Shown here piece by piece: positions 1 to 49,993 of a stretch of DNA of 49,993 bases. Below the pieces are notes generated by a model. It was not told where the DNA came from. It made no database searches and saw nothing but the letters and a program-made list of their open reading frames with translations. The number at the start of each line of letters is the position of its first letter. The first letter of the stretch is position 1. This DNA comes from a virus: the IMG/VR virus record IMGVR_UViG_3300009509_001510, positions 1-49,993 of that record. One strand, 5' to 3'. Both the position numbers and the translations under genes were made by a program.

Positions 1-719
1 AAAAGTCTAATCGCAGAATCAATTCTACTTATTAAAGAGCGCTTCTTTTCTTCTAAGCTCTGAATTAATTTTCTTGGTCTTCCAGGACCCCTACGGACAG
101 GCATTTCTTGAAGTTGCAGTTGTTTTGGCATTACTGGAGGCTGAGGCAAATCGGCAGCAGATTTGTTTATGCCATATTTTTCATAATCTCCCTGCTCATA
201 ATATCTTGCCCAATTTTCAAAATCAAGTTTTTCCATAGGACTCCATTCCTCCGTAATACGCTGCATGGCAATATTTTTAGATTCACCACTCTGCATTGCT
301 GCATAAATACTGCCCAATGCATGGACCCATTTTTCTATATCTCTTTGAGGTTTAGCATTATCCCCAACTGAACCCCTGGTATTTGGATATGCTTTTTTAT
401 TTGCTGCGGCTTTTTGCATTTGCAAAGCACCAAATATAGCTTTACGTATATCAGTTAAATCAATTTCTTCTTTCTTGCGAAGTATGTTGAAAGCCTTCTG
501 TACAACTTCATCATGATTTTTAATTTTATCATGACCAAATTCTTCACACAAATCATCAATAAAATTTTCTAGATAAAAATATAAATTGCGCTCCCGTTCA
601 TTAGAAACTTCTAGTTTAGATAATTTGGATCCATCATCATAAGCTAATTGCCACAAGTCATCTGTCATACCATCGTCTGAAATATTTACCAACATATCAT
701 CAGCATAATTATAAGTCAT
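1..719 (-). CDS. Hypothetical protein, 3' end cut by window edge
   Basis: An open frame runs from an ATG at 719 to the window edge (about 239 codons, no stop), so the C-terminus is missing. The ATG overlaps the stop of the upstream methyltransferase gene as ATGA, which indicates translational coupling. The product is acidic and helical at the N-terminus. A basic Gly/Pro patch near residues 209-216 (RRGPGRPRK) resembles an AT-hook and is followed by a Lys/Arg/Glu-rich helix. No family is recognised. It follows a possible small terminase and a methyltransferase, so a packaging or morphogenesis role is possible, but this is inference from position only. Confidence 0.8.
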   Translation of the reverse strand, partial: MTYNYADDMLVNISDDGMTDDLWQLAYDDGSKLSKLEVSNERERNLYFYLENFIDDLCEEFGHDKIKNHDEVVQKAFNILRKKEEIDLTDIRKAIFGALQMQKAAANKKAYPNTRGSVGDNAKPQRDIEKWVHALGSIYAAMQSGESKNIAMQRITEEWSPMEKLDFENWARYYEQGDYEKYGINKSAADLPQPPVMPKQLQLQEMPVRRGPGRPRKLIQSLEEKKRSLISRIDSAIRL

Positions 720-1342
720 AACACAACTACTCCAGTATGGCATTTATATCCTTTGAAATCCCATTTATTACCTTTGGGGCATTTCAATTCTTTCCAAAAT
801 TTCTCTACTCCTGGGTGACAGCGTACATATAAATCATCAAAAACGACAACCGTATTTTCGTTTGCCACAACTTGTGCATATTCCCAATCATATGAAACTC
901 CTATATATGAATGATCGCCATCAATATAAATCATATCATATCCTGACTCAGGAGCTATACTTTTTAAATATTCCACATTTTTTTCAAATATTTCATCATT
1001 TGTCATGTTCTGAAAATCTAAATAATATGCATGTTCATACTTAAACTTATCTGTTCTAGTTTTATGTGGACGCCAGTAATGAGCACGAATTCTTGAATTT
1101 TTAGGCCCTATGGTTTTACCATCATAACCGCCAACTCTAATGTCAAACGAATCTATAACACCAGTTGCCTTATTTTGATCCATTATTTTTGCCATAGCAT
1201 TTGCAGAAGCAAAATGATACGAACCTATTTCTAACACATTGTTTGGTTTGACAACACGGGCTACTGCTGCCACTACATCTACATGATTTGTAGTATTTTT
1301 ATCTAATTTTATATTATGCTTTATTAACTCAATGTCATACAT
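716..1342 (-). CDS. Class I SAM-dependent methyltransferase (Methyltransf_24-like)
   Basis: 208 aa. Residues about 35-47 (VLEIGSYHFASAN) fit motif I of a Rossmann-fold SAM methyltransferase. YDMIYIDGDHSY near residue 135 and VVVFDDL near 167 are the later strand motifs typical of the Methyltransf_24/O-methyltransferase group, where IDGDH is characteristic. The expected reaction is methyl transfer from S-adenosylmethionine. The acceptor cannot be read from sequence; members act on sugars, small molecules or proteins. The gene overlaps the next gene by 4 nt (ATGA) and follows the 1364-2098 gene by 21 nt. It could modify a virion glycan or protein. Fold assignment is confident, substrate is not. 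Confidence 0.8.
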   Translation of the reverse strand: MYDIELIKHNIKLDKNTTNHVDVVAAVARVVKPNNVLEIGSYHFASANAMAKIMDQNKATGVIDSFDIRVGGYDGKTIGPKNSRIRAHYWRPHKTRTDKFKYEHAYYLDFQNMTNDEIFEKNVEYLKSIAPESGYDMIYIDGDHSYIGVSYDWEYAQVVANENTVVVFDDLYVRCHPGVEKFWKELKCPKGNKWDFKGYKCHTGVVVL

Positions 1343-1363
1343 TTATTGAAAATCCTCGCATAA

Positions 1364-2098
1364 TTAGTCATCATCTTCCTCTATAGTAGCAGTCAAAGCC
1401 TTAACATCTCCATGCATACTTGAAAATTTGGGTCTTTTGCTGGTCATATAATCCATGTCTTTCATCTTATTATCTAACTTTTCTAAAAATTTAACCGCCA
1501 TTGCGGGGTCCATTTCTTGCAAAAGCTCCCATATCGATTCGCGCATTAAGGCCATTTGATCTTCGATAACCGTGATATTTACATTTGTTTCAACTGTATA
1601 GTCGGCAACCTTATCAATATATTTAGCCCAACGTTCAATTAAAGTAATATATGTCTGAAAATATTTTTGCAAGCTAATTTCATCTGATACTTTAGCTTCA
1701 CCTGAGGCCAGTTTGTCAAATAAATCTTCCATTCTTGCAGAAATCAATATATGTAAATTAGCAAGCTGTTGTCTTATATCAATATGAAGATCAATTGCTT
1801 CCTGTAATTTTTCTTTATAAGAAGGAAGTTTTTGAACTTCTTTATGTTCTTGTTCTTTAGTTTCTATCATTTTCTTTTCTTTAGAAGCTTCTTTAATTGC
1901 CTCTAAGGCATCGCCTTCTATCCCCAGGTGCTCTTTTCTAAATTTTTGCAAAGTAACAGGTGATATGTGTTTCTTTTTATCATCAGGATACATTTCCTGT
2001 AAAATCTTTGCCACTTTTCTAACACCAGCCCCGTCGGTCAATTCCTTGACTATCATATTAATATTTGGATGAGACAAAACTTTCTTAAATGACATCAT
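1364..2098 (-). CDS. Helical protein with N-terminal HTH-like region, possible small terminase
   Basis: About 244 aa from the ATG at 2098 (a second ATG follows directly at 2095). The frame stays open to 2131, but those codons lie inside a terminator hairpin, and an AAAGGTG ribosome site sits just before 2098, so the internal start is preferred. Residues about 15-55 (TDGAGVRKVAKILQEMYP...SPVTLQKFRK) look like a helix-turn-helix. A long charged helical region follows, then an acidic tail (EEDDD). HTH plus oligomerising helices plus acidic tail is the usual layout of phage small terminase subunits, but no diagnostic motif was seen. It could equally be another DNA-binding morphogenesis protein. 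It starts a new unit just after the terminator. Confidence 0.75.
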   Translation of the reverse strand: MMSFKKVLSHPNINMIVKELTDGAGVRKVAKILQEMYPDDKKKHISPVTLQKFRKEHLGIEGDALEAIKEASKEKKMIETKEQEHKEVQKLPSYKEKLQEAIDLHIDIRQQLANLHILISARMEDLFDKLASGEAKVSDEISLQKYFQTYITLIERWAKYIDKVADYTVETNVNITVIEDQMALMRESIWELLQEMDPAMAVKFLEKLDNKMKDMDYMTSKRPKFSSMHGDVKALTATIEEDDD

Positions 2099-2111
2099 TT
2101 CACCTTTATAT

Positions 2112-2166
2112 AAAAATGCCCGATAAGACACTCGTCCCCATGCGGTTTTTACGAGACTTATCGGGC
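2112..2166 (-). terminator. Rho-independent terminator
   Basis: A perfect 10-bp stem, GCCCGATAAG (2118-2127) with CTTATCGGGC (2157-2166), is extended by CTCGT/ACGAG (2131-2135 with 2151-2155). On the minus strand the stem is followed by ATTTTTAT. It lies directly after the stop of the 2177-3154 gene and just before the ribosome site of the 1364-2098 gene. Confidence 0.85.
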
Positions 2167-2176
2167 GGTTTCATCG

Positions 2177-3154
2177 TTAGATCATTTTGTTCAAAACATC
2201 CGAGCGGCTATCATAAATCCTCATTGGAATGCCGCCGTAATTACTAGTTTGCGGTGTTTGAGCTGCTACACTACCACCCGGAACTCTTTGTCCTTCGTAA
2301 TTCACATAGCCCGATTGATAATCATATACTTTGCCATCAAGGGGACACTGATATGTGTTTTCTCCTATTCTTATTGCTTGCACTCCACGATGATCTGGAC
2401 AATATCTAGTGGAAAGTGAGCCCTCACGCATTGGTTGAATCAACTGGTCCTGTGCAACCACTTCTTGCTCAGTTTTTCGCATTCGTGGAACATAACCATA
2501 AGGCACAAATCCATGTTCCTCTGCAGTTTTAATAAGACCAAGAACTTCGTCTGTTTTATCAGCCAAGGCGTGAAAACCATTCTGATCTAAATTATCTGAC
2601 AATATTATTAATGAGTTGCGTGCTGCAGCCATCTTATCGTCAGCACTCATACCAACGTACTGTCCAAGAGTTGCAAGCCCTTTAGCAAAACTTCCATATA
2701 GCGTCTCGCTCACAGCTTTTTTGAGCATATCAAGATCATCCGAATGTGTCACCAAATCTCTTTGCATTGTACTATGTGCATCACTGAGCATCCGAAATGC
2801 CTGCTCTAATTGTGCATCTGCGGATTTGCGAAACTCTGCAGAGATTTGTATAACATCATCTACTTTATTAGCTAGTGCATGAAAGCCGTTCTGGTCAAGA
2901 TAATCAGCAAGACTAATTAATTCTTCTTCAGCAGCAGCAACTTTAGCTTTTTGGTGAGCCTCCATTAATTTTTGTTGATAGTTTCTTATAAATTGCCCAA
3001 AATGTGCAACGTACTGAACCATCCGATTAATGGCAGCTTGGCGCTGTTCTGGCGTGCCGCCTTGTATTTGCCGAGCAAGCGGTTCAAAGCCCATACCGTG
3101 AAAATTAGTTAAATTTCTAAGTAGGTCTTGCAAAACCTCTTGATAAGGATCCAT
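2177..3154 (-). CDS. Probable virion-associated protein with two LD-G-AD-ID helical repeats and a zinc-ribbon-like tail
   Basis: 325 aa; the start overlaps the upstream stop as TAATG. Two helical repeats of one type are visible: LADYLDQNGFHALANKVDDV near residues 82-101 and LSDNLDQNGFHALADKTDEV near 185-204. The C-terminal part has a possible zinc ribbon or rubredoxin-like knuckle (YCPDHRG...YQCPLDGKVYD, about residues 252-280), then a Gly/Gln-rich tail. No catalytic motif was seen. The repeat motif also occurs in the small protein at 48819-49049. It lies in a run of three co-oriented, probably structural genes and ends at a strong terminator. A structural role is inferred from context only. 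Confidence 0.8.
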   Translation of the reverse strand: MDPYQEVLQDLLRNLTNFHGMGFEPLARQIQGGTPEQRQAAINRMVQYVAHFGQFIRNYQQKLMEAHQKAKVAAAEEELISLADYLDQNGFHALANKVDDVIQISAEFRKSADAQLEQAFRMLSDAHSTMQRDLVTHSDDLDMLKKAVSETLYGSFAKGLATLGQYVGMSADDKMAAARNSLIILSDNLDQNGFHALADKTDEVLGLIKTAEEHGFVPYGYVPRMRKTEQEVVAQDQLIQPMREGSLSTRYCPDHRGVQAIRIGENTYQCPLDGKVYDYQSGYVNYEGQRVPGGSVAAQTPQTSNYGGIPMRIYDSRSDVLNKMI

Positions 3155-4833
3155 TATTCATCTCCAACCAATATCTTAGCGGTGTTAAATAATGCCCCAG
3201 ACATTTCTTGGTTTTTTCTTGAATTATAGGTAGATTTCAAATGATACACTCCATTCTCATCCCGAATCAATTCATGAGCTGGTCGGCCCAACTTCTTATG
3301 AATAGGATAGATAGAATTGGGAGTTTGAACAAATTGATCACTATCATCATACGCTGTTTTTATGCCTTCCTTTGAATCTTCCAAAGTAACAAGAAGTTTG
3401 TAGTAATCAGCAACTATATTTTTAAAAGCTTCTGTGCCAAAATTCTCGCCAACTACTGCAATTGCTTCATCACAGGTATTAAAATCACCATTAATGGCAG
3501 CCTTCACAATTACATCCTTAAGTTGTGCAAGACTCATTCCCTCAAGATTGCTATCATACCTGGAAATTAAGCCTTCTACAACCATATCACTTTTTGCAAA
3601 AGCATGTAGATTAGCTACATTGAAATCCGCAACATAATCATCTTTGGCAAATACTGATGGAAGCAATGGTGCTTGACCTCGCATTTCAATAGGAATCTCG
3701 ATGGTAGTTTTGCCCTTAGGCGTATTGATAGTAGCCTCACAAATAAAGCCGTCAGGAGCTGGGGCAGCCACTCTTACTTGTGAACCCTTAAATCCCATAG
3801 CACCAAGTTCGGCAATTAACATTCTTTTAGTAAGTCGTACTGCAGCCTGCGAATATCCTACGGAAGCTTCAATTACATTCTCTTCAACTTCGGAGGCAAG
3901 TGCTTTCAATGGTTCTGGCGTTGGAGTTAAAGGAATTTCTATTTCTCCAATATTTTTGCTCTCGTCTGGCAATGAAGCAAAGACTCCAGGTCCAGATAGA
4001 CCCTCACTACCATTTGCATCTGGCAGCTTACCTGCTACTTTGTTAAAATCATCTGTTGGCATAGTGGTTTTAACATTTCCAGTAAGGATGTTCAAAGAAT
4101 TTAAAATCGCTGAAACATCAGGCAAGCGGTTGTTTCTGTGGGCAGCTTCTGCTAGGTAAGCGTTAAGTGTAGGAATACTAAGTTCTTCAAATCTTTGCCC
4201 AGCGACAAAGACACTAGGAAATTGTGTACCGGAAGCATCTGCTGGAACAAAAATTCTAACAGAGCCCTTGTACGTATCCAAATCTGCAGCAAATACTAAA
4301 AATCTGGAGTTGCCTCCAGCTAATCTAATTCTTGCATTATCAAAACCCAGGGAACGCAATTCTAAACCAACTTTCTCTTTAGCTGCTGAAGCACATTGAG
4401 GATCATACTTATCAGTTTGAAGTACAAATAGAGCGTCTAAGCCGCCTTGTATTTCTGTATCTCTATCAAAGGCAATTTCGCCACGCTCAGGGTCATCTCG
4501 CATACCCTGAATGTAATCCTCATTTGGCTGTGCAGAAACAGTCCTGGAAACTAACAAATCTCCTAATACTTCTCGGAACTTAGTGCCAGTAACATTAAGT
4601 CCGATAAGCTCATTATAGAGCTGCTCCACTTCAGCTTGGCTTACAATTTTTTCTGGGTTTTTAGAACACACTTGTTCCACAACACGCGCCATTGCAGTAA
4701 TGACCGTATCTTGTGGATTTTCTGCTGCAGCTTTCTGTAGTCTAGTATTCAAGTCACTTACAAAGTAACGCTTGCCCTCAAGCTTTGACAGTGCCAACTC
4801 TGCCTGCATTTTTAGAGAGCTAAAATTTGTCAT
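3154..4833 (-). CDS. Large hypothetical protein with internal domain duplication, probably structural
   Basis: 559 aa from an ATG preceded by GGAGGCGAG. No known family is recognised. Two segments look like diverged copies of one alpha/beta domain. Residues about 149-229 carry LRSLGFDNARIRLAGG, YKGSVRIFVP, FPSVFV and LNAYLAEA. Residues about 330-412 carry LGAMGFKGSQVRVAAP, PKGKTTIEIP, LPSVFA and LHAFAKS. A helical N-terminal region and a Pro/Gly-rich linker (about 260-310) flank them, and a helical C-terminus ends the protein. No signal peptide or membrane segment was seen. It sits between the cupin-containing gene and the 325-aa gene, suggesting a virion or assembly role. Confidence 0.8.
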   Translation of the reverse strand: MTNFSSLKMQAELALSKLEGKRYFVSDLNTRLQKAAAENPQDTVITAMARVVEQVCSKNPEKIVSQAEVEQLYNELIGLNVTGTKFREVLGDLLVSRTVSAQPNEDYIQGMRDDPERGEIAFDRDTEIQGGLDALFVLQTDKYDPQCASAAKEKVGLELRSLGFDNARIRLAGGNSRFLVFAADLDTYKGSVRIFVPADASGTQFPSVFVAGQRFEELSIPTLNAYLAEAAHRNNRLPDVSAILNSLNILTGNVKTTMPTDDFNKVAGKLPDANGSEGLSGPGVFASLPDESKNIGEIEIPLTPTPEPLKALASEVEENVIEASVGYSQAAVRLTKRMLIAELGAMGFKGSQVRVAAPAPDGFICEATINTPKGKTTIEIPIEMRGQAPLLPSVFAKDDYVADFNVANLHAFAKSDMVVEGLISRYDSNLEGMSLAQLKDVIVKAAINGDFNTCDEAIAVVGENFGTEAFKNIVADYYKLLVTLEDSKEGIKTAYDDSDQFVQTPNSIYPIHKKLGRPAHELIRDENGVYHLKSTYNSRKNQEMSGALFNTAKILVGDE

Positions 4834-4902
4834 TTTAATCTCGCCTCCAAAGAATTTTTACGCATTATTTATGCTAAATTATTGCTATATTCTACATTTA
4901 TT

Positions 4903-6606
4903 CTAGGACACCTTTTGTGCCCTTTTCGAAATCAAAAGCCCTGACTCCCTCTTTTTAAGGACGGGGCCAAGGCCAGTCTCCAACATCTGTCTTTGAGTTA
5001 AAGGATCTATACATTCATTCTTAGCCTTCCATCCTGCATCTACATCTTCAAAAAATGCTTTCCGTTGTTCCTCTGATAAAGCTGGAATATCATGAGGATT
5101 AATAGCATATTCCTTACATTTCTTCATAAAATAATCACTATAGTCACTGGGCTCATCATCCGCCTCAAGCCCCTTAAGTCTTTCCATAAGAGCTTCAAGT
5201 TCCTTGTAATCCTTTTTACCAGATTCTACTTCCCAAGCCAATTCAGAAAGTTCAGCCGCTTCACTGCTGCCAGGCTCAAGATCGTGTTCAATCATATAAT
5301 AAGCTTCAGTAACCGCATGATCTTTCAGAGTATCTTGGTCCTCCAAGCCCTCTGTTAATGCTGTTTCGGACTCAAACCACTCTTCCTCAGCGGGAGTGCC
5401 AGCAAGCATTTTCTCATATTCTTCTTGTTCTTCCTCAAACAATCCTGAAGTTTTATGTAATCCTAAATCAAAAAAAGCAAGTCGCCATTGATCATCTGCC
5501 TTTTGTTGACCAGGAGAATGCGCTGGAGGAAGAGTCACTACCTTAATATCCTTTAATTTTGGACTTTGTACAACAGCATAGCCCTGGTATTTCTGCATAA
5601 GTTGTTCAAGAGTTTGAGGGTTGAGTTGTCCTTTTTGTGAAAGAGACATTACTTCACCATGTAAATATTTTCTATCTACATCGTTTAATTTGTTCCAAAG
5701 ATTTAGAAATTTTTGCTTTATGGGATTTAAACCAGCAAACGCTAGTTTCCACTGATCATCTGCCTTTTGTTCTTTTTCTTCAGCTTTTTCGGCATCTTCT
5801 TTAGTTTTTTGCACTGTCCCTGGAGGGTGGTTGGGTGGGCTATAGATAGTATACAACTTCAAGGGTTCAGTTTTTGAGCTATTAATTACATTATGTTCAG
5901 TTCCAGCAGGGATAACCACTCCCCCGCCAGCTTTCACACGCTTTTTCTTACCATCTAATACAAAGGTTGCTTCTCCCTCTTCGATACGAAAAAATTGATC
6001 AACAGCCTTATGAACTTCTGATCCGAGTTCTTCGCCTGGTTCTACACTCATCAATACAAGTTGAGAATGGTCTCCAGTGAAAAGTACTTTGCGAAAATTT
6101 TTGTTTTTTTCTGTCTGCTGTTCAATTGCACCAACATAAGGCGACTCTTTAGCAAAAACATATAATGCTTGTTGTTTTTCAATAGGCAAAGAATTTATTA
6201 GCTTTTTGCCAAATTCGATATCCGTGGCAAGTTTCTTATGAACTACACGCCTTAGCAATCTAGCATCTTCTGGAGTATTTGCACCATAATCCCTAGCAGC
6301 AATTCTTGTCAGAGGAACTTGTTTATAAGCCACTGTCAAATTGGCCTCTTTCCTATCAATTTCTACCGTCCAATCGCTAGATTCGGCAACCTTCTCTTCT
6401 TCAGGAAGAGAAAAGGTACGAACTAAATATTCTCCATCATCACTAGATTGGACCTGCCAAAGTTCTTCTGGATCGCCATCTTTTAGGCGAAATAAATCAA
6501 ATGCTACTCTGACAATACGATGCTCGTTGCCTGCCAATGGCATCCTGTTTGGGTCAGGAACCAACTCTTGCATCAACGCATCGTAATTAATTTTAAACTT
6601 ATCCAT
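4903..6606 (-). CDS. Probable virion-associated protein with embedded cupin domain
   Basis: 567 aa. The N-terminal 160 residues are an unrecognised domain (ELWQVQSSDDGEYLVRTF; ARDYGANTPEDARLLRR). Residues about 168-265 form a clear cupin. Motif 1 is GEELGSEVHKAVDQFFRIEEG, with H199 and Q204 at the metal-ligand positions; motif 2 is GGVVIPAGTEHNVIN, with H238. YTIYSPPNHPPGTV follows. The next 300 residues are acidic and helical, with two copies of a short motif, QKADDQWKLAF (about 280-290) and QKADDQWRLAF (about 368-378). Cupins of this subfamily are normally free-standing single-domain proteins. A carbohydrate-binding or metal-dependent role in the particle is possible. Start at 6606 is supported by GGAGGATATAACTT upstream. 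Confidence 0.8.
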   Translation of the reverse strand: MDKFKINYDALMQELVPDPNRMPLAGNEHRIVRVAFDLFRLKDGDPEELWQVQSSDDGEYLVRTFSLPEEEKVAESSDWTVEIDRKEANLTVAYKQVPLTRIAARDYGANTPEDARLLRRVVHKKLATDIEFGKKLINSLPIEKQQALYVFAKESPYVGAIEQQTEKNKNFRKVLFTGDHSQLVLMSVEPGEELGSEVHKAVDQFFRIEEGEATFVLDGKKKRVKAGGGVVIPAGTEHNVINSSKTEPLKLYTIYSPPNHPPGTVQKTKEDAEKAEEKEQKADDQWKLAFAGLNPIKQKFLNLWNKLNDVDRKYLHGEVMSLSQKGQLNPQTLEQLMQKYQGYAVVQSPKLKDIKVVTLPPAHSPGQQKADDQWRLAFFDLGLHKTSGLFEEEQEEYEKMLAGTPAEEEWFESETALTEGLEDQDTLKDHAVTEAYYMIEHDLEPGSSEAAELSELAWEVESGKKDYKELEALMERLKGLEADDEPSDYSDYFMKKCKEYAINPHDIPALSEEQRKAFFEDVDAGWKAKNECIDPLTQRQMLETGLGPVLKKRESGLLISKRAQKVS

Positions 6607-6627
6607 AAGTTATATCCTCCAGAGATG

Positions 6628-6918
6628 CTATTTCTTCATAAGCTCTTTGCCGTATGCTGATCTAAGTATTTGATTTTTCGGTCTTAATTGATAAATATAC
6701 TGCAAATAAAAACCTTCTCCACAAACTTTCGAAGCTATTGGATAAATACTTTCAATGACATACAATTCTGCGGTTTTATTGCGAGCATCGTATTCTGATC
6801 TGATATAGACCTCATCACCAACTTTAAGTTCCGACTCATCATACATCGTTTCTCTTTTCGGTTTATCCAATAATTCCGTCATTTTGGCAATGATTTCATC
6901 AACATCTTTTATACGCAT
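6628..6918 (-). CDS. Small hypothetical protein
   Basis: 96 aa from the ATG at 6918. An upstream in-frame ATG at 6999 would add an unlikely hydrophobic stretch; the AGGCGG before 6918 and the MRIKDVDEII start favour the shorter form. The central part (LKVGDEVYIRSEYDARNKTAELYVIESIYP) reads as a small beta-barrel, SH3/KOW-like in feel, but no family can be named. It is the first gene after a strong terminator, with a 5' leader of about 160 nt, and precedes the cupin-containing gene by 21 nt. It may belong to the structural operon. Confidence 0.65.
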   Translation of the reverse strand: MRIKDVDEIIAKMTELLDKPKRETMYDESELKVGDEVYIRSEYDARNKTAELYVIESIYPIASKVCGEGFYLQYIYQLRPKNQILRSAYGKELMKK

Positions 6919-7082
6919 AGCAATACCGCCTGTTAAACAAACGTATTCACCAATAATATTAATGTATTGATAGAAAGCCAGTAGCTTAAATGTTGGCAAT
7001 CGTTAAAGCAAATAAAATTAACGCATCGAGTCGTATTAGAATTTCGAGACACTAATCCCTTTTTAAAAAATAATAGAAATAA
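6919..7082 (-). promoter_or_regulatory. Leader region between terminator and next operon, presumed promoter location
   Basis: About 160 nt without a confident gene, between the terminator at 7083-7109 and the ATG at 6918. Very AT-rich. Because transcription from upstream should stop at the hairpin, a promoter for the 6918-to-2177 gene run is expected here, but I see no convincing -35/-10 pair. An 11-base match to the T7 promoter core occurs at 7028-7038 and is treated as chance. Confidence 0.35.
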
Positions 7083-7109
7083 AAAATAGGGCGGGCACGG
7101 AGCCCGCCC
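7083..7109 (-). terminator. Rho-independent terminator
   Basis: An 8-bp GC stem, GGGCGGGC (7089-7096) with GCCCGCCC (7102-7109), has a 5-nt loop and is followed on the minus strand by TATTTTTTATTT. It lies just downstream of the 64-aa gene and closes the replication-gene run. Confidence 0.9.
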
Positions 7110-7121
7110 ACAAGCTAATGT

Positions 7122-7316
7122 TTATGTTCTATATACTACTCTGACTTCATTTATAAATATCTTTGCACCTTTAACAAGTATGCTAAAATTACTCCTGTTT
7201 ATCAATTTGGCAGTTCTTACCACTATTATCTGTTCGTCATTGATATATACAGATATAGATTGTCCTGTACCAAATTCTAAGACATCAGAGCCCGAAACCA
7301 TCTCGATAACAAGCAT
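7122..7316 (-). CDS. Small beta-rich hypothetical protein
   Basis: 64 aa, starting at the last base of the upstream sigma-like gene (overlap at 7316). The sequence alternates hydrophobic and polar residues (ISVYINDEQIIVVRTAKLIN; FSILVKGAKIFINEVRVVYR), consistent with an all-beta fold. The opening MLVIEMVSGSDVLEFG is faintly like CsrA, but CsrA core residues are not present, so that name is not used. It is the last gene before a strong terminator. Confidence 0.6.
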   Translation of the reverse strand: MLVIEMVSGSDVLEFGTGQSISVYINDEQIIVVRTAKLINRSNFSILVKGAKIFINEVRVVYRT

Positions 7317-7795
7317 TAATTCTCCTCATCATCGCGCTTTCTATCTAGATCATCTAAGGGCTCCCTGTTGCGCAGTTCTTCCATTTGGCACAATATCTCC
7401 AATATCTTTTCGTCCTTAGTGCATATCTTTCTCAATTTTTTGATGGCCCCGCCATATCTCTTTTTATCGTTTGCATAATCTATATTGCCCATTAAAAGTT
7501 TATGGACTGTTGTTTGATGTATGCCTAGCTCTTCCGCAATTTGAATTTGTGTTTTGCCTTCCAAACGCAAAAGGACCACTTCTGCCTGGCGCTTCGTCAA
7601 ATTATTCTTAATGATGCGCATCACTTCATCCATTAATTGTTGTCTCAAATCGTAAAATTCCTCCGAATACATAGCTAGATTTAGCTGTGCTCCTAGCCCA
7701 TTATATAATGGAAAATCGTTCAGAATCACAGGATCCACAGCTATTTCAACTATTTTGTGCTGGTACGAGTCTGACTTGTTTTTTTTACGGGACAT
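7316..7795 (-). CDS. Sigma-70 region 4-like HTH transcription factor
   Basis: 159 aa from the ATG at 7795. This start has GAGGT seven bases upstream and avoids a 29-nt overlap with the primase gene that the longer frame (from 7843) would need. Residues about 66-102 (LTKRQAEVVLLRLEGKTQIQIAEELGIHQTTVHKLL) form a classic region-4/GerE-type helix-turn-helix: a conserved LTxRQ-type entry, then the QIAEELGIHQTTVHK recognition helices. Region 2 is not visible, so it may be an HTH regulator or an anti/co-sigma rather than a full sigma factor. It lies directly after the primase gene and is probably co-transcribed with it. Confidence 0.75.
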   Translation of the reverse strand: MSRKKNKSDSYQHKIVEIAVDPVILNDFPLYNGLGAQLNLAMYSEEFYDLRQQLMDEVMRIIKNNLTKRQAEVVLLRLEGKTQIQIAEELGIHQTTVHKLLMGNIDYANDKKRYGGAIKKLRKICTKDEKILEILCQMEELRNREPLDDLDRKRDDEEN

Positions 7796-7814
7796 ATATG
7801 GTACCTCAGCAGCA

Positions 7815-8582
7815 TTAATCCCATAGGGGTTTAATGTTATCATATTTACTTTCCTCTGGTTTTAAACGGGATATCAATTCACCGACAGAATGATCTTTAA
7901 GAAATTCATCAAGATCTTTGCTGCCTGTCCCATCAAGTGGATTGGCGAATGATAAGTTTATACCTTCACGACTTTTTCGTTCAATGGTTTTACGAGCAGT
8001 AATTTGTGCCTGTTCTTCGTTATCCATTATAAGAATTATATTAGTCGTGTACCTAGACAACAATACCATGTGTCTAGTCGTTAGAAAGGTACCACAGGTT
8101 GCTACTACATTTTCTAAACCTTTTTGGTGAGGTGTAATAACATCAAAATATCCTTCTACCACATAGGCCACGTCGTTTTGTAATATGCTGCGCTTGGCAA
8201 AATTTAAACCAAACAGATGGTGGCTCTTTTTGTATATTGAATTTTTATATTTAGGTATACCATTTTTCTCGCGCTCTTCATTAGACAAACGAGTTCTGCC
8301 CGCAAGTGCTATGTAATTACCATATACATCCCTGATTGGCATCACTAAATCTTGTGTTTTAAAATGACTAGCGGATGCATGTCGTATAATTCCAGCAGAG
8401 CGCAATTCTTTAGGATCAGCGATTTCAAATAGCTCTCTTAAATCCTGTGGAAACAAACCCAATTGAAATTTTGTAATAGAATCTAAAGACAATCCTCGCC
8501 TTTGTTGCAAATATTCCATTGTTCCTTTATCTTGCAAAAGACGTTCATGACAAAATTTAACAACATCGGCAAAAATCTTCAC
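7815..8582 (-). CDS. dnaG: DNA primase, RNA-polymerase/TOPRIM domain only (DnaG-type)
   Basis: 255 aa. It covers the catalytic core of bacterial DnaG: YLQQRRGLSLDSITKFQLG at the start, LVMPIRDVYGNYIALAGR, PKYKNSIYKKSHHLFGL, then the TOPRIM signature VVEGYFDVITPHQKGLENV with the catalytic Glu, IILIMDNEEQAQ, and SKDLDEFL. The usual DxD of TOPRIM reads D-N-E here. Both the N-terminal CHC2 zinc domain and the C-terminal helicase-binding domain of DnaG are absent. The zinc domain is encoded separately at 29646-30269. It synthesises RNA primers for the phage replisome. It lies between a zinc-ribbon gene and the sigma-like gene, transcribed with recA. Confidence 0.92.
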   Translation of the reverse strand: MKIFADVVKFCHERLLQDKGTMEYLQQRRGLSLDSITKFQLGLFPQDLRELFEIADPKELRSAGIIRHASASHFKTQDLVMPIRDVYGNYIALAGRTRLSNEEREKNGIPKYKNSIYKKSHHLFGLNFAKRSILQNDVAYVVEGYFDVITPHQKGLENVVATCGTFLTTRHMVLLSRYTTNIILIMDNEEQAQITARKTIERKSREGINLSFANPLDGTGSKDLDEFLKDHSVGELISRLKPEESKYDNIKPLWD

Positions 8583-8590
8583 TATTATTC

Positions 8591-8920
8591 CTACTCTTTC
8601 CCTTTACTCTTTTCGTACTCCTTCAATCCACGCAGAAATGCGGGAGTGATATGAGCTTGGGTATTACAAGATTGGCAAAAAGCTCTTTCTCCATCCGTGT
8701 ATAGCGGCTGATTTCTATTGCATTGCTTGCAAAGCGCCATGAAAGGCTGCTTGACTTTATGCCTTAGAATCTGGCCTACATCTTTAAGTGCCTTTTTAGT
8801 ATACTTCGTTACACCCTCAATGACATTTCCGCATTCATCACAGATTACTTCATTGGTTTCAGGATCCAGTTTGGCTTCAGTTTTCTGAAGACAACCCTTT
8901 GTTGTGCAATCTATTAACAT
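8591..8920 (-). CDS. Small protein with two zinc ribbons
   Basis: 109 aa. Eight cysteines form two Cys4 knuckle sets: C5/C10/C27/C30 (ICDECGN) and C64/C67/C82/C85 (LCKQCNR...FCQSCNT). The start overlaps the recA stop by 7 nt. The spacer is basic (TKKALKDVGQILRHKVKQ). No catalytic motif is present. The layout suits a DNA- or RNA-binding adaptor. Since it sits between recA and the primase TOPRIM gene, which lacks its own zinc domain, it might help template binding, but that is inference. Confidence 0.8.
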   Translation of the reverse strand: MLIDCTTKGCLQKTEAKLDPETNEVICDECGNVIEGVTKYTKKALKDVGQILRHKVKQPFMALCKQCNRNQPLYTDGERAFCQSCNTQAHITPAFLRGLKEYEKSKGKE

Positions 8921-10026
8921 TCTTCTTCCTCCTCTACATCAGTATCGTGTGACTCAGCATATTTTTTATGAGCCACATATTTTTTGCGAGCTTCTTCTTT
9001 GACTTGTTCAAGAAGCTCATTGGTTAAATTCTCTTTTTCTATAGACGCAAAGAAATTATCTTTGCCGACCCATGTTTTATCTTTATAAATATAACTTTTA
9101 TTATTTGGACGTTGTACTAAATCATACTTAATTGCTAACTGTCCTATTTCTACATTGTGTTCAACTACACCACTTTCGTAATGCAAAGCAAAATCACACA
9201 TGCGTCGTGGAGGGGCCAATTTATTCTTATCTATTCTTGCACCAGCAATATGACCACACACTTCCTGCTTATCATCATACAAAAGTGATTTTTTAGATTC
9301 TGACATCGTGAAGTGCACCATAATATCGCACGCATGGCGCCAGGCTTTGCCTCCAGGCGTAGAAGTTGGATCACCAAACATTTTGCCAATATCCACTCTT
9401 ACCTGGTTAATAGCAATGAACGTAACTCCTGTTTGTGCCAATAATGGTTTTAATCTTCTAATTGCATCTGGTAAAAATCTACCAAATGACGCAATATTAG
9501 TATTACCAACTTGTCTCGTCTGTTCAATAGGTGGCTGCATTTGGGCAATACTATCTAATACAATAAGACCTAGCCCAGAAGGCTCTGCTTTTTCCATATC
9601 CAAAATACCAGGTTTAGATTTGGGCTTGCCAATTTCTTGATGAGGAACACCACACAGTTGTGTAAAAATTTCGACTGCACTTTCTTCACGCATCAGGTAA
9701 AGTCTCTCAATATCCACGCCAAGTTTCTGAGCCCATATCGGACTGAAAGAAAACTCAGCATCTATAAATACAGCCCAATTATCGGGATTCAGCTTTTGCC
9801 ACTCACGAATAGCAATCAAACTCATTAGGGTTTTTCCGCTGCTCTCCTTCCCGGCATATTGAATAATGCGCCCCCTAGGCAAACCCCAGATACCAACAGC
9901 ATCATCTAATGCATAGCTGCCGGTTGGAATAACATCGACATCAAAAAGGGTTTTGCACATTCCATCATTTCCATAGGTCTTTTCCATTTGTGCCCAAATT
10001 TCCTGCATCCTACTCTTTTTTGCCAT
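8914..10026 (-). CDS. recA: RecA/UvsX-type recombinase
   Basis: 370 aa. Walker A is GKESSGKT (59-66), followed by the RecA-type catalytic acid in [10 protein letters not shown] (E91); Walker B is [12 protein letters not shown] (about 152-162); [10 protein letters not shown] and [13 protein letters not shown] correspond to the L2/core region of RecA. The protein forms filaments on ssDNA and drives strand exchange in recombination-dependent replication and repair. The N-terminal helix and an acidic tail ([10 protein letters not shown]) are present. It lies in a dnaJ-recA-zinc ribbon-primase run with short overlaps. It is more like bacterial RecA than T4 UvsX by the Walker and L2 motifs. Confidence 0.95.
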
Positions 10027-10987
10027 TATCCTCTCCTCCGAATGAACTTTTTAGCTTTTTAATAAGCTCCATTTGTTCTTCTGTTAATTTATTTGGAATT
10101 TCTACACTTATTTCGACTAGGTGATCTCCTCGTTGGCCATTAGACCTCCTAAAACCACCATCTTTGATTCTTAATACTGTGCCAGGCTGGGTACTCGGAT
10201 TGACCTTAAGACGCTTTGTGCCGGACAATGTTTTTATATTCATACTATTTCCGAGTATGGCGTCAAACATATTTATATTTAGAGTACTCCCAATATCGGC
10301 ACCATCATTTAATAATACAAATTCGTTGTGTTTTTTATACATAATTGTTATTTCTAAATCGGCTTCTGGTCGCAAGATGGCTCCATGCCTTGTATGCGGC
10401 GGTATTTTTATGACAGTTTCTTGTGTTATAATCTTTTTACCTTGTCCTCCGCACTTATCGCACATACCACCAGGTGCTCTTCCTAATCCACGACATGTAT
10501 TGCATGTCGTGGAAATGGTTAAAAATCCTTGCTGAGTTCTAATATGTCCGTTTCCATTACATTGAGAACAAAGAGCATCCTGTAATTTTAATCCGTGGCC
10601 ACCACATACGCTACATGTCTCAGCATTATGTATTTGTACCTTTTTCTCGCACCCATCGTATGCTTCCTCAAAAGTTATTTCTAATTGTGCTTTGCGCTTC
10701 CTAATCCTTCTTGTCGGCGCCCCAAAAGGATCGAAACCATTGCCAAAAGCTTGATTGAACAAGTCCGAGAAATTCAAACCAAAATTTGGCATAGCTTGTT
10801 GAGGCAGTTGCCAATTGTTTTTTTTAAGCAGTTCGTAAGCACCACTTATCTCTTTGAATTTTTCTTCTGCAGCCTTATCACCCTCATGTTTATCAGGGTG
10901 CCACTTCTTGGCCAATTCTTTATAGGCTTTTTTGATTTCTCCTTCAGAAGCCCCTTGGGCAACTCCTAAAATTTCATATGGATTCAT
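10010..10987 (-). CDS. dnaJ: DnaJ (Hsp40) co-chaperone
   Basis: 325 aa. The J domain (residues 1-56) carries the HPD triad at 30-32 ([11 protein letters not shown]), which stimulates DnaK ATPase. A short G/F-type linker follows ([18 protein letters not shown]). Four CxxCxGxG repeats are intact ([32 protein letters not shown]), so this is a type I DnaJ. The C-terminal substrate-binding domain ends near the stop. No dnaK is visible in the window, so it presumably works with host DnaK, for replication initiation or virion assembly. The gene overlaps ruvC by 4 nt and recA by 17 nt. Confidence 0.95.
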
Positions 10988-11613
10988 TTTTTGCCCTTCT
11001 TCTTCTTTTTTGTTCTAGCTTGTTGGATCTGTGCCCAAAGGTCTGGATTTTTTAGCCGTATGGCATGTGCCCATGCAGCTGCAATGCCATCTGCTTCATC
11101 ATAAGTTTCTTTAGCCACAATGCCCTTTTTATTTAATACTGACGTAAATTGTGGTTCTAAATTAGCTACAATTGCGTCGGGCATTGATTCTTTATCAATT
11201 TCAATATTGTAATTTTTGCTTATTAAATTTCTAATGTCATGCACGGAATATAGATTTACGGATCCAATCTTTTGGAATGCTGCTAATGAGATAATTCTGT
11301 TGAAGGCTGCTAATAAAGTTATTGTGCGGGCTGTTGATTTGCCTTTCATAAAGAGAAAAACATCCTCAACAGCCACGCACAAAGGCCGAGTCTCATCACA
11401 CAATTTACCGATTCGATGGTAAATATCATCCAACCGTTCTATATCTCCATGCTTGGAGTCCAATGGTTTTATATGTCCATGTGCTACAAGAATAGGATTC
11501 TTATTTAGAATAACAAGACCCCATCCAACTGTAGTTGAGCTACAGTCTAACCCAAGGATGCTAGTCTTACTAGTCTTGATTTTTCTTTTTCCTATCTTGA
11601 TAAATCTGTCCAT
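10984..11613 (-). CDS. ruvC: RuvC-like Holliday junction resolvase
   Basis: 209 aa from the ATG at 11613, which overlaps the stop of a 36-aa ORF as TAATG; a TTG 18 bases upstream is the only alternative. RuvC catalytic acids are all visible: D23 in [15 protein letters not shown]83 in VAVEDVF, and D172/D175 in [13 protein letters not shown]. This is the RNase H-like fold of RuvC-type nucleases, which cut four-way junctions. A basic tail (KKKKKGKK) likely aids DNA binding. In phages such enzymes debranch replicated DNA before packaging. The position upstream of dnaJ and recA fits a recombination operon. Confidence 0.9.
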
Positions 11614-11723
11614 TACATCCAGGTCCGCCAACCAAAATGACCATCAGGCTCATTAACACAAGCCCATCTAATTATTGCAGATTCAAATTCTGATATAATC
11701 CTTTTAAATATAATTTTAAACAT
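11613..11723 (-). CDS. 36-aa translationally coupled small ORF
   Basis: An ATG at 11723 overlaps the stop of the upstream 264-aa gene as TAATG, and its own stop (11613-11615) overlaps the ruvC ATG as TAATG. The product is basic/amphipathic at the start (MFKIIFKRIISEF) and Trp-rich at the end (GHFGWRTWM). The double coupling fills what would otherwise be a 110-nt gap in a tightly packed operon, which argues that it is translated. Function is unknown. Confidence 0.55.
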   Translation of the reverse strand: MFKIIFKRIISEFESAIIRWACVNEPDGHFGWRTWM

Positions 11724-12517
11724 TAATTATCTCGTTTAAAAGCTCCGTGGCCACCATTAATGGCATCTTCATCTCTTTTTCGTTTGTGCTCACGCGCCTG
11801 CTCTAAGACAGATTCTTTGCCATGATCATATCTATCGATTTTAAATCTATCGAACTTGAACACTGGTTTTCTATATCCAGCAGATTCTGGCCATAAATAT
11901 TCAAGCTCACTCGAAACATCAAGCTCTTCTTCTTTCTTTTCAGCGAATAGATTCTTATTAATGATTAAGTCTTCAATTATATCTTCATATTCCTCAGATG
12001 AAGAACCAAGTTCTATAATACGATCTCTGAGCTTTCTATTCTCATCTTTCAAGGCTTCTATAATTGTGTCTCTGTTTCTCACTTTCATTCTATAATATGA
12101 AAGCAGTGTGTTAATTAATCCCTTAGCATTGTTACTATAACAGGATAGCTTATCCGCATCTTCCACTTGCTTAGGTTTGCTTTTTGGAAGGATTGGAATA
12201 ATACTACAACACTCTATTCTACAACCGTCCTTATCATCCTCTTTTAATTTTTCGTAAGTTTCTTTATCTGTAGCTTTTTCGACTGCTCTCTTTAAAGAAT
12301 TGAAACCCGCTTTGTCCATTTTAAGTATTTCATCAACCTGTCTATCTAATGCCTCTACAGCAATGAGTCTTTTATCTCGCATTAAAATGGCAAGATTGTA
12401 CGCTTCTTTCATACTTGTCTTATTAACTACAAGTTCCTGAGCCAAAAGCTCTGCATCTTTGCTTCCCACTTCCTTAACTTCTTTCTTCTCCGTTTCTTTG
12501 TCCTTTTCATCAGTCAT
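11723..12517 (-). CDS. Hypothetical charged helical protein
   Basis: 264 aa, highly charged, with an N-terminal Lys/Glu run (TDEKDKETEKKEVKEVGSKD). Helical segments follow, with a coiled coil around residues 145-185 (RDTIIEALKDENRKLRDRII). A CRIECCSIIP patch near 99-108 holds three cysteines. No catalytic motif or family is recognised. The stop overlaps the 36-aa ORF start and the gene is 11 nt downstream of the 203-aa gene, in the middle of the recombination operon. It could be a scaffolding or recombination accessory protein; neither is shown by the sequence. Confidence 0.75.
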   Translation of the reverse strand: MTDEKDKETEKKEVKEVGSKDAELLAQELVVNKTSMKEAYNLAILMRDKRLIAVEALDRQVDEILKMDKAGFNSLKRAVEKATDKETYEKLKEDDKDGCRIECCSIIPILPKSKPKQVEDADKLSCYSNNAKGLINTLLSYYRMKVRNRDTIIEALKDENRKLRDRIIELGSSSEEYEDIIEDLIINKNLFAEKKEEELDVSSELEYLWPESAGYRKPVFKFDRFKIDRYDHGKESVLEQAREHKRKRDEDAINGGHGAFKRDN

Positions 12518-12528
12518 CTTTGATCACC

Positions 12529-13140
12529 TCAATTTACTTCAGAATTAGTCTCGCCAAGCAAGTTTATGATGTAATTGAGTTTGTGCCCAACGAGACCTAT
12601 GTCCTTTTTGTTTAATTTTTCAAACTCAACACATCTATCTACTACTTCAAGCTCTGCTTCTTTGTTCTCGGCTAGCAGTGCCTCTTTGAAGTCTCTCCAT
12701 GAACCACCAAAATGCTGATCACGTATGGCGGCTATTTGTTCAGGATAAAAATCTATTGGGTCCATATCAACAAACATAGTTAAGTCTAATTGACTAAAAT
12801 CCAATTGTTTATTAAAATCATCTGAAAAATCTTTGATGTCCTCTAGACAAACATACATGCGTTTAATATATTTGTTGAGTGATCGTTTGGTAGGCAAAAT
12901 AGAACCAACTAAAAATGTCATGGTTGGATCCTCGGGGCCATTAAAATGTGGAGAGGAGCACCCAAAACCATGTTGATGTGAAATATCCATCAAAGTGAAT
13001 ATTAATTTTTGGCTTATATTATCTCTATCGAACACAACCTTACTTTCAATCCTTTCTGGATCGGAAAGTACATGTAACATTACAAATCCTTTTACTTTTA
13101 TCAGCTCTACATCCACTTTGTTATGTTCCATATTTATCAC
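12529..13140 (-). CDS. Hypothetical protein downstream of the SSB gene
   Basis: 203 aa if the GTG at 13140 is used, 200 aa from the ATG at 13131; neither has a good ribosome site, and the 3' arm of a strong hairpin ends just upstream. The sequence mixes beta (LIKVKGFVMLHVLS) and helix (KKDIGLVGHKLNYIINLLGE) and contains an acidic middle (DLTMFVDMDPIDFYPEQ). No family is recognised. Its place directly after the SSB gene suggests a replication accessory function, and the hairpin may keep its expression well below that of SSB. Confidence 0.7.
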   Translation of the reverse strand: MINMEHNKVDVELIKVKGFVMLHVLSDPERIESKVVFDRDNISQKLIFTLMDISHQHGFGCSSPHFNGPEDPTMTFLVGSILPTKRSLNKYIKRMYVCLEDIKDFSDDFNKQLDFSQLDLTMFVDMDPIDFYPEQIAAIRDQHFGGSWRDFKEALLAENKEAELEVVDRCVEFEKLNKKDIGLVGHKLNYIINLLGETNSEVN

Positions 13141-13148
13141 TAAGAATG

Positions 13149-13191
13149 GCCAGTGGGCCCCAGGCCACGTTGAAAATTGGGGCCCACTGGC
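13149..13191 (-). other. Strong intergenic hairpin after the SSB gene
   Basis: A perfect 13-bp stem, GCCAGTGGGCCCC (13149-13161) with GGGGCCCACTGGC (13179-13191), has a 17-nt loop. On the minus strand it is followed by CATTCTTAG, so there is no U-tract; a U-rich tail (TAATTTTTATT) exists only on the plus side. It could be a partial terminator, an mRNA-stabilising 3' end for the abundant SSB message, or a terminator acting on antisense transcripts. Confidence 0.6.
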
Positions 13192-13200
13192 TAATTTTTA

Positions 13201-13854
13201 TTACAGATCGTCGTCGGCGAAATTGAAATCATCTTCGCTGACAGTTGGCCTTACGGTGCCACCGTCATTGGTGACAGTCTGTGTGCCAACAGCATATTGT
13301 ACTGGTGCATTGGCAATGGCTGATATACCAACCTTCTCAGCAATCTCCTCAGGGGTAGAAGGCTGAGTAAACTTGGAAATTTCAACCCTTTCCATAAACT
13401 CAGACACTAATGCCTTTTCAACTTCATTTAGAGGTCTCTTCTCAGGAATTCCCATTACGGTGTAAAGAGGCTGTGCTCCCTTGGGACCACGCTTGATATT
13501 AATATCATACATCTTTACATCACCCCAGCTTGGTTCACTAACATGAGCCTTAATACCCATGTAGACCTGACTTGAAATCTCCAGAAGCTTTGGTGTGTCG
13601 GTCTTGCGGTCAATGACTCCCAAGAACCAACGATATTGAGCCTTGATGCCCTTCTTGCACAATGGGCAATCTTCAACGGCGCACTTTACCTTTTTGGTAG
13701 CTCCGCTGCTATCCTTAACCCAATGCACGATGAATTGGTAAGGGTTGGTGAAAACCCTAACAAGGTTATTACCCTGCTCCAAATTCATAAAATCGGTACC
13801 GCTAGAAACGTTACCCTCATCCCAACCTACTTGTCCATACTTTTTATCGGCCAT
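13201..13854 (-). CDS. Single-stranded DNA-binding protein, gp32-like
   Basis: 217 aa with a very strong ribosome site (AGGAGGATATT before ATG). N-terminal part NLVRVFTNPYQFIVHWVKDS, then a zinc-type set H44...C58...C63..C66 (KCAVEDCPLCKKG), which parallels the His-Cys-Cys-Cys zinc site of T4 gp32. YRWFLGVIDRKTDTPKLLEI and the following strands suit an OB fold. The acidic C-terminus (SEDDFNFADDDL) matches the protein-recruiting tails of SSB and gp32. It coats ssDNA during replication and recombination. Start, strong SD and the stable hairpin after the stop suggest high expression. The gene has its own 99-nt upstream region. Confidence 0.8.
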   Translation of the reverse strand: MADKKYGQVGWDEGNVSSGTDFMNLEQGNNLVRVFTNPYQFIVHWVKDSSGATKKVKCAVEDCPLCKKGIKAQYRWFLGVIDRKTDTPKLLEISSQVYMGIKAHVSEPSWGDVKMYDINIKRGPKGAQPLYTVMGIPEKRPLNEVEKALVSEFMERVEISKFTQPSTPEEIAEKVGISAIANAPVQYAVGTQTVTNDGGTVRPTVSEDDFNFADDDL

Positions 13855-13953
13855 AATATCCTCCTGTTATTTTGCCTAAGTGCACATTGCACATTGTCGG
13901 CATGTTTTTAATGATATGTTGCGCCAAGATTCCAATTTCTTCGACGCACAAAT
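13855..13953 (-). promoter_or_regulatory. Leader of the SSB gene with a short tandem repeat
   Basis: 99 nt without a gene. It holds two adjacent copies of GCACATT (13882-13888 and 13889-13895 on the plus strand) followed on the minus strand by the SSB ribosome site AGGAGG. A promoter or operator is plausible given the strong gene downstream, but no good -35/-10 pair is seen. Confidence 0.3.
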
Positions 13954-14193
13954 TCAACGTGGCCTATACATTAAACTTTTAATGTAATCAATATTGCCAT
14001 AAGGAATCCAAACTTCTTCTTCTTCACGTTTTTCAATATCTTTGTACATATCAGGACCCGAATGCCAGTACCCCACACCATGGAATACTTCTGGGCTGAA
14101 TTCATCGCGCCTGTTCTTTGTACATACAAAATAAGCCGCTTGTTCCTTAGCTGTTCTTGTTTTCATCTTTACTAAGTAATATAGTTCTACCAT
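13954..14193 (-). CDS. Small hypothetical protein
   Basis: 79 aa; its start overlaps the preceding gene by 7 nt. The sequence (ELYYLVKMKTRTAKEQAAYFV; KREEEEVWIPYGNIDYIKSL) suggests a compact alpha/beta protein with no recognisable motif. It is the last gene before the SSB leader. Function is unknown. Confidence 0.65.
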   Translation of the reverse strand: MVELYYLVKMKTRTAKEQAAYFVCTKNRRDEFSPEVFHGVGYWHSGPDMYKDIEKREEEEVWIPYGNIDYIKSLMYRPR

Positions 14194-14702
14194 GGTCTCT
14201 CACCAAATTTTCCGTCTTTGTTTACAGCAGAAACCTCCGAAAACCCTGAAGAATTCTGCAATTGTTGCTCTGCTTTTAGCCTGTCTTTCATATATTGGTG
14301 GGACTTTAAAAACCAACTATGCTTATCCTCAAACCATTTCTTGACCGTTTCGGCTTTTACCAGATTATCACAAGCTTCTAAATAATCTGGATGGCTCTCA
14401 GCATAGGCTTTTCGCTCGTCATTGGTCTTATAGCCTTCGTCCTTGGCTAAAAGAAACAACTTTTGCCTCACAGTATTCTTTTCATTCTGTGCTCTTTTAG
14501 TATACCATATTAAAGCAGAATGAATTTCGCTGCATCTATCAGCAGCACGTAAATAAACAGTAGCCAAATGCTCGGCTATCTCTAGACTCAAATTAGTATC
14601 TTTTGGAAGTTCTTTTGATAATTCCTGAAATTCGGATATATCAATGGCCATTGGATCAAAATTATCCAATGACATACTTTCTCTAAGAGTTAGACTGGCC
14701 AT
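14187..14702 (-). CDS. Helical protein, possible UvsY-like recombination mediator
   Basis: 171 aa from an ATG with AAGGAG upstream. It is almost wholly helical. The stretch VRQKLFLLAKDEGYKTNDER, then AYAESHPDYLEACDNLVKA, then FEDKHSWFLKSHQYMKDRLK resembles the small helical UvsY-type mediators of phages, which load the recombinase on SSB-coated ssDNA. The resemblance is to the general pattern, not to a catalytic motif. Position supports it: it lies two genes upstream of the gp32-like SSB and in the same run as recA and ruvC. It could also be another oligomeric replication accessory. Confidence 0.7.
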   Translation of the reverse strand: MASLTLRESMSLDNFDPMAIDISEFQELSKELPKDTNLSLEIAEHLATVYLRAADRCSEIHSALIWYTKRAQNEKNTVRQKLFLLAKDEGYKTNDERKAYAESHPDYLEACDNLVKAETVKKWFEDKHSWFLKSHQYMKDRLKAEQQLQNSSGFSEVSAVNKDGKFGERPW

Positions 14703-14982
14703 CTATAAACTCCTTAAGCTTTCTTTCCATGCGCCTAAGTCGCTGATTTATCATAAGGTTTTGAAGAAAAACAATGACCGCCCAACCCACTTCTTTTTTG
14801 AGTGGTGGCTTCACCATAGATATACAGCCCTCGGCGTCAACTTCAAACATATCATGAAATTGATCTTTGCCGTCATAAGTACCATAAGTAAATTCTACTA
14901 CAAGCTTTCCATAGTACTCATATTCTTCATCAGTCATATCAACAGCTTTATGGTCAATGACGCGAATTTTATTAGTCATCAA
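14683..14982 (-). CDS. Small hypothetical protein
   Basis: 99 aa; overlaps its neighbours by 20 nt (downstream) and 4 nt (upstream). An N-terminal acidic beta-type segment (DMTDEEYEYYGKLVVEFTYG) is followed by a hydrophobic stretch (EVGWAVIVFLQNLMI) too short to be a sure membrane span, then a basic helix (RLRRMERKLKEFI). The tight overlaps support translation. No family is recognised. Confidence 0.65.
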   Translation of the reverse strand: MMTNKIRVIDHKAVDMTDEEYEYYGKLVVEFTYGTYDGKDQFHDMFEVDAEGCISMVKPPLKKEVGWAVIVFLQNLMINQRLRRMERKLKEFIDGQSNS

Positions 14983-15659
14983 CTACCTCTACGGAATCCG
15001 CCACTACCACTTTGAATAGCTCTCTGTTGTTTGGCTAGACGCAACATGCGCTCTTCTTCAAGAATACCTCCCCCTCCACCTCCAAATAAAGCATTGGACA
15101 TGGCGTCAGCTTCCGAACTTCTAGGTTGTGATCTAGCTACTGTTGCACTTGGAAACTCTTCTTGAAATTCCTCTTGGAATTCTTCTGGAAAAACAGCAGA
15201 TTCTATCATATTCATTTTTTCCTTAACAACTTCTGCCATTATCTTTTCGCGCTCTGCTTCGCTTATTTCACCCGACATTAACTCAGAAAGCTCTACTATG
15301 CCAGCATCTGATTCTTTGTTTTCGCCAGCCATAGCTGCTTGAATAGTACTGGGCTGAGCAATTTTTATATTTTGTTGGGTTTGTTTGGCAGGCTGAGATT
15401 GTAACAATACACGATTTGGAATCGTGCGTTCCATGCCGGTCCTCAGCGTAACATCATAGCGAGCAACCAAAACCATTGCAAGATTCTTGGCAGTTTCCTC
15501 TCTAACGGCAGCCTCACTGAGAATAGTGTTTTCTACATCCTCAATCAGTGCCATTGTTTCTTCATCCATAATTTGGCCGCCACACGCTGGGCATTCATTC
15601 TTTGATATCGCATGTTTAAATGCAGAATCGATATCAGAATTGCAAGTCGCACATCTCAT
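14979..15659 (-). CDS. Zinc-knuckle protein with disordered tail
   Basis: 226 aa; SD GAGAGG eight to nine bases before ATG. The N-terminus has a Cys4 knuckle (MRCATCN...ECPACGG). The middle is helical, the rest is low complexity with a short tandem repeat (EEFQEEFQEEFP) and a Gly run (FGGGGGG), ending in Gly/Arg (GSGGFRRGS). It is the first gene after dnaE, behind a good promoter candidate. The layout suits a nucleic-acid-binding or replisome adaptor protein, but no family is recognised. Confidence 0.75.
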   Translation of the reverse strand: MRCATCNSDIDSAFKHAISKNECPACGGQIMDEETMALIEDVENTILSEAAVREETAKNLAMVLVARYDVTLRTGMERTIPNRVLLQSQPAKQTQQNIKIAQPSTIQAAMAGENKESDAGIVELSELMSGEISEAEREKIMAEVVKEKMNMIESAVFPEEFQEEFQEEFPSATVARSQPRSSEADAMSNALFGGGGGGILEEERMLRLAKQQRAIQSGSGGFRRGS

Positions 15660-15674
15660 GAAAATTTACCTCTC

Positions 15675-15710
15675 TAACGTATAATTTAGTATCTATTAAT
15701 AGATTGTCAA
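15675..15710 (-). promoter_or_regulatory. Sigma-70-type promoter with palindromic operator-like spacer
   Basis: On the minus strand TTGACA (15705-15710) is followed after 16 nt by TAAATT, a moderate -10. The spacer contains a perfect 14-base palindrome, ATCTATTAATAGAT (15691-15704). A repressor bound there would cover the promoter. It lies between the dnaE stop and the zinc-knuckle gene, where a new transcript toward the SSB and recA operons would start. Confidence 0.55.
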
Positions 15711-15717
15711 GTATTTT

Positions 15718-18700
15718 TTACATCCCATACACTTTTTCTATATGCCTCAACATCAAAGTTTTTACGCCATTAAATTCACTTACTTGACAAATAGCACGAA
15801 CTGGCCTGCCCGGCTGTAATAATTTTTTAGCAATCTTATACTCAGAGGGCCAAACGGTAAGTTCAGTTTCAATTGAGGCGGCATCAGAAACACGATATTT
15901 AATCATAGGTTGACCAGTATATCTACCAGATTTTATTTTAAATTCTCTAAGCTTGGCTTCAACCAAGAATTCGACAATGATCTCGTGTCTATCTGGCAAA
16001 ATCTTAAGTCTTCCGATGGGAGTAGCACCCACACCAGTGAAAAATCCAGGATATAAATCATCGATAGAACCCGAAACTAATTCGCCAAGCACTTCTTGTT
16101 CATGTCTCAACCTTTCCTGTCTAGACCATTCCATCCCTTCTAATTTCACTTCAAAATCTGCTGCAGCCTCATATCCATCATTTTTGCTCACATTTTTCTT
16201 CACCCACACATTAAACCTATCTCTATTTTTCTTTCCTAGGTCATGAATATCTTTGCGAGTCACATTCAACGAATCAAAGCAACCTGCTTTTGCTAAAGCT
16301 TCCATTTTAGATTTGTTAATAACTCGTCCCTCTGTTTTTTCTAAAAATTGAGCAAAATTTTCATAAGGTTGATTTCTCACAATTTCTTCCACGGCTTTAT
16401 CGCCCAAACCTTTGATGGCAGCCAAACCCATAACAATAGTTTTTTCATCAAGTACTTCATATCCTATACCACTGCGATTAATATCTGGGGGCAAAATTTT
16501 GATGCCAATGCGCCTACATTCAGCTTTGGCTGCTGCAATTTCATCGTCTTTGCCAATACCACCCCTCGCTGTTTTTACTTTTAGATAGGCTGCTAAAAAG
16601 GCTGCTGGATAATGTCTTTTTAGATATGCTGTGATATAACCATTTATAGAATAAAATATAGCATGCGACTTGTTAAAACCATAGCCAGAAAACTTTCCAA
16701 CTATTTCATCCCACACTCTTTTGGCAAATTCATATTCAACTTGGTGCATTTCCATCATGCCCTGAATAAATTCAACTTCTAATTTCAGCGCCAAGTCTTT
16801 GCCCTTCTCTTTTAATTTTGTTAACTTTCTAAGGCCGTCAGCTTTGTTTAGATCCCACCCAGCTACGTCTTTGGCCACGCCCATCAACTGTTCTTCCATG
16901 ATACATAAACCATATGTTTGTTCCAAGGTTCTAATCAAAGACGAATGCAAATATTCTATTTTCTTGTATCCAAATCTGCGTTCCACATATGGTTGTCGTT
17001 CCTCTGCACATGAGGGGCGACCCAAAGCATTTACCATTGCAATATCTGCAATTTCCGCAGGTTTTATTTGTTTGCATAATGTTGCCATCATACCAGATTT
17101 GCCTAACTGGAATACACACCGAGTATGACCATCTTGTATCATCTTGTATGTATCTTTGTCATCTAGAGGAATATCTTCCATCTGACGAGGGGCATCTTGA
17201 ATGCCTAACCTTCTAACATTTTTAAGCGTTTCATCTATGACATCCAAAGTAGAAATAGCCAAGAAGTCAATTTTAACTAAGCCGTTGGCCTCACATCTAT
17301 TCTTTTCGTATTGCATAGCCACAGTGCCGTCTTTATCAATCCTGAGTGGCGCAAACTCTACAATAGGAATATCAGATATAACCATGCCGGCTGCATGAGT
17401 AGAATATTCTTTAGGCAAACCAATAATGGCATCAGCATATTCCATAAGCTCGGGACAGCGTTCTGCGAATTCTTTAAGCTTAGGAGATATAGCAATAGCA
17501 CTCTCTAGGGTCTTAACTCTATCACCTTCCTCATCTTGATCTGGGATGGCTGCTTTTATGGCCTCAGATATCTGCACATAATTAGTACCCTCGGGAACTA
17601 GATTTGGCATTACATTCCGCATGGATTTTACCAAATCTGGTATTACATTTTTAGGCGTATAGGTGTTGATATTTGAAACTTGTGCACAATGATCAACACC
17701 ATATTTCTTCATACAATATTGCTTGACCAAATCCCTACCAGAAGATGTAAAGTCTACGTCAATATCTGGTAAATCTTTTTTCTCAGCATTTTGGAAACGT
17801 TCAAAAAGTAATCCATATTTAATTGGATCTACTCCATGTATGCCTAGCAAATAGGCCACCATAGAACCCCCAACCGAGCCCCTTCCTATTCCTACTAATA
17901 TATCATTTTCTTTCGCCCACTTAATAAAATCGGCTACTACTAACATATACGACGAGAAAGAATTCTTTTCAAATACTTTGATTTCTTGTTTTACTCTTTC
18001 CAAACGCTCTGCTATTTGCTCTTTAGATAGAGTTTTAAACTTTTGTTTAAAACCTTTAAATACTCTAAATCTCATAAAAGCCGCGTCTTCAGATATATTC
18101 ACAATCCTAGCTTTTTGTTTCCACTCCAAAAACTCCTGATAGTCAACTTCATTACTTGGATCAAATACTGGCAAATGATTACCCTTAGATTCCATATAAT
18201 CAGGTGACTGACACATTTCTGCGATTTTTACAGTGTTGCCCACCGCTTCTTCAGCTATATCACTACCATAATATTTTTCCAGAAAGGTATAAACTTCTTC
18301 TCCAGTTTTAGCATAGAATTCGTCTATGCCATATCTATGTCTATTTGGATCATCTACAGGCGCTTTAGAATTGAGTGCCATGAGCACATCGTGATACTTT
18401 TCGCTCTCACGAGTTAGATAGTGCGTATCTATAGCGCACGTTAATGGAATGCCATTCTTTTGGGCGATGGATATTAATTGTTCATTAAGAGCATGTTGGT
18501 CAAGATCGTCATTTTTAAGCAGATGCGGGTGAAGTTCTAAATAAAATCTATCTGGAAATGTATATGCAAACCGATGTGCTATTTCCACAGCTTTATCATA
18601 ATTTTCGAAGCGCAAAGCAGCAGCAATTACACCATTAGCACAGGCAGAGGTACATATCAAACCCTCTGAATATTTCTCTAAAATATCCCAACTAATGCGT

Positions 18701-19080
18701 GGAAACACGCGACCCATAAAAGTCACTTGATGTTGGAAACCAGCAAAATTGATCTTGAGCAAATTCTTATAGCCTGTATAGTTTTGCGCCAATAATACGA
18801 TATGCTTGCGCCTTTCTGTTTTCTTACGACCCTTTGATTCCTGATTAATTATATCATATGAATGTACAAAATAGGTTTCGCATCCTGGGATAAACTTAAT
18901 CCCTGTGCGTTTATAGGCACGGAAAGCATCATAATGAGCCGCCAATGTTCCGTGGTCAGTAATAGCCAGAGCCTTTTGTCCCAGTTCTTTGACCTTATCA
19001 AACAAATCATCGACACTTACCAATGCATCTAGCATAGATCCTAGGTTTGTATGCGCGTGTAGATTTACAAAGTCCTTCAT
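15718..19080 (-). CDS. dnaE: DNA polymerase III alpha subunit (C-family, DnaE type)
   Basis: 1120 aa, full length. The N-terminal PHP domain keeps all nine expected metal-site residues: H8, H10, D18, H43 (TDHG), E68 (GCETY), H93, C147, D218 and H220 (DTHY). The polymerase core shows GRGSVGGSMVAYLLGI (399-414), the catalytic PDIDVDF (438-444) and GLVKIDFL with the third Asp. GYGFNKSHAIFYS and tandem HhH-like segments follow, then a C-terminal OB fold (about 1020-1115). Its PHP may supply proofreading, since no separate epsilon exonuclease is seen. It follows the 108-aa gene with a 4-nt overlap. It is the replicative polymerase of this element, unusual against the A- or B-family enzymes of most phages. 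Confidence 0.96.
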   Translation of the reverse strand: MKDFVNLHAHTNLGSMLDALVSVDDLFDKVKELGQKALAITDHGTLAAHYDAFRAYKRTGIKFIPGCETYFVHSYDIINQESKGRKKTERRKHIVLLAQNYTGYKNLLKINFAGFQHQVTFMGRVFPRISWDILEKYSEGLICTSACANGVIAAALRFENYDKAVEIAHRFAYTFPDRFYLELHPHLLKNDDLDQHALNEQLISIAQKNGIPLTCAIDTHYLTRESEKYHDVLMALNSKAPVDDPNRHRYGIDEFYAKTGEEVYTFLEKYYGSDIAEEAVGNTVKIAEMCQSPDYMESKGNHLPVFDPSNEVDYQEFLEWKQKARIVNISEDAAFMRFRVFKGFKQKFKTLSKEQIAERLERVKQEIKVFEKNSFSSYMLVVADFIKWAKENDILVGIGRGSVGGSMVAYLLGIHGVDPIKYGLLFERFQNAEKKDLPDIDVDFTSSGRDLVKQYCMKKYGVDHCAQVSNINTYTPKNVIPDLVKSMRNVMPNLVPEGTNYVQISEAIKAAIPDQDEEGDRVKTLESAIAISPKLKEFAERCPELMEYADAIIGLPKEYSTHAAGMVISDIPIVEFAPLRIDKDGTVAMQYEKNRCEANGLVKIDFLAISTLDVIDETLKNVRRLGIQDAPRQMEDIPLDDKDTYKMIQDGHTRCVFQLGKSGMMATLCKQIKPAEIADIAMVNALGRPSCAEERQPYVERRFGYKKIEYLHSSLIRTLEQTYGLCIMEEQLMGVAKDVAGWDLNKADGLRKLTKLKEKGKDLALKLEVEFIQGMMEMHQVEYEFAKRVWDEIVGKFSGYGFNKSHAIFYSINGYITAYLKRHYPAAFLAAYLKVKTARGGIGKDDEIAAAKAECRRIGIKILPPDINRSGIGYEVLDEKTIVMGLAAIKGLGDKAVEEIVRNQPYENFAQFLEKTEGRVINKSKMEALAKAGCFDSLNVTRKDIHDLGKKNRDRFNVWVKKNVSKNDGYEAAADFEVKLEGMEWSRQERLRHEQEVLGELVSGSIDDLYPGFFTGVGATPIGRLKILPDRHEIIVEFLVEAKLREFKIKSGRYTGQPMIKYRVSDAASIETELTVWPSEYKIAKKLLQPGRPVRAICQVSEFNGVKTLMLRHIEKVYGM

Positions 19081-19403
19081 CCAGATACCTTTCGTTTCTT
19101 TATATATTCAATAAGCAAATCTTCTAGCTGTTCTTTAATACGATTTGCAATTGGCTTCTTGATTGTAAATTTTATCTGCTTTAGTCTATTTACGGCTATT
19201 AATGAGAAATTAGAGTTATTAATCTTGACCATAGAATGTTTAACAAAAGACATAGATGAATTACCCAATGGTTTAAGTGCATCTTCTATATCGGCAGTAA
19301 TTCTAATAGGCAAAGTATAAATATAAGTAGTGGGGCTGCCTCTACAAGCACAGCCCTGACTTATAGTAATAGTTACACCTAATTTGCTCAACTCATGTTT
19401 CAT
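19077..19403 (-). CDS. Small hypothetical protein
   Basis: 108 aa, overlapping dnaE by 4 nt and sharing one base with the upstream gene. Beta-rich first half (VTITISQGCACRGSPTTYIY; LPIRITADIEDALKP), basic helical end (RIKEQLEDLLIEYIKKRKV). A CxC pair sits in GCACRG. The tight coupling to dnaE suggests a replication-linked role, but no known fold is recognised. Confidence 0.7.
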   Translation of the reverse strand: MKHELSKLGVTITISQGCACRGSPTTYIYTLPIRITADIEDALKPLGNSSMSFVKHSMVKINNSNFSLIAVNRLKQIKFTIKKPIANRIKEQLEDLLIEYIKKRKVSG

Positions 19404-19801
19404 TAAGTATCAACCCTCGCAAGCACTACTTCCACATCTGTATCATTTTCTGCATGGATAGACAAAGAGCTTACCACATCTGTAAGTGCCATGCCATTGT
19501 TTTCATCAATGACTAAATTCAAAGATACTTTGACATCATCTTGTTTTACTGTAATGGTATTTACAATAAATGGCTGAGAATATGTGCGCGTCTCATCACT
19601 ATTGTGTAGTAAAGACATTGTAACTGGCGCACTTTCCCCAGCTGTACTGTGTAACTCTAAAGATTTCAGAACATCACCAATATCTCCATCGGTGCGTAAA
19701 TCATCTTTGGCACCTTTGATTACAACCTTAACCTCTGAGCCTTTTCCACTATAAGAAAAAACTTTAAATCCTTGGACCGGTCTAATATTTGTATCTACCA
19801 T
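19403..19801 (-). CDS. Beta-rich hypothetical protein
   Basis: 132 aa; predominantly beta by pattern (FKVFSYSGKGSEVKVVIKGA; VKVSLNLVIDENNGMALTDV), acidic, without cysteine. It lies 11 nt after the trigger factor gene and runs straight into the 108-aa gene and dnaE, so the four are probably one transcript. A structural or sliding-clamp-like role cannot be argued from motifs. Function unknown. Confidence 0.7.
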   Translation of the reverse strand: MVDTNIRPVQGFKVFSYSGKGSEVKVVIKGAKDDLRTDGDIGDVLKSLELHSTAGESAPVTMSLLHNSDETRTYSQPFIVNTITVKQDDVKVSLNLVIDENNGMALTDVVSSLSIHAENDTDVEVVLARVDT

Positions 19802-19812
19802 TTTCTTTCTCC

Positions 19813-21153
19813 TTATTCAAATGGATTTTCAGGAACGCTTGGCACATCCGAGACATCGGGCTCTTCTGACCCTTCAACATTAGGCTTTTCAATATGTGCC
19901 TGAGATAAAATCATATCCATAATCTTTTTGTGCTTAATGACGGCATAAACCCCATCAATCATGCCCTTTTTCTTTATATCACTCTTTAAAGCCACTACAC
20001 TAGTATTATGTCTTTCGGCTTCTTGTTTTAGAAAGGCATCTAATTCTTCTTGTGTAATGGCAAGGCCCTTTTCCGCATCGTATATTGATTCCATAATAAA
20101 GGTACGGCGCACGTTTCTCTCAGCCATCTCTCTAACGTGCTTGGTCATCTCTTCATCAATTTTAACCATACTGGCACCCAGCTGACTAAATAGATATTTC
20201 TCTTCATCTTCGACCCAGCTCTCTGGCACTTCAAATTCATGTAGTTCAATGAGCTTATCAACAATTCTTTCTTCAAGAATTTGGCGCCTTCTCTCATCGG
20301 CTATCTCTTGAGCCTTCGGAGTAACTTCCTGTTCTACCAGATCATCATACGAACCAAGCCCGATTCTATCTGCCAGCTCTTCGTCTGTGGGTCTTATCCG
20401 CTCGGTTATCATTTTAATATCCATCTTAACATCAGCTTCTTTGCCAGCATGTTCGCCATAATTCTCAGGAAGCGTAATTTTGGCTGACGCCATTTCACCT
20501 CTTTTCACACCAAAAAGATTTTCACCAAATGGTGGTTCCTGGCCAGCTCTAATCATAAATTTATGATCTTTGCTAGTTAATATCTCTTCGTTATCTACTA
20601 GAAGCCAAAAATCTAAATCCACTATAGAATCTTCTTTAACCTCATCAATTGCCTGGATAGTAACATGTTGTTCTCGCAACTCTTCTATTAAACCTGCTAT
20701 TATTGGCTCCAGCTCAACTTGTGGATTTTCTAGGGCCATGCCTAAGTAACCGGAAGGAGTAATAGATGGCTTTACTTCCAAAAAGACTTCGCAGGAAAAC
20801 GTACCATCTAAATTAAAATTAGAATTCTCAATTTTTGGTTCATTAAGCGGCGATAATTTTTGTTCATAGCAGGCATGTAAAAATCCTTCTTGGGCAAGCA
20901 TAGTCATAGCAAATTGTTTAATATCTTCCAAATGCATTCTTTCTACTAGTTGCTTAGGTGCTTTGCCCTTTCTAAAACCTTTAAGCTGGACTCTTTTGGT
21001 CACAAACTCAGTTGCTTTATCCATGGCCATTCCCACGCCTTCGAGATCATATGTAATATTTACTTTCTTTTTTAGTCCACCCAAATCCTCAACTGTTACT
21101 ACATGATGCCACCGCTCCTCTGTTTGTTCAGTGACCTGCTTTATTTCTGACAT
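19813..21153 (-). CDS. tig: Trigger factor (ribosome-associated chaperone)
   Basis: 446 aa, close to the bacterial length, SD AAAGGAG before ATG. The N-terminal ribosome-binding domain keeps the docking signature GFRKGKAP (59-66) that contacts ribosomal protein L23. The central FKBP-type PPIase domain spans about 160-250 (KEDSIVDLDFWLLVDNEEI; FGENLFGVKRGEMASAKITL). The helical C-terminal cradle fills 255-425 (RRQILEERIVDKLIELHEFE; VPESWVEDE), ending in an acidic Pro-rich tail. All three domains are present, so it should bind host ribosomes and fold nascent phage proteins. It lies between a zinc-ribbon gene and the dnaE run. A tig gene in a phage context is unusual. Confidence 0.93.
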   Translation of the reverse strand: MSEIKQVTEQTEERWHHVVTVEDLGGLKKKVNITYDLEGVGMAMDKATEFVTKRVQLKGFRKGKAPKQLVERMHLEDIKQFAMTMLAQEGFLHACYEQKLSPLNEPKIENSNFNLDGTFSCEVFLEVKPSITPSGYLGMALENPQVELEPIIAGLIEELREQHVTIQAIDEVKEDSIVDLDFWLLVDNEEILTSKDHKFMIRAGQEPPFGENLFGVKRGEMASAKITLPENYGEHAGKEADVKMDIKMITERIRPTDEELADRIGLGSYDDLVEQEVTPKAQEIADERRRQILEERIVDKLIELHEFEVPESWVEDEEKYLFSQLGASMVKIDEEMTKHVREMAERNVRRTFIMESIYDAEKGLAITQEELDAFLKQEAERHNTSVVALKSDIKKKGMIDGVYAVIKHKKIMDMILSQAHIEKPNVEGSEEPDVSDVPSVPENPFE

Positions 21154-21156
21154 TTA

Positions 21157-23175
21157 TTACTCCTTTAGTTCTATATCCAAACCAGTTACTTTTTTAGATC
21201 TCTCTACTTTATTTTTCCATATCCTCCAGAACTCTAAATCTCTTTTACCAGTTTTCTCCTCGTCTTGTATGCGTTCTATTAAAGGCCCCAAAATTTTGGT
21301 ACGTAGTCTTATTATTCTCTGTATTGGCGCGTGAGTTGTGTGCCCAGGCATAATAAGTGCTTCAACCCTAACAAGATCTCCTGGAACTAAACCACAATTA
21401 TTCATCTGTATCGCTTGCCATTCACAAAATCTAATGTCCTTTTTAAGATTATTACCCACAATTTTTCCGTTCAAGAATTTATGTATAGAATATACTCTAG
21501 CAATGCGTGGAGAAAATCTTTTTGATTGTAGATTTATTATATTTGTATTATTTGGAATCTTGAGCTTCGAGTTTACAACGGAACGAAAAATCGACATTGG
21601 TCCGCCAGAAAATTTCGGTGCTCTGCAAAACCATTTAAAATCTTTAATACTTTGTATACTAGGATCTAACTTAGTAAACTTTTCTATATTTTCTTCTAAA
21701 ACATCCATCCAAGTATAAAATAATGATTGGTGCACAGATGCAGTTTGGCCTCTTAATACATCTGTCATCTTTTTCTTATTTTCCCCAGGATAAAGTGCCA
21801 TTTCCTTTTCAGTCATATCTCTTTCACGAACAGACCACCCAAAAAAGTATCTAAAAGCATCTTGTGGATAATTAAGCATCCATTTTATAGTTGCCATAAA
21901 AAAGCACCATGTGGTAAGGCCAGCCGCCGAATTTATTTTTATTCTAGCCATATGACATATAATTTCATTTATAAGAATATTTATATTCTGCTTGGCCAAT
22001 ATTTGATTATCTAAATCAACAAACTCACTTACTAAATTGTTCTTTTGCGAAAACTCGCCAGCTTCTTTATCTTTATCCTGATCCAAAATGGTTGTACATT
22101 TTTGCTCCCATATAGAAATTGACGGCAATCCTGTCAGAAAACCAGACTTTTTCTTAAATCCAGCCTTGGAATTTAATGCCGAACGTGGAGTAAACTTGAT
22201 ATTGCAAAACGGACAAAACAATGGCAAATCAAGTATTTCTGCAGGCGGCATAACAAAGCCCTGAGTATTTCTAGAAATTGATATGGTCTTTAATATTTTT
22301 CCTATCAAAATCAATTTCTTTTTTGGAGCCCCAGTTTTCCAGTTTTCAAAGTCTATAGAATTTATAGGAACAAATTTTCCTTTGCATTCATCTGAAGGAC
22401 ATATGCATGTTATACCTATAAATTTTCTAAATATTTGTGCGCTTTTTATTTTGTCAGAGACATTAAAATCACTGTCCAGAGCACACTCTAAGTTTTTTAC
22501 ATATTCATCGCAACGAGGACAAGAATACTGTAGGGACCCATGATATATTAATGGAGTCTTTTGTGGCACTGTATTTGACAAACAATATGGACAAGCTAGC
22601 ACACTCTTTAATTTATATCCTAAATCAGTTCCTATTTCTCTTATAAATTCATTTTTAATAGAATCTATTATATATCCACCGGGCTTTTTCATATAAGTAG
22701 ACTTTTCAAGCCATTTGCCTTCCAGATAAACCCCAAGAGCATAATTTATCTTTTCAATTATTTTTGCTATTGTGGCACGGCCATGAGTTGTATCTTCAAG
22801 CCTTATTCCATTCTCGTTAGCATTTCTTTTTTCTTCTTCACTAAATAGTGGGAAAGGAACACTCTTGTGGACGGAATTCCGCCATTTTACACGATCAAAC
22901 CATACTTTGCCAAACAAAATTACGGCATGTGGTATTATCCACTGATTATATAAATCCTGCCGCAAATGAATCATTGGCCAGTTTTTAGGTTCACCAATTA
23001 TGTCATTAAATTTATCTTGTGAGGTAATTTCAGAAAATACTCCCATGTTAGGAATTGACTTTGGAATGGGCCAAGAACTACATGCCCGCGTGGCCTTTTC
23101 TTCTTCTGATAATATATCTTCTGGTGGCAATTCATGGGCGTATTCTTCTAACCAACGCCTTGCTTGTTCGTCCAT
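21157..23175 (-). CDS. Large zinc-ribbon protein of unknown function next to sigma factor
   Basis: 672 aa from the ATG at 23175, one base after the sigma factor stop; the frame is open further (to 23232) but that would overlap the sigma gene. Several Cys pairs form likely zinc ribbons: ACPYCLSN...YSCPRCDEY, ITCICPSDECKG and LFCPFCNIKF. Long helical stretches follow (INILINEIICHMARIKIN; YFFGWSVRERDM) and a C-terminal beta-like domain (PGDLVRVEALIMPGHTTHAP). No catalytic motif or family is recognised. Coupling to the sigma gene suggests a role in phage transcription, for instance a sigma partner or polymerase-binding protein. Confidence 0.8.
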   Translation of the reverse strand: MDEQARRWLEEYAHELPPEDILSEEEKATRACSSWPIPKSIPNMGVFSEITSQDKFNDIIGEPKNWPMIHLRQDLYNQWIIPHAVILFGKVWFDRVKWRNSVHKSVPFPLFSEEEKRNANENGIRLEDTTHGRATIAKIIEKINYALGVYLEGKWLEKSTYMKKPGGYIIDSIKNEFIREIGTDLGYKLKSVLACPYCLSNTVPQKTPLIYHGSLQYSCPRCDEYVKNLECALDSDFNVSDKIKSAQIFRKFIGITCICPSDECKGKFVPINSIDFENWKTGAPKKKLILIGKILKTISISRNTQGFVMPPAEILDLPLFCPFCNIKFTPRSALNSKAGFKKKSGFLTGLPSISIWEQKCTTILDQDKDKEAGEFSQKNNLVSEFVDLDNQILAKQNINILINEIICHMARIKINSAAGLTTWCFFMATIKWMLNYPQDAFRYFFGWSVRERDMTEKEMALYPGENKKKMTDVLRGQTASVHQSLFYTWMDVLEENIEKFTKLDPSIQSIKDFKWFCRAPKFSGGPMSIFRSVVNSKLKIPNNTNIINLQSKRFSPRIARVYSIHKFLNGKIVGNNLKKDIRFCEWQAIQMNNCGLVPGDLVRVEALIMPGHTTHAPIQRIIRLRTKILGPLIERIQDEEKTGKRDLEFWRIWKNKVERSKKVTGLDIELKE

Positions 23176-23176
23176 T

Positions 23177-23716
23177 TTACTTTCTCTTTCTAGAAAAATT
23201 GCGTGCCTCCAATAGCTTACGTCGCACTGCACGGGTTAAGCCCCATGGAGTGATATTTTCATCCTCTGCAATTTTACTTACTTGTTCTCCTCCAACAAAT
23301 AGACGAAACATAATGTTTTTCCATTTGTCATCCCAACTCTGTGTACACTGTACGATTTCTATTCTATCTGTATAGTCTGGAGAACAAAATACAGATTCAT
23401 GGATGGAATCTAAAGAATAAGATATATTTTTACGTTTATAAGAATCTATAAGTTTATAATAGCATATTTTGTATAAGAAGGTAGATAAGGAAGTATTTTG
23501 TGATGGATCATAAACAAGGATGCCCTCTAACATTGCAACACATAAATCCTGACAGAAATCCTCAAACTGTTCCGGTGATTTAGATGCAAATTTAGTCATT
23601 ACACCTTTCATATCTTCAAGTACTTCATGAAAACCAGTGCCATCATCAGTATCCACGTAAATATTTTTACTGAACACTCGCGCAATAAATTTTCGCTTAC
23701 TATTAAGTACTCTCAT
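23177..23716 (-). CDS. Sigma-70 family RNA polymerase sigma factor
   Basis: 179 aa. Region 2 is clear at about 45-98: EQFEDFCQDLCVAMLEGI, then VYDPSQNTSLSTFLYKICYY and KLIDSYKRKN, the FDPxxGxxFSTYL-like core helix and DNA-melting helix. A region 4-like HTH occupies about 130-172 (IMFRLFVGGEQVSKIAED; ITPWGLTRAVRRKLLEAR). The length fits ECF or phage late sigma factors. It should redirect host RNA polymerase to phage promoters. It follows the Cas4-like gene by 6 nt and is coupled to the zinc-ribbon gene downstream. Confidence 0.85.
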   Translation of the reverse strand: MRVLNSKRKFIARVFSKNIYVDTDDGTGFHEVLEDMKGVMTKFASKSPEQFEDFCQDLCVAMLEGILVYDPSQNTSLSTFLYKICYYKLIDSYKRKNISYSLDSIHESVFCSPDYTDRIEIVQCTQSWDDKWKNIMFRLFVGGEQVSKIAEDENITPWGLTRAVRRKLLEARNFSRKRK

Positions 23717-23722
23717 GAACGC

Positions 23723-24478
23723 CTACCAAGTATTAAAACAAGGGTCTCTAAAATCGCACCAATCACAAAGCCTAGAGGGTTTGGTAATCCACCTTTCCTC
23801 TTCAGAAATTCTATTACCTATCTCAATCAAACGATTTTTTTCTTTTATCACATCTTCTTTATTAAAGTCATAACTAATATTCATTCCATTAAATCTTAGC
23901 ATAATATAAGAGCCCCTAAACCTATCCACCCCAGGATATTTATCTAATAGATAAATTCCATATGCTCTGAGCTGCGCAGCATCCATGTATTTAATATTTT
24001 TATTGGTTTTATAATCTTTGATATGATAAAGTCCATCTGAATCCAGGTCCAATCTATCTATAACGCCCCTAAGATCATATTTATCATTTAAAGAAAGTGT
24101 GAATTCTTTTTCTAAAGAAAGGATTTTTGAACCTATACCATTGGCTTTTAATCCTCTTATATAGTCTCTAAGTAATGTTTTGGCTTCATTTACAGTCTCT
24201 GTAGATAATTCAGACTTATCAGCTTCCATGCCATCCCATTGTTTTTGAAATGCGACCTTCATAAGCTTTGCCATATTGCTGGGCGTATGTTCATCATCCC
24301 TATATTTTTCATGAAAATATTCTAGGGCACCATGGGCAAGATGACCCAAGTCAAAGTGTTCCCAGTCTTTGCGCGGCAAATGTTCCACATAACAATAATA
24401 GTATTTACGTGGACATTGCTCATAAGTCTTTACGCGACTAGGAGATAATACTAACTCTAAATTGTCTGGTTTTGTCAT
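23723..24478 (-). CDS. Cas4/RecB-like PD-(D/E)XK nuclease with Fe-S cluster
   Basis: 251 aa. The RecB-type nuclease motifs are present: GHLAHG near residue 45-50, LRGVIDRLDLD (catalytic D141), and HIKDYKTNK (D155, K157). Four cysteines, C22 (EQCPRKYYY) and C238/C241/C247 (LCDWCDFRDPC), have the spacing of the 4Fe-4S site in Cas4, AddB and related nucleases. It probably resects DNA ends in phage recombination or replication. No cas1, cas2 or CRISPR repeats are present, so a CRISPR adaptation role is not supported. The start overlaps the 299-aa structural gene by 4 nt. Confidence 0.9.
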   Translation of the reverse strand: MTKPDNLELVLSPSRVKTYEQCPRKYYYCYVEHLPRKDWEHFDLGHLAHGALEYFHEKYRDDEHTPSNMAKLMKVAFQKQWDGMEADKSELSTETVNEAKTLLRDYIRGLKANGIGSKILSLEKEFTLSLNDKYDLRGVIDRLDLDSDGLYHIKDYKTNKNIKYMDAAQLRAYGIYLLDKYPGVDRFRGSYIMLRFNGMNISYDFNKEDVIKEKNRLIEIGNRISEEERWITKPSRLCDWCDFRDPCFNTW

Positions 24479-25374
24479 AACATGCTTCTCTTGTTATAAA
24501 TCCATTTGAAAACTAGTGGAGGGCCAGTCTGCCGTCTGTCACCAATTCTAGCAGGAACCGTAGAAGGATCAAAACTTTGAATACTTTTAATCCAACGCAA
24601 CTCATTACTATCAAAATAGTAAAAAACAGCTACGCCAGTTTCGTAGTTAAAGCATGACCTAACTATACCCCCTGAGACATAAGGATTTGGTTGGTAAAAT
24701 GAACGACCTTGTAAAAACTTGACCATATCTGAAGTAGTTCCCCAAGGTCTATTTATAGGATAAGTAGATTCATCTTCATAACCATCACGCCCATCTATTA
24801 CTATATACAATGAACGAGGATTAAAAAATACATTCATATTGTTAGGTGAACTTGGTTCTTCATATACGGCGTTATCCTGCCAATATTCTCGTGGTGGAAT
24901 GCCCAGCACAATCATAGTTCCTGGGCCATATCCATCTGGACCGGTTCTAGAATACTTAATTTCCAATTCATGAAGTGGATAGTCTGACCGGCGCACTGGC
25001 ACCACAACATCTCCATCTTCATCCGCTCCATAGCCATCTACAAGGACTGGATCTACGCCATATGCATCGACAGCAATTCCCAGTGCACCTACATAACTAC
25101 TTCTTCTAGGATAATACAGCTTGGAATCTGTACTAAATGTAACATCTAATGTACCTCTGTCTAAACCACTTACAGCCAGTACGCGTAGTCTCACGGATAC
25201 ATCAGTGGGAAGATCGACAGGTTCTAAATAGATTTGAGATGCAAATGTAGGCTCACTACCATCTAATGTATAGAACACAGTAGCTGGAATGTTAGTTTCA
25301 ATTTCTACCTGCCTAGGGATCCCAGAAATGAAGTACGGTCCCTTGCTAACTAAATTTATGGTAATGACAGCCAT
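24475..25374 (-). CDS. Structural protein with CHB_HEX-like N-terminal domain
   Basis: 299 aa. Residues about 20-75 (ATVFYTLDGSEPTFASQIYL; SVRLRVLAVSG) match the beta-sandwich motif CHB_HEX_C (chitobiase/hexosaminidase C-terminal), common in phage tail and cell-wall proteins. The rest is Tyr/Pro/Gly-rich beta sequence with several DGY or DAY triplets (VDGYGAD, PDGYGPG, RDGYED) like the two large fibre proteins at 33073-43573. No signal peptide. It is probably a baseplate, neck or tail component. It is an odd neighbour between a nuclease and a small gene. Ribosome site is weak. Confidence 0.75.
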   Translation of the reverse strand: MAVITINLVSKGPYFISGIPRQVEIETNIPATVFYTLDGSEPTFASQIYLEPVDLPTDVSVRLRVLAVSGLDRGTLDVTFSTDSKLYYPRRSSYVGALGIAVDAYGVDPVLVDGYGADEDGDVVVPVRRSDYPLHELEIKYSRTGPDGYGPGTMIVLGIPPREYWQDNAVYEEPSSPNNMNVFFNPRSLYIVIDGRDGYEDESTYPINRPWGTTSDMVKFLQGRSFYQPNPYVSGGIVRSCFNYETGVAVFYYFDSNELRWIKSIQSFDPSTVPARIGDRRQTGPPLVFKWIYNKRSML

Positions 25375-25384
25375 TAAATAAAAC

Positions 25385-25576
25385 CTATTTTATATCCTTT
25401 TTAGGAGGTTTGGGACCTCTATATATTACTACATAGTCCCTTCCAGATTTTTTCCATGTACATTTACGTACAAAGTCTATCAAAGTACAATGTCCGTAAA
25501 ATTTCTTAAACCAATAATCAAGCGCTTTCCTAACTGCTTTTTGCCTGCTGAGTGCTACAAATTCAACTTCAATCAC
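25385..25576 (-). CDS. Small basic protein with GTG start in a hairpin
   Basis: 63 aa from a GTG at 25576, preceded by GGAGGT five bases upstream. It is basic with a helical first half (ALSRQKAVRKALDYWFKKF) and a Lys-rich end (RGPKPPKKDIK). No family is recognised. The GTG lies in the 3' arm of a stable hairpin and the ribosome site in its loop, so translation may be controlled (see the separate entry). It precedes the CHB_HEX gene. Confidence 0.6.
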   Translation of the reverse strand: MIEVEFVALSRQKAVRKALDYWFKKFYGHCTLIDFVRKCTWKKSGRDYVVIYRGPKPPKKDIK

Positions 25577-25604
25577 GGCGCACCTCCGTCTGGGGCGCCG
25601 CGAT
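25572..25604 (-). promoter_or_regulatory. Hairpin covering the GTG start of the 63-aa gene
   Basis: On the minus-strand RNA, AUCGCGGCGC pairs with GCGCCGUGAU (one G-U pair), giving a 10-bp stem at 25595-25604 and 25572-25581. The 13-nt loop holds the GGAGGU ribosome site and the GTG start (25574-25576) is in the stem. There is no U-tract, so a translational switch is more likely than a terminator. Confidence 0.5.
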
Positions 25605-25620
25605 TAAGCACACGACACCC

Positions 25621-25659
25621 CTAAATCATATTATATTCTCCAGGTTTGTCGGAATCCAT
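25621..25659 (-). CDS. Possible 12-aa leader peptide
   Basis: ATG at 25659, GAGGAG six bases upstream (formed by the end of the dNMP kinase gene), sequence MDSDKPGEYNMI, stop TAG at 25621. It lies immediately before the hairpin that covers the next start codon, so ribosome movement on it could influence that hairpin. Such short frames also occur by chance. Confidence 0.3.
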   Translation of the reverse strand: MDSDKPGEYNMI

Positions 25660-25661
25660 TC

Positions 25662-26219
25662 TTAATTCTCCTCTATTTCTTGATCTGCTAATTCTTGATA
25701 AAATTTTTCTAAGTTGACATATGTTTCTTCTAAACTATTTGTATCATTCCAAAATATTGGAAATTCGATAGCTCGTGAAACAAGAATTTTTGTACCAGGA
25801 ATTACTTTTCCTATTCCAAATTTATGTTCGCCTTTTAGTTCTTCTTTATAATTTCTTAATATTAGTATGGGTCTAATATCATGTATTTCAATAGTTCGAA
25901 GCTCAAGTTCCGTCCTAACATCAGTGATAACCACTGAGCCCGTAGTTTCTTGAATAGCCCTTACTATTGGAGAAATAAAGTATAACTTATCTTTCTTTGT
26001 TTGTTCTGCGCTATATGCCCATAATTCATTACGAAGCTCTTGTTCCAAAGGAGTATTCCTAGCTGCTTTAAACTCTTCCTCTGTATACCCAGTAAAGGCA
26101 TAAAATTCTTCCTTTATTCTATCTGCAAAGGCGAAGCGATTAAATCCTTTTTCCCTTACAAAAAAGTCAGCCAGCGCATCCTTTCCTGCTCCGGGGGCAC
26201 CTATAAATCCTATCTGCAT
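25662..26219 (-). CDS. Deoxynucleoside monophosphate kinase (T4 gp1-like)
   Basis: 185 aa. An N-terminal P-loop, MQIGFIGAPGAGKDALADFF, is followed by FAFADRIKEEFYAFTG, the substrate-side signature of phage dNMP kinases that phosphorylate dNMPs to dNDPs for DNA synthesis. SVVITDVRTELELRTIE is the next strand-helix unit seen in this family. Length is normal for phage enzymes of this class. It lies downstream of the SbcC-like gene by 35 nt and upstream of the small GTG-started gene. It is close to MazG in metabolic role, though that gene is 20 kb away. Confidence 0.85.
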   Translation of the reverse strand: MQIGFIGAPGAGKDALADFFVREKGFNRFAFADRIKEEFYAFTGYTEEEFKAARNTPLEQELRNELWAYSAEQTKKDKLYFISPIVRAIQETTGSVVITDVRTELELRTIEIHDIRPILILRNYKEELKGEHKFGIGKVIPGTKILVSRAIEFPIFWNDTNSLEETYVNLEKFYQELADQEIEEN

Positions 26220-26254
26220 ACTTTACTCCATTAAAATGTTTGAAAATTGATAGT

Positions 26255-28447
26255 TTATCTTAGGACACTTCCAGTAGGTCCCATATGGACTGTGATTATA
26301 TGTTCAAATTTTTCTTTCATATAATCACTATGACTAATAACTAAGATCTTGAATTCCTTTGATAATTCGGCAATAGCCTCTGATAATGCCTCCAGGCCAT
26401 GTTTATCTAATGACTGATCCACTTCATCAAAGAGTAAAAATCTAACATTGCTGCCTACTCGGCGCATTAACAATTGACTTAGAGCGAGCCGCAAAGCTAT
26501 TGATATTCTTACTTGTTCTCCTCCACTTATATCCTCAAAGTCATATAATTCATTATCAATATTGATTATAATATCAAAATCTTCTCTCCATGTTCCTGTG
26601 CCAGTTTGCCTCTGTGTAACAAAGTCTACACTCATAGGTTTGTAATAAATATTCCTCAGAATAGAATTGGCATACTGTCTCAAATCCTCTGTAATGTTCT
26701 CCATTATTATAGCTTGAATTCCATCCTTCCCAAAAGCTGTGCTCAATTTGGAGTATACAGCCATACTATCTGATATAGAATTCTTTTCGCTAATCAGCGC
26801 TTGTACTTCGGAGTTTCTTCTTTCTAATTCTTCGCGAAACCCAGACATGTTGCCTTGTATCACGCTAAATTTGAGTGCCTCTTCTTTAAGAGTATCTAAT
26901 TTAGCTATTACCTCTTGTCGTGATTTTATAAGCTTTTTTAAGTTTTGCTTGTTCTCAGTTTCCTTCTTTTCAAGCAATTTTGTTAAAATTAATTTTCTGT
27001 CCTTAAGTTTGTTCCATTCTGCGGCCAATGATTTTAATTCTGATTGGATTCTTTGATTATCTTTTTCAGCTTCTGTACTTTCAGCCATTCTTTTAGCGAT
27101 TATTAAATTGGTTCTTTCAATTTCAACGATTGCAATATCCGCTTTGTTTATGGCCTTATTTATCTTTTCTAATTCTTCGTGTACTTCTCCAAGCAATGCT
27201 TTCTCTTCTAATAGCCTATTTTCCAGAAATTTTCTTCGGGCTTGTCTCCTATTTTCAACACTTTTGGGATTCTCTATTTTACTTAAACAAGTAGGGCATT
27301 CTTTGCCAGGTTCTAAAGCATTCAATTTTGCTAGATCAGATTCTATCATCTGTATATTTGAGACGCAAGTATCACGTTTAGTCTGAATGGTTTTAAGTGC
27401 GCTCTCATTATATTTTGGCGTGGGCACTTCTTTCTTCGTGGCTCTTCTAAATTCATTCTCTATCTCTGCACGTCTGCGATGGGGCACCACAAGTACGTCA
27501 CGATAATAATTTATCAATACTTGTTCTAGGTTCTTACAATCTCTATCAGCGTTACAGAGCCTGTCGTTATTATCCTTAACATTTGATTTCAGTACATCTT
27601 TCCTATCATTTATTTCCTTGGCTCTTTGAGAGATCGCCCGCATCTCAGTTTCTACAGCATCTTTGTCTAAAACATTATCTTTAGCAATAGCAACTTCAAG
27701 ATGCGATATTTCATCTTCGTACTCGCCCAACACACCTTCTATTTCGGACACCTCTTGCTGCAGGTTTTTAATTTCCTTTGATTTTTCTTTTATTTTCTTA
27801 TTAACTTCTTTAATTTCTGATTCAACATCACCCAAAAGTTTGAGCCTATCTTCAATAGCTTCTAATTTGTTACTTAGATTTTTTTCTGTATCCTTAGATA
27901 CTTTCTGGAATTCATCCCATATTCCTATTTGCAAAGCTTCTTTCAAGATTTCTTTACGTTTAGATACAGTGGCCGAAGTAAAACCTGAAACATCATTCTG
28001 TCTGAAATAAACTATGTTCACAAAAGTATCATGGTTCATGCCTATGATGTCAACTATTTTTTGATTTGTTTTGGTAGGTGTGTCACATGTCCAGCCTTCT
28101 GGTTCCCACTCTCCGTTTACCTTTTTAGATAATTCAAGGTTCATACTGGCTGTCTTAGCACTTAAGCTCCTTACAATTTTATATGATTCTCCATCCACAA
28201 TGAACTCAAATTCTACCTTGCAAGATTCGGTGCCCCTTCTTATCATTTTTGTTTTGACACTGAATTTGCCTTTCCCATAGAGTGCAAATCTTATTCCATC
28301 CATAATTGTACTCTTACCAACACCGTTAGCTATATTTGGATCGCCTTCAAATGAACCCATAATTAAAGCGGCATCAAATTGAGTAAAATCAAGGACCGAA
28401 TATATATGGGAGACGAAATTCTCAAGTATTAATTTAATAGGAATCAT
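26255..28447 (-). CDS. sbcC: SbcC/Rad50-like ATPase (gp46-like recombination protein)
   Basis: 730 aa. An ABC-type head is split by a long coiled coil. Walker A is NGVGKST (41-47), the ABC signature is DISGGEQVRISIALRLAL, and Walker B is FLLFDEVDQSLD; SFEGDPN before the P-loop is an insertion. The zinc-hook CPTC motif (PGKECPTCLSKIEN) lies mid-coil near residue 375. It pairs with the SbcD-like nuclease to process DNA ends and hairpins and to start recombination. The start overlaps the sbcD stop by 4 nt. Shorter than bacterial SbcC (about 1000 aa), close in size to T4 gp46-type proteins. Confidence 0.93.
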   Translation of the reverse strand: MIPIKLILENFVSHIYSVLDFTQFDAALIMGSFEGDPNIANGVGKSTIMDGIRFALYGKGKFSVKTKMIRRGTESCKVEFEFIVDGESYKIVRSLSAKTASMNLELSKKVNGEWEPEGWTCDTPTKTNQKIVDIIGMNHDTFVNIVYFRQNDVSGFTSATVSKRKEILKEALQIGIWDEFQKVSKDTEKNLSNKLEAIEDRLKLLGDVESEIKEVNKKIKEKSKEIKNLQQEVSEIEGVLGEYEDEISHLEVAIAKDNVLDKDAVETEMRAISQRAKEINDRKDVLKSNVKDNNDRLCNADRDCKNLEQVLINYYRDVLVVPHRRRAEIENEFRRATKKEVPTPKYNESALKTIQTKRDTCVSNIQMIESDLAKLNALEPGKECPTCLSKIENPKSVENRRQARRKFLENRLLEEKALLGEVHEELEKINKAINKADIAIVEIERTNLIIAKRMAESTEAEKDNQRIQSELKSLAAEWNKLKDRKLILTKLLEKKETENKQNLKKLIKSRQEVIAKLDTLKEEALKFSVIQGNMSGFREELERRNSEVQALISEKNSISDSMAVYSKLSTAFGKDGIQAIIMENITEDLRQYANSILRNIYYKPMSVDFVTQRQTGTGTWREDFDIIINIDNELYDFEDISGGEQVRISIALRLALSQLLMRRVGSNVRFLLFDEVDQSLDKHGLEALSEAIAELSKEFKILVISHSDYMKEKFEHIITVHMGPTGSVLR

Positions 28448-29646
28448 GATTTGCTCCCATCTCTAATTATCCTGGTGCCAAATACTCTCATGCTTTCTCT
28501 CATGTCCACGTCATCTTCTAACTCCAAATATTCATTAAAAGATTCGAGAGGATTGATGCGCTCCGTAATTGTAGCTTTTCTAAGCTGTCTCCTGGAAGTT
28601 AATTGTGGATAAATCCCCACACAATGGAAAATTTTATGCTCTTTTCTTAAAAACTTCCTGACAGCATCTTTGTCAAAATCAAAAAGACATTTTTCATTAA
28701 TGAGTACGCTTACCCTTATTATACTTCCTTGTAAATCATTTTCTGAGGCAAAATCTTTTATAAACTTTTGAACACCCATCACAGCTCTTTTTCCACTATC
28801 AGCATTAGACTGATCAATCATCAAATCATATAAGGGGCGCACTGGCAGCTGTTCAAACACATATTGTAACTTTTTATCTTCTATATTTATAGATAAAAAA
28901 TGTTTTTTATGTTTAGCTTCGCCAAAATCTTTACAATCCATGGAACCAACATATGTTATAAATGGGCGCTTCCTAACAATCATATGTGGATGTATGTGTC
29001 CCATTATTACGCCATTTAAACCTTTGAACATATTTGGGGGCAAAACAACTTCTCCAGGGGATGCTTCTAGAACAGCGTCTCCAATTTTCGTGCCCTGTAT
29101 CATTAGATGTCCAATTACAATAGTTGGTGCTTTATTATCAAACCGTTCAACATGATATTTCAGCCGTTGAGATAATCGCTCTACTGCTTCTTCGTTGGTT
29201 GTACAATCTAGCATTTCCCTAGTTCTAAAAGGAAAGAAAACCATATTAAGAGATTCGATGCCATCCGTGCAAGTAGCGCTGTCTATATCGGAATATATAT
29301 AAAGATGTGATAGTTTCAATGATTTTAGAACATCCAATGTAGTCATTCTTTGTTCTCTAATTAAATCATGGTTGCCTATCACTACATAAGTTTGTATGCC
29401 CAGATCCATTAGTCTGTGAATTTTCTGAGAAAATATGCTAAGCTCTGCGGCTTGCGGGCGACGGTATTCGAAAATATCCCCAGTGATAACGAAATGGGAC
29501 ACACCATTATTGATCATATAATCAACTACGTAATCAAAGGTATGTGAAAAATCGAGCAATCTGGTATTCAAATGAGAATGTGGGTCAACTCTTCCTAATG
29601 AAAACCCGCCGCCAAAATGTGTATCGCCAAGAACTACAATTTTCAT
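28444..29646 (-). CDS. sbcD: SbcD/Mre11-like nuclease (gp47-like)
   Basis: 400 aa. Calcineurin-like phosphoesterase motifs in order: VVLGDTHFGG (5-13), VITGDIFEYRRP, VVIGNHDL, VIGHLMIQG, and MGHIHPHM near residue 215. These are the two-metal active site of the SbcD/Mre11 family. It cuts DNA in complex with the SbcC-like ATPase next to it. The stop overlaps sbcC by 4 nt and the start overlaps the primase zinc-domain gene stop. The C-terminal part is a capping and SbcC-binding region. Confidence 0.93.
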   Translation of the reverse strand: MKIVVLGDTHFGGGFSLGRVDPHSHLNTRLLDFSHTFDYVVDYMINNGVSHFVITGDIFEYRRPQAAELSIFSQKIHRLMDLGIQTYVVIGNHDLIREQRMTTLDVLKSLKLSHLYIYSDIDSATCTDGIESLNMVFFPFRTREMLDCTTNEEAVERLSQRLKYHVERFDNKAPTIVIGHLMIQGTKIGDAVLEASPGEVVLPPNMFKGLNGVIMGHIHPHMIVRKRPFITYVGSMDCKDFGEAKHKKHFLSINIEDKKLQYVFEQLPVRPLYDLMIDQSNADSGKRAVMGVQKFIKDFASENDLQGSIIRVSVLINEKCLFDFDKDAVRKFLRKEHKIFHCVGIYPQLTSRRQLRKATITERINPLESFNEYLELEDDVDMRESMRVFGTRIIRDGSKS

Positions 29647-30269
29647 TATTTATCCTTTTTGCGTTTCCTATTCCTCACACTGGTCTTTATCTTGTCACAT
29701 AAATCTTGGGCATAATCATAATCTTCGTAACCAATGTTAGATAAAAATTCGTCTACTTTGCTAGATACTTTTTCCATCCATACGAGTTCCTTCTCAAACT
29801 CTGTGGCATTTACATATGATTTGATGTATTCTCTAAGAGTAGCACTTATTTCAAATAGAAAAGGTTCTATGGTTTTAGTATTTTCTACAGGTATCGGCAA
29901 AGCATCTAATTTAAGTTCGTCCCATTTGCCATCTTTATCCATAAGTCCAATTCTCTTAGCCAGCTTAATTAATGCTGTAAGAGGTGGTGAGCCTTCAATT
30001 AAACTTACAAATTCTATAACAGAACCACCTTGTCCACAACCAAAACAACAAAAAGAATTAGTTTGTTCAGACACGAACAAAGAGGGCGTTCGTTCTGGGC
30101 CACCATTTTTGCCTTTGTGAAATGGACAGCGTGCACGGTGAGTAAACTGACCAGCGATTTTCGATTCTAATTTGATACCATATTCGCTCATCAATTCTGT
30201 TATTTTAACCTGGGATATGATGGTGTTTTTAAATTTCCAGGCAATATGAGGATCATTCAAGAATTCCAT
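29646..30269 (-). CDS. DNA primase zinc-binding (CHC2) domain protein
   Basis: 207 aa from the ATG at 30269, which has GGTGGAG six bases upstream; a TTG at 30284 is the alternative. The CHC2 zinc ribbon of DnaG is intact: RARCPFHKGKNGGPERTPSL with C48 and H51, then SFCCFGCGQGGSVIEFV with C75 and C78. In DnaG this domain contacts template ssDNA. No RNA-polymerase/TOPRIM domain follows; that part is encoded about 21 kb downstream at 7815-8582. The C-terminal 110 residues are helical and unrecognised. The start overlaps the FtsK-like gene by 13 nt and the stop shares one base with sbcD. Confidence 0.88.
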   Translation of the reverse strand: MEFLNDPHIAWKFKNTIISQVKITELMSEYGIKLESKIAGQFTHRARCPFHKGKNGGPERTPSLFVSEQTNSFCCFGCGQGGSVIEFVSLIEGSPPLTALIKLAKRIGLMDKDGKWDELKLDALPIPVENTKTIEPFLFEISATLREYIKSYVNATEFEKELVWMEKVSSKVDEFLSNIGYEDYDYAQDLCDKIKTSVRNRKRKKDK

Positions 30270-31315
30270 ATGCGACTCCACCAATTTTGCTTTCCTTTAA
30301 CATTAGCCACGATGTCGTGCTCTGTCAAGAACGAACCCTTAAATCGCTTAAATCTGTGTTCGCTACAATCAATGATTGCATCACCCTTGCCCGCAAGGGC
30401 TTCTGCTCCATTCCGATCCAAAACTACTCTGCTATCTACTGCTGCACTAACTTGGCAACTAATTCGCGCTGGAAAATTTGCTTTAATTACGCCTGTAATA
30501 ACATCTACTGATGGCCGCTGAGTTGCAATCACCAAATGAATACCGCATGCTCTAGATTTTTGTGCTAACTTGCAAACTAAATCTTGAACTTCTTTTCTAG
30601 CAGCCATCATTAAATCCGCAAGTTCATCTATGATTATTACTATATATGGCATTTTTCCATTGAGTCCGCTAATATCTCTTACGCCATATTTCTCCAGACG
30701 CAGAAATCGCCTTTCCATTTCTTTCATTAATTCTTCCAAGGTTTTTATAGAAGACTCAACATTTCTAGCTATTGGTTTGTGTAGATTTAATAACTTAGAA
30801 TAATATGAAAATTCAACTCGCTTTGGATCTATAAGAACGAGGTTGACATTTTTATTAGATAATAATAGGCTGTTTATAATTGAATGTAATAGAATAGATT
30901 TTCCGGAGCCGGTGGCACCAGAAACTAGTAAGTGTGGCATTTCAGCAAGGTCAGCTATTAGCTTTTCACCGTTTCTGCATTGCCCAAGCGCCAAGGGCAA
31001 TTTTGCACAACTTGTTAGAAACTCTCGACTATTAATCACATTATCAAATGGTACTATCCGCTGTTCTTCTATCATTACTTCCATCCTGATCACACCTTCT
31101 TTGGTTACAGGATAGATAAGTGGTTCCGACAATGCTTTTAATGATAATGCAATTTCTGTGGTGTGATTTTCCAATTTCTTGAATGTGCCGCCAGGTTTTA
31201 AAGCCACATCGAATATTAGAAAAGAATCTTCATATTTGCATGAACTAATTTCAGCCTTTAATTTTAATTGTTCAAATAAGTTATTAAGTTTTATAATCGC
31301 CTGCTCTTTTCTCAT
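30257..31315 (-). CDS. FtsK/SpoIIIE-type DNA translocase, soluble
   Basis: 352 aa. A short alpha-type N-terminus (1-95) leads into the RecA-like motor: Walker A GATGSGKS (133-140), LVLIDPKRVEF, Walker B YIVIIIDELADLM (224-236), then ATQRPSVDVITGVIKANFPA, the standard FtsK/SpoIIIE hallmark, and RFKGSFLTE. There is no membrane segment and no C-terminal gamma (KOPS-reading) domain. FtsK motors pump dsDNA as hexamers. In a phage, candidates are packaging, genome segregation or DNA movement. It starts at the stop of the 62-aa gene and runs into the primase zinc-domain gene. Confidence 0.9.
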   Translation of the reverse strand: MRKEQAIIKLNNLFEQLKLKAEISSCKYEDSFLIFDVALKPGGTFKKLENHTTEIALSLKALSEPLIYPVTKEGVIRMEVMIEEQRIVPFDNVINSREFLTSCAKLPLALGQCRNGEKLIADLAEMPHLLVSGATGSGKSILLHSIINSLLLSNKNVNLVLIDPKRVEFSYYSKLLNLHKPIARNVESSIKTLEELMKEMERRFLRLEKYGVRDISGLNGKMPYIVIIIDELADLMMAARKEVQDLVCKLAQKSRACGIHLVIATQRPSVDVITGVIKANFPARISCQVSAAVDSRVVLDRNGAEALAGKGDAIIDCSEHRFKRFKGSFLTEHDIVANVKGKQNWWSRIWNS

Positions 31316-31503
31316 TATTGCCTTTCATGAAATTCAATCCGCTTAAGAAGGCGCTTTATCTCATCGGCACGCTGTTTATATATCAACTTTGCATTTTCAT
31401 CCTCTTCCATATAGAATCTACGATGTAATCGTTGATATTCAGCATGTTCATCATCTAATTCCTTAAGCAATTCCGCCACTGCTATTTCATATGATTTCGC
31501 CAT
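31315..31503 (-). CDS. Small coiled-coil protein
   Basis: 62 aa, highly charged and helical throughout (AVAELLKELDDEHAEYQRLH; YKQRADEIKRLLKRIEF), likely a coiled coil. It fits exactly between the 194-aa gene and the FtsK-like gene (one base shared, then next stop adjacent). Could be a subunit or regulator of the motor downstream, but nothing in the sequence shows that. Confidence 0.65.
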   Translation of the reverse strand: MAKSYEIAVAELLKELDDEHAEYQRLHRRFYMEEDENAKLIYKQRADEIKRLLKRIEFHERQ

Positions 31504-32088
31504 CTATTCCTCAATTGATACTTTAACGCCCAATTCTTTGGCCCTATCTAATATGAATTTTTTAGTAGCCTCGGATGGACCTGAAGATGGCCTGTCAATT
31601 ACTGAGGGTTTTGGATTTTTCAACTCTTGAATTTCATTTTTAAGCAATTCGATTTCATAAGCTAATTTATTCCCAGCATCTCTTAATAACAGGGCTTGTC
31701 GCACAGCAAATGTACTTAGTGCCAATGAGCCTTTGCCTGGTTCCAATCGATCCACGGCTTGGGCAGCCATAGTTAATGACGCTGTTATCTTTTGTTCATT
31801 TTCTTTGTCTTTTACCGAACGATTTTCTGGTAATACTCGCTGATTAAGCAGCTGATTAAATTCTTTCATATACCTAAGAAGGTCTTGATTTGCCGCCAAA
31901 GCCTGTGCTTCTATACGAATTGCCTCTTCTGAGGGTGCTGGAAGTGCTTCAGCTGGTCTATCTGGTGCCGCATCACTTATTACTCTTGGATCCTCTCGTC
32001 TTTTTGGGGGTTCTTTTGGCGGACGATTTTTCATTTTTACCCCCACTCTTGGAGGGGGTATGTTTTCTAGTTTTCTCTTGTCTGCCAT
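31504..32088 (-). CDS. Pro-rich/helical hypothetical protein
   Basis: 194 aa; SD GAGGAG ten bases before ATG. The first 55 residues are Pro/Arg/Lys-rich (PPPRVGVKMKNRPPKEPPKR) and probably disordered; the rest is helical (AAQAVDRLEPGKGSLALS; LAYEIELLKNEIQELK). Its first 116 nt overlap, in another frame, the 3' end of the gene upstream. A scaffolding or adaptor role is possible. No family is recognised. Confidence 0.7.
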   Translation of the reverse strand: MADKRKLENIPPPRVGVKMKNRPPKEPPKRREDPRVISDAAPDRPAEALPAPSEEAIRIEAQALAANQDLLRYMKEFNQLLNQRVLPENRSVKDKENEQKITASLTMAAQAVDRLEPGKGSLALSTFAVRQALLLRDAGNKLAYEIELLKNEIQELKNPKPSVIDRPSSGPSEATKKFILDRAKELGVKVSIEE

Positions 32089-32644
32089 CTTTTATAATCT
32101 CCTCAATTATGGAAATAAATTTATTCATCTTTGAACACTTTTCGCATTCAGATGCTAATAATACATTAAATTCGTTGCTGAAAATTCTAAATATGCAGGA
32201 TAAGTTATGAACATATTGATGCACATCTTGGCAGAAAAAATATTCCGGTTCTATTTTTTCTTCCAGAGCTGGCAAATAGGAAATTTTAAGATTTTCTTTT
32301 ATTTTTTCTAGTCTTTGTTTTTGTGTCTCGCGTTGGGTTCTTTCTTTGCGTTTTCTTTCGCGCTCTACTTTCTTTTTCTCAGCCTCAATTTTCTTTCTTT
32401 CTTTTTCCTTTTGTTTATCAGCCTTTTCTTTTTCTTTTTGGTTCTTTTTCCTAGTAGCCATCTTTAGCCATTTGGTGTCAGTTTTGGCCATTCGCCGCAG
32501 GACACTTAATGCAGCTAAAGATGGTACTTTAGGAAGTCGTTCCTCTATAAGTGCTATCCACTCTTTTGTGTTTTCTCCATCTTTCCAACATTCATAAAGA
32601 ATTTCTAATTGTTTCTTGGTTAATTTCGCTTTCTTTTTTGCCAT
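31973..32644 (-). CDS. Lys-rich coiled-coil protein
   Basis: 223 aa. The first 65 residues look like a compact helical, HTH-like domain (LTKKQLEILYECWKDGENTK). Residues about 66-120 are a run of Lys/Glu/Arg coiled coil (KEKEKADKQKEKERKKIEAE). Then a Cys-bearing helical segment (ASECEKCSKMNKFISIIEEI) and a very basic tail (GGKNEKSSAKRTPKKTRGSK). The tail is encoded in the 116-nt overlap with the 194-aa gene. It probably binds DNA or scaffolds. No family is recognised. Confidence 0.7.
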   Translation of the reverse strand: MAKKKAKLTKKQLEILYECWKDGENTKEWIALIEERLPKVPSLAALSVLRRMAKTDTKWLKMATRKKNQKEKEKADKQKEKERKKIEAEKKKVERERKRKERTQRETQKQRLEKIKENLKISYLPALEEKIEPEYFFCQDVHQYVHNLSCIFRIFSNEFNVLLASECEKCSKMNKFISIIEEIIKDGRQEKTRKHTPSKSGGKNEKSSAKRTPKKTRGSKSNK

Positions 32645-32676
32645 AACATTCTTTTATGGGTTATGCCCGTAAAGTT

Positions 32677-33063
32677 TTATCTCAGGGCTGTAATTCTGCA
32701 AGTCACCTTTTCGTTATCTGGAACCAATCGTGCCAAACCCCACACCGTAAAGGTTTTGTCGTCTCTGGCTTCAACGGTCACGGTCCTTTCGCCAAACTTT
32801 GCATCATCATAGAAACAGCCGACCGTAATGTCGACATCTCTGTATTTTTTATTGATGGCCCTCAATGTTATCGAGCGCCATGGCGAATGACATTTTCCAT
32901 ACGATGGCATGGTGTTAACAGGACAACTATTGACCCATGAATTATAGGGATCAAGATAAACTGTATCCGACGGTATTTTGGAGTGAAAAGCCGGTTTGCT
33001 TGTAGCGCATCCAATAAAAACAAACGAAACTAATAAACATAACACAATAAATAACTTTCTCAT
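32677..33063 (-). CDS. Lipoprotein with signal peptide
   Basis: 128 aa, SD GGAGG before ATG. The N-terminus MRKLFIVLCLLVSFVFIG followed by C19-A-T-S is a type II signal peptide with lipobox (F-I-G-C), so the mature protein should be lipid-anchored at C19. The mature part is beta-rich with four more cysteines (SCPVN, GKCHS, GCFYDD, VTCRI), suitable for disulfides. Codon and base composition look richer in GC than the neighbours. Phage lipoproteins of this kind often act in superinfection exclusion or in lysis; that is inference. It follows the giant fibre gene by nine bases. Confidence 0.8.
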   Translation of the reverse strand: MRKLFIVLCLLVSFVFIGCATSKPAFHSKIPSDTVYLDPYNSWVNSCPVNTMPSYGKCHSPWRSITLRAINKKYRDVDITVGCFYDDAKFGERTVTVEARDDKTFTVWGLARLVPDNEKVTCRITALR

Positions 33064-33072
33064 TCTTCCTCC

Positions 33073-36000
33073 TTAGATAACGTTCTTAATAAGACCATTG
33101 ACTATCACCAAACTGACGCCCGTGCCAACTGCAATGGTTCCACTATATCCATCTGTATTTACTACTCCTTGTTTAGTAAGTCGTACTTCTTTGCGAAAAT
33201 CTTTGTAGAATAGTTCTGAATAGCCGTCTGCCGCTTTAGTGTATAGCAAGCCGGCATCATTTAATGCTGTTGGGGTACTTATCTCATTAAAAGTAAGATA
33301 ACCATCTAATGCAAGTGCATCTGTTCCGCTAGCATCGATAAAAATTGGACCATTGTCAGCAAGGATCGCTCTACCTGAGCCGCCACCAGTCCCATCATAT
33401 GCTTTGTCTAGAGTTGTATTATGTGGATTACTGGTATTATCCTTGTGTGTAATCAATGTAGAATTAATTGAAATAAGTTGTCCAGCCTGATATGCATCAT
33501 CATTTGTGATATTCTGAAATTGATCTGGTAAACTATATCCATCAACGGTTCCAACATTAGTTATATTATTACTACCCATATCTAAACTACCAGACATAGT
33601 ATCTGAACCGTCAAGTGCTAAATAGGAATTAAACTTAGCATTAATAGTAATAAGTTCTGAATTTATTTCAGTGAGTTGTGTCTGCTGATATGCATCATCA
33701 TTAGTAATGCTTTGGAATTGGTCTGGTAAATTATAACCATCAACAGTTCCAACATTGGTTATATTATTGCCACCTACATCAAGACTTCCAGACATAGGAT
33801 CAGAGCCGTCAAGTGGCAGATAAGAATTAAACTTAGCATTAATAGTAATAAGTTCTGAGTTAATTTCAACGAGCTGTGTTTGCTGATATGCATCATCGTT
33901 AGTAATGCTTTGGAATTGATCTGGTAAATTATAACCATCTACCGTGCCAACATTGGTTATATTATTGCTGCCCATATCCAAATTGCCAGTCATAGCATCC
34001 GAACCGTCAAGGAGCAGATAGGAATTGAATTGAGCATAAATGGCAATAATCTCATCGTTTAGTTCTGTCAATTCTCCTTGCTGATATGCATCATTATTTC
34101 CAAGATCCAATAAATAACCATCAATGCCAGCTAAGTGTGCTGTAAGTTCATCCACACTAGTTACTTCTGGCGGCGATGTATCAGGAGTATAGTTACTTGG
34201 ATTCCAGGTAATATCTAATTTATCGCCATCAATAGTATCGGTGCCGCCATAAATATGAGACGTTGCATGTGCAGCAAACTCATCTGCATTAAGGCGCCCA
34301 TACTTAGTGATTTGGGTTGTAAGACCATAATCATCCATATAGAATAATTCTGTATAGCCATCAATCGTCTTTACATAAAGATACCCATCATCGATATAAA
34401 ATGATGGATCATTATCAATAGCATCAAATTTTAAGTAGCCATCGGCATTTGCTAAGGTAATCCGCGCAGTCCCACCAACATTTGTTACTACAAAACCTGG
34501 CGAAATAAAATCTAAGGCTGCAGGCTTGTCAACTATAGTTACAGAAGCATTTCGAATTGGAACAAGACCGCCACGCCTGCGATATGCTTTAAATGTTGAA
34601 TAAATACCTTGTTCGCCACCTGAAACATGCATTGTACCAGAACCAGCTGCTCGCTTCAACATTACACGATAAGTATGACTGCCGGCAGCTTGTGCAGGAG
34701 AAGATGGCAGTACAACTGTCATCATGGTATAATTTGAATCTTCAGAACAGGCGGTAATCATTTCACCTACTGGATCAGCGCCATCTATACCAATACCAAC
34801 CAATACTTCGGTTATATTGGATTGCGTATAAATAGTAACATTACCACCAAACTCAAGTATTTCTCCTTCAGAACAGTCGATTGTAACTGCTAGATCTCCT
34901 CGACTATCTTGAACTGCTTCCCAAGACCCTGTATTAGCTGCATGCCAGGTCTGATCCATTGTGTAATAATCAACCAATGTGCCACCAGCACCAGAGCCGG
35001 AAACAAAATCCAAAGTGACTCGTTGCATTATTCCATCAAAAAATCTTAGATACGAGCCACCAGCCACAGTATTTTGTGCATATACTACTATGTGATGAGT
35101 TCCAGCTGATAAAGTCGCCTGGTCTACAAACGTATTTGCGAACTCAAATATTGATGAAGTTTCTAGTCTTACATTCCAATTAGATCCACCAAGTACTATT
35201 TCACCACTTGTTCCTTGGTCGATATACATTGTATATTTTGCCTCACGAACAGATACCCACGTTTCCCAGCCTCTAGCGTCAAATTGCACTCTGTAAAGTC
35301 CAGATGCTGTTGTTGTAAAGTAGCCATCAAATATTAATATTGGATCACCACTTGATGTGTTGACTGTTCCCTGATTATATTCTTGCGTTTCACTATAGCC
35401 CAAAGCGGAAATCGCCTGGTTCAACTCAATTCTTGCAGTTCCACCAGAATTTGTTACTTCATATATACCAGCGCCGATGAAATCCAAGGCTGCGGGTTTA
35501 TCAACTTTCGTTTCGCCGTCTTGACGGATTGGAACAAGACCACCACGGAACTGTGTCACCGTGATCTTGGCTGGGTTCTGCGCCGAATTGGTTGAACCCA
35601 TCACCCGGATGTTCTGGTCAGCGATAGCCCGCACACCGACGACCTTGATTGTGTGTGTTCCAGCAGAAAACTGTTTGGTGTAGACCACATCGATTTGTGT
35701 TGGCAAATCCGCTATAACATCACTGTGAGCGTGTGCGTAGTACTCAACGGTCCCATCAATATCCAACCCTATCGCAAAAGGATGCGTTGTATGAGCGGCG
35801 GGGTCTCCGTACCCGACAACCTCGATCTTCACGAACTCACCCTCCGAGGTATTGATGTTCACTTCGAGGTCGTCACCGCTACCGTTGTCGATGTCCTGCC
35901 ACGTAGTCGTGGGAATCACCTGCATGTAGGTTCCCCAGGAGTACGTGTTGGTGATGGTGAAGTCAGCGACTAGGGTTTTCTCGGTGACGAGGCTACCACC

Positions 36001-39000
36001 TGCGCCACTACCTGTCAATGAATGTAAAGTCAGCGTCCAACCCTGAACTAAGAATGAAGAAGAGGATAGCAATCTTAGACCACTGCCCGACAACTCAATA
36101 GCATATCCCTTGACCGTGTGGGTGCCAGCAGTCAGCGTCACCTCTGCCTCAAATGTCGGATAGACATAGGCTGTGGTTGCTCTAACTCCCCAGTTTGAGT
36201 CATATCCTACGTACTGCTCAGCCGCAGTACCTTCATCGAATACTACTTTACATTGACCGCTAGTGGTAGATGAAGCATTCCAGTACCCTGTCATAGTCAC
36301 TCGATACACACCTGAAAGTCGTGCTTCAAATGTGAACTCTCCACCTGCTGCTGGGAAGAACTGGGTGTCGGTAGCACCAATAGCTACTTCAAAATCTGGC
36401 TGTGGATCTTGCAAAACGATGAGGTCGCCTGGGGCAGTAATTGCCTGATTCAATTCAATTACAGCTGTGCCACCATAATTGTCTACAGTATAAATACCAG
36501 CGCCTCGGAAATCCAAAGCTGCGGGCTTATCAATTTTGGTTACGCCGTCTTGACGAATAGGGACAAGGCCACCGCGATATCGAGTGATAAATGCGGAAGA
36601 AAGTTCTGGAACTCCCCAAGCATTAGTGGAACCTTTAACAGTAAGTGTACCATAGTCAGTATATATACCAATTTCTACCGTATGAGAGCCGGCACTTAGA
36701 GTAATTGGCATAGAACCAGATAGTGTGTCGCCGTATGTAGAGGCTCGCACTCCCATAAACACCCATGAGCCTCCATCTACACGATATGCTGTTCCAGCCG
36801 TATGTAAAGCACCATGATTAAGAAATAAGAAAAAGTTAAGATAAACTGTTTCATCTTCAGAAGTATCAAGTGTGTTTGTTAGACCAGTTATAACATGCCA
36901 ATTATCTTCTGATGGAGTCACAAAATCAGAAGATAATGTGGCACTAGACAAAAGGCTACCACCGGCTCCAGAGCCAGAAATAAGCCGCAGCTGTAGAACG
37001 CTATCACCGCTTGCTTTATTGTCAAGCCCCAGCCACCGAAGTGTTCCAGTTGCTCCAATTTCTTTGGCGTAGGCTTTGAGGGTGTGAGTTCCCTCTGTCA
37101 AGTTCACCTCATCAAAAAAGGTCTTAGAGGTGTAGTTGTAGCCGCCAGCCCCACTATACTCCCAAGCGGTTCCATAGCCAATACTCTGCTCACTGGCCTC
37201 TCCCTCATCAAACACCAATTTAATTTGGCCCGTCGGATAGTTGTTGAAGGTAGACATGGAAGTAAACGTAAAAGAGATCGCGTATAGTCCTGTAACCGGA
37301 ACGACGAAATCGACGCCGGGACCAGATGCGGGAACGACTTGTGTTTCACTGGGGTCTTGAGCTATAGTAATTGTTGTGGCAGGTTGATCGCCCAATACAG
37401 TGATCAGAGATCCTAGAGCCGTTATTGCTTGGTTTAATTCTATATTAGCGGTTCCACCAGAATTAGTAACCTCATATACACCAGCTCCAATGAAATTTAA
37501 AGCAGCAGGTTTATCTACGATGGTAACACCATCCTGACGGATTGGAACAAGACCGCCTCGGTCTTGAACGGCCCACGTACGTGAAACAGGATAGTAACCA
37601 AGAAGATTGGTATCACCACCAAATACAGTCAAATTGACTATATTGACATAGACCCCAAACTCCACAGTATGGGACCCAGCACTAAAACTGTGGACAAAAC
37701 TACCAGCTACATTACGGTCCCAGGAAGATGATGCGTTGGCCAGAGGTAACCAGGATCCTCCATCCACGCGGTACAATGGAATAGTGGTGCTAAACGTGGC
37801 AGAACTAGTAGAACCACAGATCAGATAGTGGAAGGTAATGTCTTCTCCTTCACTAGCATCAAACGTCAAGTCCAGTTCGGTAAGCTTAACTGCTGAACCG
37901 AAAGCAACTACTTGATCGGCAGTTTTTGCCGCACTGGCTATAACATTTCCACCAGCACCAGAGCCAGTGACTAGTTGTCCAACAACCACATGACCGTCGC
38001 CTGCATCAACAAGCAATGTTCCGCTTCCATCAGTTCTTTTCCATTGTGGTTTAATTGTGTGTGTACCAGTTGTCAAAATAACATTGCCAAAAAATGTTTT
38101 TGCAAAATGTGAACCATTTGTAGTTTGCAAAATCTCCCATGTAGCATCGTCATTACCGATAATTTGTTCGTTCGCTTCTCCTTCATCAATTACTAATTGA
38201 AAACGTCCACTGCAATATGAACTTGTTTGATGTGCACTGGCCGTGTACCAAAGAGCATAGGTTCCTGCAGTTGATATGGTAAAACTATCCGACATTGATG
38301 CATCAATGTCTACGAATGAAGAAGAAGTTGTTGAATAGGTACCGCCGGGCACCAGAGACATAAGTGTTTCAAATTCTCCAATTGCCGTAATAGCCTGATT
38401 TAGTTCAATTACAGCTGTGCCACCATAATTATCTACGGTATAAATACTTGCGCCACGGAAATCCAAAGCCGCAGGCTTATCAATCTTTGTTACGCCGTCT
38501 TGGCGGATTGGGACAAGACCGCCACGATATTGCCATATTGATGATCTAGCTGGCCATCGTGATGCACCCATTACTGTTAAAGTGCCCAATGCCGTTGCTG
38601 CTGCTACATCGATTATATGGGTTCCAGCAGATAATGTAATGTCTACTTGACTGTTTATACCATAGGCGCCCGAACCCAATACGCCTAGACTGCCAAAAGA
38701 TACCCATGAACCACTATTGATTCTATAATATACGGTAGCCGTCGCTGCACTGGTTAAATTCCAAGGTGCTTGAAAGGTAAGCAAAACTGTTTCGTTTGAT
38801 GTGTCTATTGTATGTGTTGTTATAATGACTGGAGTCGTAGTTATTGGTCCAACATCTGTGCTATTTGTCTGAGCATCAACAAGAGCGCCACCGGCTCCAG
38901 AGCCAGTAATAAAGTCAAGTGAAACTGTCACATATGAACCGAGATATTCGGGAGTCATTCTTCCGAACTCGAAATTGCTTAAACCACTATTTGTACATTC

Positions 39001-40362
39001 TAGGTATACTCTAAAATTATGCACACCTGCTGTTAGGTTGGCATAACCATCATATGGTGTTCGCTGAAAATTCGTATAATTGGTAACTGCTGTCCAACTG
39101 CTGTCATTAGGAATTGTTTGCTGTTCTGCTTCGCCCTCATCAATAACAACATAGAATTCAAAACTAGAAGCACTGGTTTCATATCTTGCTAAATAAAAGT
39201 TATCTACTGTTAAGCGATAGCGTCCGGTATTTAATATTGTTATATTCTGATCATATAGTTTATGTGGGCCGGGATTATTGGAATCGCAGACAAGGGTTGT
39301 GTCATTCCACGCTTCTTTTTTATGAACAAAATCACCTAGGGCACTAATAGCTGAGTTCAATTCAATATTTGCTATACCAGCATTTGCACCATATCCTTCC
39401 GTTACTTGATAAACGCCGCCACCAATGAAATTGAGAGCGCGAGGCATACCAACAATATCTTGGCCGTTTAGCTGAATTGGAACAAGGCCGCCCCTCATTC
39501 GTGCTACATGCATGTGTGTACCAATAGCTTGAATGGTCCAACCTGCACCTCCAGTATATCTACCAGCACGTAATTCAAAAGTGTGAGAACCAGCAGAGAG
39601 TGGTTCAGTAATTACCCAATCACTAAAATTGGCATTCCAGTCATTTTGAATAGTAAAAGTTACTCTTTTACCAATGGCTGTTCCGTCCATATAAAGCTGC
39701 GTAGCTGCAGAGCTTGCTCCACCCTGACTTGCCCAGCCTGTAGCTGTAAATGATACGAAAAGTTGCTCTCCTTCCGCAACGTCTACGGTGATTGTAAGAG
39801 GATTGGTTGGAATAGGAGCTGGAGAATCCCAGTCTGCAGTAATAACAGCATTTCCCGCCAACGGTTCAGAATCTCCAAGTACCCCGCCTGCACCTGATCC
39901 AGAGACCAATGTGCCACGAACTACAAAACTCGCATCCACATTTGCATGCCAAGTGCCACTTCCACTCACACGCTTCCATTGTACTTTAATAGTATGCTCA
40001 CCAGCAGACAGTTCTATTTCACCAAACATAGTTTTAGATGCTGCAAGTGGCGGATTGCCAGCTGTAAACATCTGCCACGTATAATCATCATTGCCAATAT
40101 ATTGTGGTGTGCCAGAAACATCAAAAACCAGGCGGTACCCAGCAGCTGTAGTTGCGGCAGTAGCATAGCCTGTAGTTGCAAAACTTAAAACATATTTACC
40201 AGCAATAGGTACATAAAATGTAGCAGAAATTGTAGTATCAATATCTTCATATGTGGCCGAGGTAGTGGTAAAATCACTACCTGGGACAACACTGAGCATT
40301 TCAACTGTTGCACCCGGAGCAGCAATAATGGCATCCGACATCTGGTCTATTTTAATGGTCAT
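33073..40362 (-). CDS. Giant modular fibre/receptor-binding protein
   Basis: 2429 aa, beta-rich, no signal peptide. Six tandem modules of about 320-345 aa fill most of it, each with beta-sandwich-like parts (SAGTHTIKVQW type), a SGSGAGG linker, and a junction motif RGGLVPIRQDGVTKIDKPAA that then gives AGIYTVDNYGGTAVIELNQA. The C-terminal 450 residues change: three 66-aa repeats (LDGSDPMSGSLDVGGNNITN; VGTVDGYNLPDQFQ) of the phage tail-fibre type, then ADGYSELFYKDFRKEVRLTK and a short beta tip (VGTGVSLVIVNG). It is probably a side or tail fibre. DNA of modules 4-5 (about 35500-37350) looks richer in GC than the rest, suggesting module exchange. Confidence 0.85.
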   Translation of the reverse strand: MTIKIDQMSDAIIAAPGATVEMLSVVPGSDFTTTSATYEDIDTTISATFYVPIAGKYVLSFATTGYATAATTAAGYRLVFDVSGTPQYIGNDDYTWQMFTAGNPPLAASKTMFGEIELSAGEHTIKVQWKRVSGSGTWHANVDASFVVRGTLVSGSGAGGVLGDSEPLAGNAVITADWDSPAPIPTNPLTITVDVAEGEQLFVSFTATGWASQGGASSAATQLYMDGTAIGKRVTFTIQNDWNANFSDWVITEPLSAGSHTFELRAGRYTGGAGWTIQAIGTHMHVARMRGGLVPIQLNGQDIVGMPRALNFIGGGVYQVTEGYGANAGIANIELNSAISALGDFVHKKEAWNDTTLVCDSNNPGPHKLYDQNITILNTGRYRLTVDNFYLARYETSASSFEFYVVIDEGEAEQQTIPNDSSWTAVTNYTNFQRTPYDGYANLTAGVHNFRVYLECTNSGLSNFEFGRMTPEYLGSYVTVSLDFITGSGAGGALVDAQTNSTDVGPITTTPVIITTHTIDTSNETVLLTFQAPWNLTSAATATVYYRINSGSWVSFGSLGVLGSGAYGINSQVDITLSAGTHIIDVAAATALGTLTVMGASRWPARSSIWQYRGGLVPIRQDGVTKIDKPAALDFRGASIYTVDNYGGTAVIELNQAITAIGEFETLMSLVPGGTYSTTSSSFVDIDASMSDSFTISTAGTYALWYTASAHQTSSYCSGRFQLVIDEGEANEQIIGNDDATWEILQTTNGSHFAKTFFGNVILTTGTHTIKPQWKRTDGSGTLLVDAGDGHVVVGQLVTGSGAGGNVIASAAKTADQVVAFGSAVKLTELDLTFDASEGEDITFHYLICGSTSSATFSTTIPLYRVDGGSWLPLANASSSWDRNVAGSFVHSFSAGSHTVEFGVYVNIVNLTVFGGDTNLLGYYPVSRTWAVQDRGGLVPIRQDGVTIVDKPAALNFIGAGVYEVTNSGGTANIELNQAITALGSLITVLGDQPATTITIAQDPSETQVVPASGPGVDFVVPVTGLYAISFTFTSMSTFNNYPTGQIKLVFDEGEASEQSIGYGTAWEYSGAGGYNYTSKTFFDEVNLTEGTHTLKAYAKEIGATGTLRWLGLDNKASGDSVLQLRLISGSGAGGSLLSSATLSSDFVTPSEDNWHVITGLTNTLDTSEDETVYLNFFLFLNHGALHTAGTAYRVDGGSWVFMGVRASTYGDTLSGSMPITLSAGSHTVEIGIYTDYGTLTVKGSTNAWGVPELSSAFITRYRGGLVPIRQDGVTKIDKPAALDFRGAGIYTVDNYGGTAVIELNQAITAPGDLIVLQDPQPDFEVAIGATDTQFFPAAGGEFTFEARLSGVYRVTMTGYWNASSTTSGQCKVVFDEGTAAEQYVGYDSNWGVRATTAYVYPTFEAEVTLTAGTHTVKGYAIELSGSGLRLLSSSSFLVQGWTLTLHSLTGSGAGGSLVTEKTLVADFTITNTYSWGTYMQVIPTTTWQDIDNGSGDDLEVNINTSEGEFVKIEVVGYGDPAAHTTHPFAIGLDIDGTVEYYAHAHSDVIADLPTQIDVVYTKQFSAGTHTIKVVGVRAIADQNIRVMGSTNSAQNPAKITVTQFRGGLVPIRQDGETKVDKPAALDFIGAGIYEVTNSGGTARIELNQAISALGYSETQEYNQGTVNTSSGDPILIFDGYFTTTASGLYRVQFDARGWETWVSVREAKYTMYIDQGTSGEIVLGGSNWNVRLETSSIFEFANTFVDQATLSAGTHHIVVYAQNTVAGGSYLRFFDGIMQRVTLDFVSGSGAGGTLVDYYTMDQTWHAANTGSWEAVQDSRGDLAVTIDCSEGEILEFGGNVTIYTQSNITEVLVGIGIDGADPVGEMITACSEDSNYTMMTVVLPSSPAQAAGSHTYRVMLKRAAGSGTMHVSGGEQGIYSTFKAYRRRGGLVPIRNASVTIVDKPAALDFISPGFVVTNVGGTARITLANADGYLKFDAIDNDPSFYIDDGYLYVKTIDGYTELFYMDDYGLTTQITKYGRLNADEFAAHATSHIYGGTDTIDGDKLDITWNPSNYTPDTSPPEVTSVDELTAHLAGIDGYLLDLGNNDAYQQGELTELNDEIIAIYAQFNSYLLLDGSDAMTGNLDMGSNNITNVGTVDGYNLPDQFQSITNDDAYQQTQLVEINSELITINAKFNSYLPLDGSDPMSGSLDVGGNNITNVGTVDGYNLPDQFQSITNDDAYQQTQLTEINSELITINAKFNSYLALDGSDTMSGSLDMGSNNITNVGTVDGYSLPDQFQNITNDDAYQAGQLISINSTLITHKDNTSNPHNTTLDKAYDGTGGGSGRAILADNGPIFIDASGTDALALDGYLTFNEISTPTALNDAGLLYTKAADGYSELFYKDFRKEVRLTKQGVVNTDGYSGTIAVGTGVSLVIVNGLIKNVI
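33480..34085 (-). repeat. Three tandem 198-bp coding repeats in fibre C-terminus
   Basis: Three copies of a 66-codon unit, each carrying DGSD-M-G-LD-G-NNITNVGTVDGY and then ND-DAYQQ-QL-EINSELI. Start points of equivalent codons are near 33518, 33715 and 33912. Sequence divergence is mainly synonymous or single-residue, so the duplication is either recent or homogenised. The family motif is the common phage fibre repeat. Confidence 0.8.
34550..40360 (-). repeat. Six tandem modules of about 1 kb in giant fibre gene
   Basis: The junction motif RGGLVPI is encoded near 34565, 35535, 36565, 37550, 38515 and 39490, giving spacings of roughly 965-1030 bp. Junction segments are highly similar between copies, the intervening beta domains less so, as expected for domain shuffling at conserved linkers. 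Confidence 0.85.
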
Positions 40363-40399
40363 GTTCCAAAGAACCTCTCAGCTAAAAATTTTCTCCTTT

Positions 40400-43300
40400 C
40401 TATCGTCTATTATAAATGGCAGTATACCAATCGACACCGCCAGAAGCGACAAATTCTACCCTATTCAAAGATGGATTGTATGTCCAGCGGTTTGGATCAG
40501 CACCTAAGCTGACAATCCATCGCATTAAAATTCCGTTACGATAAACCTGCAGATCCCTTCCAGAGTCTGTATCAGGTGTAAGCAATGGAGTAAACGTTAA
40601 ATCCATATATGTTTCTGTGCCCGTAGAATCTAAACTGTCCTGGGCAGATTTACTTGTTCCTGCTAAATATCCGTCATCTGTTATCTGTGTAATAGATCCA
40701 TAATTATCCATAAAGAATAATTCTGTGTATCCGTCTACATCTTTGGCATATACAAATCCAGTATCATCATTGGGCGCTGGATCAGATAATTGTTCTCCAA
40801 GATAGATATATCCATCTCTTAGAATTAAATCTCCTGAATCAAGTCCAACACTGCCCGCATCAGCATATAAAGCATATTGGAACTGTACCAAAGGAGCATT
40901 TATGCTTCTAGCATCATATGCAATAAAAAGGCCCTCTCTTGGTATATCTAATCCATGCACACCAGCTTGAAAAGCTGATATGGTAGTATCAGCCGGGTTA
41001 GATGGATATGGTCTTATATCCGATTGAATACCTACTGCTGTATAACTACCACCAGCAGGCAATCCTACATTCATATCGGATATTACGCTTCTCGGCTCAT
41101 AATATCCATCGGTATTAAGTTGGTGCCAAACACCTATTTGACCATTAGACTCCGAATAAATCTCAGTAGTCAATATAGGATTTCCATCTAAATTGCCTGC
41201 TGATTCTAAACTAAGACCACTATCGTCTCCTGACACATATAGTAAAACTGGGCCAGAATCAACATCAATAATTCTACCAGAACCACTGCCGCCGCTGCCA
41301 TCATATGCCTGATCTAATGTTACTGGAACAACATTTAAACTGCCTTTAGATGTTATTTGACTGGCTTTGCCATAGTTATCAAGGTAAAATAGCTCCGCAT
41401 AGCCGTCAATTCTTGATGTATAACTCAAACCCTTGTTAGAAAGTTTTGTGGGCGTTGTAATTGGTTCAAATCCAATGTAGCCATCAATATTAAATGCTTC
41501 ATTACCATATGCATCAATAACAATTGGATCTTCCAAATACATAAATCGGCCATTCTGATAGGCCATTTGTAAATTCACGCTGCCGGCAGACAATACACGA
41601 GCAGCACCCAAAACTGGAGTATTAATACCAACTGTTCCAGCCGGGTCACCTGGTGCAGTTCCTGTATCAATACTGATCGTAATTGTTCTTAAGCCCGCTG
41701 CCAGATTTGTTAATAGAAAAGAAAATGATATATCTGTAGCTTCCAAACCTGTAATAACTGGAAGCACAGATACTCTATTCGTAAAAACAGGCACCGTATC
41801 TACTGCCAATCTTACATATACATTTTCAAATGGATTGGCGGTAAGTGCTGGATCTGCTGATCCAGCAAATGTTACAAGAACATCTTCTCCTTCTGTAACA
41901 GTTAAACTTACATTAAGCAATGGTGGCTGTGGAAATGAACCAGTAGGAATGCCTGGAATTCCAATAAGAGAGCTATCAACAACAGACTGTAGACCTTGGC
42001 CTTGTGCCGAAAGCTGATAAGCAATACCATCACTATCCATATAGAACAATTGATTAACACTACTTACTTCTCTTACATAAAGCAACCCTTTTTCGCCAAG
42101 TGGAGTTGGTGTAGAAATAGCTGCTAGACCAATATAACCATCTACATTTAATGCTTCGTCCCCATATGCATCAATTTCAACAGGGCCATAGCTAATACCT
42201 ATTATTCTACCACCGTTATATGCTTGTTGTAAAGTACCAGCTCCACCACCAGCAGCATTTACGGCGCCATCTTTAGTAATTTGAACTGCATTTCCATTGG
42301 CATCGAAATAAAATAGCTCTGTGCGCCCAGAATCATCTTTTGTATAAACAAATCCAGTATTAGATTCAACTGCGGGGTCGGACGACTTTTCTGCAAGAGA
42401 GATGTAACCGTCTAGTAAATGTATGTCTCCGTCTTGTAATAAGATGCTTCCTGCAGAAGCTCTAAGTGCAAAATCGAAGGACACATTTGGAAATCCAGAA
42501 TTCTGTACATCGTATGCAACATAAACACCTTCTCTTGGTGTATCTAATCCATGTACATCGGCTTTAAATGCAATTGTTGTAGTGCTAGCTGGATTCCATG
42601 GAAATGGTCTTAAATCTGACTGAATACCAACAGCCGTGTAACTGCCACCGGCTGGTATTGATGACCACAAATCAGATACTATATTTACTACTTCATAGTA
42701 TCCATCAGCTATTAGTCTAATCCAGGCATTGCTTTGAGAATTTTCATCAGATATTACATCTACTTCTAAAATGGGGCTGCCCCCAAGATCTCCAGTAGCT
42801 TGAAGACGAAGGCCCGAATCTCCACCAGAAACATCCAGTAAAACTGGGCCAGAATCAACATTAATCTGTCTACCTGCGCCGGCACCACCTTCATCATAGG
42901 CTTGATCAAGAGTATTGCCAGTAGACGCCACTACGCCCGGCTCCCACTGGCTAAGTCCTGCATTCCATACTAAAGCATATCCGTCTGTAGGAACAGCACT
43001 AGAAACATTTCTATTTCGTAGTTTTGCAACCGTGGGGCTTGGGTATGTACCTGATAGGTCACCTGTTGCTGTACCTGTTGGAGGACGAGAAGCGGTACTG
43101 TCATCAAGATTTGCATCAGAAATTTTAGCATTAAGCTGAGCTAAAGTGGAAGAAGTATGGTATGTGCCAGCAATTGCATGTGCACCTAATGGATCAATGG
43201 CTATTAACGCATTGTATATTCCTTCTGCCCAGCCGTTTGTTCCATTAAATTCTGTTGTTTCGCCCGCTGCGGGAACTCTCATATCTAAATACTGTGTTTT

Positions 43301-43573
43301 GACGGCTCCGATTACTTGATCATCGTCACTATCAACACCATCAGATACGGTTAATTTGATTAAATATGAACCAACAACATCAGGTGTTAAAGATGCTGTT
43401 GCGTTCATTGGGTTTACAATCGAAACAGTTGAGCCGGGTGGCTTTGACAGAAGCTGCCATAACCAACTAGTTACGCCTGTATTGTCAGTATTAGTTAAAG
43501 TAGCAGCAACGCCTACGCTCAAATTGTCCTGACTTCCAGACGAACCATTTATTTTAATTGCAGCGGTTACCAT
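40400..43573 (-). CDS. Fibre/tail protein with PKD-like N-terminus and duplicated domain
   Basis: 1057 aa. The first 90 residues form a PKD/Ig-like domain (TSWLWQLLSKPPGSTVSIVN; GSYLIKLTVSDGVDSDDD). GDLSGTYPSPTVAKLRNR near 170 is a common phage fibre motif. Two long copies of one about 220-aa unit lie at about 219-440 and 748-970 (TLDQAYD...GPVLLDVSGGDSGLRL; PAGGSYTAVGIQSDLRPFPW). Between and after them is the repeated tip motif ELFYFDANGNAVQITKDG (four variants). The C-terminus has RDLQVYRNGILMRWIVSLG. It lies upstream of the giant fibre gene, likely in the same transcript, and is probably a fibre, hinge or baseplate-proximal protein. Confidence 0.85.
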   Translation of the reverse strand: MVTAAIKINGSSGSQDNLSVGVAATLTNTDNTGVTSWLWQLLSKPPGSTVSIVNPMNATASLTPDVVGSYLIKLTVSDGVDSDDDQVIGAVKTQYLDMRVPAAGETTEFNGTNGWAEGIYNALIAIDPLGAHAIAGTYHTSSTLAQLNAKISDANLDDSTASRPPTGTATGDLSGTYPSPTVAKLRNRNVSSAVPTDGYALVWNAGLSQWEPGVVASTGNTLDQAYDEGGAGAGRQINVDSGPVLLDVSGGDSGLRLQATGDLGGSPILEVDVISDENSQSNAWIRLIADGYYEVVNIVSDLWSSIPAGGSYTAVGIQSDLRPFPWNPASTTTIAFKADVHGLDTPREGVYVAYDVQNSGFPNVSFDFALRASAGSILLQDGDIHLLDGYISLAEKSSDPAVESNTGFVYTKDDSGRTELFYFDANGNAVQITKDGAVNAAGGGAGTLQQAYNGGRIIGISYGPVEIDAYGDEALNVDGYIGLAAISTPTPLGEKGLLYVREVSSVNQLFYMDSDGIAYQLSAQGQGLQSVVDSSLIGIPGIPTGSFPQPPLLNVSLTVTEGEDVLVTFAGSADPALTANPFENVYVRLAVDTVPVFTNRVSVLPVITGLEATDISFSFLLTNLAAGLRTITISIDTGTAPGDPAGTVGINTPVLGAARVLSAGSVNLQMAYQNGRFMYLEDPIVIDAYGNEAFNIDGYIGFEPITTPTKLSNKGLSYTSRIDGYAELFYLDNYGKASQITSKGSLNVVPVTLDQAYDGSGGSGSGRIIDVDSGPVLLYVSGDDSGLSLESAGNLDGNPILTTEIYSESNGQIGVWHQLNTDGYYEPRSVISDMNVGLPAGGSYTAVGIQSDIRPYPSNPADTTISAFQAGVHGLDIPREGLFIAYDARSINAPLVQFQYALYADAGSVGLDSGDLILRDGYIYLGEQLSDPAPNDDTGFVYAKDVDGYTELFFMDNYGSITQITDDGYLAGTSKSAQDSLDSTGTETYMDLTFTPLLTPDTDSGRDLQVYRNGILMRWIVSLGADPNRWTYNPSLNRVEFVASGGVDWYTAIYNRR
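40665..42917 (-). repeat. Internal duplication of about 660 bp in the 1057-aa fibre gene
   Basis: Two homologous segments, about 42255-42917 and 40665-41330, each encode the DQAYD-GPVLL-PAGGSYTAVGIQSD-PREG-SDPA-DTGFVY-ELF unit. They are separated by an unrelated beta domain of about 300 aa that itself ends in an ELFYLDNYG motif. Confidence 0.75.
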
Positions 43574-43584
43574 TTAAAAGTATC

Positions 43585-43644
43585 CCTCCACCGTGAATAT
43601 AGATTTCCTATTTTATTTGATATTATTAGTAGATACGGTGGAGG
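43585..43644 (-). promoter_or_regulatory. Hairpin sequestering the ribosome site of the 1057-aa fibre gene
   Basis: On the minus strand CCTCCACCGT (43635-43644) pairs perfectly with ACGGTGGAGG (43585-43594) over a 40-nt AT-rich loop. The 3' arm contains the GGAGGG ribosome site of the fibre gene, whose ATG is at 43571-43573. Only TTTT follows, so it is a poor terminator. It separates gyrB from the structural genes. Confidence 0.55.
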
Positions 43645-43652
43645 TAGAATTT

Positions 43653-45932
<2,280 letters not shown>

Positions 45933-45936
<4 letters not shown>

Positions 45937-46088
45937 TCTTCTTCTTCCTCTTTGTAATGGGGCTCTCCAGGAATAAAATATTCCTCATTAAACCAGGCAT
46001 ATAAGTCTAATAATTGGCATCGTTCGCAACAAAAAGGCCAATATTTATTTTCTCTGTCTACATCATTCCCGCATGTTGGACATTTCAT
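45933..46088 (-). CDS. yacG: YacG-like zinc protein (DNA gyrase inhibitor family)
   Basis: 51 aa; SD GAGGAGG six bases before ATG. The sequence begins MKCPTCGN, continues with [20 protein letters not shown] and then EYFIPGEP, ending in an acidic tail. This has the exact YacG layout: CPTCG, then PFCSxRCxxIDLxxW, then E...IP, with Cys4 zinc ligands at C3, C6, C20 and C24. E. coli YacG binds GyrB and inhibits gyrase. Here it is encoded just upstream of MazG and gyrB, overlapping mazG as ATGA and the preceding gene by 26 nt. It may protect or modulate phage or host gyrase. Confidence 0.85.
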
Positions 46089-46362
46089 TTATATCCTCCT
46101 CGGTTAGAAATGTGGTACGATTGCCGCCCTCCAGTTTTCGAAGCTGAAATCTATCTTCGATCTTTTCTAATTCGAATACTTGCACACAACCAACATCAAC
46201 ATTCCATTCTTGAATTGTCCAATCGTCTGGATCTGTAGTTGAATCTTGACGATAATATTTACACATTTCTTCAAAAGCATTTTTAAGGGAGCTGCAGACA
46301 TCCATTACTTCTCCAAATTCATATGGAATGTCCATATGTATTATAAATACCTTATTTCCCAT
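46063..46362 (-). CDS. Small hypothetical protein
   Basis: 99 aa from the ATG at 46362, which has AAGGAGAT upstream; the frame is open to 46449 but that would lie deep inside the RNase HII gene. A compact alpha/beta protein by pattern ([40 protein letters not shown]) ending in a charged helix. It overlaps RNase HII by 11 nt and the YacG-like gene by 26 nt. No family is recognised. Confidence 0.7.
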
Positions 46363-47080
46363 AGGGGATCTCCTTCCACATATCGTATGTTCCTTGTTTC
46401 CATAATGTATAATATGACTGTTTATATTTCTGTTTTTCACTATTCTCATATGCTAAATATTCTTCCAGGGGTTTTCCTTCTTTTACAAACTCTTGATATT
46501 TAAGATGACAATATAATGAGTATTTAAAATAATCAAAGTTTTTTCTATGGAGTGGCGTGGGACCATATTCAACTATGCCCAGCCTATGTTCTGGAGTATA
46601 ATATCCTGCATTAGTTGTCCAACCATAGTGACTGTATTTTTCTATCTCTGCCAACTCAGCCATAATATCATCACGCTTTACTTTTGCCAAAATCGAAGCA
46701 GCTCCGACTTGCCAAATTTTGGCGTCTGCTTTTATGATCGCTTCCTGCGGAATATCGACATCGGGAATCTCAAATTTTCCATCCACGATTATCTTATCTA
46801 TTCTGTGGTCTTTGGAAAGCTTGTCCAATGCTCTTTTCATTGCCAAGAATCGTGCCCAAAAAATATTAAGCGTCTCCACAGATTTTGGGGATGCAGTTCC
46901 AAAGGCATGTGGCAATTTTGATAATTCATCAAACAGTGATTCTCTTTTTTGTTTGGTAAGTTTTTTGCTGTCATTAACACCAGCTATTTTTGTGGCATCT
47001 GGAGACAAAACTACACCGCATACTAAAACTGGGCCAGCTATAGATCCCATGCCTACTTCATCTATATAACAAACTTTCAT
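46352..47080 (-). CDS. rnhB: Ribonuclease HII
   Basis: 242 aa. RNase HII motifs in order: CYIDEVGMGSIAGPV (catalytic D7, E8), VNDSKKLTKQKRE, IIVDGKFEIP, IIKADAKIWQVGAASILAKV, and YSHYGWTTNAGYYTPEHR. The usual DEAGRG is DEVGMG, so the Arg of the GRG motif is replaced by Met. The enzyme removes RNA primers and single ribonucleotides from DNA. The C-terminal about 60 residues (YQEFVKEGKPLEEYLAYENS) are an extra helical tail. The start overlaps the metallophosphoesterase stop by 4 nt. Confident family, possibly altered specificity. Confidence 0.92.
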   Translation of the reverse strand: MKVCYIDEVGMGSIAGPVLVCGVVLSPDATKIAGVNDSKKLTKQKRESLFDELSKLPHAFGTASPKSVETLNIFWARFLAMKRALDKLSKDHRIDKIIVDGKFEIPDVDIPQEAIIKADAKIWQVGAASILAKVKRDDIMAELAEIEKYSHYGWTTNAGYYTPEHRLGIVEYGPTPLHRKNFDYFKYSLYCHLKYQEFVKEGKPLEEYLAYENSEKQKYKQSYYTLWKQGTYDMWKEIPYGK

Positions 47081-48189
47081 ATCTTTTTTAACTCCATACC
47101 ATGTTCATCGATAAACAATACCGAGGTATCAGGATCTGGCATATCTGGCTCCACAAGCCATGCACCAAGATTAATAACTCTTAGATCTGGCGACATTATA
47201 TAATCATCTGCAACATGAGTATGACCAACTACTAGCGTTGGAGTAGTATCCTTGGTCCTCTTCATCCATTCTTCTGCTTTCTTGCGACTTCCCTCAGATG
47301 GCATATGACGATCTAGAGAAGAAAGAGGTTTTGGTTCTTTCACATAATGATCAACAATTTTATGGCAAATCCATTTTACAAATTTGCGCTCCCAAGAATC
47401 CGGTATTCCTTTGACCAATCCATCGGGAAATAGTACATCAACACCTCTATCTATAGCCTTAAATAAATCAGATTTTTTACCTTCTTTGATTTTTGCATAT
47501 ACGGCTTCCATTACGCCCTCGGCACCCATACCTTCGCCAGTCTCACCCAATAACCAATAGATAAATTCAATCAGAGGCATATTAACCGTGGCAGCCACTT
47601 CTCTATATGGAGCCCCCTCTATTTCCATAAATGGCTCCAATATTTCTGACATATATGTGTACATATCACCAAATAGATGGCCATGAGTAAAAGCAACATT
47701 AGAACCAGGATGGTAAAAAACAGGATATGATAAAATAACTGTGGTCGTCCACCCAAGTTGTCGGACAAGGAAATTCTCAAGAAGTGCTGAGAAATGTCCT
47801 TCCGTACTTTTATATACCGTCCCCGGAATAGGATAATTGCCCATCATTAGCTTTGAGACTACATTTCGGTGCTCGCAGTCCATCGTCCACATAAAATGAT
47901 CATGGTTGCCCACAACATATACAAAATCATCAACTGGAAGTATTCTTATAAGTTCTACTAAATCTTCTAGAGCATCTTTTATATAACTAAAAGATAAATC
48001 AAGAATATCTCCAACACCTACAAGGGTTAAATAATCATCGCCAGCAAAATTCTTTACTTCTTGTACTAACTTTTCTCGCTTCTCCTTTGCTCTAGGATCG
48101 GTACACTTTGCAGATAGCAGCGAGAAATACCCAGTGTTGTCTTTACCTGTTTGACCTAAATGAGCATCAGAAATTGCTATAATTTTCAT
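47077..48189 (-). CDS. Calcineurin-like metallophosphoesterase
   Basis: 370 aa. Metal-site motifs in order: ISDAHLGQ (6-13), VGVGDILDLS, VVGNHDHF, AFTHGHLFGD near residue 170, and VVGHTHVADDY near residue 323. These are the five blocks of calcineurin-like phosphoesterases. A long insertion of about 140 residues (180-320) between the last two blocks is unusual and probably forms a lid. The substrate is unknown: nucleotides, lipids and proteins are all cleaved by this superfamily. The gene overlaps rnhB by 4 nt and follows the 99-aa zinc gene by nine bases. Confidence 0.87.
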   Translation of the reverse strand: MKIIAISDAHLGQTGKDNTGYFSLLSAKCTDPRAKEKREKLVQEVKNFAGDDYLTLVGVGDILDLSFSYIKDALEDLVELIRILPVDDFVYVVGNHDHFMWTMDCEHRNVVSKLMMGNYPIPGTVYKSTEGHFSALLENFLVRQLGWTTTVILSYPVFYHPGSNVAFTHGHLFGDMYTYMSEILEPFMEIEGAPYREVAATVNMPLIEFIYWLLGETGEGMGAEGVMEAVYAKIKEGKKSDLFKAIDRGVDVLFPDGLVKGIPDSWERKFVKWICHKIVDHYVKEPKPLSSLDRHMPSEGSRKKAEEWMKRTKDTTPTLVVGHTHVADDYIMSPDLRVINLGAWLVEPDMPDPDTSVLFIDEHGMELKKI

Positions 48190-48198
48190 TGTATCTCC

Positions 48199-48492
48199 TC
48201 AATCAATATCTAATGCGGAGGAACCACACATGGGACAAACATTAGAATTCTTTTTATAATCTTCATATGTTTGCCATTTCATGTTGGCCACCCTTACCAA
48301 CGTATTATATAATTCATTAACTATATATTCTCTATATGTTAGTGCGGGTTGTGGCCCATCTGCCTCAAGATATACATCATCCAAATTCTTGAAAATTAAT
48401 TCTTTAAGATGTTTTAAACCATCTATGGGGTTATAACCTTCACTCCAAAAATCATCTTGTTCCCATTCACAATTATGGCAATGTAGAAACAT
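48199..48492 (-). CDS. Small zinc-knuckle protein
   Basis: 97 aa from the ATG at 48492, with AAAGGA seven bases upstream; a GTG at 48498 is the alternative. Cys pairs at both ends (LHCHNCEWEQD and VCPMCGSSA) likely form one zinc site with the helical middle between them. No family is recognised. It precedes the phosphoesterase gene and follows two tandem hairpins. Confidence 0.7.
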   Translation of the reverse strand: MFLHCHNCEWEQDDFWSEGYNPIDGLKHLKELIFKNLDDVYLEADGPQPALTYREYIVNELYNTLVRVANMKWQTYEDYKKNSNVCPMCGSSALDID

Positions 48493-48538
48493 AAACACAT
48501 CCTTTCAAAAATTTGGTATTATAATTTCGATACAAAAA

Positions 48539-48561
48539 TGCCACCTCAAAAACAGGTGGCA
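48539..48561 (-). terminator. Rho-independent terminator
   Basis: An 8-bp stem, TGCCACCT (48539-48546) with AGGTGGCA (48554-48561), 7-nt loop, followed on the minus strand by TTTTTGTATC. It lies downstream of the small zinc gene ending at 48611. Confidence 0.85.
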
Positions 48562-48576
48562 CAAAAACAATCCGTT

Positions 48577-48609
48577 TGCAAAAAGCAACGCAAAACGTTA
48601 CTTTTTGCA
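48577..48609 (-). other. Second hairpin directly after the stop of the 48611-48808 gene
   Basis: TGCAAAAAG-c-AACG (48577-48590) pairs with CGTT-a-CTTTTTGCA (48596-48609), 13 pairs with one mismatch around a 5-nt loop. It precedes the terminator at 48539-48561 by 15 nt, so the message ends in two hairpins in tandem; the first may protect the 3' end or pause polymerase. Confidence 0.6.
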
Positions 48610-48610
48610 G

Positions 48611-48808
48611 TTAATCGCCATATGGCCAATAACTATGGCCGTAATGTTGCATATCATCTTCGAAGTCATCGTTTTCTTCTGCGACTTCTTTTTCAACTGG
48701 TTTAACATCTTTGAAATTTTGGCATTCTATGTTCATACAATAGAAAGCAAAAGCCAAGTCTTCGCCTTGGGAGCCGCAGATAGGACAATACAAAGATTTG
48801 TGTCTCAA
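48611..48808 (-). CDS. Small zinc-ribbon protein, TTG start
   Basis: 65 aa from a TTG at 48808 that has a perfect AGGAGG five bases upstream. The frame is open to an ATG at 48916, but that version would overlap the gene upstream by 98 nt and adds sequence that does not look like protein. The N-terminal YCPICGSQGED and FYCMNIECQNF give a Cys4 ribbon; the C-terminus is acidic, then aromatic (HYGHSYWPYGD). No family is recognised. It ends at two hairpins. Confidence 0.65.
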   Translation of the reverse strand: MRHKSLYCPICGSQGEDLAFAFYCMNIECQNFKDVKPVEKEVAEENDDFEDDMQHYGHSYWPYGD

Positions 48809-48818
48809 AGGTTTCCTC

Positions 48819-49049
48819 CTATTGAGGACCAGGCACGCCGTAGGCTGGCAGTTCTCGCCCACGATTACTATATGGCCCGCGAGGATCTCTTTGACCACCA
48901 GAAAAGGTAAAGTCAAAGTCTAACTTTCCCTCTTCGAGAAGCTTTAAAAATTCCTCAAAATTTTCATCAATTACATCAGCCTCCTTAAATTTACCTTCCA
49001 AATCAAGTTGGTCAGCAATTGCAATCAATAGCGCAGCGAACCTAGTCAT
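48819..49049 (-). CDS. Small protein with LD-G-AD-ID helical motif
   Basis: 76 aa from the ATG at 49049, which has GGAGG six bases upstream (the frame is open to 49061). The helical first half, LLIAIADQLDLEGKFKEADV, has the same motif pattern as the repeats in the 325-aa protein at 2177-3154. The C-terminus is Gly/Pro/Arg-rich (GQRDPRGPYSNRGRELPAYG) and probably disordered. Function unknown. Confidence 0.65.
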   Translation of the reverse strand: MTRFAALLIAIADQLDLEGKFKEADVIDENFEEFLKLLEEGKLDFDFTFSGGQRDPRGPYSNRGRELPAYGVPGPQ

Positions 49050-49085
49050 AATATCCTCCATATAATATTGAGAATATTAATATAA

Positions 49086-49145
49086 AACCTCCCAACTTCC
49101 CATGTTTTACCAACTTCCCATGTTTTAGAAGGAAGTTGGGAGGTT
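49086..49145 (-). terminator. Terminator-like hairpin with duplicated arm
   Basis: A 15-bp stem, AACCTCCCAACTTCC (49086-49100) with GGAAGTTGGGAGGTT (49131-49145), has a 30-nt loop and is followed on the minus strand by TTTTATATTAAT; the plus side also has a U-tract. The loop holds a second copy of the arm, so a shorter alternative stem is possible. Confidence 0.7.
49092..49127. repeat. Tandem 18-bp direct repeat
   Basis: CCAACTTCCCATGTTTTA occurs twice in direct succession (49092-49109 and 49110-49127) inside the hairpin region above. The duplication creates two competing partners for the same 5' arm. Confidence 0.85.
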
Positions 49146-49153
49146 TTTGTTAT

Positions 49154-49414
49154 TTACCAGTTATCATCGCTGCGTCTTTTAGTCACAGGCTTCCATGGAG
49201 GCCGTGGTTGTGGACAAACCGGCGGTGAAGGACATGGCCAGTATTTTGGGCATTTGCTACACCAATAATTATGTTGATAATGCCACAAATCCGCGCCACA
49301 TTCTGGACAATATCTTTTATATTTGTTTTTATACATGCTGCAAAACCATTTGTGGCCTTCATAACACAAACAAGAATTGCATTCACAACAGTAATAACTA
49401 CAACAACAAGCCAT
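49154..49414 (-). CDS. Cysteine-rich small protein
   Basis: 86 aa with 15 cysteines (17 percent), arranged as CCC, CCEC, CLC, then CPEC, CSKC and single Cys-Pro pairs; Tyr, Trp and Pro are also frequent. The first 20 residues hold eight Cys, the middle a knuckle pair (YCPECGAD...YWCSKCPKYW) that looks like a zinc ribbon. The C-terminus VTKRRSDDNW resembles that of the neighbouring protein (KSKKRSNYDW). No family is recognised. Metal binding or storage, or disulfide cross-linking, are possible. Confidence 0.7.
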   Translation of the reverse strand: MACCCSYYCCECNSCLCYEGHKWFCSMYKNKYKRYCPECGADLWHYQHNYWCSKCPKYWPCPSPPVCPQPRPPWKPVTKRRSDDNW

Positions 49415-49426
49415 ATTACACCCCCC

Positions 49427-49993
49427 TTACCAATCGTAATTACTACGTTTTTTGGATTTGGTGTCTACTCCCGTTGTAGTAGTAATATTAATAGCATCAC
49501 CAGTGCTACTTCCAGTAGTTCCCCAGTCATCATCGCTAGAAACAAAATTGTTGACAAAGCCTTCAAGTACAGCTGAGTCTGCTTGTACAGCAGCTCCGTA
49601 TCCATCAAGTTCTTTACTCTTGGCTCTTACACGCTTTTGCTTAAATAAATGTCTTACACTATTGGTAACACCCCTGCTTGCGGTGTAAGACGAAGAACTT
49701 GCGTAACTTGCGTTGAGCGCTCCTAATGTATTTCTAGTATCTGCATCTACCAGACTATCACAGCACAAATTAAGAGTTTGTTGTGCCATGGCATAATTTC
49801 CGACACGAGCATATTGTTCAGCTGCCTCTTGTGCCTTAGAAGCCAATAGGCGGTCCCTATGTTTTACAACTTCTGGATCTTCTTGAGTTGGCTCATCACA
49901 TGGCTTACAGAACTTTACTTTAATTGGAAATTCATCAAGTTGTTGCCTTTTACCTTCCTTATCAGTAAATTCAACGACAACCTTAAAAGCTGT
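49427..49993 (-). CDS. C-terminal part of a possible VWA-domain protein, 5' end cut by window edge
   Basis: The frame is open from the window edge (49993) to 49427, 188 codons; internal TTG at 49846 is not needed as a start. The first 25 residues are beta (TAFKVVVEFTDKEGKRQQLD), followed by CKPC, then a helical unit (AQEAAEQYARVGNYAMAQQT) and a Ser/Thr-rich tail ending SKKRSNYDW. Beta sandwich plus the A-x-x-G-[ND]-Y-x-x-A helix is the usual ending of VWA-type adhesion or chaperone-like proteins, but the VWA domain itself would lie outside the window, so this is tentative. Confidence 0.6.
   Translation of the reverse strand, partial: TAFKVVVEFTDKEGKRQQLDEFPIKVKFCKPCDEPTQEDPEVVKHRDRLLASKAQEAAEQYARVGNYAMAQQTLNLCCDSLVDADTRNTLGALNASYASSSSYTASRGVTNSVRHLFKQKRVRAKSKELDGYGAAVQADSAVLEGFVNNFVSSDDDWGTTGSSTGDAINITTTTGVDTKSKKRSNYDW

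Follow-up and report, generated by a model that had tools for sequence, protein, structure and literature searches.

A predicted viral trigger factor linked to DnaE and DnaJ, and its replacement by a GroEL-like chaperonin in a sister lineage

The window, by which we mean the whole stretch of DNA that was analysed (a viral IMG/VR contig of 49,993 bases), carries a gene for a predicted trigger factor (TF) within a replication operon. Related viral contigs keep this gene beside the DNA polymerase III alpha gene (DnaE) and in the company of a DnaJ, while a sister lineage carries a GroEL-like chaperonin in the DnaJ slot. We regard this exchange of TF and DnaJ for GroEL as the best clue to function. 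The reading that we favor, and that we judge probable as a whole, is a phage-owned co-translational folding module, made up of TF, DnaJ and host DnaK, for which a chaperonin can substitute. The pattern suggests that viruses of this lineage bring their own protein-folding kit.

The trigger factor gene of the window

An earlier note on this DNA had proposed a complete phage-encoded TF at 19813-21153 with an intact GFRKGKAP docking loop. Both proposals were borne out in this viral record, with the gene on the minus strand; the ORF is complete and starts with the ATG at 21153-21151. The features of the gene and its protein are as follows.

19813-21153, minus strand: TF gene, 446 aa (TIGR00115, Pfam Trigger_N and Trigger_C, AF2 model)
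21160-21166, minus strand: Shine-Dalgarno-like AAAGGAG preceding the TF start and overlapping the end of the upstream 691-aa gene
20710-21099, minus strand: N-terminal ribosome-binding domain, residues 19-148 (Pfam Trigger_N)
20956-20979, minus strand: ribosome docking loop GFRKGKAP, residues 59-66 (signature GFRxGxxP; G59, R61 and G63 do not vary among 44 TFs of phages and bacteria)
20389-20646, minus strand: PPIase-type (FKBP-fold) domain with eroded pocket, residues ~170-255 (fold match to the E. coli TF PPIase domain, 1l1p)
20515-20544, minus strand: clade A flap replacement GQEPPFGENL, residues 204-213, standing where GxGxFIPGFE would be
19906-20334, minus strand: C-terminal chaperone (body/arms) domain, residues 274-416 (Pfam Trigger_C)

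The protein scored 219 bits against TIGR00115 'tig', the NCBI equivalog (cut-off 180), 84 bits against Pfam Trigger_N (cut-off 22) and 63 bits against Pfam Trigger_C (cut-off 23). An AF2 model built on a 44-sequence alignment shows a TF fold with a mean pLDDT of 91.8, and its best PDB match by Foldseek is E. coli TF (1e-22, 424 columns, whole chain). Judged by score, docking signature and modelled three-domain fold, the ORF is a genuine trigger factor. The earlier statement that all three TF domains are visible stands for the architecture and fold and fails for the PPIase active site: a Pfam search gave no PPIase match in the window TF, the substrate flap is deleted, and an intact FKBP-type active site was not found.

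Like bacterial TF (E. coli Tig; TIGR00115, PF05697/PF05698; PDB 1w26, 2vrh, 3gty), which it matches over its full length, the window protein has the same domain order, fold and docking loop. It differs in being ~22-26% identical, in belonging to a separate phage clade, in the loss of the flap and several PPIase pocket residues in that clade, in its N-terminal extension, and in being encoded in a phage replication operon.

The window encodes DnaE, split primase genes, UvsX, RuvC, SSB, SbcCD, an FtsK-like protein, topoisomerase II, MazG, a dNMP kinase and sigma-like factors. The genes that bear on the context of TF and DnaJ are listed here.

23723-24478, minus strand: PD-(D/E)XK exonuclease, upstream, in the conserved block (domain match and relatives' gene order)
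21157-23232, minus strand: 691-aa protein of no assigned family, directly upstream of TF, conserved in clade A only (44-49% identity)
19403-19801, minus strand: 132-aa protein between TF and DnaE, conserved in clade A
19077-19403, minus strand: 108-aa protein between TF and DnaE, conserved in clade A
15718-19080, minus strand: DNA polymerase III alpha (DnaE), 1120 aa, fixed neighbour of TF (Pfam PHP, DNA_pol3_alpha, finger, HHH_6)
10984-11631, minus strand: RuvC-like resolvase flanking the DnaJ/GroEL slot (phrog_159)
10010-10987, minus strand: type I DnaJ, 325 aa (J domain with HPD, four CxxC, DnaJ_C)
8914-10026, minus strand: UvsX-like recombinase flanking the DnaJ/GroEL slot (phrog_97)

Spacing is tight, with 3 bp from the 691-aa gene to TF and then 11, -1 and -4 bp through the two small genes to DnaE. 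The 691-aa protein has Cys-pair motifs and gave no family match; its model is of low confidence (pLDDT 61), and it was left out of the interpretation. A 3474-aa ORF in the record of L011 (L270:7163-17587) shows weak similarity (21%) to it. Sigma-70 region 2 (23177-23716) and region 4 (7316-7843) are encoded by separate genes, both of which recur in relatives, and a split sigma factor is possible. Two giant, repetitive, Gly/Thr/Ser-rich fibre-like ORFs, with weak or no family matches, lie at 33073-40362 (2429 aa) and 40400-43573 (1057 aa), and giant ORFs matching this pair were observed at the same place in the record of L011.

Relatives, linkage to DnaE and phylogeny

A scan of viral contigs with the single protein as query returned no TF relatives, but alignment-based scans did find them, in three groups. 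Members of group A, to which the window belongs, are mostly 43-51% identical to the window TF, with two outliers near 30%; group B TFs are 24-29% identical and those of group C ~20-26%. The groups share a block comprising FtsK-like, primase, SbcD, SbcC, dNMP kinase, a Fn3-associated-type protein, PD-(D/E)XK, TF, DnaE, SSB, RuvC, DnaJ and UvsX, apart from local differences and contig ends, and L032 and L034 are the exceptions. These two loci fall among bacterial TFs and lack the phage gene block, and were set aside as contamination or host DNA. To remove docking-motif bias, a further scan was anchored on PolIII-alpha (DnaE) instead of TF. Of the 79 viral loci, 71 carry TF a short way upstream of DnaE, on contigs of up to 480,838 bases, and three to four of the eight DnaE loci without TF stop short of where TF would lie. 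The contigs come from metagenomes, and most of them are partial; terminase-like matches were seen in related records. The TF-DnaE region has no match at the DNA level among 50,697 GenBank phage records, which suggests that the lineage is uncultivated.

The earlier note had asked whether the protein belongs to a phage clade or is a recent host capture. We built a maximum-likelihood TF tree of the phage TFs and 41 bacterial TFs from many phyla, a bacterial sample partly chosen on the docking motif; the tree has no outgroup and long internal phage branches. A single branch (ultrafast bootstrap 97, SH-aLRT 95) separates all phage TFs from the bacterial ones; they form one phage clade that is not nested within any one bacterial species or taxon, and recent host gene capture was rejected. 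The split persists without the PPIase domain (98), and the best bacterial identity is ~26-28%. Support for the clades is 100/100 for A, 100/100 for C and 93/88 for B. In a DnaE tree, rooted on one distant sequence, A and C again form clades, as does B except for one long-branched row. Shared gene order and matching TF and DnaE trees argue for vertical inheritance within a phage lineage rather than recent capture from a host. The best explanation, part of the reading that we judge probable as a whole, is that TF has long been inherited in a lineage of large tailed phages as one of its core genes.

Several related loci differ in detail. DnaE inteins were identified in three related phages (L128:5598-10325, L180:9998-15826 and L129:10001-14707; Pfam Intein_splicing, with LAGLIDADG also in L180), and none in the DnaE of the window. 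Some clade C DnaE polymerases are split over two ORFs. A very divergent TF-like protein with GFRAGKVP (L175:6823-8082 and L176:3862-5121; 137 bits to the phage TF model) occupies the same place, upstream of a split DnaE. The TFs of L116, L117 and L118 are extended at the N-terminus by a Lys/Arg-rich stretch (MTKKKRKKRKK...), which recalls the basic extensions reported for ribosomal protein S21 of huge phages (PMC7162821).

Docking loop and PPIase pocket

Residue columns are given in E. coli numbering for 64 aligned, non-redundant phage TFs. In the docking loop, G43 and R45 are present in 64/64, G47 in 62/64 and F44 in 59/64. Only five columns are invariant across the 44 phage and bacterial TFs, and three of them lie in the docking loop; the bacterial TFs from genome contigs were picked by GFRKGK, so their loop invariance is no evidence, a bias that does not affect the phage set obtained by way of DnaE. 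A broken loop, which would have counted against the earlier note, was not found, and the loop is strongly constrained across a deep phage clade. With dN/dS of ~0.05-0.2 in most of nine TF pairs, where synonymous change was measurable, the TF gene is, from its codons, under strong purifying selection.

The PPIase domain presents another pattern: its fold remains, while the pocket, whose residue roles we take to be those of the E. coli TF PPIase, is eroded in two of the clades. The window protein lacks M194 and has I195->E, F177->I and F233->V, and across clade A M194 is deleted in 12/12, I195->E is found in 9/12 and F233->V in 11/12. Clade C has lost Y221 and mostly F177, and clade B retains the pocket. 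TF can act as a chaperone without PPIase activity, and PPIase residues vary in many bacterial TFs too, so we do not hold the eroded site to be disqualifying. In the reading favored here, which we would give good odds overall, prolyl isomerisation would not be the main job of TF in the clade of the window. The loss of the pocket in two clades bears on the purpose of that domain.

DnaJ, the GroEL lineage and the role of the module

The type I DnaJ that the earlier note placed at 10010-10987 was confirmed, with HPD at residue 30, CxxC at 125, 140, 162 and 176, and DnaJ_C at 91 bits; its central-domain Pfam model scores just below the cut-off. The pairing with TF also held beyond the window: DnaJ was present in 40/40 TF-bearing records in one set and in 24/29 in another, where the five misses are two bacterial-type contigs and three partial records, making it a constant companion wherever sequence reaches. 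No HSP70/DnaK was found in 28 records, so the phage DnaJ would need host DnaK.

Three loci of the sister lineage (L134-L136) keep the gene order of the block without TF and without DnaJ, and encode a Cpn60 chaperonin of 545-546 aa between RuvC and UvsX. These GroEL-like proteins scored 182 and 206 bits against a Cpn60 cut-off of 34.3, with the nucleotide-binding motif GDGTTTAT intact. A scan with their DnaE brought the lineage to nine contigs that have this arrangement and neither TF nor DnaJ, including near-duplicates (L231, L235), and GroEL occupies the RuvC-UvsX slot of DnaJ in 9/9. No TF was found in a whole-record search of these nine contigs, which are incomplete, and no J domain in the whole 232, 132 and 102 kb records, where positive controls were detected. 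Among the TF-bearing records GroEL is present in 2/44, elsewhere in the genome. In the DnaE tree the GroEL lineage is one clade, sister to A+B+C. The exchange was therefore probably one event, and because of this Fisher values overstate the association of TF and DnaJ versus GroEL.

The TF-less phages with records of 102-232 kb (L243, L246, L256, L258, L260 and L262) carry two GroEL-like genes each, one in the DnaJ slot and the second elsewhere. A 95-aa ORF before DnaE in L135 was considered as GroES and gave no match. Giant ORFs of 2116-2352 aa without assigned family (L134:2550-9608, L135:3206-9556) lie just upstream of DnaE, the usual place of TF.

We infer a pathway that runs from ribosome binding through phage clients to a handover to host DnaK. 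Phage TF would dock on uL23 of the host ribosome via its GFRxGK loop and, once docked, would shield emerging phage polypeptides, while phage DnaJ, acting in the same pathway, would recruit host DnaK. The position of TF in a packed replication operon argues for replication-phase expression, and the module would serve phage proteins made with that operon, possibly later ones as well. In the sister lineage, GroEL-like chaperonins encoded by the phage would take over this task. Somewhat less firmly, though we still lean towards it, we propose a folding line of large and huge phages in which the core replication-operon module predates the split into three clades and is interchangeable with phage chaperonins, as a whole-system exchange in one viral lineage.

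The location of the genes could also indicate a dedicated replisome chaperone, in which the main task of TF and DnaJ would be post-translational: folding or assembly of the 1,120-aa DnaE and remodelling of the replication complex. Host DnaJ and DnaK remodel the replication complex for phage lambda, TF is fixed beside DnaE, the genes from TF to DnaE in the window being spaced by -4 to 11 bp, and DnaJ lies beside RuvC and, in most groups, UvsX. However, a near-invariant docking loop would be superfluous for a purely post-translational role, and the gene order may mirror shared timing rather than a common client, so we consider this improbable. Slightly more doubtful still is the idea raised in the earlier note, a chaperone for virion proteins, in which TF and DnaJ would fold giant beta-rich fibre or structural proteins. 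The phage chaperones known so far often have virion or lysis proteins as clients, and the repetitive ORFs at 33073-43573 have counterparts at the same place in the record of L011, yet these ORFs have weak or no family matches and TF sits in the replication operon, ~12 kb from the fibre-like genes. Very unlikely is a host-takeover factor with no role in phage folding, ousting host TF from ribosomes and impairing host protein maturation: a docking loop kept while the pocket eroded in clades A and C would suit it, and the Lys/Arg-rich extensions of L116-L118 could help competitive ribosome binding, but the C-terminal chaperone domain is retained, the gene is evidently under strong purifying selection, and a folding role is indicated by the swap for a chaperonin, a type of protein that does not bind the exit tunnel.

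The folding module that we favor has partial counterparts among known phages. DnaJ is likewise carried by large phages (Lak phages, Agrobacterium phage Atu_ph07 and uncultured phages), but their records gave no TF match, whereas in the present lineage DnaJ goes together with TF and keeps to a RuvC-adjacent slot. Pseudomonas phage EL encodes a GroEL-like chaperonin, gp146 (PMC7185714), and is analogous to the sister lineage as a large phage with its own GroEL-like chaperone; gp146 is of a chaperone class other than TF, and the GroEL of the sister lineage sits in the DnaJ slot. TF is regarded as a cellular gene, and a phage clade with a conserved docking loop makes viral control of host nascent-chain handling directly testable. 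With the exchange of TF and DnaJ for GroEL, nature offers a test of whether folding by a chaperonin and co-translational folding can stand in for one another.

We found no published phage trigger factor in the literature covered, which left out most subscription papers and preprints, and no TF fold in the BFVD viral library; one paper states that TF analogues were not detectable among Southern Ocean viral proteins (PMC8407431). TF matches in the GenBank phage collection were not accepted as phage TFs: eight of the records were inspected, all of them lacking annotation and flagged UNVERIFIED, and the two that were put into a tree group with bacteria. PHROG 26774, which has no function assigned, matches nearly the whole window TF, and TF-like proteins are present in viral/prophage sets.
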